Of a stretch of DNA of 64,000 bases, positions 1 through 64,000 are shown piece after piece. Source of the stretch: Zobellia galactanivorans (GTDB lineage Bacteria > Bacteroidota > Bacteroidia > Flavobacteriales > Flavobacteriaceae); NCBI RefSeq assembly GCF_000973105.1, contig NC_015844.1, forward strand, positions 4,026,501 to 4,090,500, given 5' to 3'. The position numbers and the translations under genes were made by a program. The notes below the pieces were generated by a model. The model was given only the letters and a program-made list of their open reading frames with translations, was not told the origin of the DNA and ran no database searches. The first letter of the stretch is position 1, and each line of letters begins with the position of its first letter.

Positions 1-1
1 T

Positions 2-616
2 GCGATAAAGTTATGGTTCGATTCAAGCGATATAGACGGAAACGGCAAACCCGATGAAGAAAACCCGGATCGCGGGCCGGTCAAGAGTTGGGAAGACAAG
101 TCCATTCGAAATGGCTACGAACTTTTTATGAAATACGAACCCAATGCCCTGAACGGAAAGGGTGTGGCGGCATTTGACCACGTGTGGGTTTCTATAATGA
201 AAGAGGAAGTTAAAGAATACCAGACCATAGTATTGGTCTATAAAGAGGGCAGTGTTTCTTTTCCGGGAACTAGCTTGTTTAGAGGGTTGAACGCTTTTAT
301 TGGAAGGAGTAGCGATGTTAAGAAATCACTTTTCGACCTTGATGCGGTAGATGATAGAACAAAGAAGGGGCAGGTCTTTCTAAATGGAAAGAAAGTGGAT
401 CCGTTCACGACCCCCAACCCCATGGAGTTCTGCATCCTAACAGTGGAATTAGCCTCTCCTTCCGATGTTCCTTTGGCCCGTACCGAAGGCTTGTGGGAAG
501 GGGCCATTGCCGAAATGATATTGATCGACAGAAAATTATTGGATTGGGAACGAAAAGGTCTTGAAGAATATTTGAGGCGAAAATGGTTCGCTATGGTCGA
601 TATCAAATTTGAATAA
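2..616 (+). CDS. C-terminal part of a LamG/concanavalin-A-like lectin-fold protein (5' end outside window)
   Basis: The reading frame is open from the first base of the window to a TAA at 614-616, so the N-terminus lies upstream. An ATG at 128 is internal. The visible part begins LWFDSSDIDGNGKPDEENP, continues with a Trp-x-Asp-Lys-Ser stretch, and ends with EMILIDRKLLDWERKGLEEY followed by LRRKW. This layout (residues placing a 'value' in a Ser/Asp-rich strand, then a closing helix ending in K-W) is typical of LamG/concanavalin-A-like domains attached to secreted carbohydrate-active or surface proteins of Bacteroidota. The domain likely binds glycans or cell-surface material; its catalytic partner, if any, is not visible. 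The next gene starts 47 bp downstream on the same strand, so it probably belongs to the same transcription unit. The function of the whole protein cannot be judged from this fragment. Confidence 0.6.
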   Translation, partial: AIKLWFDSSDIDGNGKPDEENPDRGPVKSWEDKSIRNGYELFMKYEPNALNGKGVAAFDHVWVSIMKEEVKEYQTIVLVYKEGSVSFPGTSLFRGLNAFIGRSSDVKKSLFDLDAVDDRTKKGQVFLNGKKVDPFTTPNPMEFCILTVELASPSDVPLARTEGLWEGAIAEMILIDRKLLDWERKGLEEYLRRKWFAMVDIKFE

Positions 617-663
617 AACGAAGACAATAACTCATACTAGAATAATAATTTAATCCACTTAAA

Positions 664-2235
664 ATGTCAAAATCGATAACCTCCTTAACCGTTCTGAGTA
701 TCGGCCTTGTTCTGTCGGCCTTCCTAGCGAGTTGTAAAGACAAAACTACAAGCCCTGAAACACCGGGACCTCCGAACATTGTGTATATCATGACCGATGA
801 CCATGGGTACCAAGCGATAAGTGCGTACAATGGCGGCTTGAACGAAACCCCGAACATTGATAGAATTGCCAACGAGGGTATAAAGTTTACAAGAAGCTTC
901 GTTACCAATTCCATATGTTCTCCGAGTAGGGCGGTAATGCTTACGGGGAAGTTCTCTCATTTAAACGGACAGCAAATCAATAGCCAACGTTTTGACGGAA
1001 GCCAGATGACCTTTCCAAAGCTATTGCAGAAGGAAGGATATCAAACGGCGATGATCGGAAAATGGCACTTGGGAAGTGATCCTACCGGTTTTGATTACTG
1101 GAACATTCTTCCAGGTCAAGGGGATTATTATAACCCCGACTTTATTGAAATGGGTGAAAAGTCGGTGGTGGAAGGATATGTAACATCGCTTATAACCAAG
1201 TTTAGCCTTGATTGGTTAAAAGGTAGGGATGAAAAGAAACCCTTTGCTCTATTGATGCACCACAAGGCGCCACATAGATGTTGGATGCCCGATCTTAAGT
1301 ATTTGGAAAAATACAATGATATTAAATTCCCCCTTCCCGATAACTTTTATGATGCGTATGATAATAGGACGGCCGCTGCAGAGCAGAAGATGCACATCAA
1401 AGATTTTGATTTGGTGAACGACTTAAAAATGTATGATAAGGAAGGGGAATTCGATACCTCGCTTCGTAAGTTCTTTGAGAGTCAGATCAACCGTATGAAC
1501 CCTGAACAAAGGGCCGCATGGGACAAGGCATATGATAAGGAAATTGCGTATTTCAAAGAGGCCAAGCTAACGGGCAAGGAATTGATGGAATGGCGCTACC
1601 AAAGGTATTTGGAAGATTACTTGCGCTGTATAGCCTCCGTAGATGACAGTGTGGGTGAGATATTAGATTACCTAGAGGAAAACGGATTGGCAGAAAACAC
1701 CTTGGTCGTTTACACTTCTGATCAAGGTTTCTATCTAGGGGAACACGGTTGGTTCGATAAGCGGTTCATGTACGAGGAGTCTTTTAGAACGCCTTTGGTA
1801 ATGAAGCTTCCATCACGATTTAAGGCAAACGCCAGTGTGGATCAATTGGTACAGAATATTGATTATGCACCAACCTTTTTAGATTTGGCAGGTGTTGAAA
1901 TACCAGCGGATATGCAAGGGAAGTCATTGCTTCCATTGGTAGGGGAAAATGGCAATGGAGAATGGCGCGATGCTTTGTACTACCATTATTACGAATATCC
2001 AGGGCCACATTCCGTCAAAAGACATTATGGGGTGCGAACCGATAGGTACAAGCTTATACATTTCTATAACAATATAGACCAGTGGGAGCTCTATGATCTT
2101 CAAGAAGATCCTGCCGAAATGAATAATCTGTACGGTGATGAATCATACACCCAAATACAGGCCGAATTGCACGATAAATTAAATGAGCTTAGGGTACAGT
2201 ACAAGGATACCGCAGCTGTAGAAATGGCAGAATAG
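664..2235 (+). CDS. Secreted lipoprotein sulfatase, S1 family (S1_11-like)
   Basis: A 523-residue formylglycine-dependent sulfatase that would hydrolyse a sulfate ester from a carbohydrate. Cys24 in LASC is a lipobox, so the protein is probably membrane-anchored in the periplasm or on the surface. The Asp-Asp metal pair is at 45-46 (TDDHGY), and the maturation motif CSPSR starts at Cys85, which formylglycine-generating enzyme must oxidise. GKWHLG and the C-terminal metal block TSDQGFYLGEHGWFDKR follow. The GFDYW..LPGQGDYYNPDF segment and the DQGFYLGEHGWFDKR block resemble the S1_11 group that contains N-acetylglucosamine-6-sulfatases; that assignment is by eye and the substrate is not proven. 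It is 12 bp upstream of a SASA esterase gene and precedes a SusC/SusD pair on the same strand. The start is the ATG giving the lipoprotein signal. Confidence 0.92.
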   Translation: MSKSITSLTVLSIGLVLSAFLASCKDKTTSPETPGPPNIVYIMTDDHGYQAISAYNGGLNETPNIDRIANEGIKFTRSFVTNSICSPSRAVMLTGKFSHLNGQQINSQRFDGSQMTFPKLLQKEGYQTAMIGKWHLGSDPTGFDYWNILPGQGDYYNPDFIEMGEKSVVEGYVTSLITKFSLDWLKGRDEKKPFALLMHHKAPHRCWMPDLKYLEKYNDIKFPLPDNFYDAYDNRTAAAEQKMHIKDFDLVNDLKMYDKEGEFDTSLRKFFESQINRMNPEQRAAWDKAYDKEIAYFKEAKLTGKELMEWRYQRYLEDYLRCIASVDDSVGEILDYLEENGLAENTLVVYTSDQGFYLGEHGWFDKRFMYEESFRTPLVMKLPSRFKANASVDQLVQNIDYAPTFLDLAGVEIPADMQGKSLLPLVGENGNGEWRDALYYHYYEYPGPHSVKRHYGVRTDRYKLIHFYNNIDQWELYDLQEDPAEMNNLYGDESYTQIQAELHDKLNELRVQYKDTAAVEMAE

Positions 2236-2247
2236 GGAAGACCTTAC

Positions 2248-3057
2248 ATGGAAATCACCAGATACATACACGTATTTTTTTTATCCCTCATAGGCTTTAG
2301 CGGCCTAGGTCAGGAAAATCAAGAATTGCCCGTTAAGGTTTTTATTCTTGGGGGGCAATCGAATATGGACGGTACCGGTAAGTCTGAAGACTTGCCGGAA
2401 AAATACCGAAGCCATCCCGATGAGGTTATGATCTGGGACAATAAAAAGGAGAAGTGGGTGTCGTTGGGAACGGACTCTTTTTCGGAGCGGAGGAAGTTTA
2501 AATTTGGACCGGAAATCGCTTTTTCCCACCTAATGGCAAAGAAGTTTCCAAATCACACCATCGCTATCGTCAAGACTTCAGGGGGTGGGACCAAATTATG
2601 GAAGCATTGGTTACCTGGCCAGCCCATGTATACACGGTTCCTTAAGAACATGGACAATGCCTTGCAAAACCTGAAGGGCCAAGGAGTGGCCTATGAAGTA
2701 TCCGGGATGCTCTGGATGCAAGGTGAATCTGATGCGGAGACCTTGGAGTGGGCAAATGCTTATGAAGAAAATTTAAAGGTGCTTTATAAGGATGTCCGAA
2801 AGGAAACCGGCAAGAAAAACCTGCCTATAGTCATGGGCAGAATCTCTATAGGCCTTTTGAGAAAGACCCCTTGGAACTTTGATCATACAGAAGTAGTGCA
2901 GGCGGCCCAAGATAAGGTGGCGGCAGAAGACAAAAATGTTTTTATCATAAATACGGATAAGCTTGAGACATTAAACGATAACACCCATTTTAATTCAGAG
3001 TCGAATATTTGGCTAGGTGAAAAGATGGGGAAGTTAATGTGGAAGGCCCTTAAATAG
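2248..3057 (+). CDS. Secreted SASA-family carbohydrate esterase
   Basis: A 269-residue protein with a signal peptide (about residues 1-21) and a single SASA/SGNH-type esterase domain. The nucleophile motif GGQSNMDG places Ser38 near the N-terminus. A second block, WMQGESD, is typical of the family, and the C-terminal DNTHFNSES supplies the Asp/His pair. SASA proteins (sialate O-acetylesterase domain, related to CE6) remove acetyl or other acyl groups from sugars, so here it would probably de-acetylate a glycan in the periplasm. It lies 12 bp after the sulfatase at 664-2235, pointing to co-transcription. Its exact acyl substrate is unknown. Confidence 0.85.
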   Translation: MEITRYIHVFFLSLIGFSGLGQENQELPVKVFILGGQSNMDGTGKSEDLPEKYRSHPDEVMIWDNKKEKWVSLGTDSFSERRKFKFGPEIAFSHLMAKKFPNHTIAIVKTSGGGTKLWKHWLPGQPMYTRFLKNMDNALQNLKGQGVAYEVSGMLWMQGESDAETLEWANAYEENLKVLYKDVRKETGKKNLPIVMGRISIGLLRKTPWNFDHTEVVQAAQDKVAAEDKNVFIINTDKLETLNDNTHFNSESNIWLGEKMGKLMWKALK

Positions 3058-3075
3058 GCTTTAAGCCTGGTTTTT
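3056..3075 (+). terminator. Weak candidate terminator after the SASA gene
   Basis: Right at the stop codon there is an interrupted palindrome, AGGCTT-T-AAGCCT (3056-3068), followed by GG and five T residues. The stem is short and the loop would be only about three bases, so it is a weak intrinsic terminator at best. It would separate the sulfatase/esterase genes from the SusC gene at 3251. Confidence 0.25.
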
Positions 3076-3250
3076 GGACTTCTGCCGGAATACTTTTTAA
3101 AGTTATATTAAAAAGACGTACAAAAATTGCGGGTTTATCCCTGGGAGTGAAAAATAATATGAATAACACATCACTAAGCTAAATCATGAACTATGTAAAT
3201 AGAAAAAAGAGAAGTTTTAAGTAACCAAGTAATCACCAAATTTCAATAAA

Positions 3251-6200
3251 ATGAAAAAAGAAAAACAAATTAAAAGCTGGGTAAGGCTCTGTGGAGTAAC
3301 CCTTGTATTCCTATTCGGGACTATAGGAATTATGGCCCAAACGGTAACGGGAACCGTCACAAGTATAGACGGCCCACTTATTGGGGCCAGTATCGTTGAG
3401 AAAGGAACCGTAAATGGATCACAAACAGATTTTGACGGAAACTTTGCCATTAATTTATCGGGGACAAGTACCACCCTGGTCATATCCTATATTGGCTTTT
3501 CTACAAAAGAAGTTTCGGTAGCCGGTAAAGAGTCGATTATCGTTGAACTAGAAGAAGATGCGGCAAGTTTGGAAGAAGTCGTAGTAGTTGGATATGGTAC
3601 CAAGAAAAAGGTAAACTTAACAGGGGCCATATCGGTTTTAGACGAAGAGGTCTTAGAGGCAAGACCTGTAGCGAATGCCCAACAGGCCTTGCAAGGTGCA
3701 TCACCGGGCTTACAGATAACCCAATCTGGGGCAACAGGCGAACCGGGTGCGGATATGAATATGAATATTAGGGGCTTGACCTCCTTGGAAGGGAATAGTT
3801 CGCCCTATATTCTAGTGGATAACATCCCTATGGGGATCAATGATATCGACCCAAGTGATATAGCCAGTATTTCTGTGTTAAAAGATGTAGCGGCCTCCGC
3901 TATTTATGGGGCACGGGCAGCATATGGGGTGGTATTGATCACTACGAAAAGCGGAAAAAGTAATAAAGGGGTAAATGTTTCCTATTCTACCAATTACGCG
4001 ATCACATCTATGTTGAACATGCCGCAAAATGCAGATGCGCTTTCTTTTGCACATACCATGAACCATGCGAGTATCAATGCAGGGGGAAGTGGGTATTATG
4101 ACGATGCCGCACTTGCCAGAATAGAACAAAATATGGCTTCTCCCGGAAGCGCTCCAGAAGTGCTTGCCACTCCAAATGGTTTGAGCTGGGACTTGGGGGT
4201 TGACGGACTTAACGCTTCGGCGGCTACGGATTGGGAATCGATATTCTTTAATAAATCCGGGTCTAGAATGAAGCATAACCTCAATATAACAGGAGGTAGC
4301 GAGAACCTATCCTTTTACTTGTCAGGAGGACTCTATGAAGAGGACGGATTGTTAAAACAAGGAGACGATTCTTTTAACCGGTACAATATAGATGCGAAAA
4401 TCAGCGCTAAGCTGGCTCCATGGGCCGACCTATCTTTTTTGGCCAAGTACAAATACGAAGAAGAGGAATACCCCGAACAAGTTTCGGGAGGCAGGTCCTT
4501 TATTATGTTGTTGATGACAAGGCTTAAGCCGACCAAACCGGCGTACTATCCTGGTACGGAAGTATGGACCGGTAGAGTGGGGGAGCAAGAATTGCATCGG
4601 TCATATAACAAAGAACGTCAGATCATTTTATCGCCTAGGTTGACCCTTAAGCCTTTTAAGAACTGGACGACCAATATAGAGTTGAATTACAAGACGAACG
4701 ACAATCGTTTGACTTCGGAATTTCCAACTATAGCTAGTGCGGTACCCGACGGTTCGGGAGGGTCTATCATAACAAGTTCCAGTCAAGAGAACACAGGGTA
4801 TAACTCTACGATGTATTCCAATACCTATCTCTCTCCGAACATATATACGGAATATACACGAAGCCTAGGGAAGCACAATTTTCTCGTCTTAGGGGGATAT
4901 CAACAAGAAACCTATAGGTATTTTAACCTGTATGCCTCGGCAAAATATCTACTGACTGATGCCATACCGTCTATCAATACCGCGGTAGGTGAAAAAACTA
5001 TTTTTGACGGTAAAGGCCATTGGTCTACTCAAGGATTCTTCGGAAGGTTCAGCTATAATTTTGATGAGAAATACCTTTTTGAAATGAATCTAAGGAGAGA
5101 CGGATCCTCACGGTTTGATGAAGACAATAGATGGGGTACTTTTCCATCGGTCTCCGCAGGTTGGGTAGTTTCAAAGGAAAACTTCTATCCGTTTAAGGAA
5201 CAGATCGAGTTTTTAAAGTTTAGGGGATCTTATGGTTCAATAGGAAACCAAGACGTTGATAACTATCTATACGTACCCACAATGCCGATCTCTGAATCTG
5301 GCTGGTTATTTGGGGGAGAACGATTATGGACGGTCGGAACACCGAATCTTTCTAGTGTCGATTTAACCTGGGAAAAGGTCAGTACCCTAGATTTTGGTCT
5401 AGACCTACGTGCTTTGAACAATAGGTTGGGTTTTACGTTTGATTGGTACCAGTCAAAAACCAGTGACTTAGTCGGTCCTGGTCAAGCTGTACCTGCCATA
5501 TTAGGCACAAGTGTACCAAAAACCAACGGAGGTGAAGTCACTACTACGGGTTGGGAAGTGGAGCTTTCATGGCAAAATAGTTCTAAGGACTTTTCCTATG
5601 GATTCAGGGGCGTTCTATCTGATTACCAAAGTGAGATAACCAGCTATAACAATCCGACCAAGATTTTGAGCAACTATTATGAAGGTCAAATGCTCAATGA
5701 AATATGGGGATTGGAAACAGCCGGTCTTTTTCAGTCAGATGAAGATGTAGCGAATTGGGGCGTTGATCAATCTTTTCTGTATTCAGGTGCTTTTTTACCG
5801 GGCGACGTAAAATATGTCGATCAAACAGGTGATGGTGCCATAGATATAGGTGACAATACAAAAGATAACCCTGGCGATAGAAAAATTATCGGTAACAGTA
5901 CCCCGAGATATCAATTTGGATTCAGTGCTAACGCCTCGTATAAAGGATTTGATTTTTCCTTCCTGATTCAAGGTGTAGGCAAAAGAGATTTGGATTTAAG
6001 GGGCTTGGGTACGTTTAGAGGGCCGGCCAACGGACCATTACATGCCAATGTATACGAAGAGCACCTAGACTTCTGGCGCGATGACACTAGTCCGTTAGGC
6101 GCTAATCCCGATGCTTATTTTGCGAATCCGTATTCACAATTTACCGGTCAGAACAATAAAAATTATGGGTATGCCACCACGCGTTACCTTCAAAACGGGG

Positions 6201-6424
6201 CATATGCGCGATTAAAGAATATGCAAATAGGCTATACGCTTCCACGAGGTACGGGTAAAAAGAAATTACCTAAAACCAGAATATACATTTCAGGCGAAAA
6301 CCTTTTGACCTTTACAGATCTTATGATTTATGACCCAGAAGCCTTTAATGGGAGAAACAGCCGTGTAGGTGACCAGTATCCGTTGAGCCAAGTATATTCA
6401 TTGGGCTTAAATATTAACTTCTAA
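3251..6424 (+). CDS. SusC-like TonB-dependent outer-membrane transporter (pair 1)
   Basis: A 1057-residue SusC-family transporter that imports oligosaccharides across the outer membrane using TonB energy. A signal peptide ends near Gln30 (GIMAQ). Residues about 31-105 form a CarboxypepD-reg-like beta-sandwich (TVTGTVTSIDGPLIGASI, then TDFDGNF). The conserved EEVVVVGYGTKKK segment lies around residue 115 and leads into the plug (ALQGASPGLQ, NIRG). The rest is a 22-strand-type barrel ending in aromatic YSLGLNINF. There is no STN domain, so it is unlikely to signal through a FecR/sigma pair. The SusD partner starts 10 bp downstream. No regulator is adjacent; control by the HTCS at 9799-13923 is possible but not shown. 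Confidence 0.96.
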   Translation: MKKEKQIKSWVRLCGVTLVFLFGTIGIMAQTVTGTVTSIDGPLIGASIVEKGTVNGSQTDFDGNFAINLSGTSTTLVISYIGFSTKEVSVAGKESIIVELEEDAASLEEVVVVGYGTKKKVNLTGAISVLDEEVLEARPVANAQQALQGASPGLQITQSGATGEPGADMNMNIRGLTSLEGNSSPYILVDNIPMGINDIDPSDIASISVLKDVAASAIYGARAAYGVVLITTKSGKSNKGVNVSYSTNYAITSMLNMPQNADALSFAHTMNHASINAGGSGYYDDAALARIEQNMASPGSAPEVLATPNGLSWDLGVDGLNASAATDWESIFFNKSGSRMKHNLNITGGSENLSFYLSGGLYEEDGLLKQGDDSFNRYNIDAKISAKLAPWADLSFLAKYKYEEEEYPEQVSGGRSFIMLLMTRLKPTKPAYYPGTEVWTGRVGEQELHRSYNKERQIILSPRLTLKPFKNWTTNIELNYKTNDNRLTSEFPTIASAVPDGSGGSIITSSSQENTGYNSTMYSNTYLSPNIYTEYTRSLGKHNFLVLGGYQQETYRYFNLYASAKYLLTDAIPSINTAVGEKTIFDGKGHWSTQGFFGRFSYNFDEKYLFEMNLRRDGSSRFDEDNRWGTFPSVSAGWVVSKENFYPFKEQIEFLKFRGSYGSIGNQDVDNYLYVPTMPISESGWLFGGERLWTVGTPNLSSVDLTWEKVSTLDFGLDLRALNNRLGFTFDWYQSKTSDLVGPGQAVPAILGTSVPKTNGGEVTTTGWEVELSWQNSSKDFSYGFRGVLSDYQSEITSYNNPTKILSNYYEGQMLNEIWGLETAGLFQSDEDVANWGVDQSFLYSGAFLPGDVKYVDQTGDGAIDIGDNTKDNPGDRKIIGNSTPRYQFGFSANASYKGFDFSFLIQGVGKRDLDLRGLGTFRGPANGPLHANVYEEHLDFWRDDTSPLGANPDAYFANPYSQFTGQNNKNYGYATTRYLQNGAYARLKNMQIGYTLPRGTGKKKLPKTRIYISGENLLTFTDLMIYDPEAFNGRNSRVGDQYPLSQVYSLGLNINF

Positions 6425-6434
6425 AAATATAAAA

Positions 6435-8153
6435 ATGAAAAATATATATTATATACTCTGGATAGTTATTATTGGGTTGTTTTTTAACTCTTGTGAAGAA
6501 GAAGACCTATTGGATAAAACCCCACTAGATCAGATATCGGATACCGACTTTTGGCAAACCGAGGGCGATTTACAACTGTATTTGAATAATCTCTACGGAA
6601 CTTTTCCGGGTTGGGCCGGAGCCGGTGCGGCACCGTCCCCAGATGTGGGTACCGATATCGTCATAGAATCACAAGAGTGGTTTGGCGCTTCGTCGACCAC
6701 TAGATTAGATGGTACCCTTAACGTTCCTGGTTCTGGTGGAGGATGGAGTTGGTCTAACGTACGTAGGGTCAACTATTTTCTTGAGAACGCAGAGCGTGTA
6801 GAAAGCGGTGGTCTTGTAGACCATTATAAAGGTGAGGGCTATTTCTTTAGGGCTTGGTTTTATTTCAGCTTGCTACAAAATTTTGGAGACCTACCTATTA
6901 TTACCGATGTAGTTGGGATTGAAGATGAAAGCCTTCTGTACGGGTCAAGAAGCCCGAGAACGGAAGTGGCCAACTTTATTTTGGAAGACCTGGATAAGGC
7001 AATTGCCATGATGAAGACGGCTTCCGATGTGGGGCCTTCAAGGTTGAATAAAGACATAGCGGCCCTTTTTAAGGCAAGGGTAGCCCTGTACGAGGGTACT
7101 TGGGAAAAATACCATCAAGGCACCACCTTTGCCGGTGATACCAATGGAGCCGGTTTTATACAGCAAGCGGCGGAAGCGGCCAAAAGTGTTATGGATGATG
7201 GCAATTATTCCTTGGATACGGGTGATGTAAACGATGCCTATTATAATCTATTCGTTCAGACCGATTATAGCGGTAATCCCGAAGTAATGTTATACAGGCA
7301 CTACGATTATTTGACCTATAACATTCAAAATTCACTGTGGAATCAACCGAATGCACATGGTATGACCCGTGAAATGACAAAATACTATTTGGCTTCAGAT
7401 GGTCTTCCTATATCCGTAAGTCCGAATTTTGAAGGCGATGTTACCCTTGATGAAATTCAAGTGAACCGCGACCCAAGGCTGGCACAGTCCGTTATGGCCC
7501 CCGGAGACCTAGATTTTATCGCGGTCAATGGAGATTCCATCGCTTTTAGCGTTCCGATAATGACACGTAACCCAACGGGGTATGCCATTGAAAAATGGAG
7601 GTCTAAAGAGCTGTTCGAAGAATTGAATAATCAACGGACAAGGGATATTGGTTATATCATCTTCAGATATGCGGAAACCCTTTTGATCTATGCGGAAGCT
7701 AAGGCCGAATTGGGCACCCTAACCCAAACGGATGTTGATATGAGTATTAATCAGCTAAGGGCCAGGGTCGGTATGCCGGATTTGGTCATCAATGCCATTA
7801 CCCCCGATCCAGAGTGGCCAAACTACGGTTATACCCTACCGGACTACTTGTATGAGATCAGAAGGGAACGCGTAGTAGAGCTATTTGGCGAGGGTAACCG
7901 ATTGGCAGATTTAATGCGATGGAGAGCGCATACCTTGTTTGTGGGGACACGCCCTACAGGTACGACCTATACTGCGGATATCGAGGCGGAATATCCAGCC
8001 CTGTTTACGAATGAAGAGGGTTTTCTTGATCCTTTTATTAACTATTTGGATGGTGGGGCATACGGCTTTAACCCTGAAAGGGATTACCTATTGCCATTAC
8101 CGACCAATGAACTTACGTTAAACCCTAATTTGACCCAAAACCCGAATTGGTAA
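6435..8153 (+). CDS. SusD-like surface glycan-binding lipoprotein (pair 1)
   Basis: A 572-residue SusD/RagB-type lipoprotein that forms the lid of the SusC transporter and binds glycan at the cell surface. The lipobox is FFNSC with Cys20, followed by acidic residues (EEEDLLDKTP), the usual Bacteroidota surface-export context. SusD hallmarks are DFWQTEGDLQLYLNNLYG near the N-terminus, helical TPR-like repeats (AWFYFSLLQNFGDLP), RYAETLLIYAEAKAELG and YLLPLPTNELTLNPN at the C-terminus. The gene follows SusC by 10 bp, and a strong terminator comes 24 bp after the stop. The ligand cannot be deduced from sequence. Confidence 0.96.
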   Translation: MKNIYYILWIVIIGLFFNSCEEEDLLDKTPLDQISDTDFWQTEGDLQLYLNNLYGTFPGWAGAGAAPSPDVGTDIVIESQEWFGASSTTRLDGTLNVPGSGGGWSWSNVRRVNYFLENAERVESGGLVDHYKGEGYFFRAWFYFSLLQNFGDLPIITDVVGIEDESLLYGSRSPRTEVANFILEDLDKAIAMMKTASDVGPSRLNKDIAALFKARVALYEGTWEKYHQGTTFAGDTNGAGFIQQAAEAAKSVMDDGNYSLDTGDVNDAYYNLFVQTDYSGNPEVMLYRHYDYLTYNIQNSLWNQPNAHGMTREMTKYYLASDGLPISVSPNFEGDVTLDEIQVNRDPRLAQSVMAPGDLDFIAVNGDSIAFSVPIMTRNPTGYAIEKWRSKELFEELNNQRTRDIGYIIFRYAETLLIYAEAKAELGTLTQTDVDMSINQLRARVGMPDLVINAITPDPEWPNYGYTLPDYLYEIRRERVVELFGEGNRLADLMRWRAHTLFVGTRPTGTTYTADIEAEYPALFTNEEGFLDPFINYLDGGAYGFNPERDYLLPLPTNELTLNPNLTQNPNW

Positions 8154-8176
8154 TTAGTTTTTTTATTGATTAGAGC

Positions 8177-8208
8177 AAAACCGGTTCCCATTTGGGGCCG
8201 GTTTTTTT
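8177..8208 (+). terminator. Rho-independent terminator after SusCD pair 1
   Basis: AAAACCGG (8177-8184) pairs with CCGGTTTT (8198-8205), with an inner CCC/GGG pairing, and a run of seven T residues follows at 8202-8208. It ends the first plus-strand unit. It lies 15 bp before the end of a convergent minus-strand sulfatase and may also work weakly in that direction. Confidence 0.9.
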
Positions 8209-8222
8209 ATGGTAAAAGTGGG

Positions 8223-9656
8223 TTATGGTTTTTTGGTAGGCTCGTATGCGGGGTTGACCTGTGTAGGAATTGGTGCATGGGTAGCGGTGCGCCATTTTTT
8301 TAGTTCATCGTACATCTGCTGTGTCTTTAACGGATTTTGTTTCGCTAGATTGGTCGTTTCGCCTATATCGGTTTTTAAATTATAGAGCTCTAGGGCTCCG
8401 TCTTCAAAGTACTCGTGTAACTTCCAATCCCCAGAAATGATGACCGAACCGGGGCGTGTTCTAAAAAGGGAATCCCTGGCTTGATCTTTCAATCCGCTAT
8501 ATTTTTGAAGGTATATTGGGAAATGAAAATAAAGCTGTCGTTCGGCGGCCCCTTTTCCGTATAGAACGGGCTCAAGGTTTATACCGTCGAGAAATTCGGC
8601 CTTTCTTCCGGGGGTAGCAATGCTTTGAAGCGTGGGATAAAAATCTAAATGGCTCACCGGTGCGGTCGATATGGATTGTGCCTGGATCTTTCCCGGCCAT
8701 TTAATGATCAAGGGAACGCGAATGCCCCCTTCGTAATATGAGCCTTTTCCGGCACGTAGGGGACTTTGTTCGGAGATAGCCCGAATCCCTCCATTGTCCG
8801 AAGTGAAAATGACAAGGGTGTTGCCTTCCAGGCCATTTTGTTTAAGGGCCTTCAAGAGTTTGCCTACATTTTGGTCCATAGCGTACACCATAGCGGCATA
8901 ATCTGGCCTGTTTTGTCCATTTTGACCGGCTTTCGCTTCAAACTTGGCCACCAGTTCCGCTTTGCCCATAATGGGGGTGTGTACGGTGTAATAGGGCATA
9001 TAAAGGAAAAAAGTACTGTCTTTGTACTTCTCTATATATCTTATGGCCTCATCGGTCAACCTATCGGTTAGGTATTCGCCATTTTTGCCATTGGTGATAT
9101 GGTCTATATTGTACGGTGAAAAGTATCCGCCCTTGCCGGGGTTTCCCCTTCCGCTTCCTCCAATATTAACATCTATACCTTGGGTGCCGGGATCCTTGCC
9201 TACATGCCATTTGCCAAAGCTTCCGGTGACATAGCCGGCCGATTTGAGCATTTGGGGCAAGGTGAAAATAGTGTCGTTGAGATGATCGGTATTTTGGATC
9301 GGAACGAGTTTTCGCGTTTTTATATGCCCACGGTCGGATGGGCTCACCGTATATACGCCATGCCTAGGCGTGTTCAGTCCTGAAATAAGGCATGCCCTAC
9401 TGGGAGCGCAGTTTGCGGCGCCCGCATAGGCATTATAAAAAACCATGCCTTCGGCGGCCAAGGCGTCTAGGTTGGGCGTTTCGTAATAGGTGCTTCCCAT
9501 AAAACCCACATCCTTATACCCTAGGTCGTCTATGTTTATAATAACGATATTTGGTTTTTTCTGTACTGGATCGGCGATTTTTACAGGTTTGCACGATTGA
9601 AAGGCCAATAGGGCCGGGAGAACAATATATAGTATTTTATAAGTGCGGGCGTTCAT
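8223..9656 (-). CDS. Lipoprotein sulfatase, S1 family
   Basis: A 477-residue sulfatase. The signal ends in AFQSC (lipobox Cys22), so the enzyme is lipid-anchored. The metal pair is at Asp43-Asp44 (NIDDLGYKD), the formylglycine motif CAPSR starts at Cys83, GKWHVG follows, and the C-terminal metal site is FTSDNGG with the later LRAGKGSYYEGGIRVP block. Its overall layout (YYETPNLDALAAEGMVFYNAY, YFSPYNI, NGEYLTDRL) closely matches the sulfatase at 41822-43273, suggesting the same S1 subfamily, possibly S1_16. The gene is transcribed away from the SusC at 14252 and downstream of the HTCS gene, 142 bp away, and could be part of its unit or have its own promoter. Confidence 0.92.
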   Translation of the reverse strand: MNARTYKILYIVLPALLAFQSCKPVKIADPVQKKPNIVIINIDDLGYKDVGFMGSTYYETPNLDALAAEGMVFYNAYAGAANCAPSRACLISGLNTPRHGVYTVSPSDRGHIKTRKLVPIQNTDHLNDTIFTLPQMLKSAGYVTGSFGKWHVGKDPGTQGIDVNIGGSGRGNPGKGGYFSPYNIDHITNGKNGEYLTDRLTDEAIRYIEKYKDSTFFLYMPYYTVHTPIMGKAELVAKFEAKAGQNGQNRPDYAAMVYAMDQNVGKLLKALKQNGLEGNTLVIFTSDNGGIRAISEQSPLRAGKGSYYEGGIRVPLIIKWPGKIQAQSISTAPVSHLDFYPTLQSIATPGRKAEFLDGINLEPVLYGKGAAERQLYFHFPIYLQKYSGLKDQARDSLFRTRPGSVIISGDWKLHEYFEDGALELYNLKTDIGETTNLAKQNPLKTQQMYDELKKWRTATHAPIPTQVNPAYEPTKKP

Positions 9657-9798
9657 GTTTTGGTATGGATGTTAGAAGAGGTTCGTATGCTTCCCGATAT
9701 ATTCGAAGGCTAAAAGTATTCCCCTTTCAACGATTATATAGGGGTGTAATGCTTCGTTAAGGGGATACGGATGTTGCGTTTTTGGGTAAAGGTCGTTG

Positions 9799-12700
9799 TT
9801 ATTTGGTCGGATCATTGTGCGGGGCTTCTACGCTAGTGTGGGTGTCCTTATAAAATTGCTTGGCGTATTCGGTAGGGCTCATTCCATATTCTTTGCTAAA
9901 ACACTTGCTAAAATATTTCTGATTGCTGAAACCGGTCATATAAGCCACCTCTGAAATGTACATCTTATTGTTCTTCAATAGCTGTGCGGCACGTTTTAAC
10001 CGTATTTGTTTGATAAAATTGACAGGGGTGTCATTGTTGATCGCCTGTAGTTTACGATAGAGATTGGCACGGCTCATACCCACTTCGGAAGCTAGGAACT
10101 CTACATTGAGCGAGCTATCGTCAATAAATTTTTCAATGACCTCTATAAGCCTTCGGATAAACTTTTCATCGTTGGAATCGACTTTCAGTTCAGACGGTTC
10201 GGGAGTGATTATCTTACTGTACCTGTCTTTTAAGTCTTCGCGTGAGCTAAAAGTGTTTTTTACCTTCCACTTTACAAATTCAAGGCTAAAAGGTTTTTCG
10301 ATATAATCGTCGGCTCCCAGGCTAAGACATTCTATTTTGGTTTCTTCGGAATTTTTAGCGGTAAGCATAAAAATGGGAATGGTCTTGGTCTCAGTATTAC
10401 CTTTTAACTTGCGTAGCATTGAGATGCCATCTTCTACCGGCATGAGAATATCGCATATGATCAAATCCGGTTTTTGGGACAAGCAGCTAAGGTATCCTTC
10501 CTGACCATTGCAAGCTTCAATGATATTAAAGTCGTCCTTTAGTTCTTCGCGCACCATAGACCTTAGGTCATTATTGTCTTCTACCAGCAGTACAAGGGGC
10601 TTTGTAAGGCTAGCTTCCATGGGAATGGATTCGAACTCGGAAGAAACTTCTTCGATAACCTGAAATTCGGAGTTTTTGATAAAATTTTTGGTAAGGGGGG
10701 TAGCCTTGTTGATCCGTTCTTTTTTATGGTACCTGTTTTTGTTGATGGGGAGATAAAATGTAAATTCGGTGAAAACGTTTTCTTCGCTTTCCACCTCTAT
10801 GGTGCCGTAGTGTCTTTCCGTAAGTTTTTGTACCAGCTCCATACCAATACCGGTTCCTGGTATTTGATTACTGTAATTTTTGGTGGCTTGATAGTAACGG
10901 TCAAAGATTCGTGCTATATCTTCTTTAGGAATGCCTATGCCATTGTCCCTAACGCTACATTTGATATACTTGCCACTGCCTAATTTTTTATGGGAAAGGC
11001 TTTTGTCCTTGGCGGAAGCCAAACTCAAGCAAACCTTGATCTTTCCTTTTTTGGGAGTGTACTTAAAGGCATTGGACAAGAGGTTAAAAAGGATTTTCTC
11101 AAGAATGTCAACATCGTACCAACCGAAAATTTTGTCTTCTTCGCTAACGAACTCATAGTCGATTTCATAAATTTTGGCAAAGTCGTTAAATGCATTCTTG
11201 ATAATTTCGATGTCTTTTACAATATCGTTCTTCGATATTTGAAGTTTGAGTTTTCCCTCATCGAACTTTCTGATGTCCATGAGTTGGTTGATGAGGCGGT
11301 GCATTCGCAAGGTATTGTTGTAGATCCGTTGCGAGGTAATGGGGCTTAAAGTAAATTTCTTGTCTTTTACCACTTTTTCGATGGTACCCAAGATAAGGGC
11401 CAAAGGCGTACGCAACTCGTGTGAAATATCGGTAAAGAACACCATTTTCATACGGTTCATCTCATTGTCTTTTTCACGGCTTACGGTTTCCGCTACCAGT
11501 TTCTTCTTCAGCTTATACCATCTTCTAATGACTGACCATGTCGTATATATGGAGATGATTAAAAGAAGAAGGTAAATAAGGTAGGCCCAGGTGCTCTTCC
11601 AATAGGGAGGGCTGATGGTAAAGCTAAATGTCGCCGGATTTTCGTTCCATACACCATCACTATTAGAGCTTTTTACCTTAAAAATGTAATTGCCCGGAGG
11701 CAGGTCGTTGTAATTGGCGTTGCGGTTAGAAGCTTGCGTATGGTGCCAAAAATCGTTTATACCCTCGAGTTTATAGGCGAATTTATTCTTGTTAGGGGCC
11801 GTAAAATCCAAGGAGGAGAATTCAAAGGCAATATTATTTCTGTTATGGGGCAATTTTAGACTGTCTGTGGTGTTGAGGAATTTTCGCGAATGGTTCTCAT
11901 TGTTCTCCGTGTTTAAGCGGTCGAAATCCCCGAAAATGGTGTAATTCGTTATTATGGTGTGCGGCGCCAGCGAGTCTTTTTTGTAGTTCTGGGTGTTTAC
12001 CGAAAAAAAGCCTCCGGGACAGCCAAAATAGATTTTTTCCTCTTCGTCTATGGCATATGAATTGAACATAAAATGGCTCTCGGTTACGCCATCTTCAATT
12101 CCGAAATTGACAAATTTTTCCTCCTTGACATCGAATCTGGAAATACCGTCCCTGGTGCTGAGCCATAAATTTCCAGAAGGATCCTTTGCAATGCTGGCAA
12201 CGGTAGTAGAGGTGAGCCCTTCTTTTTTTGCATAGCTTTTGATGCTTTGTTCCTCAGCGTTGTAGAAGTTGAGTCCGCCGCCCCTAGTGCCTATCCATAT
12301 ATTGCCTTGCTCATCTTCGAATAGGCATAGAATGGCATTGGAGCTCAGTCCGTCTTCAAAAGATGGGTTGAATACCTTAATGTCTTCATCGATAAGGTTG
12401 ATCTTGAACAGGCCGTCGCCCCGGGTACCGATCCATAGATTGTGGTTGTGGTCAAGGTGCATGACCGAAACATTTTTTCCGAACAACACGGAAACGGCCT
12501 TTCTCTTAAAGGCGTTCATGTTTTTTTCAGGAGTGACTATGTCTATTCCACCGCCCCAAAGTCCAACCCAAATTTCATCGTGGTTCAGGGGTACCATATC
12601 TCGAACGTTATAGTGGTATTTTTTTATGGTGTCGAACCGAATGTTATCAAGCTTGTTACTGTAATTTTTAGTGGTTAAAAGATAGTTGCCCTGTCCGTAT

Positions 12701-13923
12701 AGTATTTCCTTCTGGGAATGGTCTTTTTTTACGATGCTGTATTCTTCATCGCTGGCGGCCAATAATTGTTTTTTTTTGGTTTTGAGGTTGAACCGGTACA
12801 GTCCGTCGTTGTCAAGGGTCATCAACATTAGGTTTTTACCGGTTTTTAACAAGGATTGCGTGAAGTTGTTGTTCTGGTTACTGTTGAACGTGGTATATCC
12901 AAAAATCAAGTTTCTATCAATGTGTTTCTTAATGCCTTTATTGGTGGCGACCCATAGATTATTGTAGCGATCTATGATCAAGGAGTTGATCCGGTTTTCG
13001 TATGGGGAGTTGTCCGTTTTTTGTTCTTCGGCCACATAGCTGAAAGAGTAGGAGTTGTTCGATCGTTGTCCTTTGTATAGGCCAGACCGGTTGCTGATCC
13101 ATATGATTCCCGTGGTCGTGTCTTTTCGTATGGAGGTGAATTCGAATAGACCTTGACTTTTTTTAAAGCGATCTATTTTTTCCAGTATTTTTAGTCCGAT
13201 ACCGCCTTTTTGATATTCAAGAAGGAATAGACCTTCTTCCGTTGCGGCTAAAAAAGTGTTGTTTTCTGAAGGAACCAAAAATGAGACATCTTTGGGGAAC
13301 CCCACATCTACCAGTATGTTTTCTTCGTTGAGCATTAAAATACCCTTAGGGGTAGCGAACCAAGCTCTACCAAAAAGGTCCTCGCAAAAATCGTTTATTC
13401 TTTTGTTGCTCGTCCAGACACTGTTTTTTTGTCGATAGTTGAGTTCTGTCTGAAATTTGATGCGGTCAAGGGCGAGATCGGGAGTGATTTTGACAATACC
13501 GGTATTCCGTAGATTGGCCCAAATGGCACCGTCATTTGACTTGCCTAGTACGGTACTGGTGTTGTTCTTATAGAAGCCTTTAAAGCTATTGGTCTTTCTG
13601 TGATAGCGTATCAAATAACTTTCACTGCCGATCCATAGGTTTCCGTAATCGTCTTCTATAATTGAATTGATACTGTTGTTGGGTATCGAGTTTTCGTCAA
13701 AAACATCGTATTGGTTTTCGACCATGGCGTGCCCATCATACCTATATAGCCCACTATCGGTACCTAGCCATAAATAGCCCAAGTGGTCTTCATAAATAAC
13801 GTTGGTCTTTTTGTTAAAACGGCTATTGTTTATATGTAGGTCATGAAAATGCGTATTAACGTTCTGTGCGCTACAACCGGCCCAGTAAAAGATAAAAAGG
13901 AAGAGGGTAACGAGTGATTTCAT
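9799..13923 (-). CDS. Hybrid two-component system sensor/regulator (HTCS)
   Basis: A 1374-residue one-protein signalling system controlling PUL expression. Starting at 13923 gives the signal peptide MKSLVTLFLFIFYWAGCSAQ; the upstream in-frame ATG at 14001 would bury it behind 26 residues. Domains in order: periplasmic two-component-propeller repeats (e.g. GYLWLGTDSGLYRYDG, GNIWIGTRGGGLNFY) over the first ~650 residues, a Y_Y_Y domain (PPGNYIFKVKSSNSDG), one membrane segment near 778-798, a histidine kinase with phospho-acceptor His835 (DISHELRTPL) and an ATPase with NLLSNAFKYTP, a receiver with Asp1158 (DLIICDILMP), and an AraC-type DNA-binding domain at about 1265-1365. It is divergent from SusC pair 2, the most likely target, with a large dyad between them. 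The ligand is probably an oligosaccharide from the PUL substrate. Confidence 0.95.
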   Translation of the reverse strand: MKSLVTLFLFIFYWAGCSAQNVNTHFHDLHINNSRFNKKTNVIYEDHLGYLWLGTDSGLYRYDGHAMVENQYDVFDENSIPNNSINSIIEDDYGNLWIGSESYLIRYHRKTNSFKGFYKNNTSTVLGKSNDGAIWANLRNTGIVKITPDLALDRIKFQTELNYRQKNSVWTSNKRINDFCEDLFGRAWFATPKGILMLNEENILVDVGFPKDVSFLVPSENNTFLAATEEGLFLLEYQKGGIGLKILEKIDRFKKSQGLFEFTSIRKDTTTGIIWISNRSGLYKGQRSNNSYSFSYVAEEQKTDNSPYENRINSLIIDRYNNLWVATNKGIKKHIDRNLIFGYTTFNSNQNNNFTQSLLKTGKNLMLMTLDNDGLYRFNLKTKKKQLLAASDEEYSIVKKDHSQKEILYGQGNYLLTTKNYSNKLDNIRFDTIKKYHYNVRDMVPLNHDEIWVGLWGGGIDIVTPEKNMNAFKRKAVSVLFGKNVSVMHLDHNHNLWIGTRGDGLFKINLIDEDIKVFNPSFEDGLSSNAILCLFEDEQGNIWIGTRGGGLNFYNAEEQSIKSYAKKEGLTSTTVASIAKDPSGNLWLSTRDGISRFDVKEEKFVNFGIEDGVTESHFMFNSYAIDEEEKIYFGCPGGFFSVNTQNYKKDSLAPHTIITNYTIFGDFDRLNTENNENHSRKFLNTTDSLKLPHNRNNIAFEFSSLDFTAPNKNKFAYKLEGINDFWHHTQASNRNANYNDLPPGNYIFKVKSSNSDGVWNENPATFSFTISPPYWKSTWAYLIYLLLLIISIYTTWSVIRRWYKLKKKLVAETVSREKDNEMNRMKMVFFTDISHELRTPLALILGTIEKVVKDKKFTLSPITSQRIYNNTLRMHRLINQLMDIRKFDEGKLKLQISKNDIVKDIEIIKNAFNDFAKIYEIDYEFVSEEDKIFGWYDVDILEKILFNLLSNAFKYTPKKGKIKVCLSLASAKDKSLSHKKLGSGKYIKCSVRDNGIGIPKEDIARIFDRYYQATKNYSNQIPGTGIGMELVQKLTERHYGTIEVESEENVFTEFTFYLPINKNRYHKKERINKATPLTKNFIKNSEFQVIEEVSSEFESIPMEASLTKPLVLLVEDNNDLRSMVREELKDDFNIIEACNGQEGYLSCLSQKPDLIICDILMPVEDGISMLRKLKGNTETKTIPIFMLTAKNSEETKIECLSLGADDYIEKPFSLEFVKWKVKNTFSSREDLKDRYSKIITPEPSELKVDSNDEKFIRRLIEVIEKFIDDSSLNVEFLASEVGMSRANLYRKLQAINNDTPVNFIKQIRLKRAAQLLKNNKMYISEVAYMTGFSNQKYFSKCFSKEYGMSPTEYAKQFYKDTHTSVEAPHNDPTK

Positions 13924-14251
13924 ACACAGGGTTTGGTAGGGGCAGTTTTTTGGTTTTTCCACTATATAAGCACTTGATTGAACGTAGAATACGGGTTTCA
14001 CGGTGTTTTTAAAGGCTGTTTTTTGGTTGTTTATAGGTTTAAAATGAGACGTATGGTCGTTAAATGGTCAAAATATGTACTAAATATAGGCCATAAATGT
14101 TGCAAAAAGGCTTCTAAAGGCCTTTAAAATGGCAATTTGCAACATAAGTGTACCAATGTGAGATATTCGCTCTAAGACCCTTCAATATATTTACCCTAGG
14201 CCTTTTACAACTCAACTTAGAGGCTACTAATTCTAACTAACATAAACCATT
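13924..14251. other. Divergent regulatory region between HTCS and SusC pair 2
   Basis: This 328 bp stretch contains no convincing gene. It carries the divergent start regions of the HTCS (minus) and SusC (plus) and the dyad described separately at 14098-14144. A stretch TATATTTA near 14186 is close to the Bacteroidota -7 consensus (TAnnTTTG) but does not match it, so no promoter is called. Confidence 0.5.
14098..14144. promoter_or_regulatory. Candidate HTCS operator: long dyad upstream of SusC pair 2
   Basis: A perfect 9-bp inverted repeat, TGTTGCAAA (14098-14106) and TTTGCAACA (14136-14144), flanks a perfect 12-bp palindrome, TAAAGGCCTTTA (14115-14126). Both are centred at about 14120-14121, so the whole 47 bp is nearly symmetrical. 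It lies 108 bp before the SusC start and 174 bp before the HTCS start. The size and symmetry suit binding by a dimeric AraC-type domain of the HTCS. Binding itself is inferred, not shown. Confidence 0.55.
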
Positions 14252-17200
14252 ATGAATTTGAAAAGAATGTTATTGCTATTGCTGTTCGCCAGTATGGTGT
14301 CGCTTCAGGCTCAGCAAAATTTGACAGGAACTATAACGGATGGGTCTGGCCAACCACTTCCCGGTGTGAATGTATTGGTCAAGGGCACCACGGTAGGTAC
14401 CGTGGCCGACTTTGATGGTAATTACGCTATTAAGGCGCCCGAAGGGGCAACTTTGGAATTTAGTTATTTGGGATTTATAACCCAAAGTGTTCAAGTATCG
14501 AAGCAGACTACGATAAACGTGGTACTTGAAGAAGATGTTGCACTTCTGGAAGAGGTAGTGGTCATTGGTTACGGAACTTCAACGAAGAAAGATTTGGTAT
14601 CTTCCGTTGCTTCCGTAAAATCCGATGTTCTCGAAAACCAACCCGTTGCCAGGGTAGACCAGGCCTTACAGGGCCGTGCTACAGGGGTAGAAGTTACTTC
14701 GAACAACGGAACCCCAGGTTCTGGGGCTACTATACGTATTAGGGGTAACAGTTCCATTAATGGAAACAACGACCCATTGTACGTTATCGATGGTTTTATT
14801 GCCGGTACGGGGTTTAACCTGAACACGATCAATGTTAACGATATTGCATCCATTGAAATCTTAAAAGATGCCACCGCGCTTTCCATCTACGGAACCAGGG
14901 GGGCTTCTGGTGTAATTTTGATTACGACCAAAAATGGTAAGGGAATGGCACCGGGAAAACCGGTAGTGACCGTTAATCATTATCAGAGTATTCAAGAAAC
15001 GGCCAACCGTATCGATATTCTGGGGGGACAAGACTTTATAGATTACAAAAACGAATCGTATCAATTTGTACCGGGACCCGATGGTTTTGGTTATACCGAT
15101 ACGTCTTTGCCACTGGTTTTAGATCCTGAAAACACTACAACAACCGATTGGTTGGATCTAGTGGAGCAACCAGGTTCTATTTCAAATACAGATGTTTCCG
15201 TAACCGGGAATTCTGAAAATGCCAATTACTTTATCTCTGGGAATTATTTCAATCAAAAAGGAGTTCTTAGAGGCTCTGGTTTAGAAAGGGTAAACTTCAG
15301 AACCAATCTAGATGTTAGGGTTTCCGATAGGTTTAAGACCGGTATTCGCGCCAACATTACACACTACAAAATAGAAAACAACAAAGTAGATTACGGTAAT
15401 ATTGTTTCTAGCGTACTTCCTATACGACCGGTATATTTGGAAGACGGAAGTTATTCGTTTGAAAACCCTATCAGTGCAGGGTTGGAACGAAACCCAGAAG
15501 CAGATATACAATTACGTGTAGACCATGACTTGGTTACCCAGATAATCACCAATGCCTATGTAGAATATGAAGTAGCCAAGAACCTTTCGTTTAAATCTAC
15601 TTTTGGTGCCCAGTTAAATTATAAAAAGGAAAACAACTATTTACCAGGTATTTTACCAGAAAGGGTAAATGGAGGTTTCGGTCGTATCAATACCAATTTT
15701 ACGAAGAGCATCTTGAATGAAAATACGCTGAACTATAACTTGGATTTAGATGATCATTCTATAAAAGTGCTAGGTGGTTTTACATGGCAAAAAGACAACA
15801 ATGAAAGTACCCGCACTGAAGCGGATCAATTTCCAAACGATGTAGTACTTTTTAATAACTTGGCTTTAGGTGATGCTTCAACGGCAGTAGTAGGTTCCGG
15901 TTACGGACAACGAACCTTGACTTCCTTCTTGGGTAGGGTCAACTATGGGTATAAAAGTAAATACCTATTGACTTTAGTAGGTAGGTATGATGGTTCTTCC
16001 GTATTTGAAACAGGCAATAAATATGCCTTCTTTCCTTCAATAGGAGCTGCATGGAACGTTGATGAAGAAGATTTTTTGTCCGATTCCGATGTTGTAGACA
16101 GGTTTAAACTTAGAGGTAGTTACGGTATTGTTGGGGAGCAGGGCGTAGCCGCTTATAATTCAATCGCAACTTATGCCAATACCACAACGGTTTTTAACGG
16201 CTCTTTGGTGAACGGGGTTCTTGTTGGTAAAGTTCCGAGTAGTGGTTTGACTTGGGAGACAACAAAGCAGCTGGATTTAGGGATAGAATTGGGCTTCTTG
16301 AACAATAGGATATCCTTTGAAGCCGATTATTACAAAAAAACAACGGATGATCTATTGTTATCGGTAGCACTGTCCGGTCAGGTAGGGGCAAATTCCACTA
16401 CCCAATTACAGAACTTGGGGTCGGTAAGAAACAGTGGTTTTGAATTTGGTTTGAATACCATCAACGTACAGAACGAAAACTTTACATGGGAGTCTAACCT
16501 TAGTATATCATCTAACCAAAGTGAAATATTGGAGTTAGATGGGCAAGAGTATATTTCCCTGCAATCTACAGGAAATCAAGGAGGGAATTCCGCACGGTTG
16601 ATCGTGGGTGAGGCCTTGCCAACCTTTGTCGGGGCAAAATATTTGGGAACTTATAAAAGTGCCGACGAGATTATTGCCGACGGTAGGGAAGGACGATCCT
16701 TCATCGGTGGCCCGAGATACGAAGACGTCAATGGCGATTCGAATATCAATGATGAGGACTTTGTCGTACTCGGTAGCCCGATACCCGATTTTTACGGTGG
16801 TTTTAGAAACACGTTTACATACAAAGACCTTTCTTTAGATGTGTTTTTTCACGGTAGCTACGGAGCCGAAATTTACAACGTAAGATCGCAAACGGCTTAT
16901 TTTGGTAGAGGCGAGCAAAACGTTGATCCTATTGTATTGGATCGGTGGACGGGCGGTGTAAACGAAACGTCCGACATACCAAGGGCCGGGCCTTCTAACA
17001 GTCTTTTTAACCCTAATAGCAGTTTGAATATTGAAGATGGATCGTATTTAAGGTTGAAGACAGCTACCTTAAATTACAATGTTCCTTTAGAATCAGGCGG
17101 ACTTAGCAATATTTTCAGTGCTTTGAATGTCTACGTTACGGGAACGAACCTCCTACTTTTTACAGACTTTACGCTGGGTGATCCAGAAGTAAACAATTTT

Positions 17201-17299
17201 ACCGCAGGAAGCGGCCTTAATTCTGTTTCCCAAGGTTTTGCCACAGGTCAATATCCTTACGCAAAAACTATAACCCTAGGTGTGAAAGTAGAATTTTAA
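14252..17299 (+). CDS. SusC-like TonB-dependent outer-membrane transporter (pair 2)
   Basis: A 1015-residue SusC-family transporter. The signal peptide ends at about residue 20 (MVSLQA). A CarboxypepD-reg-like domain follows (TGTITDGSGQPLPGVNVLVK, DFDGNYAIKAP), then EEVVVIGYGTSTKKDL, the plug (ALQGRATGVEV, IRIRGNSSINGNNDPLYV), and a beta-barrel ending KTITLGVKVEF. It lacks an STN domain, in keeping with control by an HTCS rather than a FecR/sigma system. The first gene of a plus-strand unit running to 26664, it starts divergently from the HTCS. SusD begins 10 bp after its stop. It would import sulfated oligosaccharides generated at the surface. Confidence 0.96.
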   Translation: MNLKRMLLLLLFASMVSLQAQQNLTGTITDGSGQPLPGVNVLVKGTTVGTVADFDGNYAIKAPEGATLEFSYLGFITQSVQVSKQTTINVVLEEDVALLEEVVVIGYGTSTKKDLVSSVASVKSDVLENQPVARVDQALQGRATGVEVTSNNGTPGSGATIRIRGNSSINGNNDPLYVIDGFIAGTGFNLNTINVNDIASIEILKDATALSIYGTRGASGVILITTKNGKGMAPGKPVVTVNHYQSIQETANRIDILGGQDFIDYKNESYQFVPGPDGFGYTDTSLPLVLDPENTTTTDWLDLVEQPGSISNTDVSVTGNSENANYFISGNYFNQKGVLRGSGLERVNFRTNLDVRVSDRFKTGIRANITHYKIENNKVDYGNIVSSVLPIRPVYLEDGSYSFENPISAGLERNPEADIQLRVDHDLVTQIITNAYVEYEVAKNLSFKSTFGAQLNYKKENNYLPGILPERVNGGFGRINTNFTKSILNENTLNYNLDLDDHSIKVLGGFTWQKDNNESTRTEADQFPNDVVLFNNLALGDASTAVVGSGYGQRTLTSFLGRVNYGYKSKYLLTLVGRYDGSSVFETGNKYAFFPSIGAAWNVDEEDFLSDSDVVDRFKLRGSYGIVGEQGVAAYNSIATYANTTTVFNGSLVNGVLVGKVPSSGLTWETTKQLDLGIELGFLNNRISFEADYYKKTTDDLLLSVALSGQVGANSTTQLQNLGSVRNSGFEFGLNTINVQNENFTWESNLSISSNQSEILELDGQEYISLQSTGNQGGNSARLIVGEALPTFVGAKYLGTYKSADEIIADGREGRSFIGGPRYEDVNGDSNINDEDFVVLGSPIPDFYGGFRNTFTYKDLSLDVFFHGSYGAEIYNVRSQTAYFGRGEQNVDPIVLDRWTGGVNETSDIPRAGPSNSLFNPNSSLNIEDGSYLRLKTATLNYNVPLESGGLSNIFSALNVYVTGTNLLLFTDFTLGDPEVNNFTAGSGLNSVSQGFATGQYPYAKTITLGVKVEF

Positions 17300-17309
17300 A
17301 AAAAACGAT

Positions 17310-18869
17310 ATGAAAACTAATATAACGAGCAAATTTTTAATACTACTTGTGGGCTTTCTAGCTTTAAGCTCATGTGACGAATTTTTGGAGGAAGACCTCC
17401 GCGACGAGATTACCCCTGACGCCTTTTTTACCAATGATAAGGAAGCTGAATTGGCCGTAAATGGGGTTTATAGATTATTTCATGATAACAACCTTTACAA
17501 GCAACGTGGGTTGGATAATTATTATACGAGCGGTGCAGATATACAGGCGGCCAATAGGGATGTTAATGGGGCCATTCATAATTACCTGATTCAAGAGGGA
17601 ACCGCAGACGGTAACGGAACTTGGATCCAGTTGTACCGGGTTGTGAATAATACCACGGAATTCATTACCAATATTGAAGGTAACGAGAGTTTATCTGACG
17701 ACGCCAAGAACAGCAGATTGGGTGAATTACTCTTCCTAAGGGCCTTGGCGTACTATCACTTGACCAATTTATGGGGAGATGTTCCTTTTTATACGGAGCA
17801 GTTGCCGGTGTTGGAACGATCGGTATTGGGAAGAACCCCAAAGGCAGAGATAAGAAGTGCCATGAAAGACGATTTGGCACGCGCATTTGATTTATTGCCC
17901 AGTTCTTATTCGGGTAATGATTTAGGCAGGGCCAGTAAATGGGCCGCGGCGACCTTAAAGGCAAAATACCACCTTTTTGATAAAGAGTGGGCCTTGGCAA
18001 AGGCGGAATGCGATATTGTAATCGATGGTGGGGCACACAGATTATTGGATAATTATTCCGATGTGTTCGATCAGTCGGATCCAAGCAATCAGTATAACGA
18101 CGAATATATTTTTGTAGTGGACTTTGAAGCTGATTATGACGGACCTTTAGCTACCACAAGAACGGATGACTACAATCCGCGTATTAGGGATGAACCGGCT
18201 GGAAGGAATAACGATACTATTGTAAACGGGGTTTCCGGAAGTAAAGTGGATATTTTTCAAGGTCTTTTGCGTGAACAAGGCGAAGATATGACCGGTTATG
18301 GTTGGTCGGTACCTCTACCTGAATTCGCTTTAAGGGAAAACTGGCAAGATGGTGATCTAAGATACGATGCTACTATCGTTACTGAATATTTAGGATGGAA
18401 ATTGTCCTTCCCATACTTCCGGAAGAACTGGAATCTAGATCAAGAGAATTCTTTACGTGGGAACCACCCGGAAAACTATATTGTTTTTCGTTTAGCAGAT
18501 GTATATCTAATGGCTGCTGAGGCCGAGAATGAGTTGAACGGCCCGGGAGGCGCCTATTATTATGTCAATAAAGTAAGGGAAAGAGCTTTCGAGCCAGACC
18601 AACCGTGGAGTGGCATGTCTAAGGATGAATTTAGGGAAGCTATGTATGAGGAGCGTAAGTTCGAGCTAAGTGCCGAAGGTCACCGTCGTATGGACCTTAT
18701 ACGTTGGGGTATTTTGATAGATCGTGTAAAAACGGTACAACACCGTGCATGGAACAATCCTGCCGCAAATATCCAGCCCTATCACGTATTGTTGCCCATA
18801 CCACAACAACAATTGGAACTAAATCCAAACTTACTTGAGTCCGACCCGACCAATAATGGTTACCGGTAA
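17310..18869 (+). CDS. SusD-like surface glycan-binding lipoprotein (pair 2)
   Basis: A 519-residue SusD/RagB-family lipoprotein, partner of the SusC at 14252. The lipobox ALSSC gives Cys22, followed by DEFLEEDLRDEITPDAFFTN, the standard SusD N-terminus. Typical core blocks are FLRALAYYHLTNLWGDVPFY and VFRLADVYLMAAEAENEL, with EGHRRMDLIRWG and VLLPIPQQQLELNPN near the end. It binds polysaccharide outside the cell and hands it to SusC. The stop is followed by a hairpin (18884-18919) and then a sulfatase gene 68 bp downstream, which suggests that transport genes and enzymes are partly uncoupled. Confidence 0.96.
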   Translation: MKTNITSKFLILLVGFLALSSCDEFLEEDLRDEITPDAFFTNDKEAELAVNGVYRLFHDNNLYKQRGLDNYYTSGADIQAANRDVNGAIHNYLIQEGTADGNGTWIQLYRVVNNTTEFITNIEGNESLSDDAKNSRLGELLFLRALAYYHLTNLWGDVPFYTEQLPVLERSVLGRTPKAEIRSAMKDDLARAFDLLPSSYSGNDLGRASKWAAATLKAKYHLFDKEWALAKAECDIVIDGGAHRLLDNYSDVFDQSDPSNQYNDEYIFVVDFEADYDGPLATTRTDDYNPRIRDEPAGRNNDTIVNGVSGSKVDIFQGLLREQGEDMTGYGWSVPLPEFALRENWQDGDLRYDATIVTEYLGWKLSFPYFRKNWNLDQENSLRGNHPENYIVFRLADVYLMAAEAENELNGPGGAYYYVNKVRERAFEPDQPWSGMSKDEFREAMYEERKFELSAEGHRRMDLIRWGILIDRVKTVQHRAWNNPAANIQPYHVLLPIPQQQLELNPNLLESDPTNNGYR

Positions 18870-18883
18870 TTAATGAATGTGTG

Positions 18884-18919
18884 ATTGCCTCGGAGCGTAA
18901 AAAACTGTTCCGGGGCAAT
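18884..18919 (+). other. Intercistronic hairpin between SusD pair 2 and sulfatase
   Basis: ATTGCCTCGGA (18884-18894) can pair with TCCGGGGCAAT (18909-18919) over 11 positions, one of them a G-U pair, around a 14-nt loop. No T run follows, so it is more likely a processing or mRNA-stability element, or a partial attenuator, than a full terminator. Confidence 0.6.
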
Positions 18920-18937
18920 TATTAATAGAAAACTACA

Positions 18938-20404
18938 ATGAAACAATTTCTTTATTTGATTTTGCTGACCACTTTGATTCTTTCATGTAAGAACAAGGCC
19001 AAGGATTCTTCAAGCCTGAAAACGGCAATTGCGACCAAGCCCAATATCGTGTATATTTTGGCCGATGACCTGGGGTATGGCGACCTAAGTTCGTACGGAC
19101 AGCAAAAATTTTCTACGCCCAATATCGACAAGCTGGCAAAAGACGGCATCCTTTTTACCCAACACTATTCGGGTAGTACGGTATGCGCGCCTTCACGATC
19201 GGCCTTGTTAACGGGCATGCATACGGGCCATACGGTCGTAAGGGGAAATAAGGAAATTTTACCGGAAGGGCAATACCCTTTGCCGGACAACACCTATACC
19301 TTGGCCGAGGCCATGAAAAAAGCAGGCTATATTACAGGGGCCTTCGGAAAGTGGGGATTAGGTTTCCCAGGATCCGAGGGAGATCCCTTAAACCAAGGCT
19401 TCGATGCTTTTTTTGGGTACAACTGCCAACGTTTAGGACATAACTATTACCCTAGACATCTTTGGGCCAATAAAGATTCCTTGGTGCTCGAGGGCAATTC
19501 GGGCTTTAAAAAAGAGACTTATGCTCCCGAATTGATTCATGATAAAACACTGGAGTTTATAGAGATGAACAAAGACAATCCTTTCTTTCTCTATGTGGCT
19601 TCCATCATACCACATGCCGAATTGACCGCCCCTGAGGAAATCATGGAAAAATACAAAGGTAAATTCGCCCCTGAAACGGTTTATGAAGGGGTTGATGACG
19701 GTCCCGAATACAAATTAGGGCCTTATGGATCGCAAAAGGAACCACACGCTGCATTTGCTGCCATGGTACATCTATTGGATGCCCAAGTCGGTGAAATTAT
19801 GGCGACCTTGGAAAAATTGGGTATTGCCGATAATACCCTTGTGGTCTTTACATCCGACAATGGTCCGCATACCGAAGGTGGTGCCGATCCAGAGTATTTT
19901 AACAGCAGCGGTCCGTTTCGCGGAACCAAAAGAGATCTTTACGAAGGAGGTATCAGGGTGCCTATGGTCGCGGCATGGCCGGGCAAGATCAAGCCTGGAA
20001 GTAGAACGGAACTGGTATCGGCGTTCTGGGACGTGTTTCCTACCTTTTCTGATATAGCGGGTATTGAAACTCCCGAAGGCTTGGATGGAATTTCATTTTT
20101 GCCCACACTTTTAGGAGATACCGATCAGCAAAAGGAACATGAATACCTGTATTGGGAATTTCATGAAAAGGGAGGTAGGCAAGCCATCCGTAAAGGTAAT
20201 TGGAAAGCGGTAAAATACAATGTATTCAAGGGGCCTGATGTGCCAATCGAACTTTATGATATTAGCACCGATGTTGCTGAAGAAAACGACTTGGCAGCGG
20301 AGCATCCGGAAATAATTGAAGAAATGAAAGTGTTGTTCCAAGAGGCCCGTACGCCCTCGGAAGTATTCACTTTTAATCAAGAGACTTATTTGAACGTTAA
20401 ATAG
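18938..20404 (+). CDS. Lipoprotein sulfatase, S1 family
   Basis: A 488-residue arylsulfatase-A-like enzyme. The lipobox LILSC gives Cys17. Metal residues are in LADDLGYGD (Asp43-Asp44), the CAPSR motif begins at Cys83, the GKWGLG block replaces the more common GKWHLG, and the second metal site is FTSDNGPH. The FGYNCQRLGHNYYPRHLW segment after QGFDAF is distinctive and resembles exo-sulfatases of animals and Bacteroides, but a subfamily cannot be fixed by eye. It follows SusD pair 2 and is followed by a terminator-like hairpin. It would remove a sulfate from a sugar in the periplasm. Confidence 0.92.
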   Translation: MKQFLYLILLTTLILSCKNKAKDSSSLKTAIATKPNIVYILADDLGYGDLSSYGQQKFSTPNIDKLAKDGILFTQHYSGSTVCAPSRSALLTGMHTGHTVVRGNKEILPEGQYPLPDNTYTLAEAMKKAGYITGAFGKWGLGFPGSEGDPLNQGFDAFFGYNCQRLGHNYYPRHLWANKDSLVLEGNSGFKKETYAPELIHDKTLEFIEMNKDNPFFLYVASIIPHAELTAPEEIMEKYKGKFAPETVYEGVDDGPEYKLGPYGSQKEPHAAFAAMVHLLDAQVGEIMATLEKLGIADNTLVVFTSDNGPHTEGGADPEYFNSSGPFRGTKRDLYEGGIRVPMVAAWPGKIKPGSRTELVSAFWDVFPTFSDIAGIETPEGLDGISFLPTLLGDTDQQKEHEYLYWEFHEKGGRQAIRKGNWKAVKYNVFKGPDVPIELYDISTDVAEENDLAAEHPEIIEEMKVLFQEARTPSEVFTFNQETYLNVK

Positions 20405-20438
20405 AGTTGTGAATTTTGAGTTAGTTCATTTTTTGTTC

Positions 20439-20469
20439 AGAGGTCCAATTTGTTTGGGCCTCTTTATTT
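20439..20469 (+). terminator. Probable intrinsic terminator after the sulfatase at 18938
   Basis: AGAGGTCC (20439-20446) pairs with GGGCCTCT (20456-20463, one G-U pair), followed by TTTATTTG. A moderate terminator; some transcription may read through to the SGNH gene at 20584. Confidence 0.65.
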
Positions 20470-20583
20470 GCTTTAAGAAGTGAGGTAAGGATATGGGGCT
20501 AACAAAATTACATGCGATCCAACATTGAATAATTTAGTGTTGCGACAAGAAGAAGTAACTTAATACGTATAGAAGAATAGCAA

Positions 20584-21237
20584 ATGAAAAAACAACTGTT
20601 TCTTATTATTGCGCTTTGTGCGATTTTAGTAGGTTTTGACCAAGACAATAAACCCAAGGTCTTGATTATTGGCGATTCCATTTCCTTAGGATATACGCCC
20701 CATGTAAAATCGGCCTTAAAAGATAAGGCCAACGTATTCCATAATAAGGGGAATGCCCAACACACGGGAACGGGAATCGAGAAATTAGATGAATGGCTAG
20801 GGGATACCCAGTGGGACGTGATTCATTTCAATTGGGGACTGTGGGATTTGTGTTACCGCCATCCCGATGCAAAAACGCAAGGTAACAGGGACAAGGTAAA
20901 CGGTACCGTGACCTATACTCCGGAACAATACCGCGATAATATGGAAGCCTTGGTCGTTCGACTGAAACAGACTGGGGCCAAACTGATTTTTGCGACTACA
21001 AGTTATGTGCCCGAGGGCGAGGTAGGTCGCTTTGTCAAGTCCGATAAAATATACAATAAAATGGCCGTTGAAGTCATGAAAAAACACGGGGTAACCATAA
21101 ATCCGCTAAATCGAATCTCAAAGAAGGTGTACAAGAAGCATGCTGCAGGTCCGGGGAATGTGCACTATACAAAAGAAGGCTACCGATTACTCTCCGAACC
21201 TGTGGTGAAATACATAGAAAAAAGCCTAGGCTTTTGA
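20584..21237 (+). CDS. Secreted SGNH-hydrolase esterase
   Basis: A 217-residue single-domain SGNH (GDSL-type) hydrolase. A hydrophobic start (MKKQLFLIIALCAILVGF) looks like a signal peptide. Block I is IIGDSISLGY with nucleophile Ser32; the oxyanion block is HFNWGLWDL; block V with the catalytic Asp/His area is GNVHYTKEGYRLL. Such enzymes de-acylate sugars or polysaccharides. It lies between two sulfatase genes on the plus strand, behind a probable terminator, so its expression may depend partly on an internal promoter. The natural ester (acetyl or other) is not known. Confidence 0.83.
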   Translation: MKKQLFLIIALCAILVGFDQDNKPKVLIIGDSISLGYTPHVKSALKDKANVFHNKGNAQHTGTGIEKLDEWLGDTQWDVIHFNWGLWDLCYRHPDAKTQGNRDKVNGTVTYTPEQYRDNMEALVVRLKQTGAKLIFATTSYVPEGEVGRFVKSDKIYNKMAVEVMKKHGVTINPLNRISKKVYKKHAAGPGNVHYTKEGYRLLSEPVVKYIEKSLGF

Positions 21238-21327
21238 ATCAATAGGTATAATTGTCAATGGAAAGTACAGGCGTATCTCCCTATTGCCCCGCAATAGTTT
21301 TTAGGTATTAAAATTAGATGTTATAGT

Positions 21328-22956
21328 ATGAAACGTTCCACAACTATTTGGAAAAAAAGCATTATCCCGTTGCTTGTGTTCTTTTTGTCGTTTTCGGGCC
21401 TTGCGCAGGTAAACGGTAGCGTAGCCGGCAATGGACAAAAACCCAATATTGTCCTGATTTACGCAGATGACCTGGGGATAGGCTTGTTGGGCCATGAGGG
21501 GCAGAAAATTATAAAGACACCCCATATCGATCAACTGGCAAAAGAAGGGGTGCGATTTACCAATGCCTATTCCAACATGTTATGTGCACCGGCGCGTGCA
21601 TCTTTGATTACCGGCCTGCATGATTGCCATAAACAAGGCTTCGAGATTACACCTGGGGGATTTTATAAAAAAATAAGCACGGGAAATTACGAGCAAGGGC
21701 AAATAGAAAAAATTCTTAACGGAGCCCTAAGGCCTATACCCCAAAATCAAGTATTCCTTGGTCAAGTGGCCCAAGAGGCGGGTTATATAACGGCCCAAAT
21801 CGGAAAATTGGAATGGGGCTTTTCTACAACCGACCACCAAATGAAAAGACACGGGTGGGATCGTTACTATGGTTATCTCGACCATGTTCGGGCGCATGGG
21901 TTTTATCCTCCCTTTCTGTTTGAAGATGGCAAATTGGTCGATATAGAGGGGAATACCCTTGCTAACTGCGGAAAGTCGGGCGAACCCGAAACCCCTGAAA
22001 ATTTTGCGGAACGGCAAAATAGGGAAGGGAAGGCGCAGTATTCCCAAGATTTGTTCATGAACAAGGCCCTCGATTTTATAAGTACGAACAAAGACCGGCC
22101 CTTTTTCCTTTATTTCCCTACACAATTGCCTCACGGTCCTGTAGCTATTCCTGAAATACATCCCGATTTTATCAATGACGAGCGCTTGACACCTGTCGAA
22201 AAGGAATACGCCTCCATGGTTAAAATGTTGGATGATAACGTGGGACAGATCATGCAAAAATTAAAGGAACTGAAAATCGATGGGGAAACCCTAGTGATAT
22301 TTACGGCCGATAATGGCCATGAAATTTACTATGGGCAAAAAGGGCGTGTAGAAAAACCCTATACCAATATAAAGACAGGGGAACGCTTCGATGATGTAGA
22401 TCATAAATACTACAGCCATTTGTCAGGGGATGTTTTTGACGGAAATGGCGGACGAGCGGGCATGAAAAGAAGTAACCTACAAGGGGGCATTCAAGTACCC
22501 TTGATCGTGCGATGGCCGGCTAAAATTGAAGCGGGAAGTAGTAACGATGGACTTGTTGCCAACTATGACCTATTGGCGACCATGGCCGAGGTTACCGGTT
22601 TTTCGAAACCTTTTCATACGGATGGCATATCGTTCTACGAGGCTTTAGTGGGAAAAAGTACGGAGGTAGGGCGCGAATTTGTGGTGTATTCCTCTTATAC
22701 CGGACCCACATTGATTACCGATGAAGGATGGAAAATCAGGACCGATTTGAATAAACAGGTTTTTGAACTGTTTTTTCTGCCCGATGATTTTAAGGAAGCC
22801 AATGACTTGTCACAACAACATCCGAAGAAACTAAAAGAGCTCAAATCCCGCCTCTTGGCCGCCTGTGAGGGAGATTTAAAAAACGGCCACTTCACCAATA
22901 GAGGTAGTATTCTAAAAGTAGCACGAAAGAAAGGAAAATGGACGGGAGGGGAATAA
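21328..22956 (+). CDS. Secreted sulfatase, S1 family (CAPAR type)
   Basis: A 542-residue sulfatase with a signal peptide ending around SGLAQ (residue 27), so probably periplasmic and not lipid-anchored. The first metal block is IYADDLG, and the formylglycine motif is CAPAR (Cys86), with alanine in place of the usual serine/threonine at position four. The second metal block is FTADNGHE. Instead of GKWHLG it has GKLEWGFS. It is a close paralogue of the sulfatase at 45320-46927: shared blocks include HGWD-YYGYLDHVR-HGFYPP, PTQLPHGPV and EKEYASMVKMLDD. The Lys-Leu-Glu-Trp replacement near the active site suggests a subfamily with different substrate recognition. GH30 begins 42 bp downstream. Confidence 0.9.
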   Translation: MKRSTTIWKKSIIPLLVFFLSFSGLAQVNGSVAGNGQKPNIVLIYADDLGIGLLGHEGQKIIKTPHIDQLAKEGVRFTNAYSNMLCAPARASLITGLHDCHKQGFEITPGGFYKKISTGNYEQGQIEKILNGALRPIPQNQVFLGQVAQEAGYITAQIGKLEWGFSTTDHQMKRHGWDRYYGYLDHVRAHGFYPPFLFEDGKLVDIEGNTLANCGKSGEPETPENFAERQNREGKAQYSQDLFMNKALDFISTNKDRPFFLYFPTQLPHGPVAIPEIHPDFINDERLTPVEKEYASMVKMLDDNVGQIMQKLKELKIDGETLVIFTADNGHEIYYGQKGRVEKPYTNIKTGERFDDVDHKYYSHLSGDVFDGNGGRAGMKRSNLQGGIQVPLIVRWPAKIEAGSSNDGLVANYDLLATMAEVTGFSKPFHTDGISFYEALVGKSTEVGREFVVYSSYTGPTLITDEGWKIRTDLNKQVFELFFLPDDFKEANDLSQQHPKKLKELKSRLLAACEGDLKNGHFTNRGSILKVARKKGKWTGGE

Positions 22957-22998
22957 GGCCTCCTTGTAAAAAATAAAAATAATATAATCGCGAGGTTT

Positions 22999-24537
22999 AT
23001 GGGGAATTTGCTTTTGGGGATGCTTGTTTTGGGTATGTGCTGTAATCTAGCGGCACAGAATTCCATTCTTAAAGTTGATATCGATACGGATGTTGAGTTT
23101 CAAACGATACACAATTTTGCGGCTTCCGATGCCTGGGCCGCCCAGTTTACTGGATTGTGGCCCGATGGGAAAAGAAGGCAAATGGCCGATTGGTTGTTTA
23201 GTACGGAAATCGATAAAACGGGTTCTCCGAAGGGAATAGGACTGACCGCCTGGCGATTTAACATTGGGGCAGGAAGTTTCGATCAAGGAGACCACAGCGG
23301 TATAAAGGACCCATGGCGAAGAACGGAAGGTTTCTTGCAAAGCAATGGCTCTTACGACTGGCAAAAACAAGCTGGGCAACAGTGGTTTTTAAAGGCTGCA
23401 AAAGAAAGGGGCGTAGAGCAGTTTATCGCTTTTGTAAATAGTCCGCCCATTCAGCTCACAAAAAATGGAAAGGGACATTCCGAAGATGGATTGGCTGCCA
23501 ATATATCACATGCTAATTATGCCGCATACGCTAACTTTCTGGCAGATGTATGGCTTCACTTTAGGGATAGTGTAGGAGTGGATTTTGATTATATGAGTCC
23601 GTTTAACGAGCCGCAATGGGAATGGAAAGGCGGACAGGAAGGCTCTCCTTGGAACAATAAGGAATTGGCCGCGGCCACTAGGGTAATCGATTCCGTTTTT
23701 AGGGCTGAAAATATTGCTGCGCAATTGGAAATTACCGAAGCCGGGGCGATCGATTATCTCACAGGGACCAAAAAGAAACACAACAATAGAAGCGACCAAA
23801 TTGAAACCTTCTTCAGTCCTTCAAGTCCGGATTATTTAAGAAACTTGACTACCCTGGCACCTAAAGTAGCCGCACACAGTTATTTTACTACTTGGCCTGT
23901 GGAAAAGCTGAAAAGGGAGCGGGAACGCATTGCGGAGAAGCTAGCAAAATATCCTTCCTTGGAATATTGGATGAGTGAATATTGCATTCTGGAAAACAAC
24001 GAAGAGATTAAAGGAAAGGGCAGGGGATTGGGTATGCAAACCGCCCTGTATGTAGCCCGCCTTATTCATGCCGATCTTACAATAGCCAATGCAAGTGCGT
24101 GGCACTGGTGGCTGGCCATGAGTCCATATGATTTTAAAGATGGCTTAATTTACCATGATAAGAACACGGATGACGGTGCTATCTATGATTCAAAATTATT
24201 GTGGACCTTAGGGAATTATTCGAGATTCATCCGCCCGGAAGCTAGCCGTATTTCCGTCAGTTATGCGAATAGGGATGCCACCGAAACCCTACGGAACGGA
24301 GTTTTGGTTTCCGCATATAAAAATAAGGATGGAAGCATAGTGGTAGTAGCTATAAATCAAAAGGAAGAAGCTGCTGACCTAGAATTTAATTCAGATTTCC
24401 GATCCTTTGCTAGAGTGATAAGTTATGTAACGGATGCTGGGCAAAATTTGAAAAGTAAGGTTTTAGGGAAACCTAAGAAGGGAATATTCACGGTAGGTAA
24501 AAAATCAATAACCACTTTTATTTTTCAATCAAAATAG
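22999..24537 (+). CDS. GH30 family glycoside hydrolase, secreted
   Basis: A 512-residue enzyme with an N-terminal signal peptide (ends about residue 20, NLAAQ). It has the GH30 arrangement of a TIM barrel followed by a small beta-sandwich. The acid/base is Glu204 in SPFNEPQWEW and the nucleophile is Glu327 in YWMSEYCIL. GH30 activities include beta-1,6-galactanase, xylanase and beta-glucosidase/fucosidase; the opening FNIGAGSFDQGDHSGI and the FNEPQWEW block recall the endo-beta-1,6-galactanase-like branch, but that is only a resemblance. It is the only candidate in this window for cutting a backbone internally. It sits between two sulfatases, suggesting they act on the same chain. Confidence 0.88.
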   Translation: MGNLLLGMLVLGMCCNLAAQNSILKVDIDTDVEFQTIHNFAASDAWAAQFTGLWPDGKRRQMADWLFSTEIDKTGSPKGIGLTAWRFNIGAGSFDQGDHSGIKDPWRRTEGFLQSNGSYDWQKQAGQQWFLKAAKERGVEQFIAFVNSPPIQLTKNGKGHSEDGLAANISHANYAAYANFLADVWLHFRDSVGVDFDYMSPFNEPQWEWKGGQEGSPWNNKELAAATRVIDSVFRAENIAAQLEITEAGAIDYLTGTKKKHNNRSDQIETFFSPSSPDYLRNLTTLAPKVAAHSYFTTWPVEKLKRERERIAEKLAKYPSLEYWMSEYCILENNEEIKGKGRGLGMQTALYVARLIHADLTIANASAWHWWLAMSPYDFKDGLIYHDKNTDDGAIYDSKLLWTLGNYSRFIRPEASRISVSYANRDATETLRNGVLVSAYKNKDGSIVVVAINQKEEAADLEFNSDFRSFARVISYVTDAGQNLKSKVLGKPKKGIFTVGKKSITTFIFQSK

Positions 24538-24564
24538 ATTTTAAACATATAGCAAGAATTAAAT

Positions 24565-26664
24565 ATGAAGCATTTCAATAAGTTACGGTCCATCACTAGT
24601 CTTGGGATTTTAGTTATAATAGCTAGTTGTAATTTAACTGCCCAAACCACGGTAGATGCTACTTCTGACACTTATCAAAAACCCAATATCATATTCATCT
24701 TAACGGATGATTTGGGTTATGGCGATTTGGGAGTCTTCTTTCAAAAGCAAAGAGCTGATAAAGAGGGGAAGCATTCCCCACAGGAATTTACGCCCAATTT
24801 AGACCGTATGGCCAATGAAGGCGCCTTATTGCCGCAACATTATTCCGCCGCACCGGTTTGTGCCCCGTCAAGGGCATCGCTACTATTGGGGCAAAGCCAA
24901 GGACATTCCAATATAAGGGACAATCAGTTTGATAAGGCTTTGGCCTATAACCATACCTTGGGATCCGTTTTACAAGGGGCAAACTATAAGACCGCAGCTA
25001 TAGGCAAATGGGGTTTGCAAGGAAAAGGAAAGGCCCCGAATTGGCCTGCCCACCCCCTAAACCAAGGCTTTGATTATTACTTAGGGTATATGAGGCATGG
25101 CGATGGGCATGAACATTACCCCAAGGAAGGGATATACCGTGGCACCAAAGAGGTTTACGAAAACCGGACCAACATAACCCCTGACCTCGACAAGTGTTAT
25201 ACCGCTGATTTATGGACTGCGGCCGCCAAAAAATGGATCGTAGACCATAAACGGGGAGAGGAAAAAGACAGGCCATTTTTTATGTATTTGGCCTATGACA
25301 CACCGCATGCCGTTTTGGAGTTGCCTACACAGGCCTATCCCAAAGGAGGCGGACTTAACGGGGGGCTACAATGGCTTGGTGAACCGGGTAAAATGATAAA
25401 TACCGCTAGTGGTGAAGTGGATTCGTGGATTCACCCCGATTATGCCGATGCTACTTACATTCCGGAGAACGGTAAAAAGCCGGTGCCGTGGACCGATGTT
25501 TACAAAAGGTATGCCACGGATACACGTAGGATTGACTCCGCCGTGGGCGATATTCTCCAACTTTTAAAAGACCTTAAAATTGATGATAATACCTTGGTCA
25601 TATTTACTTCCGATAATGGGCCATCGGTAGAATCGTATTTGAAAGACCAGCCCATTGTACCTACTTTCTTTGGTAGTTACGGACCTTTTACCGGAATCAA
25701 AAGAGACTGTTGGGAGGGAGGACTGCGTATGCCGACCATTGCAAGATGGCCTGAAGCTATTAAACCGGGAACGGTTGTTTCCAGCCCTAGTATATCTTAC
25801 GATTGGATGCCTACCTTTTCTGAAATGGCCGGTTTGCCGGCTCCGGCGGTTTCCAACGGAACCTCGTTGTTGCCTTCCCTAACAGGAAAAGGAAAGCAGT
25901 CACCCAGTACTATTTATGTCGAATATTTTGAAGGTGGAAAAACACCGGGCTATGATGATTTTAGCGCCGATTTGAAGAGCCGTTGTCGGAATCAAATGCA
26001 GATGATACGAAAAGGCGATTACGTGGGGGTTAGATATGATATTCAGTCGGAAAAGGATGACTTTGAGATCTATAATGTAATCGATGATATGAGCCAATCG
26101 GTAAACCTAGGCGAGTCTGCCAATTTTACGGCGCTTCAAGAAGAAATGAAAGCCAATGTTTTACAGCGACGAATGCCCAATGCTACTGCAGCTAGACCTT
26201 ATGATCAAGCCTTGGTTCCGGGCGTTGTGGAAAAAGAGGTGAAAGAAGGCATTGCTTGGAAATCCTACGAAGGGAAATTCCGTTGGGTGCCATCTGTTGA
26301 ATCCTTAACCCCAAATGAAACGGGGGTATCTGCCCATATAAATTCCGAAATTCGAACCTCGGGCAATAGTAGTATCCTTTATTTTGAAGGATATATAGAA
26401 GTGCCCGTGGATGGAGACTATACTTTTTATTTACGTGCCAATGCAGGAGGGGTATTGCGTATCCATGAATCTACCGTTATCGATGCCGATTTCGGATACA
26501 TAAAGAATTCTAACATGAGCGGGCAATACAGGCTGAAGGCCGGGTTACACCCGGTTAAATTCTATTTAAAAAACGGTAAAAAGGCTAGTCCCCAATTCAA
26601 ATTGGAATGGAGTGGGCCTTCTTTTGCCAAAGAAGCTATTTCCGAGTCGGTTCTGTTCCATTAA
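24565..26664 (+). CDS. Lipoprotein sulfatase with C-terminal PA14-like domain
   Basis: A 699-residue fusion. Residues 1-22 form a lipoprotein signal (VIIASC, Cys22). The sulfatase domain has the metal block TDDLGYGD, CAPSR at Cys99, GKWGLQGKG and FTSDNGPS. From about residue 560 the sequence changes to a beta-rich module: ILYFEGYIEVPVDGDYTFYL, GGVLRIHESTVI and ADFGYIKN, then LKAGLHPVKFYLKNG and FKLEWSGP. This pattern matches PA14/GLEYA-type carbohydrate-binding domains, implying that the enzyme is tethered to its substrate. The insert KQRADKEGKHSPQEF after GVFF is longer than in the other sulfatases here. It ends the plus-strand unit, 27 bp from a convergent sulfatase. Confidence 0.9.
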   Translation: MKHFNKLRSITSLGILVIIASCNLTAQTTVDATSDTYQKPNIIFILTDDLGYGDLGVFFQKQRADKEGKHSPQEFTPNLDRMANEGALLPQHYSAAPVCAPSRASLLLGQSQGHSNIRDNQFDKALAYNHTLGSVLQGANYKTAAIGKWGLQGKGKAPNWPAHPLNQGFDYYLGYMRHGDGHEHYPKEGIYRGTKEVYENRTNITPDLDKCYTADLWTAAAKKWIVDHKRGEEKDRPFFMYLAYDTPHAVLELPTQAYPKGGGLNGGLQWLGEPGKMINTASGEVDSWIHPDYADATYIPENGKKPVPWTDVYKRYATDTRRIDSAVGDILQLLKDLKIDDNTLVIFTSDNGPSVESYLKDQPIVPTFFGSYGPFTGIKRDCWEGGLRMPTIARWPEAIKPGTVVSSPSISYDWMPTFSEMAGLPAPAVSNGTSLLPSLTGKGKQSPSTIYVEYFEGGKTPGYDDFSADLKSRCRNQMQMIRKGDYVGVRYDIQSEKDDFEIYNVIDDMSQSVNLGESANFTALQEEMKANVLQRRMPNATAARPYDQALVPGVVEKEVKEGIAWKSYEGKFRWVPSVESLTPNETGVSAHINSEIRTSGNSSILYFEGYIEVPVDGDYTFYLRANAGGVLRIHESTVIDADFGYIKNSNMSGQYRLKAGLHPVKFYLKNGKKASPQFKLEWSGPSFAKEAISESVLFH

Positions 26665-26691
26665 GAAAAGACGACTTGCGAAAGGGGGCTA

Positions 26692-28452
26692 TTAGCTGCT
26701 TGGTGTTATTTCGATATAGAAAGGTTTTAGGTAACCACTGGTATTGTAAAGTAAGGGGGTTAGCTTGTAACTCCCTTTTGATAGCTTGAGGTTTTTTACT
26801 TCTAGCACATCATCGGAAAGGTTTTTAAAGCTTAGCGATTCTTTTAGGGACCCTATGGTCAATTTTAAGTTTATGTCACCGCCTATTTTTCGGCCCATAT
26901 GAATTTTGATGGTGTAGTTTCCTTGTTTTGCAACGGTAATCGCCCATCCTACAATCTCCTTGTTAAAATTGGGGTCTAAGGTAAATTCCCCGTCATTGAG
27001 GTTTAGAACCGTAGTAGGTTCGTGTACCGTACCTATAATGGCAGGGTGCGATTTGATAAAATTAGGCTCGGCAAACATTTCATCCAGCCACTGGTCCAAT
27101 TCGGTTTTTAACTCCTTGGATTTTTTGTTTTTTGGAGTTGCCAAATTCGTCAGTTCATAGGGGTCTTGGGCCAAATCATATAGTTCGAATTTCTCAACGG
27201 AGGCGTTCCCATCACAATTGCCTACGAGCTTGAACTCCTTGTTTCTAATGGAGATATTATTGTATTTTTCGGGGCCACCACGTACCCAACTTCGCACGAT
27301 GGAGCGATTTTCCAAAGTAGTATCACGACCGGATAAAAGTCCAAGAAGACTGGTACCGTCTATTTTTCGGTCTGTAGGCACCTTGGCCCGGCATAGCTCG
27401 GCCAATGTCGGCAAGATATCATAATGGGCGGCAGGCGTATTTATATCCCTATTGCCCATAAATTTTGAAGGTAAACGCCAAAAGCTCGGAACGCGAACAC
27501 CACCTTCGTAAACATAGGATTTTCGGCCTCGCATGCCAGCAATGTACCGGTCATGCTGAGGGCCATTGTCCGTCATAAAAATAACTAAAGTATTCTCGCT
27601 AAGTTTTAAATCATCGAGTTGCTGAAAAAGCCGCTTTAAGTTGTCATCTATATTGGATACCATGGCATAGACTTTTCTAGCTTGCTCCTTGGTTTTTTCA
27701 TTCATTGCAGGAAAAGGTCTGTTATCATTTTCAAAACCGGAAGCAGGGTCGATATCCTTATATAGATCGTAATATTTTTGAGGAACCTGCAGAGGGGCGT
27801 GTGGCGCGTTGTAGGCAAGGTAAAGGAAGAAAGGTTTGGCCTTGTTTTGATCTATAAAATCAATGGCGACATCGGTAAACACGTCGGAGCAATAGCCTTC
27901 ACTTTGAAACATTTCTCCATTTTTCCAGAGTACGGGGTTAAAATAACTGCTGTCTCTTTTTGCCGTATTGGGCCAATCTCCCGGCTGACCTATACCACCG
28001 GATAAATGACGTAACGTAAAATCAAAACCTTGGTCTTGGGGTCTTGAGGGATAATTATCGCCCAAATGCCATTTGCCGACCATACCTGTAGCATAGCCTT
28101 CCTGTTTTAGCATTTCCGCGAGGGTTATCTCATTTGTAGACATAATGGCCCCACCTCTATAAGTATCCCTTACACCTGTTCTTAAGGGGTGTCTACCGGT
28201 CATTAGTGCCGCTCTTGTAGGAGCACATACGGGAGATACTATAAATTCATCAAATCGAACACTTTCTCGGGCAAAAGCATCGATTGTGGGGGTTTTCACA
28301 TGCGGATTGCCATAATAGCCCAAATCACCAAAACCTTGATCGTCGGTCATGACCATAATGACATTGGGCCTCGGGTTTTCCGGTGCTTGGGATTGAAGGT
28401 ATAGACAGAAATGACTTAAGACAAGTATTAGTACTTTAGAATGTTGAAACAT
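26692..28452 (-). CDS. Secreted sulfatase with extra C-terminal beta-rich domain, S1 family
   Basis: A 586-residue sulfatase. The ATG at 28452 gives a clean signal peptide (MFQHSKVLILVLSHFCLYLQ); the longer frame from 28503 adds 17 residues that spoil it. Metal block MTDDQGFGD, formylglycine motif CAPTR (Cys76), GKWHLG, and MTDNGPQ. The catalytic part ends around residue 470; the last ~100 residues (GEFTLDPNFNKEIVGWAITV..KGSYKLTPLLYNT) are beta-rich and not part of the sulfatase fold, possibly a carbohydrate-binding module. It is the last gene of a long minus-strand operon and converges on the sulfatase ending at 26664 with only 27 bp between. No terminator hairpin was seen there. Confidence 0.9.
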   Translation of the reverse strand: MFQHSKVLILVLSHFCLYLQSQAPENPRPNVIMVMTDDQGFGDLGYYGNPHVKTPTIDAFARESVRFDEFIVSPVCAPTRAALMTGRHPLRTGVRDTYRGGAIMSTNEITLAEMLKQEGYATGMVGKWHLGDNYPSRPQDQGFDFTLRHLSGGIGQPGDWPNTAKRDSSYFNPVLWKNGEMFQSEGYCSDVFTDVAIDFIDQNKAKPFFLYLAYNAPHAPLQVPQKYYDLYKDIDPASGFENDNRPFPAMNEKTKEQARKVYAMVSNIDDNLKRLFQQLDDLKLSENTLVIFMTDNGPQHDRYIAGMRGRKSYVYEGGVRVPSFWRLPSKFMGNRDINTPAAHYDILPTLAELCRAKVPTDRKIDGTSLLGLLSGRDTTLENRSIVRSWVRGGPEKYNNISIRNKEFKLVGNCDGNASVEKFELYDLAQDPYELTNLATPKNKKSKELKTELDQWLDEMFAEPNFIKSHPAIIGTVHEPTTVLNLNDGEFTLDPNFNKEIVGWAITVAKQGNYTIKIHMGRKIGGDINLKLTIGSLKESLSFKNLSDDVLEVKNLKLSKGSYKLTPLLYNTSGYLKPFYIEITPSS

Positions 28453-28529
28453 AGGTGCTTTGTATAAAACGAATATCGGGTTAACGCGAAATACGCCGGA
28501 CAATGGTTTTTTTGTTGACCTTCGCCATT

Positions 28530-30002
28530 TTATTGGGTGTAGGGTACCATTCCATTTTTGTCTACATGATAACCGTATTTTTTTATGTACTCAGGTCCTG
28601 AAAGAAACGCGTCGTTATTGGCATTCAACCTTTGGGTCAATGTCTTGTCAAGCCTTTCTTGTATTGCGCTAAACTCAGCTTGGCCGATAAGGTTATTTTG
28701 TTGAAAGGGATCCGTTTGATTGTCATATAAAAGCCACGGCCCGTTTAAATCTCGGGCATAGGTGTACCTGAGGGTTCTAAGTCCCCTAAACTCCTTGCCT
28801 CCTCTATGTCTGCCCCATTGTCCAAAAGGTTGGATACATCTTATTTCGGCTGCGTAATCTATATCGTCTTCATTGTTTTTAATGATGGAACTAAAGTTCA
28901 TGCCTTCTATGCTTTTGGGTATGTCAATATCGCACAAGCCCAATAATGTGGGTAAAATATCTTCGGTATTGATAACTGTTTTTTTGACCGCGGGAGCCAG
29001 GTTCATGTCCTTAGGTAATTTCATTAACATGGGTACCCGAATAGATTCTTCATAGGGTTGCTGCTTTTTGTAGGCTCCTTGTGAACCTAGCATATCCCCA
29101 TGGTCGGAAGTGAAGAGTATCAAGGTGTTTTCCCATTGTCCCTCTTCCTTGAGTTTTTTGGTGATTTTCCCGATCATATCATCTATGGCCGCAATATGGG
29201 CATAATAGCCGGCCAAATCGGTTTTGGCCTTTTCCTGCATTTCTTCCGGTACGTTTTCCCGTAGTTTGATGTTTGCAGGGTCGAACATCTTTCTATACTT
29301 CTCCGGTGCGGTATGGTAGGGGGCATGTGGCGTGCCATAGGAAACGATCATCATAAAAGGTGATGAGTCCCCATTTTTGGTCTGGATATAATTTAGGGCC
29401 GCATCGGTCTGGTCAAAAGTATCGTAGTGTTCCCAGATTTTTTGTTCGGGATCGAGATTGTCATAGTAAACGGAATGATTGTAATCATGGGTGCATTCAT
29501 TGGCCTTCCAAAAATCGAAGCCCTGTCTTCTCGCTCCCGGAGGAACATTTTGAAGCCTGCCGTGTCCGTCTAAATGCCATTTGCCGATATATCCGGTATC
29601 GTAATGGTTCTTGTTGAATATTTTGGCCATGGTCAGCGCATTGGTATCCAATTGCACATCGTTCATAAAAACGCCATTGCTCAAAGGCCGTTGGCCGGTC
29701 AATAGTGATGCTCGAAACGGGGTACATACCGGTGTGCCCGATACGGCATTTTCAAAGTTTAGGCTCTCGGAAGCCAATACATCTAAATTAGGGGTAATGG
29801 CATTGGGGTCACCGGCATATCCTGTAGCTTGGGCACGCCATTGATCGGTCAAAAGAATAAGGACATTGGGCTTTTGAATAGCCCCTTTATCTGAAGGGGC
29901 CGCTTTTTTGGTTTCATTGCACGATATACTTGAGATAAGAATACCGGCCCATAGGAGATGGGAGAAAAAGGGGAAGAGACTTCTTATAAAATTATCGGGC
30001 AT
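28530..30002 (-). CDS. Lipoprotein sulfatase with CTPFR motif, S1 family
   Basis: A 490-residue sulfatase with lipobox SISC at Cys28. The first metal block reads LTDQWRAQATGYAGD, with Asp-Gln in place of Asp-Asp. The maturation motif is CTPFR at Cys93: the Cys-x-Pro-x-Arg core is intact but position four is Phe, rarer than Ser, Thr or Ala. GKWHLDG and FTSDHGDMLGS (Asp-His rather than Asp-Asn) complete the active site. These features fit an S1 branch with TDQWR and DHGD signatures. It lies 77 bp upstream of the sulfatase at 28452 in the same operon and downstream of a sialate-O-acetylesterase-like gene. Activity is likely, because the core residues are present. Confidence 0.9.
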   Translation of the reverse strand: MPDNFIRSLFPFFSHLLWAGILISSISCNETKKAAPSDKGAIQKPNVLILLTDQWRAQATGYAGDPNAITPNLDVLASESLNFENAVSGTPVCTPFRASLLTGQRPLSNGVFMNDVQLDTNALTMAKIFNKNHYDTGYIGKWHLDGHGRLQNVPPGARRQGFDFWKANECTHDYNHSVYYDNLDPEQKIWEHYDTFDQTDAALNYIQTKNGDSSPFMMIVSYGTPHAPYHTAPEKYRKMFDPANIKLRENVPEEMQEKAKTDLAGYYAHIAAIDDMIGKITKKLKEEGQWENTLILFTSDHGDMLGSQGAYKKQQPYEESIRVPMLMKLPKDMNLAPAVKKTVINTEDILPTLLGLCDIDIPKSIEGMNFSSIIKNNEDDIDYAAEIRCIQPFGQWGRHRGGKEFRGLRTLRYTYARDLNGPWLLYDNQTDPFQQNNLIGQAEFSAIQERLDKTLTQRLNANNDAFLSGPEYIKKYGYHVDKNGMVPYTQ

Positions 30003-30065
30003 AATGCTGTAGTTTTTAAATGATGCACAGGGCGGTTGTTGGGTTCAAGTGACTTCCTTTGGGGG

Positions 30066-31487
30066 TTATTCAATTTCCCAATCATCGGTTCTAAAGGAAG
30101 AAGCGGGTAGGCCTTCGGTATTAAATAGTTCCCCTTCAACAAAGTCATCAAAGGCATAGCGCACGGCTACGGGCTCTTTTACGAAGGCAGAGAACAGCGT
30201 GATTCCTTGCCAGTTGATAGTGGCATGGGCCGGATAGAAACGCTTGTTTTTTCCGGCAATCTTAAAGTTGGTAAGTGCTTTTCCAAAGGTATTTAAACCG
30301 TGTTGGGCGTGATCAAAGGTCAATCTTACCGCTGGGCCTTCTATGGTCATTTCCTTTAAAACGGGACCGGAGTAGGCAATACCCGGAATTTCGTAGGTCT
30401 GTGCCAAGGCTTGATAGGCAAAACGTTCACCGCCCACTTGCTTATTAGAGGGGTGAATGCAATTCTTCTCGCCAATATCCATTAAACAGACCATTCCCGT
30501 GTTTTCGGTAAGTTTTAAGGTGTTATACTGGGCTTCTCTGAGCAAGGCCGAATTTATACCGGGTGTAGCGTAATCATACGGTGCAATTTGGGCATAGTAA
30601 AAGGGAAAATCGCCTAGGCCCAATTCCTTACGCCAATTCGCGATGAGTCCGGGTAAGAGTTGCCCATATTTTTTAGGATGCTTTCTATTCGATTCCCCTT
30701 GGTACCAAATGGCCCCTTTTATGGTATAGCCGATAATCGGATGGATCATGGCATTGAACAGGGCAGAGGGTATTTTCTGCGATAACTTTCCTTTAGCGTC
30801 CAAGCCCGGTTCGGGTACCCAATCGAATTCTTTTAAGCCATCTTCACTGATCCAAGGCTCTATGGCCGTTCCGCCCCAGCTAGAACTGATCAATCCTACA
30901 GGTACCTGAAGAACCTCTTGCAACATTTTGCCGAAATAATAGGCCGTGGCACTAAAATTTGCGGCCGTTCCTGGAGTGGAATTTTGCCACTCGCCATTAA
31001 AATCTTCCAATCTTTTTAAGCTGGCATTTCGCTCAACGGTAAAAAAACGTAAGGAGGGATTGGTAGAGGTCGCAATAGCTTTGTTCGAGCCTAGAACAGG
31101 TTGGTTGATATTACCTTTAAGCGTCATAAACATGTTTGATTGCCCGGAGCAAAGCCATACTTCACCGATAAGGACATCTGAAAGGGTCAATGTTCTTTCA
31201 TCGGAAATCGTAATGGAATAAGGCCCTCCCGCAGCAGGGGTTCGGATTTTCAATCGCCAGTCCCCACGTAAGTCGGCATGGGTTTTATAGGTCTTGTCAT
31301 CCCAAGAAGTCTTTATTTCAACAAGGTGGCCCGGAGAAGCCGAACCCCAAATGGAAGTGTTCGATTGTTGCTGAAGTACCATATGGTCCCCAAAAAGGGC
31401 AGGTAATTTTATTTCGGCTTTGGCCACAGGGGCCACACATAGGAGAATAAGAAATAAGAGCTTTTTTACGATCGAATTTTTAAGCAT
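30066..31487 (-). CDS. Sialate O-acetylesterase-like secreted esterase (CE20-like)
   Basis: A 473-residue protein with a signal peptide (to about residue 24, VAKA), an N-terminal beta-sandwich (LPALFGDHMVLQQ, a family hallmark) and an SGNH-like esterase domain. Nucleophile Ser117 is in CSGQSNMF; GLISSSWGGTAIEPWIS and WYQGESN are conserved; CIHPSNKQVGGERFA near residue 340 supplies the Asp/His region (MDIGEKNCIHP). Despite the name, relatives de-acetylate plant and algal polysaccharides (CE20 group). In this operon it lies between the unrecognised TIM-barrel protein and two sulfatases, so it would remove acyl groups that block other enzymes. Substrate not known. Confidence 0.88.
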   Translation of the reverse strand: MLKNSIVKKLLFLILLCVAPVAKAEIKLPALFGDHMVLQQQSNTSIWGSASPGHLVEIKTSWDDKTYKTHADLRGDWRLKIRTPAAGGPYSITISDERTLTLSDVLIGEVWLCSGQSNMFMTLKGNINQPVLGSNKAIATSTNPSLRFFTVERNASLKRLEDFNGEWQNSTPGTAANFSATAYYFGKMLQEVLQVPVGLISSSWGGTAIEPWISEDGLKEFDWVPEPGLDAKGKLSQKIPSALFNAMIHPIIGYTIKGAIWYQGESNRKHPKKYGQLLPGLIANWRKELGLGDFPFYYAQIAPYDYATPGINSALLREAQYNTLKLTENTGMVCLMDIGEKNCIHPSNKQVGGERFAYQALAQTYEIPGIAYSGPVLKEMTIEGPAVRLTFDHAQHGLNTFGKALTNFKIAGKNKRFYPAHATINWQGITLFSAFVKEPVAVRYAFDDFVEGELFNTEGLPASSFRTDDWEIE

Positions 31488-31518
31488 AGTCGAGATGATG
31501 GTTAAATAGTGAAGTGTT

Positions 31519-33930
31519 TTATTTTTTGTTGAGGATGAGTTTTATTTTTTTCCAAGGATGGGGATATGCGGTAATCCATAATTCTGGGTCAAAGCTTAAA
31601 TTGGCTTTATCATAGCCCATGACAAAAACATCGATTTCTTTACCTACCATATTCTTGTCCAAAGGAATATAATAGGTGTAATTCGTATCCCTGCGTGAAT
31701 TTAGAAATTCCCAGGTGTTCGAAGGGAAGGAGGAAGCCCTGTCATTTGCACCGATATAATTTTCGCCGATTTTGGCACCGGCATAGGCCCCCTCAATACC
31801 GTGTTTTCCATTTAGGGCAACACAGAGATAGCTGCCATCGGCAATTTCGTCCAAGACGATTTTTGACTTCCATACTTTTTTTGCGATTTTCTTACTGGAA
31901 TGCGCAAACAGATTAGAGGCTTTCCACAAGCTACGATCCAGTTTTTTTCCATTCGCCAGACCTTCAATTTCTACGATGCGTTGCGGAAAATTTTTAAACC
32001 GTAAATAACGTACCTTTTTATTGAGGCTTATCTCTATTTGTGTAGCCGCCAAATACGTGATTTCTTCCCAATGGACCAAGTTGGTGGATACCTCTACAAA
32101 ATTACCTTCGGCAACTAGTAAAGGCTGTAAGGAAAACTCGTCTGGAACGGTAATTATAAGTTTGTCCATATAGGTGACTTCACCTAAATCTAAGCGTAAG
32201 CTCCCGCCATCGACCCTTGGGTCTAAACGAAACTTCCGGGAAGGCCAAAACCCGGTTTTTAAATTGCCGTCAAATAAATTTTTATCCCAAACGCCTCTGT
32301 TGACAAATGCCTTTTGATTGAAAAATGCATCCCTTGCCGCCTTTACCTCGGGTATAAGGGTTGCTCCGGAACGTTGTAGTGAACGTACTTCCAGGGCATT
32401 GTTATCTGCCGCAAATACGGTGGCTTCGTATATAGATTCCACATCTTCGGGAATGGCCGTTTCGGTAAAGGGGCTTAGTTTACGGTGAAAATTGTTCCTT
32501 AGCTTATTTCCCGGGAAATTCAACTTCAGTTTTTTTCCTTTGACTAACCGTTGCACCTTTTTACCGTTTATTTCTGCTGAGGTATATTGGTTTTCGTTCT
32601 GTAATTGAATGTTGGATGTCGTTCCCGGCATTCCCAAGAGTTCAATTTCAATAGGGGCGTCGTCCACATTTTTTACGGTTTGAAAATTGGCGCCGGCAAT
32701 TAGGGGGGCGTCATATGCTTGGGTTGTTGCTAAAAATAAAGCCGATCTAAAAGGCAACACTTCAACGGGAATGCTTTCGCCTTTGGAAAATGTACCGATC
32801 ATTTTTTCGGTCGGGTGTAATTGTAGCAATGTAATAGAACCATCACCTTTAAGTCCGATTTCTTCATCGAGTTGTATGGCATAAGTGGCGGCTTCCCACT
32901 TTAGGTTTCTTAGGCTTATTAATTGGGTTTTTCCATTGCCTCGGGTTACCGCGTTTGGTCCGTACGATTCATCAGCGACTTTTCCGTCGACCAGAATGTC
33001 TCTATACTTTTTGTGAATGTTGTAAATGTGGGCCAACTTAGAAAATTCATTCTCATTGAGTAGCCAAGGGTTTCCGTAAATTTCGGGGGATAAGATCAAC
33101 TCGCGGTTAAAGGCTTGTAAGATCAAATCATCTTCCCAATAATCTAGGCAAGACGAAATACATACGCCATGGTCTTCCGTTAAGCGCTGTAAACCGGGAA
33201 CCAAACCTCGCGATAGGGCAGAGGCCCTATGGTGTGGAGCGGTAACGTTATTGGTCATATGCACATCTATATAGGTTTCGTGACCTTCCCATAAGAAAGT
33301 GGTAGCGTAAGGTGCGGCTTTATCAAGACCTATACGATGGTTCAGTAAAATGAGGTCGGGACTATGCACACGGCATTGTTGCATCATATTGATGAAGGCA
33401 TCTTCCTTTTCGGGGCGTAGCGGTCCACATACGGCATCAAACTTAAAGAGGGCAAAGTTATAATCCTTGCACAACTTTACCATTTGGTCCGTGCGGGCCT
33501 TTTCCTCCTCTGGCGTATCTCCAAACCCATCCGGTCCGCCCCAAACCCCTAATCGTATATCAAGGGATTTGGCTTGGGCGTAAATTGGGTCAAAACCGTT
33601 GGGAAACTGGGTTTTGAATCTATCGGAATAGATACTGCCATAAAAATTCTTGCCGTCAATAGCCCCTGCATCCATGGCATAAATATCCAACTGCATACCA
33701 TATTCCTTCTTTAGCCATCCAAAGAATTCCAAATTGATCTTTGTTTGTTCTGCGGCGGCCCCTTCGTTGGTGTTGTTTATCCAACTAAAATATTGAGCTT
33801 TGGAAGGCGTGCGTTCATCTGCCCCGGCAGACACCTTGTTTTGTGCCGATACGGGCCAAAACGGCATTAAGAGCACCCAAAATAAAATAAGATTCCGGCT
33901 TGGAAAAAGACTGGTTGTCGTTTGGTTCAT
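31519..33930 (-). CDS. Unrecognised secreted TIM-barrel-like protein, candidate glycoside hydrolase
   Basis: An 803-residue secreted protein. The ATG at 33930 gives signal peptide residues 1-30 (ILFWVLLMPFWPVSAQ); a longer frame from 34026 would overlap the preceding GH78 gene. After the signal, FSWINNTNEGAAAEQ and FFGWLKKEYGMQLDIYAMD, LGVWGGPDGFGDTPEEE, LFKFDAVCG and LILLNHRIG suggest successive strands of a (beta/alpha)8 barrel. Asp165 in KFDAVCG sits where clan GH-D enzymes (GH27/GH36) keep their Lys-x-Asp nucleophile. The C-terminal ~250 residues (DLGEVTYMDKLIITVPDEF, WEEITYLA, VRYLRFKNF) look like a discoidin/F5-8-type domain and more beta-structure. I do not recognise a named GH family. 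Between GH78 and an esterase in the operon, it is probably an exo-acting glycosidase. Confidence 0.7.
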   Translation of the reverse strand: MNQTTTSLFPSRNLILFWVLLMPFWPVSAQNKVSAGADERTPSKAQYFSWINNTNEGAAAEQTKINLEFFGWLKKEYGMQLDIYAMDAGAIDGKNFYGSIYSDRFKTQFPNGFDPIYAQAKSLDIRLGVWGGPDGFGDTPEEEKARTDQMVKLCKDYNFALFKFDAVCGPLRPEKEDAFINMMQQCRVHSPDLILLNHRIGLDKAAPYATTFLWEGHETYIDVHMTNNVTAPHHRASALSRGLVPGLQRLTEDHGVCISSCLDYWEDDLILQAFNRELILSPEIYGNPWLLNENEFSKLAHIYNIHKKYRDILVDGKVADESYGPNAVTRGNGKTQLISLRNLKWEAATYAIQLDEEIGLKGDGSITLLQLHPTEKMIGTFSKGESIPVEVLPFRSALFLATTQAYDAPLIAGANFQTVKNVDDAPIEIELLGMPGTTSNIQLQNENQYTSAEINGKKVQRLVKGKKLKLNFPGNKLRNNFHRKLSPFTETAIPEDVESIYEATVFAADNNALEVRSLQRSGATLIPEVKAARDAFFNQKAFVNRGVWDKNLFDGNLKTGFWPSRKFRLDPRVDGGSLRLDLGEVTYMDKLIITVPDEFSLQPLLVAEGNFVEVSTNLVHWEEITYLAATQIEISLNKKVRYLRFKNFPQRIVEIEGLANGKKLDRSLWKASNLFAHSSKKIAKKVWKSKIVLDEIADGSYLCVALNGKHGIEGAYAGAKIGENYIGANDRASSFPSNTWEFLNSRRDTNYTYYIPLDKNMVGKEIDVFVMGYDKANLSFDPELWITAYPHPWKKIKLILNKK

Positions 33931-33982
33931 AGGTGTTTCGATGTTAGAAAATAAGATTGCGCTTCGGTATCTGACTGATGAT

Positions 33983-36523
33983 TTATGCTTTTGGCGATAC
34001 AATAATGGCGTATTGGCCTTCTTCAAGGTCGAAGTTTCCGGTTTTTAGTGCTTTGCGTTTTTTTGACTTCAATTGTACGCCCTCTTTTAAGACCGTTATT
34101 TTCTGTGAGGCATCTAGGGCTAAACTGATCTTGGCCGTAGTTCCTTTTGGGATTTCAATGCTGTATTCGTAGCTGTTGGCTGACAGCTTTTTCCAATTCG
34201 ATACGATGGAGCCATAGGGCGAGTTGTATTTTGTATTTACAAATTCTAGGCCTTCCGGTGTTGACGGGGCAAGTACGAACTTTTTAAAACCGGGATGCTC
34301 AGGGTCGGGGCGGATGCCGCCCAACCACCTGTAAAACCATTCGGAAACAGAACCGAACATGGGATGGTTGTTAGAGAAAGTATTATCACTTTCTTTCCAT
34401 GTCTCCCATAGAGTGGTGGCACCATTATCTACCATAAAGCCCCAACCCGGAAAGGCCTTGCTGTTGACAACGTCAAAAACGACTTCAGGTGAAAGGTTTT
34501 TAGAGGCGGCTTCCAGTATATATTTGGTTCCGAAGATACCGGTATTAAAGTGTGCCGAAGGACCGTTCTTTAATGCTTTTTGCAAAGAATCTTTGGCAGC
34601 CCCGAGCTCTTCCTTAGGGATGATGTTATGATAAAGCAAGGTAGAGAATAGGGTTTGGCGGTTTATTTTTTTAGTCACCGCTTTGTCCCAAAATTCATTT
34701 TTAATCAATTCCCTTAAATGTTCGGCAAGTGCGGCATATTTTAATTCGTTTTCTTTATCGCCCATTACCTTTGCGAAGGTTTCCATGATTTCAGCGCATT
34801 GCAGGTAGTGCGCAGTACCGGTCAATTGTACTGGAACGGGCTCTAGGGATTCGTGATCGCTCAAGCCGTTATTTACTAAGCCTTCCGGATGAATACGAGC
34901 TACTTTGTCCATCCATTCCTTATTCTTTGAATAGAGTTCTTTAACGAATGCTACATCATTGTAATAGAGGTAGATGTAATACTGTGTGGTGAGGTAGGCA
35001 GACTCCCAACTGATTCCACAATATGCAACGCCCGCAAAAGGCGCGGTGTCTACGAAGGAGGAATCCTTCATGGCATCGATCCAATCGTAGACGGTTTTTT
35101 TATAAATGTCCTGCATATCATAATTGTTGATATACGATTCACTGGTCGCGTTCAAATCGCCGCCGTACCCGAACTTCTCCCGTGCGGCACAATCCGATTG
35201 TACGCTGATCAAGTTGGTGACAAATGACCTCCTTGTAATCTCTTGAATGCTATTGAGCAACTCTGATGAACTATTGAACTCACCGGCTTCGGAAACATGG
35301 GTGTGCATCAACAAACCATGTACGTCAGAAACGGCAGGCGCCTTCTCTAGTCCCTTAACTTCCATATATCGGTAAACGTGATAGGTGAATTCGGGTTCAA
35401 ACCACGAAGGGGACTCCTTGCCTACGATATAGCTGTCCGTCTGCCATGCGATTTCCGGGGCACCGGGGCCACCAATGCCTTTTTTCTTTATTTGACCTAT
35501 TACGGTGGTCATGGGGTTTAACGTTCCATCATCGTAGATACGCTCTCCAAACCTGAAATTTATGGTGTCGCCGACTTTGCCACTTAACTTGATTTTATAC
35601 GTGCCCGTGAAATTCACGCCCATATCAATCACATAAGTTCCTTTTTCGGGATTGGTAATGGCTACGGGGGTTATGGTTTGGGTGACTTGTACAGGAGGGA
35701 AGAATGCCTGCTGTAGTTTTCCGCCAGGACCTTTGTCCGGTATGGCCTTTGACCAAGAGGCGTCGTTAAAACCGGGCTGGTTCCAGTTCTCTATTTCTTG
35801 CTTTGCATCATACACGGTACCGAGGTAAACACTGTTTTTCTGGATGGGACCATACGTATATTTCCAGGTGTTGTCGGTATTGATGGTGTCGGTCTCCCCG
35901 TTTTTATACGCTACGACAAGTTGCGCTATAAAAGTGGGTTTGCCTACGGTAAGGTCGGTTCTTAGGTTTCGCCTGCCCCATTTTCTTAGGGGGAGCGGAT
36001 TATAAAAACCGTTGCCAAGAATAACGCCAAGGCAATTGCTTCCTTCTTTTAGTTGTTGGGTGATTTCGTATGCGGTGTAATAGGTTCTTTTGCTATAGTC
36101 CGTCCATGCGGGATCCAATACATTTTTCCCAATAGCTTCCCCGTTTATGCTGCCTTTATAATATCCTGCGGACGTGATATAAAGTGTAGCCTTGGAAATT
36201 TCTCCCTTCGATTTAAATTCCTTTCTAAAAATTGGAGCAGGGTGGGCGAGGTATAATAAGGAATCGGCTGTTGGAATTTCACGCCCATAAGTTATCCACT
36301 CCGCATTGGTAAATGCCTTTTCCTCTGAAGATAAAAGTGGATCGCCACTGAATTTCGCTCCCTCGTTTTTTGCTGGCTCAAGTAAAGCGAGGTCTTTCTT
36401 GTCAAGTAGGGCAGGTGCTTCGTCATTACTGTCGAAGCCGTAAAAGGTAAGTAGACAGACCAAAACACCGGCTCCTATTAGGAACAGGTCATGGTTTACT
36501 TTTTTTCGTTTCATTTTTTCCAT
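33983..36523 (-). CDS. GH78 alpha-L-rhamnosidase
   Basis: An 846-residue enzyme predicted to release terminal alpha-L-rhamnose. N-terminal membrane/signal segment: HDLFLIGAGVLVCLLTFYGF. Domains in order: two N-terminal beta-sandwiches of the Bac_rhamnosid type (AEWITYGREIP; TLYITSAGYYKGSINGEAIG, LDPAWTDYSKRTYYTAYE), a beta-domain with VIDMGVNFTGTY, an (alpha/alpha)6 barrel and a C-terminal beta-sandwich. Catalytic residues: Glu449 in CAAREKFGYGGDLNA (general acid region) and Glu707 in TTLWETWKE (general base region), as in characterised GH78 enzymes. It lies 67 bp after the esterase-GH27 gene and 52 bp before the unrecognised TIM-barrel gene in the minus-strand operon. Its presence points to rhamnose in the substrate, though related L-sugars cannot be excluded. 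Confidence 0.9.
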   Translation of the reverse strand: MEKMKRKKVNHDLFLIGAGVLVCLLTFYGFDSNDEAPALLDKKDLALLEPAKNEGAKFSGDPLLSSEEKAFTNAEWITYGREIPTADSLLYLAHPAPIFRKEFKSKGEISKATLYITSAGYYKGSINGEAIGKNVLDPAWTDYSKRTYYTAYEITQQLKEGSNCLGVILGNGFYNPLPLRKWGRRNLRTDLTVGKPTFIAQLVVAYKNGETDTINTDNTWKYTYGPIQKNSVYLGTVYDAKQEIENWNQPGFNDASWSKAIPDKGPGGKLQQAFFPPVQVTQTITPVAITNPEKGTYVIDMGVNFTGTYKIKLSGKVGDTINFRFGERIYDDGTLNPMTTVIGQIKKKGIGGPGAPEIAWQTDSYIVGKESPSWFEPEFTYHVYRYMEVKGLEKAPAVSDVHGLLMHTHVSEAGEFNSSSELLNSIQEITRRSFVTNLISVQSDCAAREKFGYGGDLNATSESYINNYDMQDIYKKTVYDWIDAMKDSSFVDTAPFAGVAYCGISWESAYLTTQYYIYLYYNDVAFVKELYSKNKEWMDKVARIHPEGLVNNGLSDHESLEPVPVQLTGTAHYLQCAEIMETFAKVMGDKENELKYAALAEHLRELIKNEFWDKAVTKKINRQTLFSTLLYHNIIPKEELGAAKDSLQKALKNGPSAHFNTGIFGTKYILEAASKNLSPEVVFDVVNSKAFPGWGFMVDNGATTLWETWKESDNTFSNNHPMFGSVSEWFYRWLGGIRPDPEHPGFKKFVLAPSTPEGLEFVNTKYNSPYGSIVSNWKKLSANSYEYSIEIPKGTTAKISLALDASQKITVLKEGVQLKSKKRKALKTGNFDLEEGQYAIIVSPKA

Positions 36524-36590
36524 ATTCTAGTGTGTAATTTCCTTAAAAATGTAATCTGCCCGTAGGTCGGTTTTTAATAGTGTTGATGGC

Positions 36591-39191
36591 TTAAGGAGCT
36601 ATTACGTGTGCATCTCCCCAGTTTCCAAAAACCTTTTTTCCGGTGAACTCCAACAAGATAAAATCGAGACCTTTTACATCGATATCGATTTCTATCTTAT
36701 CACCTCTTTTCATTTTCTTACTATCGAATAGCACCCGGCCTCCAAATCGTTCTTCGACCATGACCTTAAACTGGCCCGTAGCATCTTTGGGGGAACTTTT
36801 ATCCAAGGAAACAATGGCCTTGAACCTTGCGGCCTTTCCGTTAAGTCGGTACATGGTAGAGGACTTGCTTTTGGCCCCAAGCCCTTTCTTGTATTTTCGA
36901 CCTTTGATCTTAATGGGTTTTCCATTGAAATTGGCGTCCATTACCGGGGCATTGCCTTTCTTCAACATATAATAGATATCGCTTAGGTAGGTAATACCCG
37001 CTTGGGTGACTGTATATGCCTCTTCAGGAATTGGGGCGGGCCCTTTGACCGGCGTAGCGCCCTTGCTTCCGATTTTTAGTAGCACATGTTCGTGTTTGCC
37101 TAGACCGTTTGCCGTAAAGGAATTATCGAATTCGCCAAGGTCGTTCTTAAGCCATACATCTCTTACCTTTTGCTTTCCTTGGAGTCCGATAGTATTGAAC
37201 TGCACGGTTATATCGGTTTTTTTACTTCCCTTATTGAGCATTAAGACGGCGGTAGTACCATCGGAAAGCGGTTTGTTGTAAATCTCTACACTATCCTTGT
37301 CAAATACTTTGTAGCCTTGGTGGGCCCTAGCATCTTGATTGATGGCGATGACCTCCGCAGCTAAAAGTATTTTCTTGGTTTCTTCAGTCATTTTGCTCAG
37401 ATCGTTTCCGGCCATAATAGGGGCGGCCAGTATACTCCAAAGGCTAAAATGGACCTTGTCTTCCAAGGTGGTCTTAAGGTTGCCGACCTGGAGCATATCG
37501 GGATCGTTCCAGCTATCGGGTCCGGCGAATTGCCATAAACCTTGGAAGGCAGGATGGATGGAGCCATCGCCTCCAGAAGTGTTGGCACAATTATAGACGG
37601 AACGTATAGTAGGGTAAATATCACCGGAGGTACGCCAAAGCTGGCCATAGTTTTTACCGCCCCATGCCCATGCGCCACTTCCAAAATCCGAAATGCTTAA
37701 TACCATGGGTCTGCGGGTATGTACAATGGCTTGATGATAGACGTCTAAATCCTCACTGGACAAGCGACCGTTTTTTATGGCAAAACAAGCGTCTAGTTTA
37801 ATGTAGTCGACGCCCCAAGAAGCAAACGAATCCATATCCGTCTGTTCGTGCTCAAAACTACCGGGTAAATTTTGACAGGTGAGGTCGCCCCTGCATTCGT
37901 AAATACCATATTTAAGTCCTTTGCTATGAATGTAATCGCCTATGGCTTTCATACCGCCGGGAAACTTTACGGGATCTGCTACCAGTTGACCTGCCTCATT
38001 TCTTTCGGCGGCCATCCATGCATCATCAATAACTAAATATTCATAACCGGCGTCCCTCATACCGGAAGTGACCATAATATCGGCCATGTTCATGATTTTC
38101 TTTTCGTCGATATCTTTTTCAAAGGCATTCCAACTATTCCAGCCCATAGGGGGGGTAGGGGTTAGATAATCGCTGTTGTACGTGGCTACATGTTTTACCA
38201 CTGGCTTAAATTTTTTATTGCTATCAAGCAGGTCTAGCATGGCGTTGGCCATAGATTTGCCTACGAGCAAGTAAGATTCTGCATTTCTGCACCAATGGTA
38301 GATTTGCTTGGAAGGCGAATCTTCAATATCACGCCAAAAATCCCTAGTTTCAACAACGGCGACATTTTCTTTGAATTCGGGATAATCGGCCATGGCCAAC
38401 TGCGCGTTCATTAAAGATAGTCCCAAGGGGTTTTTGTCTTCCCATCCCTTCATGCCGGTAGTGGCGATTACAAAAGGGAGTTCGGGACTCCCAAGGTCGT
38501 TTCTGACATCTTTTATAAGGTGTTTTAAGTTAGATTCATAGGCTGCATTTGCCTTTTTATTGGCTCGGTCATTCCAACCTTGGTGCCATCCAAAACCTGA
38601 AACCTCATAGCCTTCGCCTTTATACCCGGGTACATATTGGTCTAGGTTTCTCAGTACCTTATAAACCGTAGACATCATTTGTACATAGTAATACCCGGTA
38701 TCTTTAGGCTGTGAGGGGACACGGTTATAGCCTTGTTCCCCGGCCGCACTCGGTGGGCAGAAGTCAACTGCCAGGCTTTTACCGCCCCAGGCTGTTTTTA
38801 TGAGGAGTACCTTGTTCTTAAAGTGGTCGCCCATAACATTGCCGAACTCTAGTTCTGGCCCTATGGTGTGCTTGAAGGCACCGTAGCCGGTACTCAACCT
38901 CCCGGTCTTTATAGCGTCGAATTTATCCCAAGTGTAAATGAAGACATCGTCTCTTTCACTCCACTTTCCGTCTTTGCTCTTTAGATGTTGGAATTCGCCA
39001 TTTTTATCATTGGCGACCACCCATTTGAGATTGCCTTTCTCTCCTTTTTCCATTTCACCATGGCCTTGCATATTCGATTGTCCTGCAAGAATAAAGACCT
39101 TTACCGGTTCTTGGGCCGCGACCCGTGTTAGGGAAAGAAATAACAGTAGTAAAAGCGATGTAAAAAAAGGATTTGTACTTGATTTGGTCAT
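36591..39191 (-). CDS. SASA esterase - GH27 alpha-galactosidase fusion with NPCBM-like tail
   Basis: An 866-residue, two-enzyme protein. Signal peptide to about residue 27 (TRVAAQ). Residues ~28-330 form a SASA esterase: FILAGQSNMQGHGE (Ser39), IKTAWGGKSLAV, GFGWHQGWNDR, and YHWCRNAESYLLVG. A GH27 catalytic barrel starts with PPMGWNSWNAFEKDIDEKKI (~350); the nucleophile is Asp467 (YIKLDACF), the acid/base candidate is Asp524 (LWRTSGDI), and SWNDPDML is conserved. After a beta-domain, the last ~120 residues (ITYLSDIYYMLKKGNAPV, then GLGAKSKSSTMYRL) resemble an NPCBM carbohydrate-binding module. GH27 hydrolyses alpha-galactose or beta-L-arabinopyranose. The fusion suggests that the galactose is acylated or sits next to an acylated residue. 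Confidence 0.92.
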   Translation of the reverse strand: MTKSSTNPFFTSLLLLLFLSLTRVAAQEPVKVFILAGQSNMQGHGEMEKGEKGNLKWVVANDKNGEFQHLKSKDGKWSERDDVFIYTWDKFDAIKTGRLSTGYGAFKHTIGPELEFGNVMGDHFKNKVLLIKTAWGGKSLAVDFCPPSAAGEQGYNRVPSQPKDTGYYYVQMMSTVYKVLRNLDQYVPGYKGEGYEVSGFGWHQGWNDRANKKANAAYESNLKHLIKDVRNDLGSPELPFVIATTGMKGWEDKNPLGLSLMNAQLAMADYPEFKENVAVVETRDFWRDIEDSPSKQIYHWCRNAESYLLVGKSMANAMLDLLDSNKKFKPVVKHVATYNSDYLTPTPPMGWNSWNAFEKDIDEKKIMNMADIMVTSGMRDAGYEYLVIDDAWMAAERNEAGQLVADPVKFPGGMKAIGDYIHSKGLKYGIYECRGDLTCQNLPGSFEHEQTDMDSFASWGVDYIKLDACFAIKNGRLSSEDLDVYHQAIVHTRRPMVLSISDFGSGAWAWGGKNYGQLWRTSGDIYPTIRSVYNCANTSGGDGSIHPAFQGLWQFAGPDSWNDPDMLQVGNLKTTLEDKVHFSLWSILAAPIMAGNDLSKMTEETKKILLAAEVIAINQDARAHQGYKVFDKDSVEIYNKPLSDGTTAVLMLNKGSKKTDITVQFNTIGLQGKQKVRDVWLKNDLGEFDNSFTANGLGKHEHVLLKIGSKGATPVKGPAPIPEEAYTVTQAGITYLSDIYYMLKKGNAPVMDANFNGKPIKIKGRKYKKGLGAKSKSSTMYRLNGKAARFKAIVSLDKSSPKDATGQFKVMVEERFGGRVLFDSKKMKRGDKIEIDIDVKGLDFILLEFTGKKVFGNWGDAHVIAP

Positions 39192-39215
39192 AGGGGGTAT
39201 GGGCTTGGCAGTGAT

Positions 39216-41783
39216 TTAATTATTGGTGTAGAAATAGCGGATTCTACAGCTGTTTCCGGCTCGTTTCGGGTCTTCCTGTTGGGCAATCTTTATTTGAAGG
39301 GTATGCTTTTTGTTCTCTAGGTCCGTTGCCAATGTAAAGAACCATGGCAAGTGAAGGCTCCTGCTCCAATTGGTCAGAAGGTCTAGTTCGACCCACTTTC
39401 CCTTGTCTATTCTATATGCTATGATTCCTGCATCGGGACCTGCGACTACCGCTATGCCAACGGTATTTCCGGTAAAATTGAAGTTTAGCTTGCCATCATT
39501 GGCCTTTTCTCCGATTAACATTGGTACCTTGGTGAAATTCTCCCTAGTAGCCTTCCCATCGGTAGGCTCCCAGTTTTCTATAATTTTCCAATCCCCATTG
39601 TATTTAGCTTCCTTAATATCTACCAGTTCCCCTTTGTCGTAGCTGAAGTGGTCTAGAGGGGCGGGTAGGGCGTAGCTTTTTATTTTGTCGTCTTCGGCGA
39701 CAGGTCGGACCCATGCTTCCTCCAAAAAAGAAATCATGGAATTCGCATAAATCCCCTGCCCGAACGGCGATGGGTGTAGGTTTTTAAAGTCGCCTTTCCA
39801 TGTAAATTCCCCCGCGTCGATACGATCGGTTACTTCCTTGGCCAGGTTGATCGTAGGTAGCTTATAATGGGCGGCTACCTTCTCATGGTTTTGAATGACG
39901 GCAGGGATTTTACCTTGCCTATAGGTCTTCATCTTACCGGGGTCTACAAAATGCATAATAACAATATCCGTAGCGGGATTTACGTAACGGGCATGCCTAA
40001 CAATGCCTTCCATGGCCCTAATTTGCTCTTGGTCGGTTCTTCCGTTTGTAGCATCGTTTACGGCAGCTTCTTCAAATAAGAGGTCTATGGGGCCACCTTT
40101 GAACAAGTCGTCTTTCATACGAAAAGCTGCGGGAGTGGAACCTGTTGAAGGAAGCCCGGCTTCGATAAATTCAAATTCCGTATCGGGGAACCTTTTTTGA
40201 ATATAGTTGGAAACACTATCTCGCCATCCTCCGTTATGCGTTATGGATCCGCCCAAGAAAGCTACCCTTCCTTTTTTCCCGTGTTGGAATTTTATGGTGC
40301 TGTTTTGCAGTCCGTTCCTAAGCTTGTGGTACGCCGAGGAAGATATGGGGCCGGTTTCTTTTTTGGTGTAGTACTTGATAAAATCGGCTCCCAATCTCGG
40401 GGTTTCTATGGGGAAGTGATGCCCATGGAGGGTTTGCTTCCCTTCCGTACAGGTCACTACGGTAGCAATGCCACCAAGCGCTATGTATTTGTTGATCAAG
40501 GGAAGCGTGTTTTCGGTAGGGGGGACTACGGAATCAGTCAAACTTATCATATGTAGCACGGGAACTTTTGCCGTGGCTAACTTTTCAAGGCCGTGCATCG
40601 GCATATCTGTATATTTTTTGGCCTCGGCATCAGAAGCAAAGCCATATTCCTTCTTAAGGATTCTCCAATCTTTTGCAGAGCCAATACCGGAGCCAAATCC
40701 CCCAGGCCAGCTGGTAAAATCCAGTACAGGCGCCTCGGCATAGATACAGCTGACACGCTCAGGGTATTTTTTGGCCCAATTGTAAATGAACAAGCCACCG
40801 CGACTCACACCTTCCAATGCTAGCTTGTCGCTAAAATCGTGAGCCTTGGTCAAATACTTGTAAAACCGGTCCCAGGACTTTACGGCCCTTGGACTTCCAA
40901 ATTGTGAGTTGGTATTCAAATAGGCGATATGAAAACCTTCGGAAAGTAAAATGCTATCCATTTCTGTGTGCCAGCCTGGAAATCGTGCACGCCAGACCCA
41001 TGGTTTTCCGTAAAGCGGTTTGGTAGGTTCAACGATGAAAGCCTTCTTGCCGTCAAATTCAAAATCGTATTTGCTAAAACCCTTCCAGTTGGATTTTTTA
41101 CCAGGGAATGTTTGGTCTACCAAAACACCCGGGGTACCTGTAAGGGATTCATAAACGATTTTGGCCATCTCACCGGCTCCCTTTCCGTTGGGATGTATGG
41201 CGTCAGGAAAGAAATCACCCTTATCTAGTAAAGGCGTGTAAAGGTCTATGAGGTTTAACCGATGTTTTTTTGCAATGCCCCTTATTTTAGGGTTGACCTC
41301 GTTCGTAACGATTTCCGCACTAATTTTCTTTCCTTTTTTATAGACCGGAGCAGCCAAGCATAGGTAAATGCTTGGTTTTGATTTTAAATTTTGAAAACTT
41401 TCGATAAGGTTGTGGTAATCGCTTTCGAAATCCGCTTTGTAAATCCAGTTAAAGTCTTTGCTGTCATTCGTACCCAGTTTAATGATGACAATATCCGGTT
41501 GGTAGTCTAAGGCCTTGGTATAGGCCTCGGTTTTAATGTAAGGGGAATTGCCCTTGGAAAGTAGTGTACGGCCGCTTACCCCAAAATTACGGACTTCATA
41601 GCCTTCACCGAGCATACGGTTCAATTGGGCCGGGTAGGCATTTTTTATTCGGTCTTTGATACCATGGCCAAAGGTGATGCTGTTACCGATACAGGCCACT
41701 TTTATCACTTCTTCATTTTGTGCATTACCATAAGAGATAGGCAATACGAACAACAGCATAAATAATATTCTGGTAAACTTCAT
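39216..41783 (-). CDS. Triple esterase: SGNH - alpha/beta hydrolase - SGNH fusion
   Basis: An 855-residue secreted protein with three hydrolase domains. The ATG at 41783 gives signal peptide MKFTRILFMLLFVLPISYG; an in-frame ATG at 41813 adds ten residues and is possible. Domain 1 (~25-220) is SGNH: ACIGNSITFGHG (Ser35), KLGTNDSKD, DAIHPNGKG. Domain 2 (~235-480) is an alpha/beta hydrolase: nucleophile elbow GVSRGGLF, then SLTDSVVPPTE and GHHFP for Asp/His. Domain 3 (~500-700) is a second SGNH with GGSITHNGGWRD, FEEAAVND and LHPSPFGQGIY. The final ~140 residues (NFTGNTVGIAVVAGPDAG, HTLQIKI) are beta-rich and probably bind carbohydrate. Three acyl-ester hydrolases in one chain suggest attack on densely or variously acylated glycans. 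It is eight or more bp downstream of a sulfatase. Confidence 0.87.
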   Translation of the reverse strand: MKFTRILFMLLFVLPISYGNAQNEEVIKVACIGNSITFGHGIKDRIKNAYPAQLNRMLGEGYEVRNFGVSGRTLLSKGNSPYIKTEAYTKALDYQPDIVIIKLGTNDSKDFNWIYKADFESDYHNLIESFQNLKSKPSIYLCLAAPVYKKGKKISAEIVTNEVNPKIRGIAKKHRLNLIDLYTPLLDKGDFFPDAIHPNGKGAGEMAKIVYESLTGTPGVLVDQTFPGKKSNWKGFSKYDFEFDGKKAFIVEPTKPLYGKPWVWRARFPGWHTEMDSILLSEGFHIAYLNTNSQFGSPRAVKSWDRFYKYLTKAHDFSDKLALEGVSRGGLFIYNWAKKYPERVSCIYAEAPVLDFTSWPGGFGSGIGSAKDWRILKKEYGFASDAEAKKYTDMPMHGLEKLATAKVPVLHMISLTDSVVPPTENTLPLINKYIALGGIATVVTCTEGKQTLHGHHFPIETPRLGADFIKYYTKKETGPISSSAYHKLRNGLQNSTIKFQHGKKGRVAFLGGSITHNGGWRDSVSNYIQKRFPDTEFEFIEAGLPSTGSTPAAFRMKDDLFKGGPIDLLFEEAAVNDATNGRTDQEQIRAMEGIVRHARYVNPATDIVIMHFVDPGKMKTYRQGKIPAVIQNHEKVAAHYKLPTINLAKEVTDRIDAGEFTWKGDFKNLHPSPFGQGIYANSMISFLEEAWVRPVAEDDKIKSYALPAPLDHFSYDKGELVDIKEAKYNGDWKIIENWEPTDGKATRENFTKVPMLIGEKANDGKLNFNFTGNTVGIAVVAGPDAGIIAYRIDKGKWVELDLLTNWSRSLHLPWFFTLATDLENKKHTLQIKIAQQEDPKRAGNSCRIRYFYTNN

Positions 41784-41821
41784 AGGAGTAAATGGGTTTG
41801 GCTTTTTTTGCATGATCGGTT

Positions 41822-43273
41822 TTAGCTTTTTGGTGCTTTTTTTACAAATTCTTTGGGGAATTTAGCATCTACTTCATCCCACCATTGGTAAAGCTTCTTG
41901 TACATATGCTGTGTAAGTTCGGGTAATTCCGAAGCCAAATTGTGTGTTTCGCCAATGTCGGATTTTAGGTTGTACAGTTCAAACCGATTCTCGTTTAGAA
42001 ACACGATCAATTTGTAATCACCGTCTATTATGGCACTACTGGGACTTCCTTTTTGGTTGGAACGGTGGGGGTAATGGTAGTAGGTGGCTTCATGTAGTTT
42101 ATGCGATTCACCTTTAAGCAATGGCACCAAGCTTTTTCCGTCTACATGTAAGTCGGGCCGTAGGGCCTGTCCGGTCATCTCTAGAATGGTAGGGTAAAAA
42201 TCCATACTGGTAATGACAGCATCGGATACGGTGCCGGGTTTGATGGTGCCGGGCCATCTGATGATGGCAGGTTCCCTTATCCCTCCTTCATACAGCCATC
42301 CTTTGCCGGCCCTTAACGGGGTGTTCGCGGTAGGGATTCCTTCTGAAGTCGATAATCCGCCATTGTCGGAAAAAAAGATGACCACGGTGTTGTCTGCAAT
42401 GCCCTTCTCTTGAAGCTTACCCAGTATTTTTCCGACGGCCATGTCCATAGATTCCACCATAGCGGCATAGGTAGGATGGTCTTGTTTTATGCGGTACTTA
42501 AAAGGTTTTTGGGCATTTTTTTCTTCGGCAAAGCGTTCTTTATCGGTAAGGGCTAGGGCCTTTTTTTTCTTTTCATATTTTTCAACTCGGTCCGCAGGGG
42601 CATCAAACGGGGCATGTACGGAGTAAAGGGAGAAATAGAGCAGGAAGGGGGCTTTGGAATTTTCGTCAATAAAATCAATGGCTTCTTTTGCCAAGCGGTC
42701 CGTCATATATTCGCCTTCGGGACCGTTCTCTAAATTGGGGATGTTCCACGGGGAGAAGTATTTGTTCTTTATATATAATCCTCCTCTAAAATGCCCGGCC
42801 ACGTTTACATCGAAGCCTTGTTTGTCGGGCCAGAATTTTTCCTCCCCTGCCACATTGTTCAGGTGCCATTTGCCCATAAAGGCGGTTTTGTAACCCGCGT
42901 CTTGGAGCAGTTCGGGAAATAGGACCTCCTCAAGGGGAAGGTTTCTTAGGTAATCGGGGTTGCCCGGGCCTCCAATCCATTGCGTGAGGTCGATACGCGC
43001 CGGGTTTTTCCCTGTAAGTATAGAAGCCCTGGTGGGGGAACATATGGGGGAAGCGGCATAGGCCTTCGTAAAACGAATGCCTTCCTTGGCCAATTGATCA
43101 ATATTTGGTGTTTCGTAAAACGTACTTCCATTGGCAGCGATATCCATCCAACCTAGGTCATCGACCAAAATAAAAACAATGTTTGGTTGCTTGTCGGTTT
43201 GGGCGAAGACTGTAGGCCCGAGAACCGTTAAGAGTACCCATAGATTTCTGTAAAAAAGCTTGTGTAAATGCAT
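41822..43273 (-). CDS. Secreted sulfatase, S1 family (S1_16-like)
   Basis: A 483-residue sulfatase with a cleavable signal peptide ending around VFAQ (residue 25), so periplasmic. Metal block LVDDLGWMD, formylglycine motif CSPTR (Cys78), GKWHLN, and second metal site FSDNGG followed by LRAGKGWLYEGGIREP. It matches the sulfatase at 8223-9656 in many blocks (FYETPNIDQLAKEGI, YFSPWNI, GEYMTDRLAKEA), so the two probably share an S1 subfamily, perhaps S1_16, and may act on similar linkages under different control. Transcribed just ahead of the triple esterase. Confidence 0.92.
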   Translation of the reverse strand: MHLHKLFYRNLWVLLTVLGPTVFAQTDKQPNIVFILVDDLGWMDIAANGSTFYETPNIDQLAKEGIRFTKAYAASPICSPTRASILTGKNPARIDLTQWIGGPGNPDYLRNLPLEEVLFPELLQDAGYKTAFMGKWHLNNVAGEEKFWPDKQGFDVNVAGHFRGGLYIKNKYFSPWNIPNLENGPEGEYMTDRLAKEAIDFIDENSKAPFLLYFSLYSVHAPFDAPADRVEKYEKKKKALALTDKERFAEEKNAQKPFKYRIKQDHPTYAAMVESMDMAVGKILGKLQEKGIADNTVVIFFSDNGGLSTSEGIPTANTPLRAGKGWLYEGGIREPAIIRWPGTIKPGTVSDAVITSMDFYPTILEMTGQALRPDLHVDGKSLVPLLKGESHKLHEATYYHYPHRSNQKGSPSSAIIDGDYKLIVFLNENRFELYNLKSDIGETHNLASELPELTQHMYKKLYQWWDEVDAKFPKEFVKKAPKS

Positions 43274-43378
43274 TTAAATAATTTTGGAAAGGTTTTGCGT
43301 CAATTTAAGGACGAATATGAGAGGGGGGCACCCTACGTTTACGGATAAGAAATGCGTCAAAACTAAAACGATTTTGTT

Positions 43379-44926
43379 TTAAAAGTTTTTGTGAAGATTA
43401 CTGGCGAGTTGCTTTATGAGTTGCGAGTTGCTCGGTTCTTGTGCAATATTGTAGTTCTCACCCGGGTCGTTTTCATGGTCAAAGAGCTCACTACTGATAT
43501 AATCTCCTTTTTGCTTTTGATTCTTATTCCATGTGTACCATTCGGTGTACCGGTACCGGTCCGTTTTAACGGAGTAGCCCATACGTTCTTCTTGTCGGGT
43601 TTCCGCGGGGCCGAACCTTCCAAGTAAAAACTGGCTGTATGCGGCGGCTTTCCATTTGATACTGGGGTCGGCAAGTAAGGGAACAAAACTCTTGCCTTGC
43701 AGATGTGCAGGGACCGGAAGTCCGCTCATTTCACAGAGGCTGGGGTAGATGTCGACCAGCTCTGTAAGGGCATTGGTTTTGCTGCCTTTGGCTTTTACCT
43801 TGGCGCCGCTTATGATCATGGGAACGTGGGCGTCAATTTCATAATTTGACATTTTCCCCCATCCATTATGCTCTCCTAGTTTCCATCCGTGGTCGCCCCA
43901 AAGTACGATGATGGTGTTGTCTAGAAGGTTTAGTTTTTCCAGTTTATCATACAACCTGCCAATTTGTGCGTCTATATAAGATACACTGGCGTAATACCCG
44001 TGTTTTACCTCACGCTGGCGGTCTTCGTTCCACGGTGCTTCGTTCGGGCGGGGCAGGTCGTGGTTGTCATCGTAGTACCGCAATTCTTGATCACCATGCA
44101 CGGCAAAATCGGGACTTCCTTTTGGTAGGGATTGATTTTCGGCCAGGGGAATTGAATCTCTATGGTACATGTCCCAGTACTTTTTTGGGGCATTAAAAGG
44201 AAGGTGTGGTTTGTAATATCCTACGGAAAGAAAAAACGGCTTTTCTTGAGCCGCAAGCACCTCTAATTTATCGACGGCATACGTGGTTTGGGCGCCATCG
44301 TAGTAAGCGTCATCGGGGACATCTGCGTTTTCGGTGGAATTTGCTTTTAGGTACCAATGGCCCAATGGGTCTAGCCTAATTTTTCCCTGGGCGATTAATT
44401 TTTGCTTTTTTTCTTCCTGTATATCCGTGTTTCGTTTTGAAGCGTAAACCGCATCGGGGTCAAAGGGAAAGCCTTCTAAATGAGGTCTTTCCGTCCAAGA
44501 AACGGAATCTTGTATGTCATTGTGAAAGGTTTTGCCCAGGCCAACGGTTATATAGCCATTTTGTTTAAAGTACTGGGGCAACGTTACCACGTCCGGAACA
44601 TTGTTGCGGAGTTTTGTGGATAGGTCCCAGACTCGAATGGAATCAGGTCTTAAGCCGGTAAGTAAACTGGCCCTAGAGGGGTTGCAGACCGCTTGTTGGC
44701 AATAGGCCCTCATAAAGACAACGCCTTGTTGTGCGATCCGGTCTATGTTCGGGGTTTTGACAAAGTCGTTGCCATAGCTGCCAAGTTCGGGGCGAAGGTC
44801 GTCCACCGGAATAAAAAGGATATTGGGCCGGGTAGATTCCTTTTTGGGTTGCGGTTTATCGGTTCCCCCGCAATTGTATAAGGAAATTGCGAGTACGAGT
44901 AGAAGCAAATTTTTAATGCCATTCAT
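43379..44926 (-). CDS. Lipoprotein sulfatase, S1_7-like (iduronate-2-sulfatase type)
   Basis: A 515-residue sulfatase; first gene of the long minus-strand operon, starting next to an AT-rich divergent region. Lipobox LYNC gives Cys19. The first metal block is VDDLRPELGSYG, characteristic of iduronate-2-sulfatase-like S1_7 enzymes; the formylglycine motif is CNPSR (Cys81); the GKWHLG site is replaced by LGKTFHN; and the second metal block is WGDHGWKLGEHNGWGKM, also typical of S1_7. Members remove sulfate from uronic acids, galactans or related sugars, so the substrate cannot be fixed. The neighbouring gene is another sulfatase 105 bp downstream. Confidence 0.93.
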   Translation of the reverse strand: MNGIKNLLLLVLAISLYNCGGTDKPQPKKESTRPNILFIPVDDLRPELGSYGNDFVKTPNIDRIAQQGVVFMRAYCQQAVCNPSRASLLTGLRPDSIRVWDLSTKLRNNVPDVVTLPQYFKQNGYITVGLGKTFHNDIQDSVSWTERPHLEGFPFDPDAVYASKRNTDIQEEKKQKLIAQGKIRLDPLGHWYLKANSTENADVPDDAYYDGAQTTYAVDKLEVLAAQEKPFFLSVGYYKPHLPFNAPKKYWDMYHRDSIPLAENQSLPKGSPDFAVHGDQELRYYDDNHDLPRPNEAPWNEDRQREVKHGYYASVSYIDAQIGRLYDKLEKLNLLDNTIIVLWGDHGWKLGEHNGWGKMSNYEIDAHVPMIISGAKVKAKGSKTNALTELVDIYPSLCEMSGLPVPAHLQGKSFVPLLADPSIKWKAAAYSQFLLGRFGPAETRQEERMGYSVKTDRYRYTEWYTWNKNQKQKGDYISSELFDHENDPGENYNIAQEPSNSQLIKQLASNLHKNF

Positions 44927-45319
44927 GTCAACTTACTTTAGGGGTGATTTTGAATCGAAATACTTTATAATATAAGTTTTAAAAGTAGTTATTTTTTTGT
45001 GATATGCATTGTTTATGTTTTTTTTCTTACAAAAGGAATAAGTCGTACTGTTAATAGTTTTTATTGTAATATGTTGATTAAATGTTATTTATGTTGTATT
45101 TTGTTTTTAAGTTATTTTAATGTTGTTTTTATTTTAACTTAATTTTATATATTTAAAAAATATTAAGATGTTCTTGCCCTTAATGCTTAAAATAATGTGA
45201 AGTTTCTTTTGTGGAATTCTAAGTGGGTGTTTTTTATACACTTATAAGTGTGGGATTTACTCTGAAGGTTTCGCGGATTTATATGGATTTTAAAGGTGGG
45301 TACGAAATATAATAGGTAT
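44927..45319. other. AT-rich divergent intergenic region
   Basis: About 393 bp between the minus-strand operon start (44926) and the plus-strand sulfatase (45320). It is strikingly rich in A and T, with runs of T and repeated TATGTT/TTATTTT-like words, and has no convincing reading frame. It must carry promoters in both directions; only the palindrome at 45238-45251 stands out as a specific site. Confidence 0.55.
45238..45251. promoter_or_regulatory. 14-bp perfect palindrome, candidate operator
   Basis: ACACTTATAAGTGT is a perfect palindrome, 68 bp upstream of the sulfatase start at 45320 and within an AT-rich divergent promoter region. A binding site for a small dimeric regulator is plausible; no regulator of that type is encoded nearby. 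Confidence 0.35.
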
Positions 45320-46927
45320 ATGCTAAGAAGTAAATCGTTGATTTTGGTAGGGACTTGGCTGATATGTCAAGCGGGTTTTGTCATGGGCTGTGCCGATGCA
45401 AAAGGCTCGACGGTAAAAGGGGATCCCCTTACTAAAGCGCCCAATGTTATTTTGATTTATGCGGACGACCTGGGAAGAGGCTTACTTTCTGTAGAAGGCC
45501 AAAAAATCATCAAAACACCGAACATTGATAGAATAGCCAATGAAGGTATTCGGTTTGAGAATGCCTATGGCGCTATGTTCTGCGCCCCTGCAAGGGCCAG
45601 TTTGATTACCGGCTATCATGATGCACATGGGGATAAATGGAATATTAGCTCCGGTGGCGCCTATATGAACATCTCTAAAAAGACAATGACCCAGCAGCAA
45701 ATAGAGTCGAAAATCAATGAACAGTTAGGTGAAGTTCCCGAAGATGAGGTTTTTCTTCCGCAAGTTTTTAAGGAAGCTGGGTATGTAACCGGCGAAGTAG
45801 GAAAGCTGGAATGGGGGTTTTCTGCTACGGATGCACAAATGAAGCGTCATGGTTGGGATTATTATTATGGTTATTTAGACCATGTTCGTTGTCACGGGTT
45901 TTACCCGCCCTTTCTCTTTGAAAATGGCAGCTTGGTAGAAATCGAAGGGAATACTTTTGTCAATTGTGGTAGGTCTACAGAGAAGGAAACGGAAAAAGCG
46001 TATGAGGAACGGTGGAATATGGAAGGGAAAACCACCTATTCCCAAAACCTTTTTATAGAGAAGATTTTAAAATTTATTCGCGATAATAAAGAGAAGCCAT
46101 TTTTCCTTTATCATCCAACACAATTGCCTCACGGGCCGGTATCCATTCCTGAAGTCCATGAAGAATTCAAGAATGATGATAGGCTTACCCAGATAGAGAA
46201 GGAGTATGCCTCTATGGTAAAAATGCTTGACGACCATGTGGGTTTGATCATGAAGGAATTGAAGGATTTGGGCATAGATGATAATACCATGGTGATTTTT
46301 ACTTCCGATAACGGACATGAAATCTACTATACCAAAGAAGGTAGAATTCTTAAGCCGGTGAGAAACATGGAAACCGGAGCGTTTTTCGACGATATCACTA
46401 CCAAGTTTTATAGTGATATAGGTGGGGATGTGTTCGATGGCAACGATGGTATGGCCGGTGTAAAACGAAGTAACTGGGAAGGTGGGGTCCGTGTTCCTTT
46501 AATGGCCAGATGGCCGGGAAAAATCAAAGCGGGTAGTACCTCTACGGTCTTGGCGTCAAATTATGATTTTATGGCTACAATGGCAGATTTGGTCAATTTT
46601 CCCCTGCCGGAAAATAAAGATGGGGTCTCATATCTTTCTGAACTCTTGTCCGAAAAAGGGGAGGTTCACGACTATCTTGTGTACGCTTCCTTTATGGGAC
46701 CGGCCATAGTAAGCAAGGATGGGTGGAAACTGAGGTATTTTGCTAAGGAGGATATTTTTCAACTGTATTACTTGCCCGACGATTACAGAGAATCCCATAA
46801 TGTGATTGCGGACAATGAACTGAAAGCCGAAGAGTTAAAACAAATTTTGATTGCCGAGTGTAATGGTGATTTAAGGAACGGTTGGTTTAAGATTAGGGAG
46901 GATGTATTGCCTTCTATCAGAAAATAA
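45320..46927 (+). CDS. Lipoprotein sulfatase, S1 family (CAPAR type)
   Basis: A 535-residue sulfatase. The ATG at 45320 gives a lipoprotein signal ending FVMGC (Cys24); the upstream ATG at 45296 adds eight residues of poor signal character. Metal block IYADDLG, formylglycine motif CAPAR (Cys88), GKLEWGFS in place of GKWHLG, and FTSDNGHE. It is a close paralogue of the sulfatase at 21328-22956, but lipid-anchored where the latter is not. It is separated from the ECF sigma gene by 229 bp, so it may be an independent unit. Its divergent neighbour is an S1_7-like sulfatase. Confidence 0.9.
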   Translation: MLRSKSLILVGTWLICQAGFVMGCADAKGSTVKGDPLTKAPNVILIYADDLGRGLLSVEGQKIIKTPNIDRIANEGIRFENAYGAMFCAPARASLITGYHDAHGDKWNISSGGAYMNISKKTMTQQQIESKINEQLGEVPEDEVFLPQVFKEAGYVTGEVGKLEWGFSATDAQMKRHGWDYYYGYLDHVRCHGFYPPFLFENGSLVEIEGNTFVNCGRSTEKETEKAYEERWNMEGKTTYSQNLFIEKILKFIRDNKEKPFFLYHPTQLPHGPVSIPEVHEEFKNDDRLTQIEKEYASMVKMLDDHVGLIMKELKDLGIDDNTMVIFTSDNGHEIYYTKEGRILKPVRNMETGAFFDDITTKFYSDIGGDVFDGNDGMAGVKRSNWEGGVRVPLMARWPGKIKAGSTSTVLASNYDFMATMADLVNFPLPENKDGVSYLSELLSEKGEVHDYLVYASFMGPAIVSKDGWKLRYFAKEDIFQLYYLPDDYRESHNVIADNELKAEELKQILIAECNGDLRNGWFKIREDVLPSIRK

Positions 46928-47156
46928 TAGGAAGCGACTTAGGTTGCAATAAACATTGTTGGTACAGATTGAAGCTGCTGCTGATAAAGGGGGGGCATAC
47001 GGTAAGGGCTTGGTTTATAGAAGGTGTTGCATCGTTTATGATGGATGTAACTAGCTAGTAATCAGGGTTTTATTTGAAATAATTCTATTGTTGTCGGTTT
47101 ACGATAATAAGGGAAGTGGAAGAATATGTAATTGCTCAATAATTAAATGTACGATT

Positions 47157-47741
47157 ATGAGGATTGAGAATATGACCGAAGAGGCTATGTTGGCGGGGCT
47201 TGTAGCTGGCCAAGAAAAGGTTTTTGATTATATTTTTAGAAAATATTACAAAAATTTGTGCATCAGGGCCAATGCGTACGTTCAGGATTTGGATAAGGCG
47301 CAAAGTCTTGTTCAGGACTGTTTTGTCAAGCTATGGACAAAAAGGGAAGAGGCGGGCTCTATCACCAATCTATCTTCTTATTTATCTTTTATGGTGCGGA
47401 ACAGGTGTATCGATTACATCCGGAAAACAGAATCCTTGCGTATTCTTCATGATAACGTAAAATACGAATCGGTAGAAATTGAGTTTGAAGATATTTTGAC
47501 GTCTACCTCTTTTGAAGATAACTTAAGGCATTTAATAGCCCAGCTTCCTAAAAGAAGCAGGCTTGCTTTTGAATATAGCAGGTTCGAAAATCTGACCTAT
47601 AAGGAAATTGCGGAAAAAATGGATATTTCGAACAAGGCGGTCGAAGCTCTGATCGCAAGGGCCCTGAGGATGCTAAGAAAAGACTTAAAGCCCTATTTGA
47701 GTACCCTCGTGCTTCCTTTGTTGTTCCTGTCGCTTTATTGA
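47157..47741 (+). CDS. ECF-family RNA polymerase sigma factor
   Basis: A 194-residue extracytoplasmic-function sigma factor. The frame is open from a TTG at 47088, but the ATG at 47157 (MRIENMTEEA) is the more natural start. Region 2 occupies roughly residues 20-85 (FDYIFRKYYKNLCIRANAYV, AQSLVQDCFVKLW, MVRNRCIDYIRK) and region 4 the C-terminus (LPKRSRLAFEYSRFENLTYK, AEKMDISNKAVEALIARALR). With the FecR protein and STN-bearing SusC downstream, it forms a transport-coupled signalling chain: glycan bound by SusC/SusD relays through the STN domain to FecR, freeing the sigma factor to transcribe the PUL. A strong terminator lies 20 bp after its stop. Confidence 0.93.
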   Translation: MRIENMTEEAMLAGLVAGQEKVFDYIFRKYYKNLCIRANAYVQDLDKAQSLVQDCFVKLWTKREEAGSITNLSSYLSFMVRNRCIDYIRKTESLRILHDNVKYESVEIEFEDILTSTSFEDNLRHLIAQLPKRSRLAFEYSRFENLTYKEIAEKMDISNKAVEALIARALRMLRKDLKPYLSTLVLPLLFLSLY

Positions 47742-47760
47742 TGTTTATAAGATGTAACGG

Positions 47761-47796
47761 AAGGTCGGCCCTAAAAAGGCCGACCTTTTGCTTTTT
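47761..47796 (+). terminator. Strong intrinsic terminator between sigma and anti-sigma genes
   Basis: A perfect 10-bp stem, AAGGTCGGCC (47761-47770) and GGCCGACCTT (47778-47787), encloses a 7-nt loop, followed by TTGCTTTTT. It should stop most transcription after the sigma gene, giving FecR and SusC a separate promoter. Confidence 0.85.
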
Positions 47797-47894
47797 AGGG
47801 ATGTCCCGTCCATACGTAGGGTAAAAGGGAACAAAGCGCAGTTCGGAAGGGCATCCGTGGTAATCCGGTCCCTCATTTTTATTTTTTTTACAAC

Positions 47895-47928
47895 AAGACG
47901 TAGGGTAGGGCCAAGTGCTATACGTCTT
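47895..47928 (+). promoter_or_regulatory. Inverted repeat in the leader of the FecR gene
   Basis: AAGACGTA (47895-47902) and TACGTCTT (47921-47928) are perfect inverted repeats with 18 bp between. The left arm overlaps a 10-bp direct repeat, ACGTAGGGTA (47814-47823 and 47898-47907). These lie just before the FecR start and could mark a promoter or operator. Confidence 0.35.
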
Positions 47929-47944
47929 TTATATACACTGATCA

Positions 47945-49006
47945 TTGAAACTCGTGAAGAACAAAGAGATTTTAAAAATAATAAGCAAGTCGTTTGACAA
48001 GAAGCTTACGGCATCGGAGCAGGAGGTGCTAAACCATTGGCTGTCTAGCTCCGATGATAACAAGGCAAAGTATGAGGGATATCGCTATTTATGGGAGCAA
48101 GCGGAAACACTTGTGTCTCATGATGATATCGATGTAGAGGCCGCTCTTTTGAAGACCAAGGCTCAAATTGGCGATTTTAAGAAGAAAAGATTTTTGCAAC
48201 CGGCCTTTGTCAAAATTGCGGCGAGTGTAGCGCTTTTACTGTCCATAGGCCTAGGGTCGGGTTATTTGTTATCTGACTACGGTTTTGGTAAGGAAAATAC
48301 CATTACGGGTTTTCAGCAGGTAGAGGCCATGCACGGAACCAATACCAAGTTGCTTCTCGATGATGGCACCAGTGTTTGGCTCAACTCGGGCAGTACATTG
48401 CGTTTCCCGGTTTCATTCGGAAATGAGGATGAAAGAAGGGTAGTATTGACCGGTGAAGCATTTTTTGATGTCGAAAAAAACATGGATAAACCATTTATTG
48501 TCCAAACATCGGACGTAGATGTTCGGGTCCACGGCACTTCCTTCAATGTGTCGGCCTATACCGAAGATAAATCGATAACGGTTGCTTTGGTGGAAGGGAA
48601 GGTGACATTGGAAAAAGAACAAGAAGGAGAGGTCAGACAACTGGCGGAACTGAAACCGGATCAAGTGGTAATGCTTGACAAAGAGAGCCGGTCGATTGTG
48701 CCTGTAACCGATATGAAGATGAAGCAGTTTACAGGTTGGAAAGACGGCTTGGTGGTCTTCTATGGCGATTCAATAACCACGGTAGCCCAACGATTAGGGA
48801 AATGGTACAACGTAGAAGTTGATGTGGAAAAGGCATTGGGCGATTATAGGTTTACCGCTACCATCCAAAATGAATCTCTAGAGCAAGTACTGGACTTGTT
48901 GAGTATGTCGTCCCCCATGACCTATAAAATTATACCGGCCAAATTAAACGAAGACAAGACTTTTAGTCAACGAAAGGTGATATTGACTACCAAAAAAAGA
49001 CGATAA
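47945..49006 (+). CDS. FecR-family anti-sigma factor
   Basis: A 353-residue membrane anti-sigma regulator. No ATG is suitably placed: the frame starts with TTG at 47945, or GTG at 47954, and either would give a weak start. A cytoplasmic N-terminal region (KKLTASEQEVLNHWL) that holds the sigma factor is followed by a single membrane segment at about 88-109 (VKIAASVALLLSIGLGSGYL), a FecR domain (about 125-215; DDGTSVWLNSGSTLRFPVSF, GEAFFDVEKN, VRVHGTSFNVSAY) and a C-terminal DUF4974-like part (KQFTGWKDGLVVFYGDSITT, LEQVLDLLS). It is expected to receive a signal from the STN domain of the SusC at 49156. The distance to SusC is 149 bp. Confidence 0.93.
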   Translation: MKLVKNKEILKIISKSFDKKLTASEQEVLNHWLSSSDDNKAKYEGYRYLWEQAETLVSHDDIDVEAALLKTKAQIGDFKKKRFLQPAFVKIAASVALLLSIGLGSGYLLSDYGFGKENTITGFQQVEAMHGTNTKLLLDDGTSVWLNSGSTLRFPVSFGNEDERRVVLTGEAFFDVEKNMDKPFIVQTSDVDVRVHGTSFNVSAYTEDKSITVALVEGKVTLEKEQEGEVRQLAELKPDQVVMLDKESRSIVPVTDMKMKQFTGWKDGLVVFYGDSITTVAQRLGKWYNVEVDVEKALGDYRFTATIQNESLEQVLDLLSMSSPMTYKIIPAKLNEDKTFSQRKVILTTKKRR

Positions 49007-49062
49007 GAAGGGGCTTCGTCAACTAAAAAATAGATCGGATGAATTGAAAACCGAGTAAAATA

Positions 49063-49121
49063 AAACAGGGAAATGTTGCCGCATTCCCCCGTTTAGTAAA
49101 GTACCTGAACTGTTATTCAGG
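49063..49121 (+). other. Paired hairpins in the SusC pair 3 leader
   Basis: Two successive potential hairpins precede the SusC gene: 49063-49094 (13-position stem with two mismatches, A/G-rich against C-rich arms) and CCTGAA/TTCAGG at 49104-49121 with a 6-nt loop. They may affect mRNA stability or early termination. No T run follows either. Confidence 0.35.
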
Positions 49122-49155
49122 ATGTAAATAGTATTAACTAATACCAACCCAATTT

Positions 49156-52100
49156 ATGAAAAATTATTTAAAGGGGCTTAGGGTATCCGAAAGGTTTATC
49201 CCGCCCAAAATCGTACTCATCGTGAAGCTAAGCATTATACTTATCTGTCTTTCGTCATTTGCGGCTATACCAACGCTCTCATATGCGCAAAAAACCAAAC
49301 TTACTTTAGAGGTAGCTAACTCTCCCATTAAAGATGTCCTAAGGCAAATTGAAAACAAAAGTGATTTCTTCTTTCTGTACAATGATAATTTGATCGATGT
49401 AGAAAAGAAGGTGAGTATTAACGTGACTAAAAGAAGGATAAGCGATATCTTAAAATTAGTGTTCAATGACGATAAGGTTGTTTATTCGGTTGTGAATAAG
49501 CAGATTATATTGTCCCCTAAAAGTATGGTGGCCGCCGGTGCCATGCAGATGCAGGCACAAGGTGTTGTATATGATGAATTTGGAGTTGCTTTGCCGGGTG
49601 TTTCAATTGTCTTAAAGGGTACCTCCAAGGGCACTCAAACCGATTTTGACGGTAACTTCGTTATTGAAGCTACATCAGGGGATATTCTTGTGTTTACCTA
49701 CTTAGGTATGAAGTCACAAGAAATTGTTGTCTCTGATCAAAATCCGATACAAATTAACATGGAGCCCGATGCCTTGGGCCTAGATGAAATAGTTGTAGTA
49801 GGTTATGGGGTTTCAAAGAAAAGTGACCTTACGGGAGCGGTTGCCAGTGTTGATGTAGAGCAACTATCTTCCATACCGAACGTATCCGTTTTACAGGCCA
49901 TGCAAGGTTCTGTGGCCGGGTTGAACATCGGGGCCGTAGATGCTGCGGGCGAAGACCCTTCAATTTCTATTAGGGGGCAGAATTCACTGTCAAGTAACTC
50001 ATCTGCAAATTCGCCACTTATTGTAGTGGATGGAATTATCTACAGGGGTAACCTGGTAGACTTGAATAAGGCCGATATTGCATCGATTGATGTTTTGAAA
50101 GATGCCAGTTCTGCCGCTATCTATGGTTCTCAAGCAGCGAATGGGGTTTTGTTGATAACTACGAAGAAAGGTAAGGTAGTGGGTAAGCCGACAATAAACT
50201 ATTCGGCAAGTTATACGGTACAAACGCCGACCAATACGGCTTTGGAACCCATGAAGGCCACAGAACTCAAGGAGTTTTTGCCCGATGCCTATTGGCAGAC
50301 CGGCTCTAGGATCGGACCGGATTACCTAGAGTCCGACCCAAATTTTGATATCACTAGCTACTTTAACACCCCTGAAATGGTCGAAGGCTATGAAAATGGA
50401 ACGGATGGTAGCTTATACGATATACTTACCGGAGATGGGTATATCAATACCCATAATCTAAGTGTTACCGGGAGGTCTGAAAATTTCGGATATTTCTTTT
50501 CAGGTGGTTTTACCGATGTTAAAGGCTTTGCGGCCAATGATACCTATAAAAAGGTAAACTACAGGATGAATTTAGATGCCGAGATCAATGATTGGTTGAG
50601 CGTAGGTACCGAAACATTTATCACGACCAGTGATTATTCAGGGGAGACACCTCGTATTGCTACGGCTTCATTGGTACATCCTTGGACGCCTTTGTATGAA
50701 GAGGATGGCTCTCCAAGACAAACGCTTCAAGGTACATGGTTCAACCCGCTTTTGGATTTAGAGGCGGATGACGACGACAAACGTTTGAACTTGTTCGCGA
50801 ATATCCATGCTGATGTAAAGTTGCCGATCAAGGGATTGAATTACAGAATGAATTTCTCTCAAAATTATAGAACCATCAATCATAATAATTTTGATGCCAA
50901 TGATGCTAATTTTACGGGCTATGGTTATAAAAATGCTTCCATTTATTACGACTGGACCCTTGATAATATCCTAAGCTACAACAGAACCTTTAACGAAGTA
51001 CACAATATAAGTGCTACTTTTCTTTATGGGGTAGAGGAGCGTAATTATTCCTTTACCAATGTAAATTCCCAAAACTTTACAAACGATTTATTGGGGTATA
51101 ATTCGCTAGAGGCTGGTGACCCCACCTTGTACGGCATGAATACCGGCAAGGAAAGGGAACAGAGTCTGTATACTATGGGACGTCTACAGTATAATTACAA
51201 CAGTAAGTACTTGGTAACAGGAACCATCAGAAGGGACGGTTTTTCAGGTTTCGGTACAAACGATAAATTAGGTGTTTTTCCATCCGTAGCGTTAGGATGG
51301 GTGGTTAGCGAGGAAAACTTTGTAAATACCGATTCCAAATGGTTGAACTATCTTAAACTTAGGGGGTCATACGGAACCACGGGACGTAGAGGTTTAGGCC
51401 GATATGATACCCAGGCTGTGGTCTCTACTTCGGTAGAAGGCAATAACGGCTATATTTTTGGTGATGGAGGTTCACCTACGCAGGTGCAATGGATCTCGTC
51501 GTTGGCAAATAATAACCTTGGGTGGGAGACTACTACAGGATTGAACGTCGGTGCCGATTTTGCTTTCTTTAATTCAAGGCTTTCGGGTAATGTCGAATAC
51601 TACAATAACTCAACCAAAGATATTTTGTACGCCATTCAATTGCCTACCACTTCAGGCTTTAGCAGTATAAACACCAATATCGGGGAAGTTGCCAACCACG
51701 GAATTGAATTTTCCTTAACCGGAAAGTGGATCAACAATCAAGATTTGTCATGGTCTACCACGGTGAATTATTCAAGAAACAGAAATGAAATTGTTTCTAT
51801 ACTAGGGGCCGATAATGACGGTGATGGTCTTGAAGATGACTTGGTATCGAATACCTTGTTTATCGGCGAACCTACCGATGTTGTATATGACTATGAGATT
51901 ATCGGTATGTGGCAATTGGCCGATGAAGAGGCGGGTAATATTCCCAATGGTTTTTACCCCGGAACCTATAAGATCGCCGATTTAAATGATGATGGGGCAT
52001 ATTCCGCCAATGATGACAAGAAGATATTGGGCTATAAAGACCCGGGATATCGTTTTGGGATCGCCAATACGGTAAAATACAAGCAGTTCAGCTTATACGC

Positions 52101-52527
52101 CTTCATCAATTCAATTCAAGGGGGCGACGATTATTACTTCGGAACCGATGCCTTGATCTTTGGGGCGACCAATACGAGTATTGAACGTTACTCGGTACAG
52201 AACATTCCCACAGGGGCATGGGATTATTGGATGCCTGAGAACCCAGATGCTAGGTTCAGAAGGTTGGATGGCCCTGCAGGTTATGAGCCAAACCGCTATT
52301 TACAAAGAAATTTTGTGCGTATACAAGATGTTTCCTTGTCTTATGATTTCGATAAGAAAATTCTAGGGAAAATAGGGTTCAGCAGCTTAAGGCTCTTCGT
52401 AAGTGGAAAGAACTTGCACACTTTTACAAAATGGCGAGGGTGGGATCCCGAAACCGGAGGAGAGTATACTTGGGGGGTAAACCCGGTAATGGCAAATTAT
52501 ACCTTAGGGTTAAATGTTGAATTTTAA
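49156..52527 (+). CDS. SusC-like TonB-dependent transporter with STN signalling domain (pair 3)
   Basis: A 1123-residue SusC transducer. Signal/membrane region to about residue 45 (LSYAQ), then an STN domain (about 46-125; LTLEVANSPIKDVLRQIENK, VNKQIILSP) that contacts FecR in the periplasm. A CarboxypepD-reg-like domain follows (AQGVVYDEFGVALPGVSIVL, TDFDGNFVIEA), then EIVVVGYGVSKKSDLTGAV, the plug (AMQGSVAGLNIG, IRGQNSLSSN) and a barrel ending YTLGLNVEF. Of the three SusC proteins only this one has STN, matching the adjacent sigma/FecR genes. It both imports oligosaccharides and reports their presence. SusD starts 10 bp downstream. Confidence 0.97.
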   Translation: MKNYLKGLRVSERFIPPKIVLIVKLSIILICLSSFAAIPTLSYAQKTKLTLEVANSPIKDVLRQIENKSDFFFLYNDNLIDVEKKVSINVTKRRISDILKLVFNDDKVVYSVVNKQIILSPKSMVAAGAMQMQAQGVVYDEFGVALPGVSIVLKGTSKGTQTDFDGNFVIEATSGDILVFTYLGMKSQEIVVSDQNPIQINMEPDALGLDEIVVVGYGVSKKSDLTGAVASVDVEQLSSIPNVSVLQAMQGSVAGLNIGAVDAAGEDPSISIRGQNSLSSNSSANSPLIVVDGIIYRGNLVDLNKADIASIDVLKDASSAAIYGSQAANGVLLITTKKGKVVGKPTINYSASYTVQTPTNTALEPMKATELKEFLPDAYWQTGSRIGPDYLESDPNFDITSYFNTPEMVEGYENGTDGSLYDILTGDGYINTHNLSVTGRSENFGYFFSGGFTDVKGFAANDTYKKVNYRMNLDAEINDWLSVGTETFITTSDYSGETPRIATASLVHPWTPLYEEDGSPRQTLQGTWFNPLLDLEADDDDKRLNLFANIHADVKLPIKGLNYRMNFSQNYRTINHNNFDANDANFTGYGYKNASIYYDWTLDNILSYNRTFNEVHNISATFLYGVEERNYSFTNVNSQNFTNDLLGYNSLEAGDPTLYGMNTGKEREQSLYTMGRLQYNYNSKYLVTGTIRRDGFSGFGTNDKLGVFPSVALGWVVSEENFVNTDSKWLNYLKLRGSYGTTGRRGLGRYDTQAVVSTSVEGNNGYIFGDGGSPTQVQWISSLANNNLGWETTTGLNVGADFAFFNSRLSGNVEYYNNSTKDILYAIQLPTTSGFSSINTNIGEVANHGIEFSLTGKWINNQDLSWSTTVNYSRNRNEIVSILGADNDGDGLEDDLVSNTLFIGEPTDVVYDYEIIGMWQLADEEAGNIPNGFYPGTYKIADLNDDGAYSANDDKKILGYKDPGYRFGIANTVKYKQFSLYAFINSIQGGDDYYFGTDALIFGATNTSIERYSVQNIPTGAWDYWMPENPDARFRRLDGPAGYEPNRYLQRNFVRIQDVSLSYDFDKKILGKIGFSSLRLFVSGKNLHTFTKWRGWDPETGGEYTWGVNPVMANYTLGLNVEF

Positions 52528-52537
52528 AAATACTATA

Positions 52538-54211
52538 ATGCGAAAATATAGATACACCATCGTTTGTTTGATACTTACCCTAAGTTTCTTTTCCTGTAAT
52601 GAAGAGGAATGGTTGGAAGAAGAGGTCATTGATTTTTATTCGGCAGATAATTCATATGAAACTGCCGCACAGTTCAATTCGGCAGTGGCCAGACTGTACA
52701 ACCTTACCGATTTGTATACGGTTTGGGGAGGGGCTACTTCTTTCTTTATATTCCAATATACTTCGGATGTGGCCTATGATGCAATTAGCCCTACGCACGA
52801 ATTAAATTCGTATCCCGATAACTTGACTCCCGAAAACGTAAGGGTCAGGACGCTTTGGCAGCGCTATTATGAAATCGTTACCAATGCCAACGTGATCATT
52901 GGAAGGATCGATGGCGAGAATACACAGTTCGATTCGGAGGAGCAAAGAAACACTCTAAAGGCGGAGGCCCTGTTTTTAAGGGCTTTCATCTATAAAAACC
53001 TAGGGATAACCTATGGTGGCGTACCCCTTCTTCTCGAAGAGCTAACGGAGCCTAAAAGAGATTTTGTACGTGCTAGCCAAGAAGAAGTTTTTGCACAGTG
53101 CATTAATGATTTGGAATTTGCCGCTGCAAACTTACCTGAAGTCACTGAATTGTCTGAGGAAGGTAGGTTGACAAAAGCGGCCGCCTACCATCTTTTGACG
53201 GAGCTATATATCATTACCAAAGATTACGATAAGGCTATTGAAAGTGCTTCTAAAGTTATAGATAACCCGAACTATGCACTAATGACGTCGCGTTTTGGAA
53301 GCAAGACGGACCAGCCGGGCGATGTATACGGTGACCTTTTTAGACGGGGCAACCAAAATAGAAGCTCGGGCAATACCGAAGGTATTTGGGTGGCACAGTA
53401 CGAGTATAATGTTACGGCCGGTGGACGGGGTAGCATCCTTACGCAATACTTTAACCCGGGTTATTATAATTTGGTGGGAACAGATGGGGAAAACCTCTTT
53501 CTTGGGCCAACCAACCAACATGGTGGCCGTGGTATAGGTTGGTTTTCGCCTTCCGATTATTTATTGAACGATGTATGGGAGAGCGACCCCAATGATATGA
53601 GGAATTCTGAATATAATATTATTCGTGATTTGGTCGCCGACAATACCGAATCTGCCTTTTACGGCCAGAAAATAGTGGAAAATAATGCGTTTACCGATGA
53701 TGCAGATCCTTATCATAGGTACTGGAACGCCATTTTTGCCAAAACGACCCCGATCAATGATTTTCCTGATGAGGTATTCGTCGATTTTGAAACGGGGGAA
53801 GTCACCCGTAATGCATCCCAAACCTTTAGGGATCATTATCATATGCGTTTGGCCGAAACCTACTTGCTACGGGCGGAAGCTTATTTAGGCAAGGGGAACT
53901 TGGGCCTTGCGGCAGATGACATCAACAGGGTAAGGGCCAGGTCGAATGCAGATCCCGTTGAAGCTGGTGAGGTAGATATAGATTATATCTTGGACGAAAG
54001 GACAAGGGAATTGCATATGGAGGAATATCGAATGCAGACCCTTATGAGATTAGGCCTAATGGATGAAAGAAAGGCTAGGTTCAATCCTTTTTACAACGGC
54101 AAATATGAAAATTATTCCGTAGAGGAATATCATAACTTTTGGCCGATACCACAGCAAGAAATAGAACGAAATACAGAGGCTACCTTAGAGCAAAATCCAG
54201 GATATAACTAG
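52538..54211 (+). CDS. SusD-like surface glycan-binding lipoprotein (pair 3)
   Basis: A 557-residue SusD/RagB lipoprotein. The ATG at 52538 yields a signal with lipobox FFSC (Cys20), followed by the acidic NEEEWLEEEV segment; an earlier ATG at 52514 would overlap the SusC end and bury the signal. Typical blocks are EALFLRAFIYKNLGITYGGV, MRLAETYLLRAEAYLGKGNL, MEEYRMQTLMRLG and FWPIPQQEIERNTEATLEQN. It is the glycan-binding partner of the STN-type SusC. A hairpin follows 25 bp after the stop, then a GH2 gene, linking binding, import and debranching. Confidence 0.95.
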   Translation: MRKYRYTIVCLILTLSFFSCNEEEWLEEEVIDFYSADNSYETAAQFNSAVARLYNLTDLYTVWGGATSFFIFQYTSDVAYDAISPTHELNSYPDNLTPENVRVRTLWQRYYEIVTNANVIIGRIDGENTQFDSEEQRNTLKAEALFLRAFIYKNLGITYGGVPLLLEELTEPKRDFVRASQEEVFAQCINDLEFAAANLPEVTELSEEGRLTKAAAYHLLTELYIITKDYDKAIESASKVIDNPNYALMTSRFGSKTDQPGDVYGDLFRRGNQNRSSGNTEGIWVAQYEYNVTAGGRGSILTQYFNPGYYNLVGTDGENLFLGPTNQHGGRGIGWFSPSDYLLNDVWESDPNDMRNSEYNIIRDLVADNTESAFYGQKIVENNAFTDDADPYHRYWNAIFAKTTPINDFPDEVFVDFETGEVTRNASQTFRDHYHMRLAETYLLRAEAYLGKGNLGLAADDINRVRARSNADPVEAGEVDIDYILDERTRELHMEEYRMQTLMRLGLMDERKARFNPFYNGKYENYSVEEYHNFWPIPQQEIERNTEATLEQNPGYN

Positions 54212-54236
54212 TCTTGAAATCAATAGTTTTTCAAAT

Positions 54237-54276
54237 AAACCGGGGTGGAGGTTCTATAGGGATCCCGCTCCGGTTT
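54237..54276 (+). other. Hairpin between SusD pair 3 and GH2
   Basis: AAACCGGGGTGG (54237-54248) pairs with CCGCTCCGGTTT (54265-54276) over 12 positions, two of them G-U. There is no following T run, only an A/T-rich AAATAAATT, so it probably protects or separates mRNA segments and does not terminate fully. Confidence 0.55.
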
Positions 54277-54385
54277 AAATAAATTAAATACCTATATCAA
54301 GCCGTCCCATAAACTTCGCTGGGGGCAATGATCATTTAAAAAAGTAATGTAAACCGGCTATTTACCAGATGTTAAAAATAAAAGA

Positions 54386-56878
54386 ATGAATTTACTCAAA
54401 AAGGCACTATACACCCTTGGTTTTTACATGTTCGCACTCTCTTTCTACAATTGTGAAAATTCTAATGAACTAGAGGTAAAGCCACGCGAAAAAATAAAAT
54501 TCGACTTTGATTGGAAGTTTAAAAAAGGGGATTTTCCCGGAGCGGACAAAGCGGTCTTTAATGATGCCGATTGGGAGACCCTAGACCTACCACATGATTG
54601 GAGTATGGCCGGGCCTTTCAAAAAGGATAATCCCTCAGGGAACGTTGGGGCCTATGCGCCAGGAGGAATTGGTTGGTACAGAAAGAAATTCAGTTTAGAT
54701 AAGACCGATGCCGGATCAAAAATAAACATTGAGTTCGGAGGGGTCTATATGAACAGTGAAGTATGGATCAACGGGAATTATTTGGGTAAACGCCCGTATG
54801 GCTATATCAGCTTTAATTACGACTTGACCCCTTACTTGAATTTTGATGCGGATAATGTACTGTCCGTAAGGGTCGACAACTCCAAAGAGCCCAGTGCAAG
54901 GTGGTTTACGGGTTCTGGTATTTACAGACATGTTTGGCTGGTAAAGACCAATGCACTGCATATAAGCCGTTATGGGGTTTACGCTACAACTCCTGAAGTT
55001 TCAAAGGAAAAGGCTACGGTAGAGGTAAAAACGAAAGTGGAGAACGAATCTAATGGCCCGGAGAAATTTGTGGTCGTTAATACCATTTATGACGCTGGTG
55101 GCAAGGTATTGGCCCAGCATGAATCTACTTCCGAATTATTGGGAAATAAAGAAGAGGAAATCCTTCAGCAAATACAGGTAGGGACTCCGGTATTATGGTC
55201 GCCTGAAAACCCGTATTTATATACTCTAAGAACAGAAGTTAAACGGAATGATGAGGTAGTAGACCAAGTAGAAACCAATTTAGGAATTCGCAGTTTTGAG
55301 TTTACCGCAGAAAATGGTTTTTCATTAAACGGCAAGAACATCAAACTAAAGGGGGTGAATAACCACAGTGACCTTGGTGCGCTGGGTGCCGCTATAAATG
55401 ACAAAGTTCTTGAGCGTAGACTGAAAATACTCAAAGACATGGGCTGTAATGCCATCCGTACGGCACATAATCCGCCAAGTGCCACTTTGTTGGACCTTTG
55501 TGATAAGATGGGCTTTATGGTTATGGACGAGGCTTTTGACGAGTGGTTGGAGTCATGGCCCTTCGGAAATAAAAAGAAAGAGGGAAAAGCCAAATACGGC
55601 TACCATTTGTATTTTGAGGAATGGGCCGAAAAAGATTTGACGGAATTGATCAAAAGAGATCGTAACCACCCATCCATTATATTGTGGAGTGTGGGGAATG
55701 AAATTCCCGATGCTTGTTTTGAAGAGGGAACGGAACGATTGAAAGTTCTTATGGATATAGTTCGTGAACATGATGCTACACGGCCAATAACCTGTGGTAT
55801 TACCCATATGCACTTGGCAAATGAAAGCGGATTCGCTAGCCAATTGGATGTTACCGGGTATAACGGTGGCGGTGGTTCTGCATTTATGTACGAAAAAGAT
55901 CGAGAAACCTATCCTGAGCGAAAATTTCTGGCCACGGAAGTACCCCATACGTTTCAAACCCGTGGGGTCTATCAAAGCCAATCGTGGTACAGGGGTAAAA
56001 ATCCCTTGGGAGGAATTATGAAGGTGCCTGATCTTTCAAATGAAGAGGTGTTCGGTGAGGTAAGTAAATATTACAGTTCTTCTTATGACAATTCTATGGT
56101 TCGCATCTCGGCAAGGGATTCGTGGAGACGGACAAGGGACTTTCCTTATATGGCTGGGGAGTTCAGGTGGACCGGCTTTGACTATTTGGGGGAATCGATG
56201 TTCGGTTGGCCGGCCAAGCTATTTAATTTTGGCGTGATAGATATGTGCGGCTTTCCGAAAGACACCTACTATTTTTATCAGAGTCAGTGGACGGAAGCGC
56301 CTATGGTGCACATTCTTCCTCATTGGAATTGGGAAGGAAAGGAAGGTGTGGAAATACCGGTCGTGGCTTACTCCAATTGCGATAGTGTAGAGCTGTTCTT
56401 GAACGGGAAATCGCTGGGGACAAAAGAAATGGGTGATGCCATGGATTTGATGTGGAAAGTACCATATACCCCCGGAACCCTAATGGCTAAAGGTATTAAA
56501 GATGGCAAGGTGGTTTGCGAAAAGGTGATTGTTACCGCGGACAAACCTGCGAAAATTGAACTATTGGCAGATACCGATACCGTAAATGCAAACGGGCAGG
56601 ATGTGGTTCACGTAGAGGTGAATATACGTGACAAAGACAACAATTTTGTGCCAAACGCCTCGAACGAAATTAAGTTTACCCTAACAGGGGAAGCTACTAT
56701 CCTAGCGGTAGATAATGGCGATCCCAAAAGTGAAGAAAGCTTTATTGGCGATACAAGAAAGGCTTTTAACGGCAAATGCATCATTATTGTCAAAACCACT
56801 AAGAAGCAGGGGGAGTTTACGATCAAGGCGGAAAGTGAAGGTCTAAAAATGGCCACGGTTTCGGCAAAATCAATTTAA
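54386..56878 (+). CDS. GH2 glycoside hydrolase (beta-galactosidase-like), lipoprotein
   Basis: An 830-residue GH2 enzyme with a likely lipoprotein signal (LSFYNC, Cys23). Domain order is typical: N-terminal sugar-binding beta-sandwich (DDA-type: [25 protein letters not shown]), an Ig-like domain, and a TIM barrel beginning [15 protein letters not shown]. Acid/base Glu439 is in [10 protein letters not shown] and the nucleophile is Glu518 in [14 protein letters not shown]. The C-terminus carries further beta-domains ([40 protein letters not shown]), one of the Big/DUF4982-type. Activity may be beta-galactosidase, beta-glucuronidase or beta-mannosidase-like; the HNPPSA and WFTGSGIYR blocks favour the beta-galactosidase-like group. 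It lies 10 bp upstream of the first GH95 gene. Confidence 0.9.
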
Positions 56879-56888
56879 TGAAGAACAT

Positions 56889-59306
56889 ATGAAAATTAGA
56901 TTTCAGTCGAACTGCAGCACAGCGAAGCTGCAGTACAATTACAAGTTTATAAGTGCCGTCCTGCTTTTGTTTTTCTCCTTGGGCCAGCAAGCTTTGCTTG
57001 CACAAACAAGCCCTATTGGTATGAAAAATGGCAATAAGCTATGGTATACACAACCTGCCGCTGATTGGATGGAGGCCTTGCCCATTGGTAACGGTAAGCT
57101 TGGTGCCATGGTCTTTGGTGGCGTTGAAAGCGAGCGTTTACAGCTTAACGAAGAATCGGTTTGGGCCGGACCACCTATACCTGAAAATAGGGTAGGGGCG
57201 TTCAAGTCTATTGAAAAGGCGAGAGCCTTGATTTTTCAAGGGGATTATTTGGAGGCGAATAAGGTCATGCAGGATAACGTGATGGGAGAACGTATCGCAC
57301 CTCGTAGTTACCAACCTTTAGGGAATCTGATACTTAATTTTAATTTAAAAGGAAGCCCAACGGATTACAGACGTGAACTCGATTTAAAACGAGCTATCGC
57401 AAAGACCGATTTCACCGTGAATGGGGTAAGATATACTAGGGAATATTTTTCCAGTGCGATAGAAAATACCATTGTAGTAGTACTTACCGCAAATCAACCG
57501 AAGGCGATTTCATTGGAACTTAAAATGGACCGAAAGGCCGATTTTGAAGTGGCCGGTGTTGGAAAAAACAGACTGCGTATGTGGGGACAGGCAAGTCAGA
57601 AAGGAAAACATCTTGGGGTGAAATATGAAACTCAGGTAATGGCCCTTCCTAAAGGAGGGAAGATGTCTTCTGAAAACGGGAACATAAAAATTACCGCAGC
57701 GAACTCGGTGGTTCTTTTGGTGTCGGCAAAAACCGATTACAACAAGAAAGACCCGTTCTCCCCTTTTACCGAAAACCTAAGTACGGCATGCGCTTCGGTC
57801 TTAAAGAAAACAGCTAGGAAATCGGTAAAAAAACTCAAGGAGGAACATATCGATGACTATCAACATTATTTTAATAGGGTAGTTCTTGATTTGGGAAGTT
57901 TTCCGGGTGAAGACAAACCTACGAATGAACGTTTGGAGGCCGTGATAAACGGGGCGGATGATCCGGGGTTAATGGAGTTGTATTTTCAGTACGGACGCTA
58001 TTTGCTCATTTCCTCATCCCGCCCGGGTAGCCTGCCCGCTAATTTGCAAGGTATTTGGAACGATCATTTGGCAGCTCCTTGGAACAGTGATTATCACACC
58101 AATATCAACATGCAAATGAACTATTGGCCTGCCGAGGTGGCCAATCTTTCCGAATGTCATGAACCCTTTTTTGAGTTTATCGAATCTTTGGTCCCTTCGG
58201 GAAAAAAAACGGCAAAAGAGGTGTATGATAGTGAGGGCTTCGTGGTGCATCATACTACCGATGTTTGGCATTGGACTTCCCCTATCGGGAAAGTTCAATA
58301 TGGCATGTGGCCTATGGGCGGAGCTTGGTGTACACGTCATTTTATGGAGCATTACAGCTTTACGGGAGATACTACGTTTCTGGCGGAACAGGCTTATCCC
58401 ATAATGAAGGAATCGGCTAAATTCCTTTTAGATTGGCTTGTTACGGACCCTCGGTCTGGCAAGCTGGTTTCGGGCCCGTCTACTTCTCCCGAAAATAAAT
58501 TCTACACGCCAAAGAATGGTGAAAAATTCGCGAACGTAGATATGGGGAATGCCATGGACCAAGAAATTATTTGGGACAATTTCTCTAATGTTCTGGAGGC
58601 GGCCAAAATATTGAAGATTGAAGATGCATTTGTAGATGAAGTTAAGGCGGCATTAAGCAATCTTTCCCTTCCTAAAATCGGTTCCGATGGTCGATTAATG
58701 GAATGGTCGCAAGAATTTGATGAAGTGGATAAGGGGCATCGCCACTTGAGCCATTTATACGGTCTTTATCCTGGTAAGCAATTTGATAAAAAGAAAACCC
58801 CGTATTATATAGATGCTATCAACCGAAGTATTGAACACCGTTTATCTAACGGTGGGGGGCATACAGGTTGGAGTAGGGCATGGATCATTAATTTTTATGC
58901 GCGATTGGGCAATGCCGATAAGGCCTACGAAAACATGAAAGTTTTATTGGCAAAATCTACGGCTACCAATTTGTTCGATTATCACCCTCCTTTTCAGATT
59001 GATGGAAATTTTGGTGGTACGGCCGGTATTGCCGAGATGATCCTTCAGAGTCATGAAACGGATGAAAACGGAAATACGATAATCAACCTATTACCCGCAT
59101 TACCTTCGGAATGGCCTACGGGAAGTGTTTCCGGTTTAAAGGCAAGAGGGGGCTTTGAAGTTAGCTTTGCTTGGGAAAACGGCGTGCTAAAATCGGTGTC
59201 CCTTATTTCAAGCGGGGCTTCTATTTGTAAGGTTCAAGTTGGTGATTCCATAACGGAATTGGTATTCGCTACGGCGGAAAAACAAACCCTCACTGAATTT
59301 AAGTAA
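56889..59306 (+). CDS. GH95 alpha-L-fucosidase/alpha-L-galactosidase (copy 1)
   Basis: An 805-residue GH95 exo-enzyme. A signal sequence is present but unusually far in ([19 protein letters not shown], about 21-39, after a 20-residue leader). The N-terminal beta-domain has [20 protein letters not shown] and the catalytic (alpha/alpha)6 barrel contains QMNYWPAE (Asn411), PSTSPEN with the proposed acid Glu535, and [10 protein letters not shown] with Asp705. These match the catalytic set of GH95. Members cleave alpha-1,2-linked L-fucose or alpha-L-galactose, by inverting mechanism. The stop codon overlaps the next gene's start in TAATG, so the two enzymes are translationally coupled. Divergence from copy 2 suggests different linkages. 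Confidence 0.95.
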
Positions 59307-61735
59307 TGGGAATGATGACAAAAAAAACAATCCACATATTGGGGGGGCTTCTCTTGTTGATTTCCTTTTCGGCATGGAGTCAAGAAAAAGAAGTCGTACA
59401 AAACAAAGCCTTGACCTTATGGTACACGTCTCCTGCAAAGAAATGGACAGACGCCTTTCCTTTAGGGAATGGTAGGTTGGCCGCAATGACTTTTGGCGGG
59501 GTAGCACAAGAACGTTTTCAGTTGAATGAAGAAAGCTTGTGGGCCGGTGTCCCTAGTAATCCTTTTGCCGAGGATTACCGGGCTAAGTTGACCAAGCTTC
59601 AAAAATTGATTTTAGAAGGAAAAACGCTTGAAGCCAATGCTTTCGGACTTGAAAATATGACGGCGGCTCCGGCTTCCTTTAGATCCTATGAGCCTTTGGG
59701 GGATATAGTATTGGATTTTAAGGATACGACCCATATTTCCAACTATAAGAGAGCACTCGATCTAGAAACGGGAATAAGTAAGGTCACGTACCGTACGGAA
59801 GACTCTGAAATGGTACGGGAATCGTTTATTTCCGCGGAAGATGATGCCCTATTTATTCGCCTATCGGCAAAGGGAAGTAAAAAGATCAACTGTACAATTT
59901 CATTGGCACGCCCAAAAGATGTCCGGATTACGGCAACACCGGAAGGAAAACTTTACATGTTGGGTCAGATCGTAGATATCGAAGCTCCTGAGGCACATGA
60001 TGAAAATGCAGGAGGTTCGGGAGAAGGTGGAGAGCACATGAGCTTTGCGGCAGGACTTCAAACGAAGGTTTCAGGTGGAAAACTTTGTCATACGGAACAT
60101 AATTTGGTTATAGAAAATGCGGACGAAGTTTTGATCGCCTACACGGCCGCTACGAACTATGACCTTTCTAAACTGAATTTTGATGCCTCCGTTGACCCAT
60201 CTTTAAAAGTCAGGGGAATATTGGAAAAGCTCGATCAAAAATCTTGGAAAGAGTTAGAGTATACGCACCGTGAAGAACATAGGAACATGTTTGACCGGGT
60301 GCAATTTGATTTGGGTACATCGCCCAATGATTCTTTACCTACGGACGAAAGATTACTGGCGTTTAAGAATGGGGCAAAGGATACGGGACTTCCCGTGCAA
60401 TTGTTTCAATTTGGTAGATACTTGCTTATGGGGAGTTCAAGAGGACCGGCTGTTCTCCCTGCAAATTTGCAAGGAAAATGGAGCGAACGTATGTGGGCGC
60501 CTTGGGAGGCGGATTATCATTTGAACGTAAACCTGCAGATGAATTACTGGCCTGCCGATGTTACCAATATTTCTGAAACAATAGATCCCCTGGTCAACTG
60601 GTTTGAATTGATCGTAGAAACCAGTAAGCCCTTGGCAAAAGAGATGTACGGTTCAGATGGTTGGTTTTCCCATCATGCCTCAAACCCTTTCGGCAGGGTA
60701 ACGCCTTCCGCCTCTACCTTGCCTTCCCAATTCAATAATGCGGTCTTAGACCCGCTGCCTGGCGCATGGATGGCAATGAACCTTTGGGACCACTACGAGT
60801 TTACGCAGGATAAGGTGTTTTTAAAAGAAAGGTTATACCCTTTATTGAAAGGAGCCAGTGAATTTATATTGGATGTATTGGTGGAAGATTCAGAAGGTGT
60901 ACTTCACTTTGTGCCTTCGACTTCCCCGGAAAACCAATACAAAGATCCGGCTACGGGACAAATGATGCGGATTACGTCAACATCGACCTATCATCTGTCC
61001 ATCATCAGGGCCATGTTTAAAGCGACTTTAGAGGCTGCGACCATTCTTGGCGAGGGGAATAATGAGAGATGTAAACGCATTGTTGAAGCAGGGAAAGCAC
61101 TGCCAGATTTCCCGATTGATAAAACGAACGGACGTATGATGGAATGGAGGCAGCCCTTGGAAGAGAAGGAGCCAGGACATCGTCATCTTTCCCATTTATT
61201 AGGATTACATCCTTTTTCACTTATTGATGAGGAGACTCCCGGACTTTTTGAGGCGGTTCGTAAAAGTTTGGAATGGAGAGAGGTAAACGGACAAGGGGGA
61301 ATGGGATGGGCCTATGCCCACGGTCTGTTGATGCATGCTAGATTAAAGGAAGGGGAGAAGGCCTACAAGAATTTGTTTACCTTACTCTCAAGAGGACGAA
61401 AAAGTAGTTTGATGAATACCATCGGCCCTTTTCAGATTGATGGAAATCTAGGGGCTACTGCGGGTATTTCTGAAATGCTGCTTCAAAGTCACCGAAAGGA
61501 TGCCCAAGGCGATTTTATACTTGACCTTTTACCGGCGATTCCTTCGGAATGGTCTACAGGAAATATTTCCGGACTTAAGGCTAGGGGCGGTTTTGAGCTT
61601 GCTATGAAGTGGAAGGAAAATGAACTGACCGTTGAGGTCTCTTCGGAAAAAGGAGGCTCTTGCGTTGTAAAAGCAAATAATAGGTTGGAAAAAGTGAAGC
61701 TAAAAGCAGGGGAAAAAAGAAGATTGGTTTTTTAG
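59306..61735 (+). CDS. GH95 alpha-L-fucosidase/alpha-L-galactosidase (copy 2)
   Basis: An 809-residue GH95 enzyme with a standard signal peptide (LLLLISFSAWSQ). Conserved blocks: LWYTSPAKKWTDAFPLGNGR, QFNEESLWAG-like segment FQLNEESLWAGVP, QMNYWPADV, PSTSPEN with Glu542, and PFQIDGNLGA with Asp712. It is a paralogue of the preceding gene but diverges in several segments, notably APEAHDENAGGSGEGGEHMS around residues 230-250 and VTPSASTLPSQFNNAVLD, absent from copy 1. It ends the plus-strand unit at 61735, followed by a bidirectional terminator. Probably removes alpha-L-fucosyl or alpha-L-galactosyl groups, perhaps from differently linked or differently substituted positions than copy 1. Confidence 0.95.
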   Translation: MGMMTKKTIHILGGLLLLISFSAWSQEKEVVQNKALTLWYTSPAKKWTDAFPLGNGRLAAMTFGGVAQERFQLNEESLWAGVPSNPFAEDYRAKLTKLQKLILEGKTLEANAFGLENMTAAPASFRSYEPLGDIVLDFKDTTHISNYKRALDLETGISKVTYRTEDSEMVRESFISAEDDALFIRLSAKGSKKINCTISLARPKDVRITATPEGKLYMLGQIVDIEAPEAHDENAGGSGEGGEHMSFAAGLQTKVSGGKLCHTEHNLVIENADEVLIAYTAATNYDLSKLNFDASVDPSLKVRGILEKLDQKSWKELEYTHREEHRNMFDRVQFDLGTSPNDSLPTDERLLAFKNGAKDTGLPVQLFQFGRYLLMGSSRGPAVLPANLQGKWSERMWAPWEADYHLNVNLQMNYWPADVTNISETIDPLVNWFELIVETSKPLAKEMYGSDGWFSHHASNPFGRVTPSASTLPSQFNNAVLDPLPGAWMAMNLWDHYEFTQDKVFLKERLYPLLKGASEFILDVLVEDSEGVLHFVPSTSPENQYKDPATGQMMRITSTSTYHLSIIRAMFKATLEAATILGEGNNERCKRIVEAGKALPDFPIDKTNGRMMEWRQPLEEKEPGHRHLSHLLGLHPFSLIDEETPGLFEAVRKSLEWREVNGQGGMGWAYAHGLLMHARLKEGEKAYKNLFTLLSRGRKSSLMNTIGPFQIDGNLGATAGISEMLLQSHRKDAQGDFILDLLPAIPSEWSTGNISGLKARGGFELAMKWKENELTVEVSSEKGGSCVVKANNRLEKVKLKAGEKRRLVF

Positions 61736-61758
61736 GGAAACTTAGTTTTAATGCTATG

Positions 61759-61795
61759 AAACAGGCCGAACATCTTACTGGTGTTCGGCCTGTTT
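61759..61795. terminator. Bidirectional terminator between GH95 and PhoD-like genes
   Basis: A perfect 14-bp stem, AAACAGGCCGAACA (61759-61772) and TGTTCGGCCTGTTT (61782-61795), with a 9-nt loop. Short T stretches end each arm, so it can act on both strands of the convergent gene pair. Confidence 0.85.
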
Positions 61796-61869
61796 ATTAC
61801 ATATTGGGTCGTATTTGTGGTCTTCCTGTTTCGTGAGGGAAATTCTAAACGCTACAAGGGCAGCTAACC

Positions 61870-63381
61870 TTATTTGGCATGCTTCACCGCAGTATTAAGG
61901 AGGCTTCCGTCCTCAGCTATCGTTTCTATGGTCAGCTGTGCCGTTTTTCCATTCTCCGGAGGGCTCACCTTTACATGTAAAAAGCCGCCTATCGGGTCTT
62001 CTTGAATGTAAGGTTGCCGTATAAAACCTAGAGGGTCTGTTGAGCCCGGGTCTCCGGGTTTTCTTCCTGGTCTTGAATTTTGCCCGTTTACGGTTCCCGT
62101 ACCAAATTCTTCAAAACCGGCCGGATGAATGGAATGGTACTGCCAATGGCGATCACCGGTTATGATGTAAAAATTTGAATCTAAATGGTGTTGCTTCAGC
62201 CAATGGAAAAAAGCATCCCGTTCGTGTTGAAAGCCGCCGTAGCTTACATGGTTATCGTGCTTTGTACCATCATCGGGGCCAACAAGGGGAGAGGCTACAA
62301 TAAATAGTTTAAAGGTAGCTGTGCTGGCAAGTAGGGTCTCTTTGATCCATGCTAGCTGTTCCTTGCCCCAAATAGATTTATGCGGACCATCGGGTTTATC
62401 GTTGGCATCCCTATAATCGCGCCCTTCCGGCATCCAGATTTGTAGGTGTTTGTTTATTGGTCTCGTACGATAAGTGACGGCATTTTCATCTTCAAAAACC
62501 GCTATCGGTGCCTGCTCCAAAAAAGTGGCCCGGGCTAAACTGGGTGAGGGCTCTTTGCCGTTCTCTACGTTATCACTATCGTTATACCGATATTCATGGT
62601 CGTCTTTCATCAAATAGACAGGGGTCTGCCCTAAAAAACGGTACATACGGGGCATGGCCATTTGACGGTGCCATTTGGCCCGTAGTTCAGGACGTGTTTT
62701 TGCGATTCCCTCCTTGTTGGGGTAATCGTAATACACCGTATCCCCGGTTTGAACCCAAAAAGAAGGGTTTAGTTTAGACATCTCTTCCAAAGCGGGAAAG
62801 CCTAAGCTTCGGTCTTCACCTTCAGCGGCCTTACTTCTGCTTCCTGCGCGAAGTAGTCCTCCCCCAAGAAAAAATTTACCCAAATTTAAACAAGAGGTGG
62901 CCACAAAAGAAACGGGCTTTTCCGAGTCGGTTGTTTGTAAGGTGGAAAATTGACTAACTGGCCCCTTCTGGGTTTTTGATGGAGTTGCCCCGAACCTTAC
63001 CCGCATAAAATAGGGGGTATCGGCATTGAGTCCGTCTACTTTATATTTTACAATAAAGTCCCTGTCCGGTATAGCTTCCAACCATGGTGAGGCTTTTGCA
63101 TTTTTGAATTTAGGATTGTTCGCAAGCTCAAATTTGGCAAAGCCACGCACTCCCTGAATATCATAACTAAGAAGCTCTTCCGCAGAATCGAAACCATTTT
63201 CCGGCATTGTGTTCATGCTCGTAAGCCGGGTCTGTAAAATGGCGGACGACTGGGTTACTTCACCTACCATTTGCGGAAAGCTGTATATGCTAGAACGATG
63301 TTCTATAAATTCATAGGGAGGTTTAAGCGATAATGCGGTTGCACCTGCACCGGTCAGTTTTATAAAATTTCGACGTTTCAT
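61870..63381 (-). CDS. PhoD-like metallophosphatase-family enzyme, Tat-exported
   Basis: A 503-residue protein. The N-terminus MKRRNFIKLTGAGATALSL is a twin-arginine signal, typical of PhoD-family enzymes folded with metals before export. A PhoD-N-like beta-domain (QMVGEVTQSSAILQTRL, YFMRVRFG) is followed by the metallophosphatase core: SFVATSCLN, QTGDTVYYD (about 213), KDDHEYRYNDSDN (about 264) and ITGDRHWQYHSIHP (about 410). Family members are calcium/iron phosphodiesterases or phosphatases, some active on teichoic acids or nucleotides. Here it lies next to a sulfatase in a sulfated-polysaccharide cluster, so it may act on phosphate or sulfate substituents, but that is unproven. Its stop is 75 bp past the bidirectional terminator. 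Confidence 0.85.
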   Translation of the reverse strand: MKRRNFIKLTGAGATALSLKPPYEFIEHRSSIYSFPQMVGEVTQSSAILQTRLTSMNTMPENGFDSAEELLSYDIQGVRGFAKFELANNPKFKNAKASPWLEAIPDRDFIVKYKVDGLNADTPYFMRVRFGATPSKTQKGPVSQFSTLQTTDSEKPVSFVATSCLNLGKFFLGGGLLRAGSRSKAAEGEDRSLGFPALEEMSKLNPSFWVQTGDTVYYDYPNKEGIAKTRPELRAKWHRQMAMPRMYRFLGQTPVYLMKDDHEYRYNDSDNVENGKEPSPSLARATFLEQAPIAVFEDENAVTYRTRPINKHLQIWMPEGRDYRDANDKPDGPHKSIWGKEQLAWIKETLLASTATFKLFIVASPLVGPDDGTKHDNHVSYGGFQHERDAFFHWLKQHHLDSNFYIITGDRHWQYHSIHPAGFEEFGTGTVNGQNSRPGRKPGDPGSTDPLGFIRQPYIQEDPIGGFLHVKVSPPENGKTAQLTIETIAEDGSLLNTAVKHAK

Positions 63382-63427
63382 AGATTCGACTTAAAAAAAT
63401 CGGTTTTTTTTGTAAAAGTAATAGGAC

Positions 63428-64000
63428 TTAATTGGTGAGGGACGCGGCCTTAGGTTTAGGGGACTTCAATTTACCCCAGTCTGGGCCTTCATCCCTGATT
63501 TTTTTCCAGGTACGGATCATTATGGGTTTTAGTTTTTCCACCGTTTCGGGTTCGGATGCGGCTAGGTCATTTTCTTGGCCAGGGTCGGTAGATAGATTGT
63601 AAAGTGCAAATTTTACGGGAACGGAAGACTTCATCCATTCTACTAAGGTACCTTCCTCGGTCTTTTCGGGAAACCATCCTAGAAGGGTGTAGTCATCATA
63701 ACGCATAGCCATGTGCGGCATTCTAAAATAGGTGTCCTCATGTGTGGGGAAAAGCCATAAGTAAGGCTCGTCCCTTTCAATTTTTTCCCCTAAAAAGGCC
63801 GAAAGGGCATCTTTTCCGTCCATATTTCTATCCGTAGGTATTTCCGCTTGGGCGAGTGTGGCCACGGTAGGCAGAAAATCGGTGGCGACGACCATGGCAT
63901 CACTGGTGGTTCCTGCCGGTATTTTTGCGGGATAGCGGACAATGCCCGGAACCCGGTGGCCACCTTCAAAAGGATAGCGCTTCATACCTCGGTATATCCC
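63428..64000 (-). CDS. Sulfatase, S1 family, C-terminal part (5' end outside window)
   Basis: An open frame runs from the window edge (64000) to the stop at 63428. The visible sequence begins GIYRGMKRYPFEGGHRVPG, the usual block just after the second metal site of sulfatases, followed by TDFLPTVATLAQAEIPTDRN, YNLSTDPGQENDLAASEPET, and MIRTWKKIRDEGPDWG. The Cys-x-Pro-x-Arg motif and most of the catalytic domain are beyond the window, so completeness cannot be judged. An ATG at 63985 is internal, not a start. It precedes the PhoD-like gene on the minus strand, with 46 bp between, and they may be co-transcribed. Confidence 0.85.
   Translation of the reverse strand, partial: GIYRGMKRYPFEGGHRVPGIVRYPAKIPAGTTSDAMVVATDFLPTVATLAQAEIPTDRNMDGKDALSAFLGEKIERDEPYLWLFPTHEDTYFRMPHMAMRYDDYTLLGWFPEKTEEGTLVEWMKSSVPVKFALYNLSTDPGQENDLAASEPETVEKLKPIMIRTWKKIRDEGPDWGKLKSPKPKAASLTN

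Follow-up and report, generated by a model that had tools for sequence, protein, structure and literature searches.

The DD-G-W motif after strand 2 is a mark of glycoside hydrolase family GH36, and the second Asp of its DD contacts galactose hydroxyls in both GH27 and GH36. According to the excerpt of PMC1249566 consulted here, enzymes of the alpha-galactosidase superfamily carry their nucleophilic Asp at the C-terminal end of strand 4 and their proton donor at that of strand 6, and GH97 was at first an unclassified group with a relationship to this superfamily. FX is used below for the 803-aa protein encoded by the ORF 31519..33930 (minus strand, ATG start) in the window, that is, the whole analysed stretch of 64,000 nucleotides from Zobellia galactanivorans contig NC_015844.1; all positions are those of the window, and all parts of FX lie on the minus strand. 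The gene is present as one copy in the genome (5,521,712 bases, one contig). We propose with good, though not full, confidence that FX acts as an alpha-glycosidase, probably an exo-enzyme, that is secreted or located in the periplasm, and that it represents a group of the alpha-galactosidase superfamily separate from GH27, GH31, GH36 and GH97.

Relatives of FX were searched for in a phylum sample (395 genomes) and a family sample (397 genomes). The phylum sample gave matches in 3/395 genomes at E<=0.001, self included and the other two weak, and the reading of FX as a protein without relatives, which came from this sample, was overturned by the family sample and by a scan of species genomes. 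Ten of the 397 family-sample genomes matched at E<=0.01, and full-length matches with 53-100% identity were obtained in seven of them, self included, while the three same-genus genomes listed in that sample gave no FX match. A scan of 84,980 species genomes with the profile of the seven full-length proteins detected at least 230 stretches encoding an FX relative. The best 80 of the 230 stretches were used as loci, and their hosts were from Bacteroidota, Verrucomicrobia (Akkermansiaceae, Rubritalea), Kiritimatiellae, Planctomycetes, Aminicenantes, Acidobacteriota and Armatimonadetes, together with one gammaproteobacterium (Exilibacterium), the phylum of some named hosts being the one to which we presume they belong. 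The FX-family alignment consisted of 80 rows, namely FX and 79 of the 80 loci (L074 was left out due to an in-frame stop at residue 24); because these rows are the best of 230, the invariance given below holds among close members (>=48% identity to FX). Separately, a 50-residue stretch with 68% identity to FX residues 41-90 was observed on a Persicobacter psychrovividus plasmid (NZ_AP025297.1, 39046-39195), where it falls under a hypothetical protein and where tblastn of the plasmids gave no further FX match.

Family-model searches of FX were done against Pfam and NCBIfam. No catalytic model of Pfam was matched at E<=1, the sole line being F5_F8_type_C_2 (E 0.12, below the cut-off), and NCBIfam gave zero matches at E<=10. 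Melibiase (PF02065, GH36) matched neither FX (E<=1) nor any of ten further members (0/10 at E<=0.1), and Melibiase_2 (PF16499, GH27), PF01055 (GH31) and PF10566 (GH97) were likewise unmatched in FX and these ten members; the Raffinose_syn search matched nothing, its control sequences included. By sequence, FX gave a single chance match in the PDB (E 0.13), and the 80-row FX-family profile gave chance matches for the barrel and one C-terminal match (E 0.032). Text searches of the open-access literature (none by sequence) found no paper on the FX family. The earlier note had stated that the blocks flanking the Lys-x-Asp motif do not match GH27, GH31 or GH36, and no catalytic model was found for FX in the two libraries and none over the cut-off in the ten members. 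Its further proposal of a candidate new glycoside hydrolase family is partly supported, by the lack of a clear match to an existing family in Pfam and NCBIfam and by the GH-D-like predicted barrel described below, the novelty being set against these two libraries. FX as a plain member of GH27, GH31, GH36 or GH97 was rejected on the family models and the profile comparison.

Structure prediction was performed by AlphaFold2 on the 80-row alignment, and the FX model had a mean pLDDT of 92.9 and a pTM of 0.90. An N-terminal segment (residues 1-29, 33844..33930) with mostly low pLDDT was read by eye as signal-peptide-like, with which the description of FX as secreted in the earlier note is consistent to the extent of this by-eye reading. 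It is followed by a predicted (beta/alpha)8 barrel (about residues 45-312, 32995..33798; model, Foldseek and hhalign) and a beta-sandwich (about residues 313-490, 32461..32994; model and hhalign), the same arrangement as in clan GH-D. The eight strands in the model that we assigned to the barrel are residues 46-48, 83-86, 126-131, 159-165, 194-198, 211-213, 256-258 and 283-286, respectively. When the FX model was compared with the PDB by Foldseek, 286 matches were obtained at E<=0.001. Two fungal beta-galactosidases (E 2.2e-13 and 2.9e-13), which we take to be GH35, headed the list, followed by an Arabidopsis alpha-galactosidase (E 1.9e-11) and GH27 enzymes from 5.9e-11, and the lower rows included GH97, a neopullulanase and a GH5 entry; the family numbers GH35, GH36 and GH13 of unlabelled rows are assumed by us. 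Human alpha-galactosidase A (1r46) was matched at E 8.8e-11 and 1.1e-10 with target-normalised TM-scores of 0.58 and 0.60, and target-length TM-scores reached up to 0.62 for GH27-type enzymes. The barrel suggested in the earlier note from the strand spacing was recovered, with clan GH-D enzymes among its Foldseek neighbours, and a non-barrel fold is excluded at the level of prediction. The presumed GH35 enzymes in the top two rows, together with GH13 and GH5 barrels that score too, count against the superfamily assignment.

For profile comparison by hhalign, profiles were built from Pfam-found loci of GH36 (11 proteins), GH27 (7 proteins, the one of the window included and L095 left out as a wrong ORF), GH97 (30 proteins) and GH31 (13 proteins). 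Five melibiase-like proteins (L002, L003, L010, L011 and L013), which were the weak first matches from the phylum and family samples, formed another set, from which L012 (347-aa frame, FX residues 24-78, E 0.0046) was left out. L003, L010 and L013 were used as sequences of 847-876 aa cut at the locus ends (open frames of 919-1048 aa), and L002 and L011 are 695 and 676 aa long, respectively. The FX alignment matched the five melibiase-like proteins with a probability of 99.1% over 369 columns (residues 59-447), far beyond the 61-73 residues originally matched, the scores being somewhat flattered by the choice of these proteins for weak matches across 792 genome searches. The probability was 98.6% for L003, L010 and L013 together, 92.0% for L002 and L011 together, and 79.0-97.6% for each protein singly. 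In the search of the 395 genomes with the FX-family profile, matches were obtained in 2/395, namely self and the place of L003 (E 2.2e-5). Direct comparison was weak with GH36 (63.4% over 65 columns, and 0.3-65.1% when its proteins were taken singly) and gave no match with GH27 (1.5%; single proteins 0.3-4.1%), GH97 (1.1%) or GH31 (0.3%), which argues against the superfamily assignment; six reversed alignments and eight other proteins of the window, GH27 among them, gave 0.1-1.0% and 0.1-0.4% as the controls, respectively. On the basis of the model, the Foldseek matches and the profile link to the melibiase-like proteins, FX is therefore placed in the alpha-galactosidase superfamily, apart from GH27, GH31, GH36 and GH97. 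The five melibiase-like proteins are the nearest relatives of FX, and they pass the Melibiase cut-off in Pfam but have no NCBIfam match over the cut-off.

W50, E56, D92, W130, K163, D165, N197, H198, R199, E218, Y220, D222, E252, D253 and D267 were invariant in the FX-family alignment (80/80). D165, within K163-F164-D165 (33436..33444), ends strand 159-165 of the model and is aligned with the Asp of FKWDG in L010 and of FKFDG in L013. Judged from the model, the alignments and the conservation, D165 is the predicted nucleophile and is located where clan GH-D has its own. The 803-residue protein and the KFD motif with Asp165 named in the earlier note are both present, and its placement of a Lys-x-Asp at the clan GH-D nucleophile site agrees in position with D165, which ends strand 4 and aligns with the melibiase-like Asp. 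Both E218 (33277..33279) and D222 (33265..33267) follow strand 211-213, that is, strand 6. Three alignments, namely the weak one to GH27 and those to L003 and L010, place D222 opposite an Asp, while the one to L013 pairs E218 with a Glu and leaves D222 one column off an Asp; the gaps differ between alignments. The candidate acid/base is D222 or E218, with the printed alignments mostly favouring D222, and this disagreement is a point against the superfamily assignment.

When FX is aligned with L003 or L013, its D87-A88-G89-A90 falls at the DD-G-W motif of the relatives (D87-A88-G89-A90-I91-D92, 33655..33672), and these four residues are conserved in 74/80, 78/80, 80/80 and 66/80 rows, respectively. 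The GH36 motif is not kept in FX, which reads DAGA followed by the invariant D92, and this also weighs against the superfamily assignment. The alignment to L010 pairs D92 with the second of the two Asp residues, so that D92 may stand in for the lost one. Because DAGA is found at the motif in two alignments yet D92 takes the second Asp in that to L010, a changed sugar pocket in FX is likely but not certain.

Among the other readings, that of FX as a very divergent GH36, filed by CAZy under GH36 or in the non-classified bin that exists there, has the most weight, and we regard it as a serious contender that falls somewhat short of probable. It draws on the melibiase-like relatives, all five of which pass the Pfam Melibiase cut-off (E 5e-8 to 2.3e-10) and which align as a group to the GH36 profile at 99.4% over 364 columns. 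It is opposed by FX and its ten further members, none of which is matched by Melibiase at the thresholds given above, by the short direct alignment of FX to GH36, and by the loss of DD-G-W.

The gene order on the minus strand around FX is sulfatase, sulfatase, GDSL, SASA-GH27-NPCBM, GH78, FX, SASA, sulfatase and sulfatase, with gaps of 8-105 bases. By Pfam, these genes encode two sulfatases (41822..44926), a GDSL and alpha/beta-hydrolase-like protein (39216..41813), a SASA esterase that also carries GH27 and NPCBM domains (36591..39191) and a GH78 with Bac_rhamnosid domains (33983..36523) on one side of FX, and a SASA carbohydrate esterase (30066..31487) and two sulfatases (28530..30002 and 26692..28503) on the other. 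The exo-glycosidases and esterases that had been reported as neighbours were found again, together with four sulfatases absent from that report. The GH27 of the window was best matched to alpha-galactosidases (E 2.3e-74), compared with 7.7e-27 for a GH27 beta-L-arabinopyranosidase. Promoter-like sites numbered 31 against 33.9 in shuffles, and terminator-like sites 39 against 26.9. Taken as a whole, the stretch 664-63985 contains ten sulfatases with a Sulfatase domain, another that is truncated at the end of the window, three pairs of SusC and SusD, two GH95, a GH2 and a GH30.

Most of this gene order is kept in Arenibacter and Cellulophaga relatives (L014-L016, L029, L033 and L083). According to blastp labels, SASA-GH27-NPCBM or a GH27 is also seen near the GH78 of FX in seven related loci. 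Another set of loci has the order SusC, SusD, FX and GH97. This unit was observed in L018, L020-L022, L024-L027, L030-L032, L034-L037, L057 and L060, many of them from Marinifilum and relatives (the SusD of L018 and L020 being an unlabelled ORF of matching size), and mostly without a labelled sulfatase nearby, L034 and L036 having one. By Pfam, the gene after FX was GH97 in 19/72 scanned cases with GH97_N and in 17/72 with Glyco_hydro_97, and the gene before FX was SusD-like in 18/69 and GH78 in 9/69. By blastp to a small named-protein set, by which 194/731 neighbours were labelled and in which unlabelled does not mean absent, GH97 was found in 21/79 loci, GH27 in 8/79 and either of them in 29/79, and the partner was adjacent and co-oriented for GH97 in 20/79 and for GH27 in 1/79; ORFs <150 aa and L090, in which no self ORF was called, were excluded from these counts. 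Against the pairing as a support of the superfamily assignment, 50/79 loci have no GH27 or GH97 label (19/79 have <5 kb upstream), many of the loci with GH97 are closely related to one another (Marinifilum, Labilibaculum), and the pairing counts are raw ones. For two partner GH97s, the best PDB match was a retaining alpha-galactosidase (E 1e-174 and 4.4e-174), as compared with 1.1e-67 and 8.9e-56 for the best entries of the alpha-glucosidase type. The other 20 labelled GH97s were compared with that of L025, and 18 were 45-83% identical and two short fragments 35-40%, as against 26-45% for 30 GH97s from elsewhere.

The pairing and the superfamily placement would also fit FX as a plain alpha-D-galactosidase that does the same work as the GH27 or GH97 next to it but cleaves a different linkage, with the invariant D92 replacing the second Asp as in the alignment to L010. 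We consider this unlikely, since A88 (78/80) occupies the second Asp of DD in two of the three alignments and the partner enzyme would be redundant. At a similarly low level, we put forward as a speculative possibility that FX founds its own retaining family with a remodelled pocket (DAGA-I-D for DD-G-W) and cuts off some alpha-linked sugar that is not plain D-galactose, e.g. L-galactose or a sulfated or anhydro sugar, by which chains would be exposed to the GH97 or GH27 partner.

Expression data bear on the possible substrate. In the part of PMC5613140 available, agar induces the sulfatase ZGAL_3527, and ZGAL_3509 adjoins a gene for a binding protein that responds to porphyran by induction. 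By ORF count, two sulfatases of the window are 18 ORFs apart, the same spacing as that of these two numbers. If this mapping is right, FX would be about ZGAL_3521 and its cluster would respond to red-algal galactans. The mapping is tentative because it was made after the fact, a GH88 landmark (zgal_3445 in the portion of PMC9296495 consulted) is about two off, and the spacing from the SusC/D pair zgal_3440-3441 of the same source fits poorly. A text search of the literature for ZGAL tags 351x and 352x found PMC5613140 only. The identification of FX with zgal_3470, listed as "GHnc in PUL35" in that portion of PMC9296495, was rejected: the sole GH88-domain match near the place of PUL34 is about 74 ORFs before FX, and zgal_3470 is therefore probably another gene.

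The C-terminal half comprises a strongly conserved helical linker (residues 497-552, 32275..32442; E514 and R520 80/80), followed by a discoidin-like jelly roll (residues 553-660, 31951..32274) and a further all-beta domain of the predicted models (residues 665-803, 31522..31938). Of 65 C-terminal halves, 30 and 24 were matched by the F5/8 type C models at E<=0.1 (lowest E 8.5e-6 and 5.1e-6, respectively), and the C-terminal half of FX itself was not matched at this threshold in the same scan; with F5_F8_type_C_2 below the cut-off for full-length FX, the discoidin reading is therefore weak for FX alone. The C-terminal profile matched a hyaluronidase (hyaluronoglucosaminidase) domain in the PDB, 2w1q, at E 0.0018 and two more entries at 0.002 and 0.0051; 2w1q is presumably a CBM32. 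With a separate model of the C-terminal half (pLDDT 95.0), Foldseek found nothing at E<=0.001; its leading rows were mixed, and the CBM32 5zu6 was at rank 20 (E 0.033, probability 1.00). The discoidin-like C-terminus claimed in the earlier note is supported at the family level, by the profile matches and 2w1q, while FX alone stays below the cut-off. The linker was observed to be about as conserved as the barrel, more than a spacer would lead one to expect, and the C-terminal half may therefore be more than a sugar-binding tail.

Two further readings have little weight. FX as a member of one of Naumoff's uncharacterised families GHL1-GHL15, such putative glycosidase families being described in the portion of PMC5352709 consulted, is improbable. 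FX as a binding protein that serves the uptake system and is catalytically dead, which would suit its place right after a SusD-like gene in 18/69 loci and its discoidin-like domain, is more improbable still, since a dead site hardly needs K163, D165, E218, D222, E252, D253 and D267 in 80/80 rows and conservation is higher in the barrel than in the beta domains of the C-terminus.

Returning to FX as an alpha-glycosidase of the superfamily, we infer its catalysis, exo action, stereochemistry, substrate and acid/base identity as follows. FX probably clips one alpha-linked sugar off algal or similar polysaccharides by double displacement with retention, in which D165 would attack the anomeric carbon, and D222 or E218 would protonate the leaving sugar and then activate water, while the beta-sandwich and the discoidin-like parts may hold the polymer. 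Its partner would be an alpha-galactosidase of GH97 or GH27, and the two would act on polysaccharides that contain galactose, are often sulfated and are imported by SusC/D systems. The FX group is likely an unnamed family inside a known superfamily, unnamed in Pfam and NCBIfam. With at least 230 stretches in species genomes, this group is widespread, and its catalytic part is nameless in both libraries; a defined activity of FX would supply a step in the breakdown of polysaccharides that contain galactose, and would help to annotate the uptake loci in which it adjoins SusC/D and an alpha-galactosidase-type gene.

Compared with known systems, FX resembles the F5/8 type C (discoidin) domains in the predicted jelly roll of residues 553-660, but lies below their curated cut-off and has non-significant Foldseek matches. 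GH97 retaining alpha-galactosidases belong to the same superfamily as FX (PMC1249566, in the excerpt cited above) and are its recurrent genetic partners, with a profile match of 1.1%. GH27 alpha-galactosidases are among the best fold neighbours of FX, yet their profile match is 1.5%. GH36 alpha-galactosidases (PF02065) resemble FX in the superfamily fold and in the Asp that ends strand 4, and differ in that their family model misses FX and the profile match extends over few columns. The melibiase-like L003, L010, L013, L002 and L011 are alignable with FX over the barrel and the beta-sandwich, with the nucleophile Asp aligned, whereas they carry DD-G-W and pass Pfam Melibiase and FX does neither.
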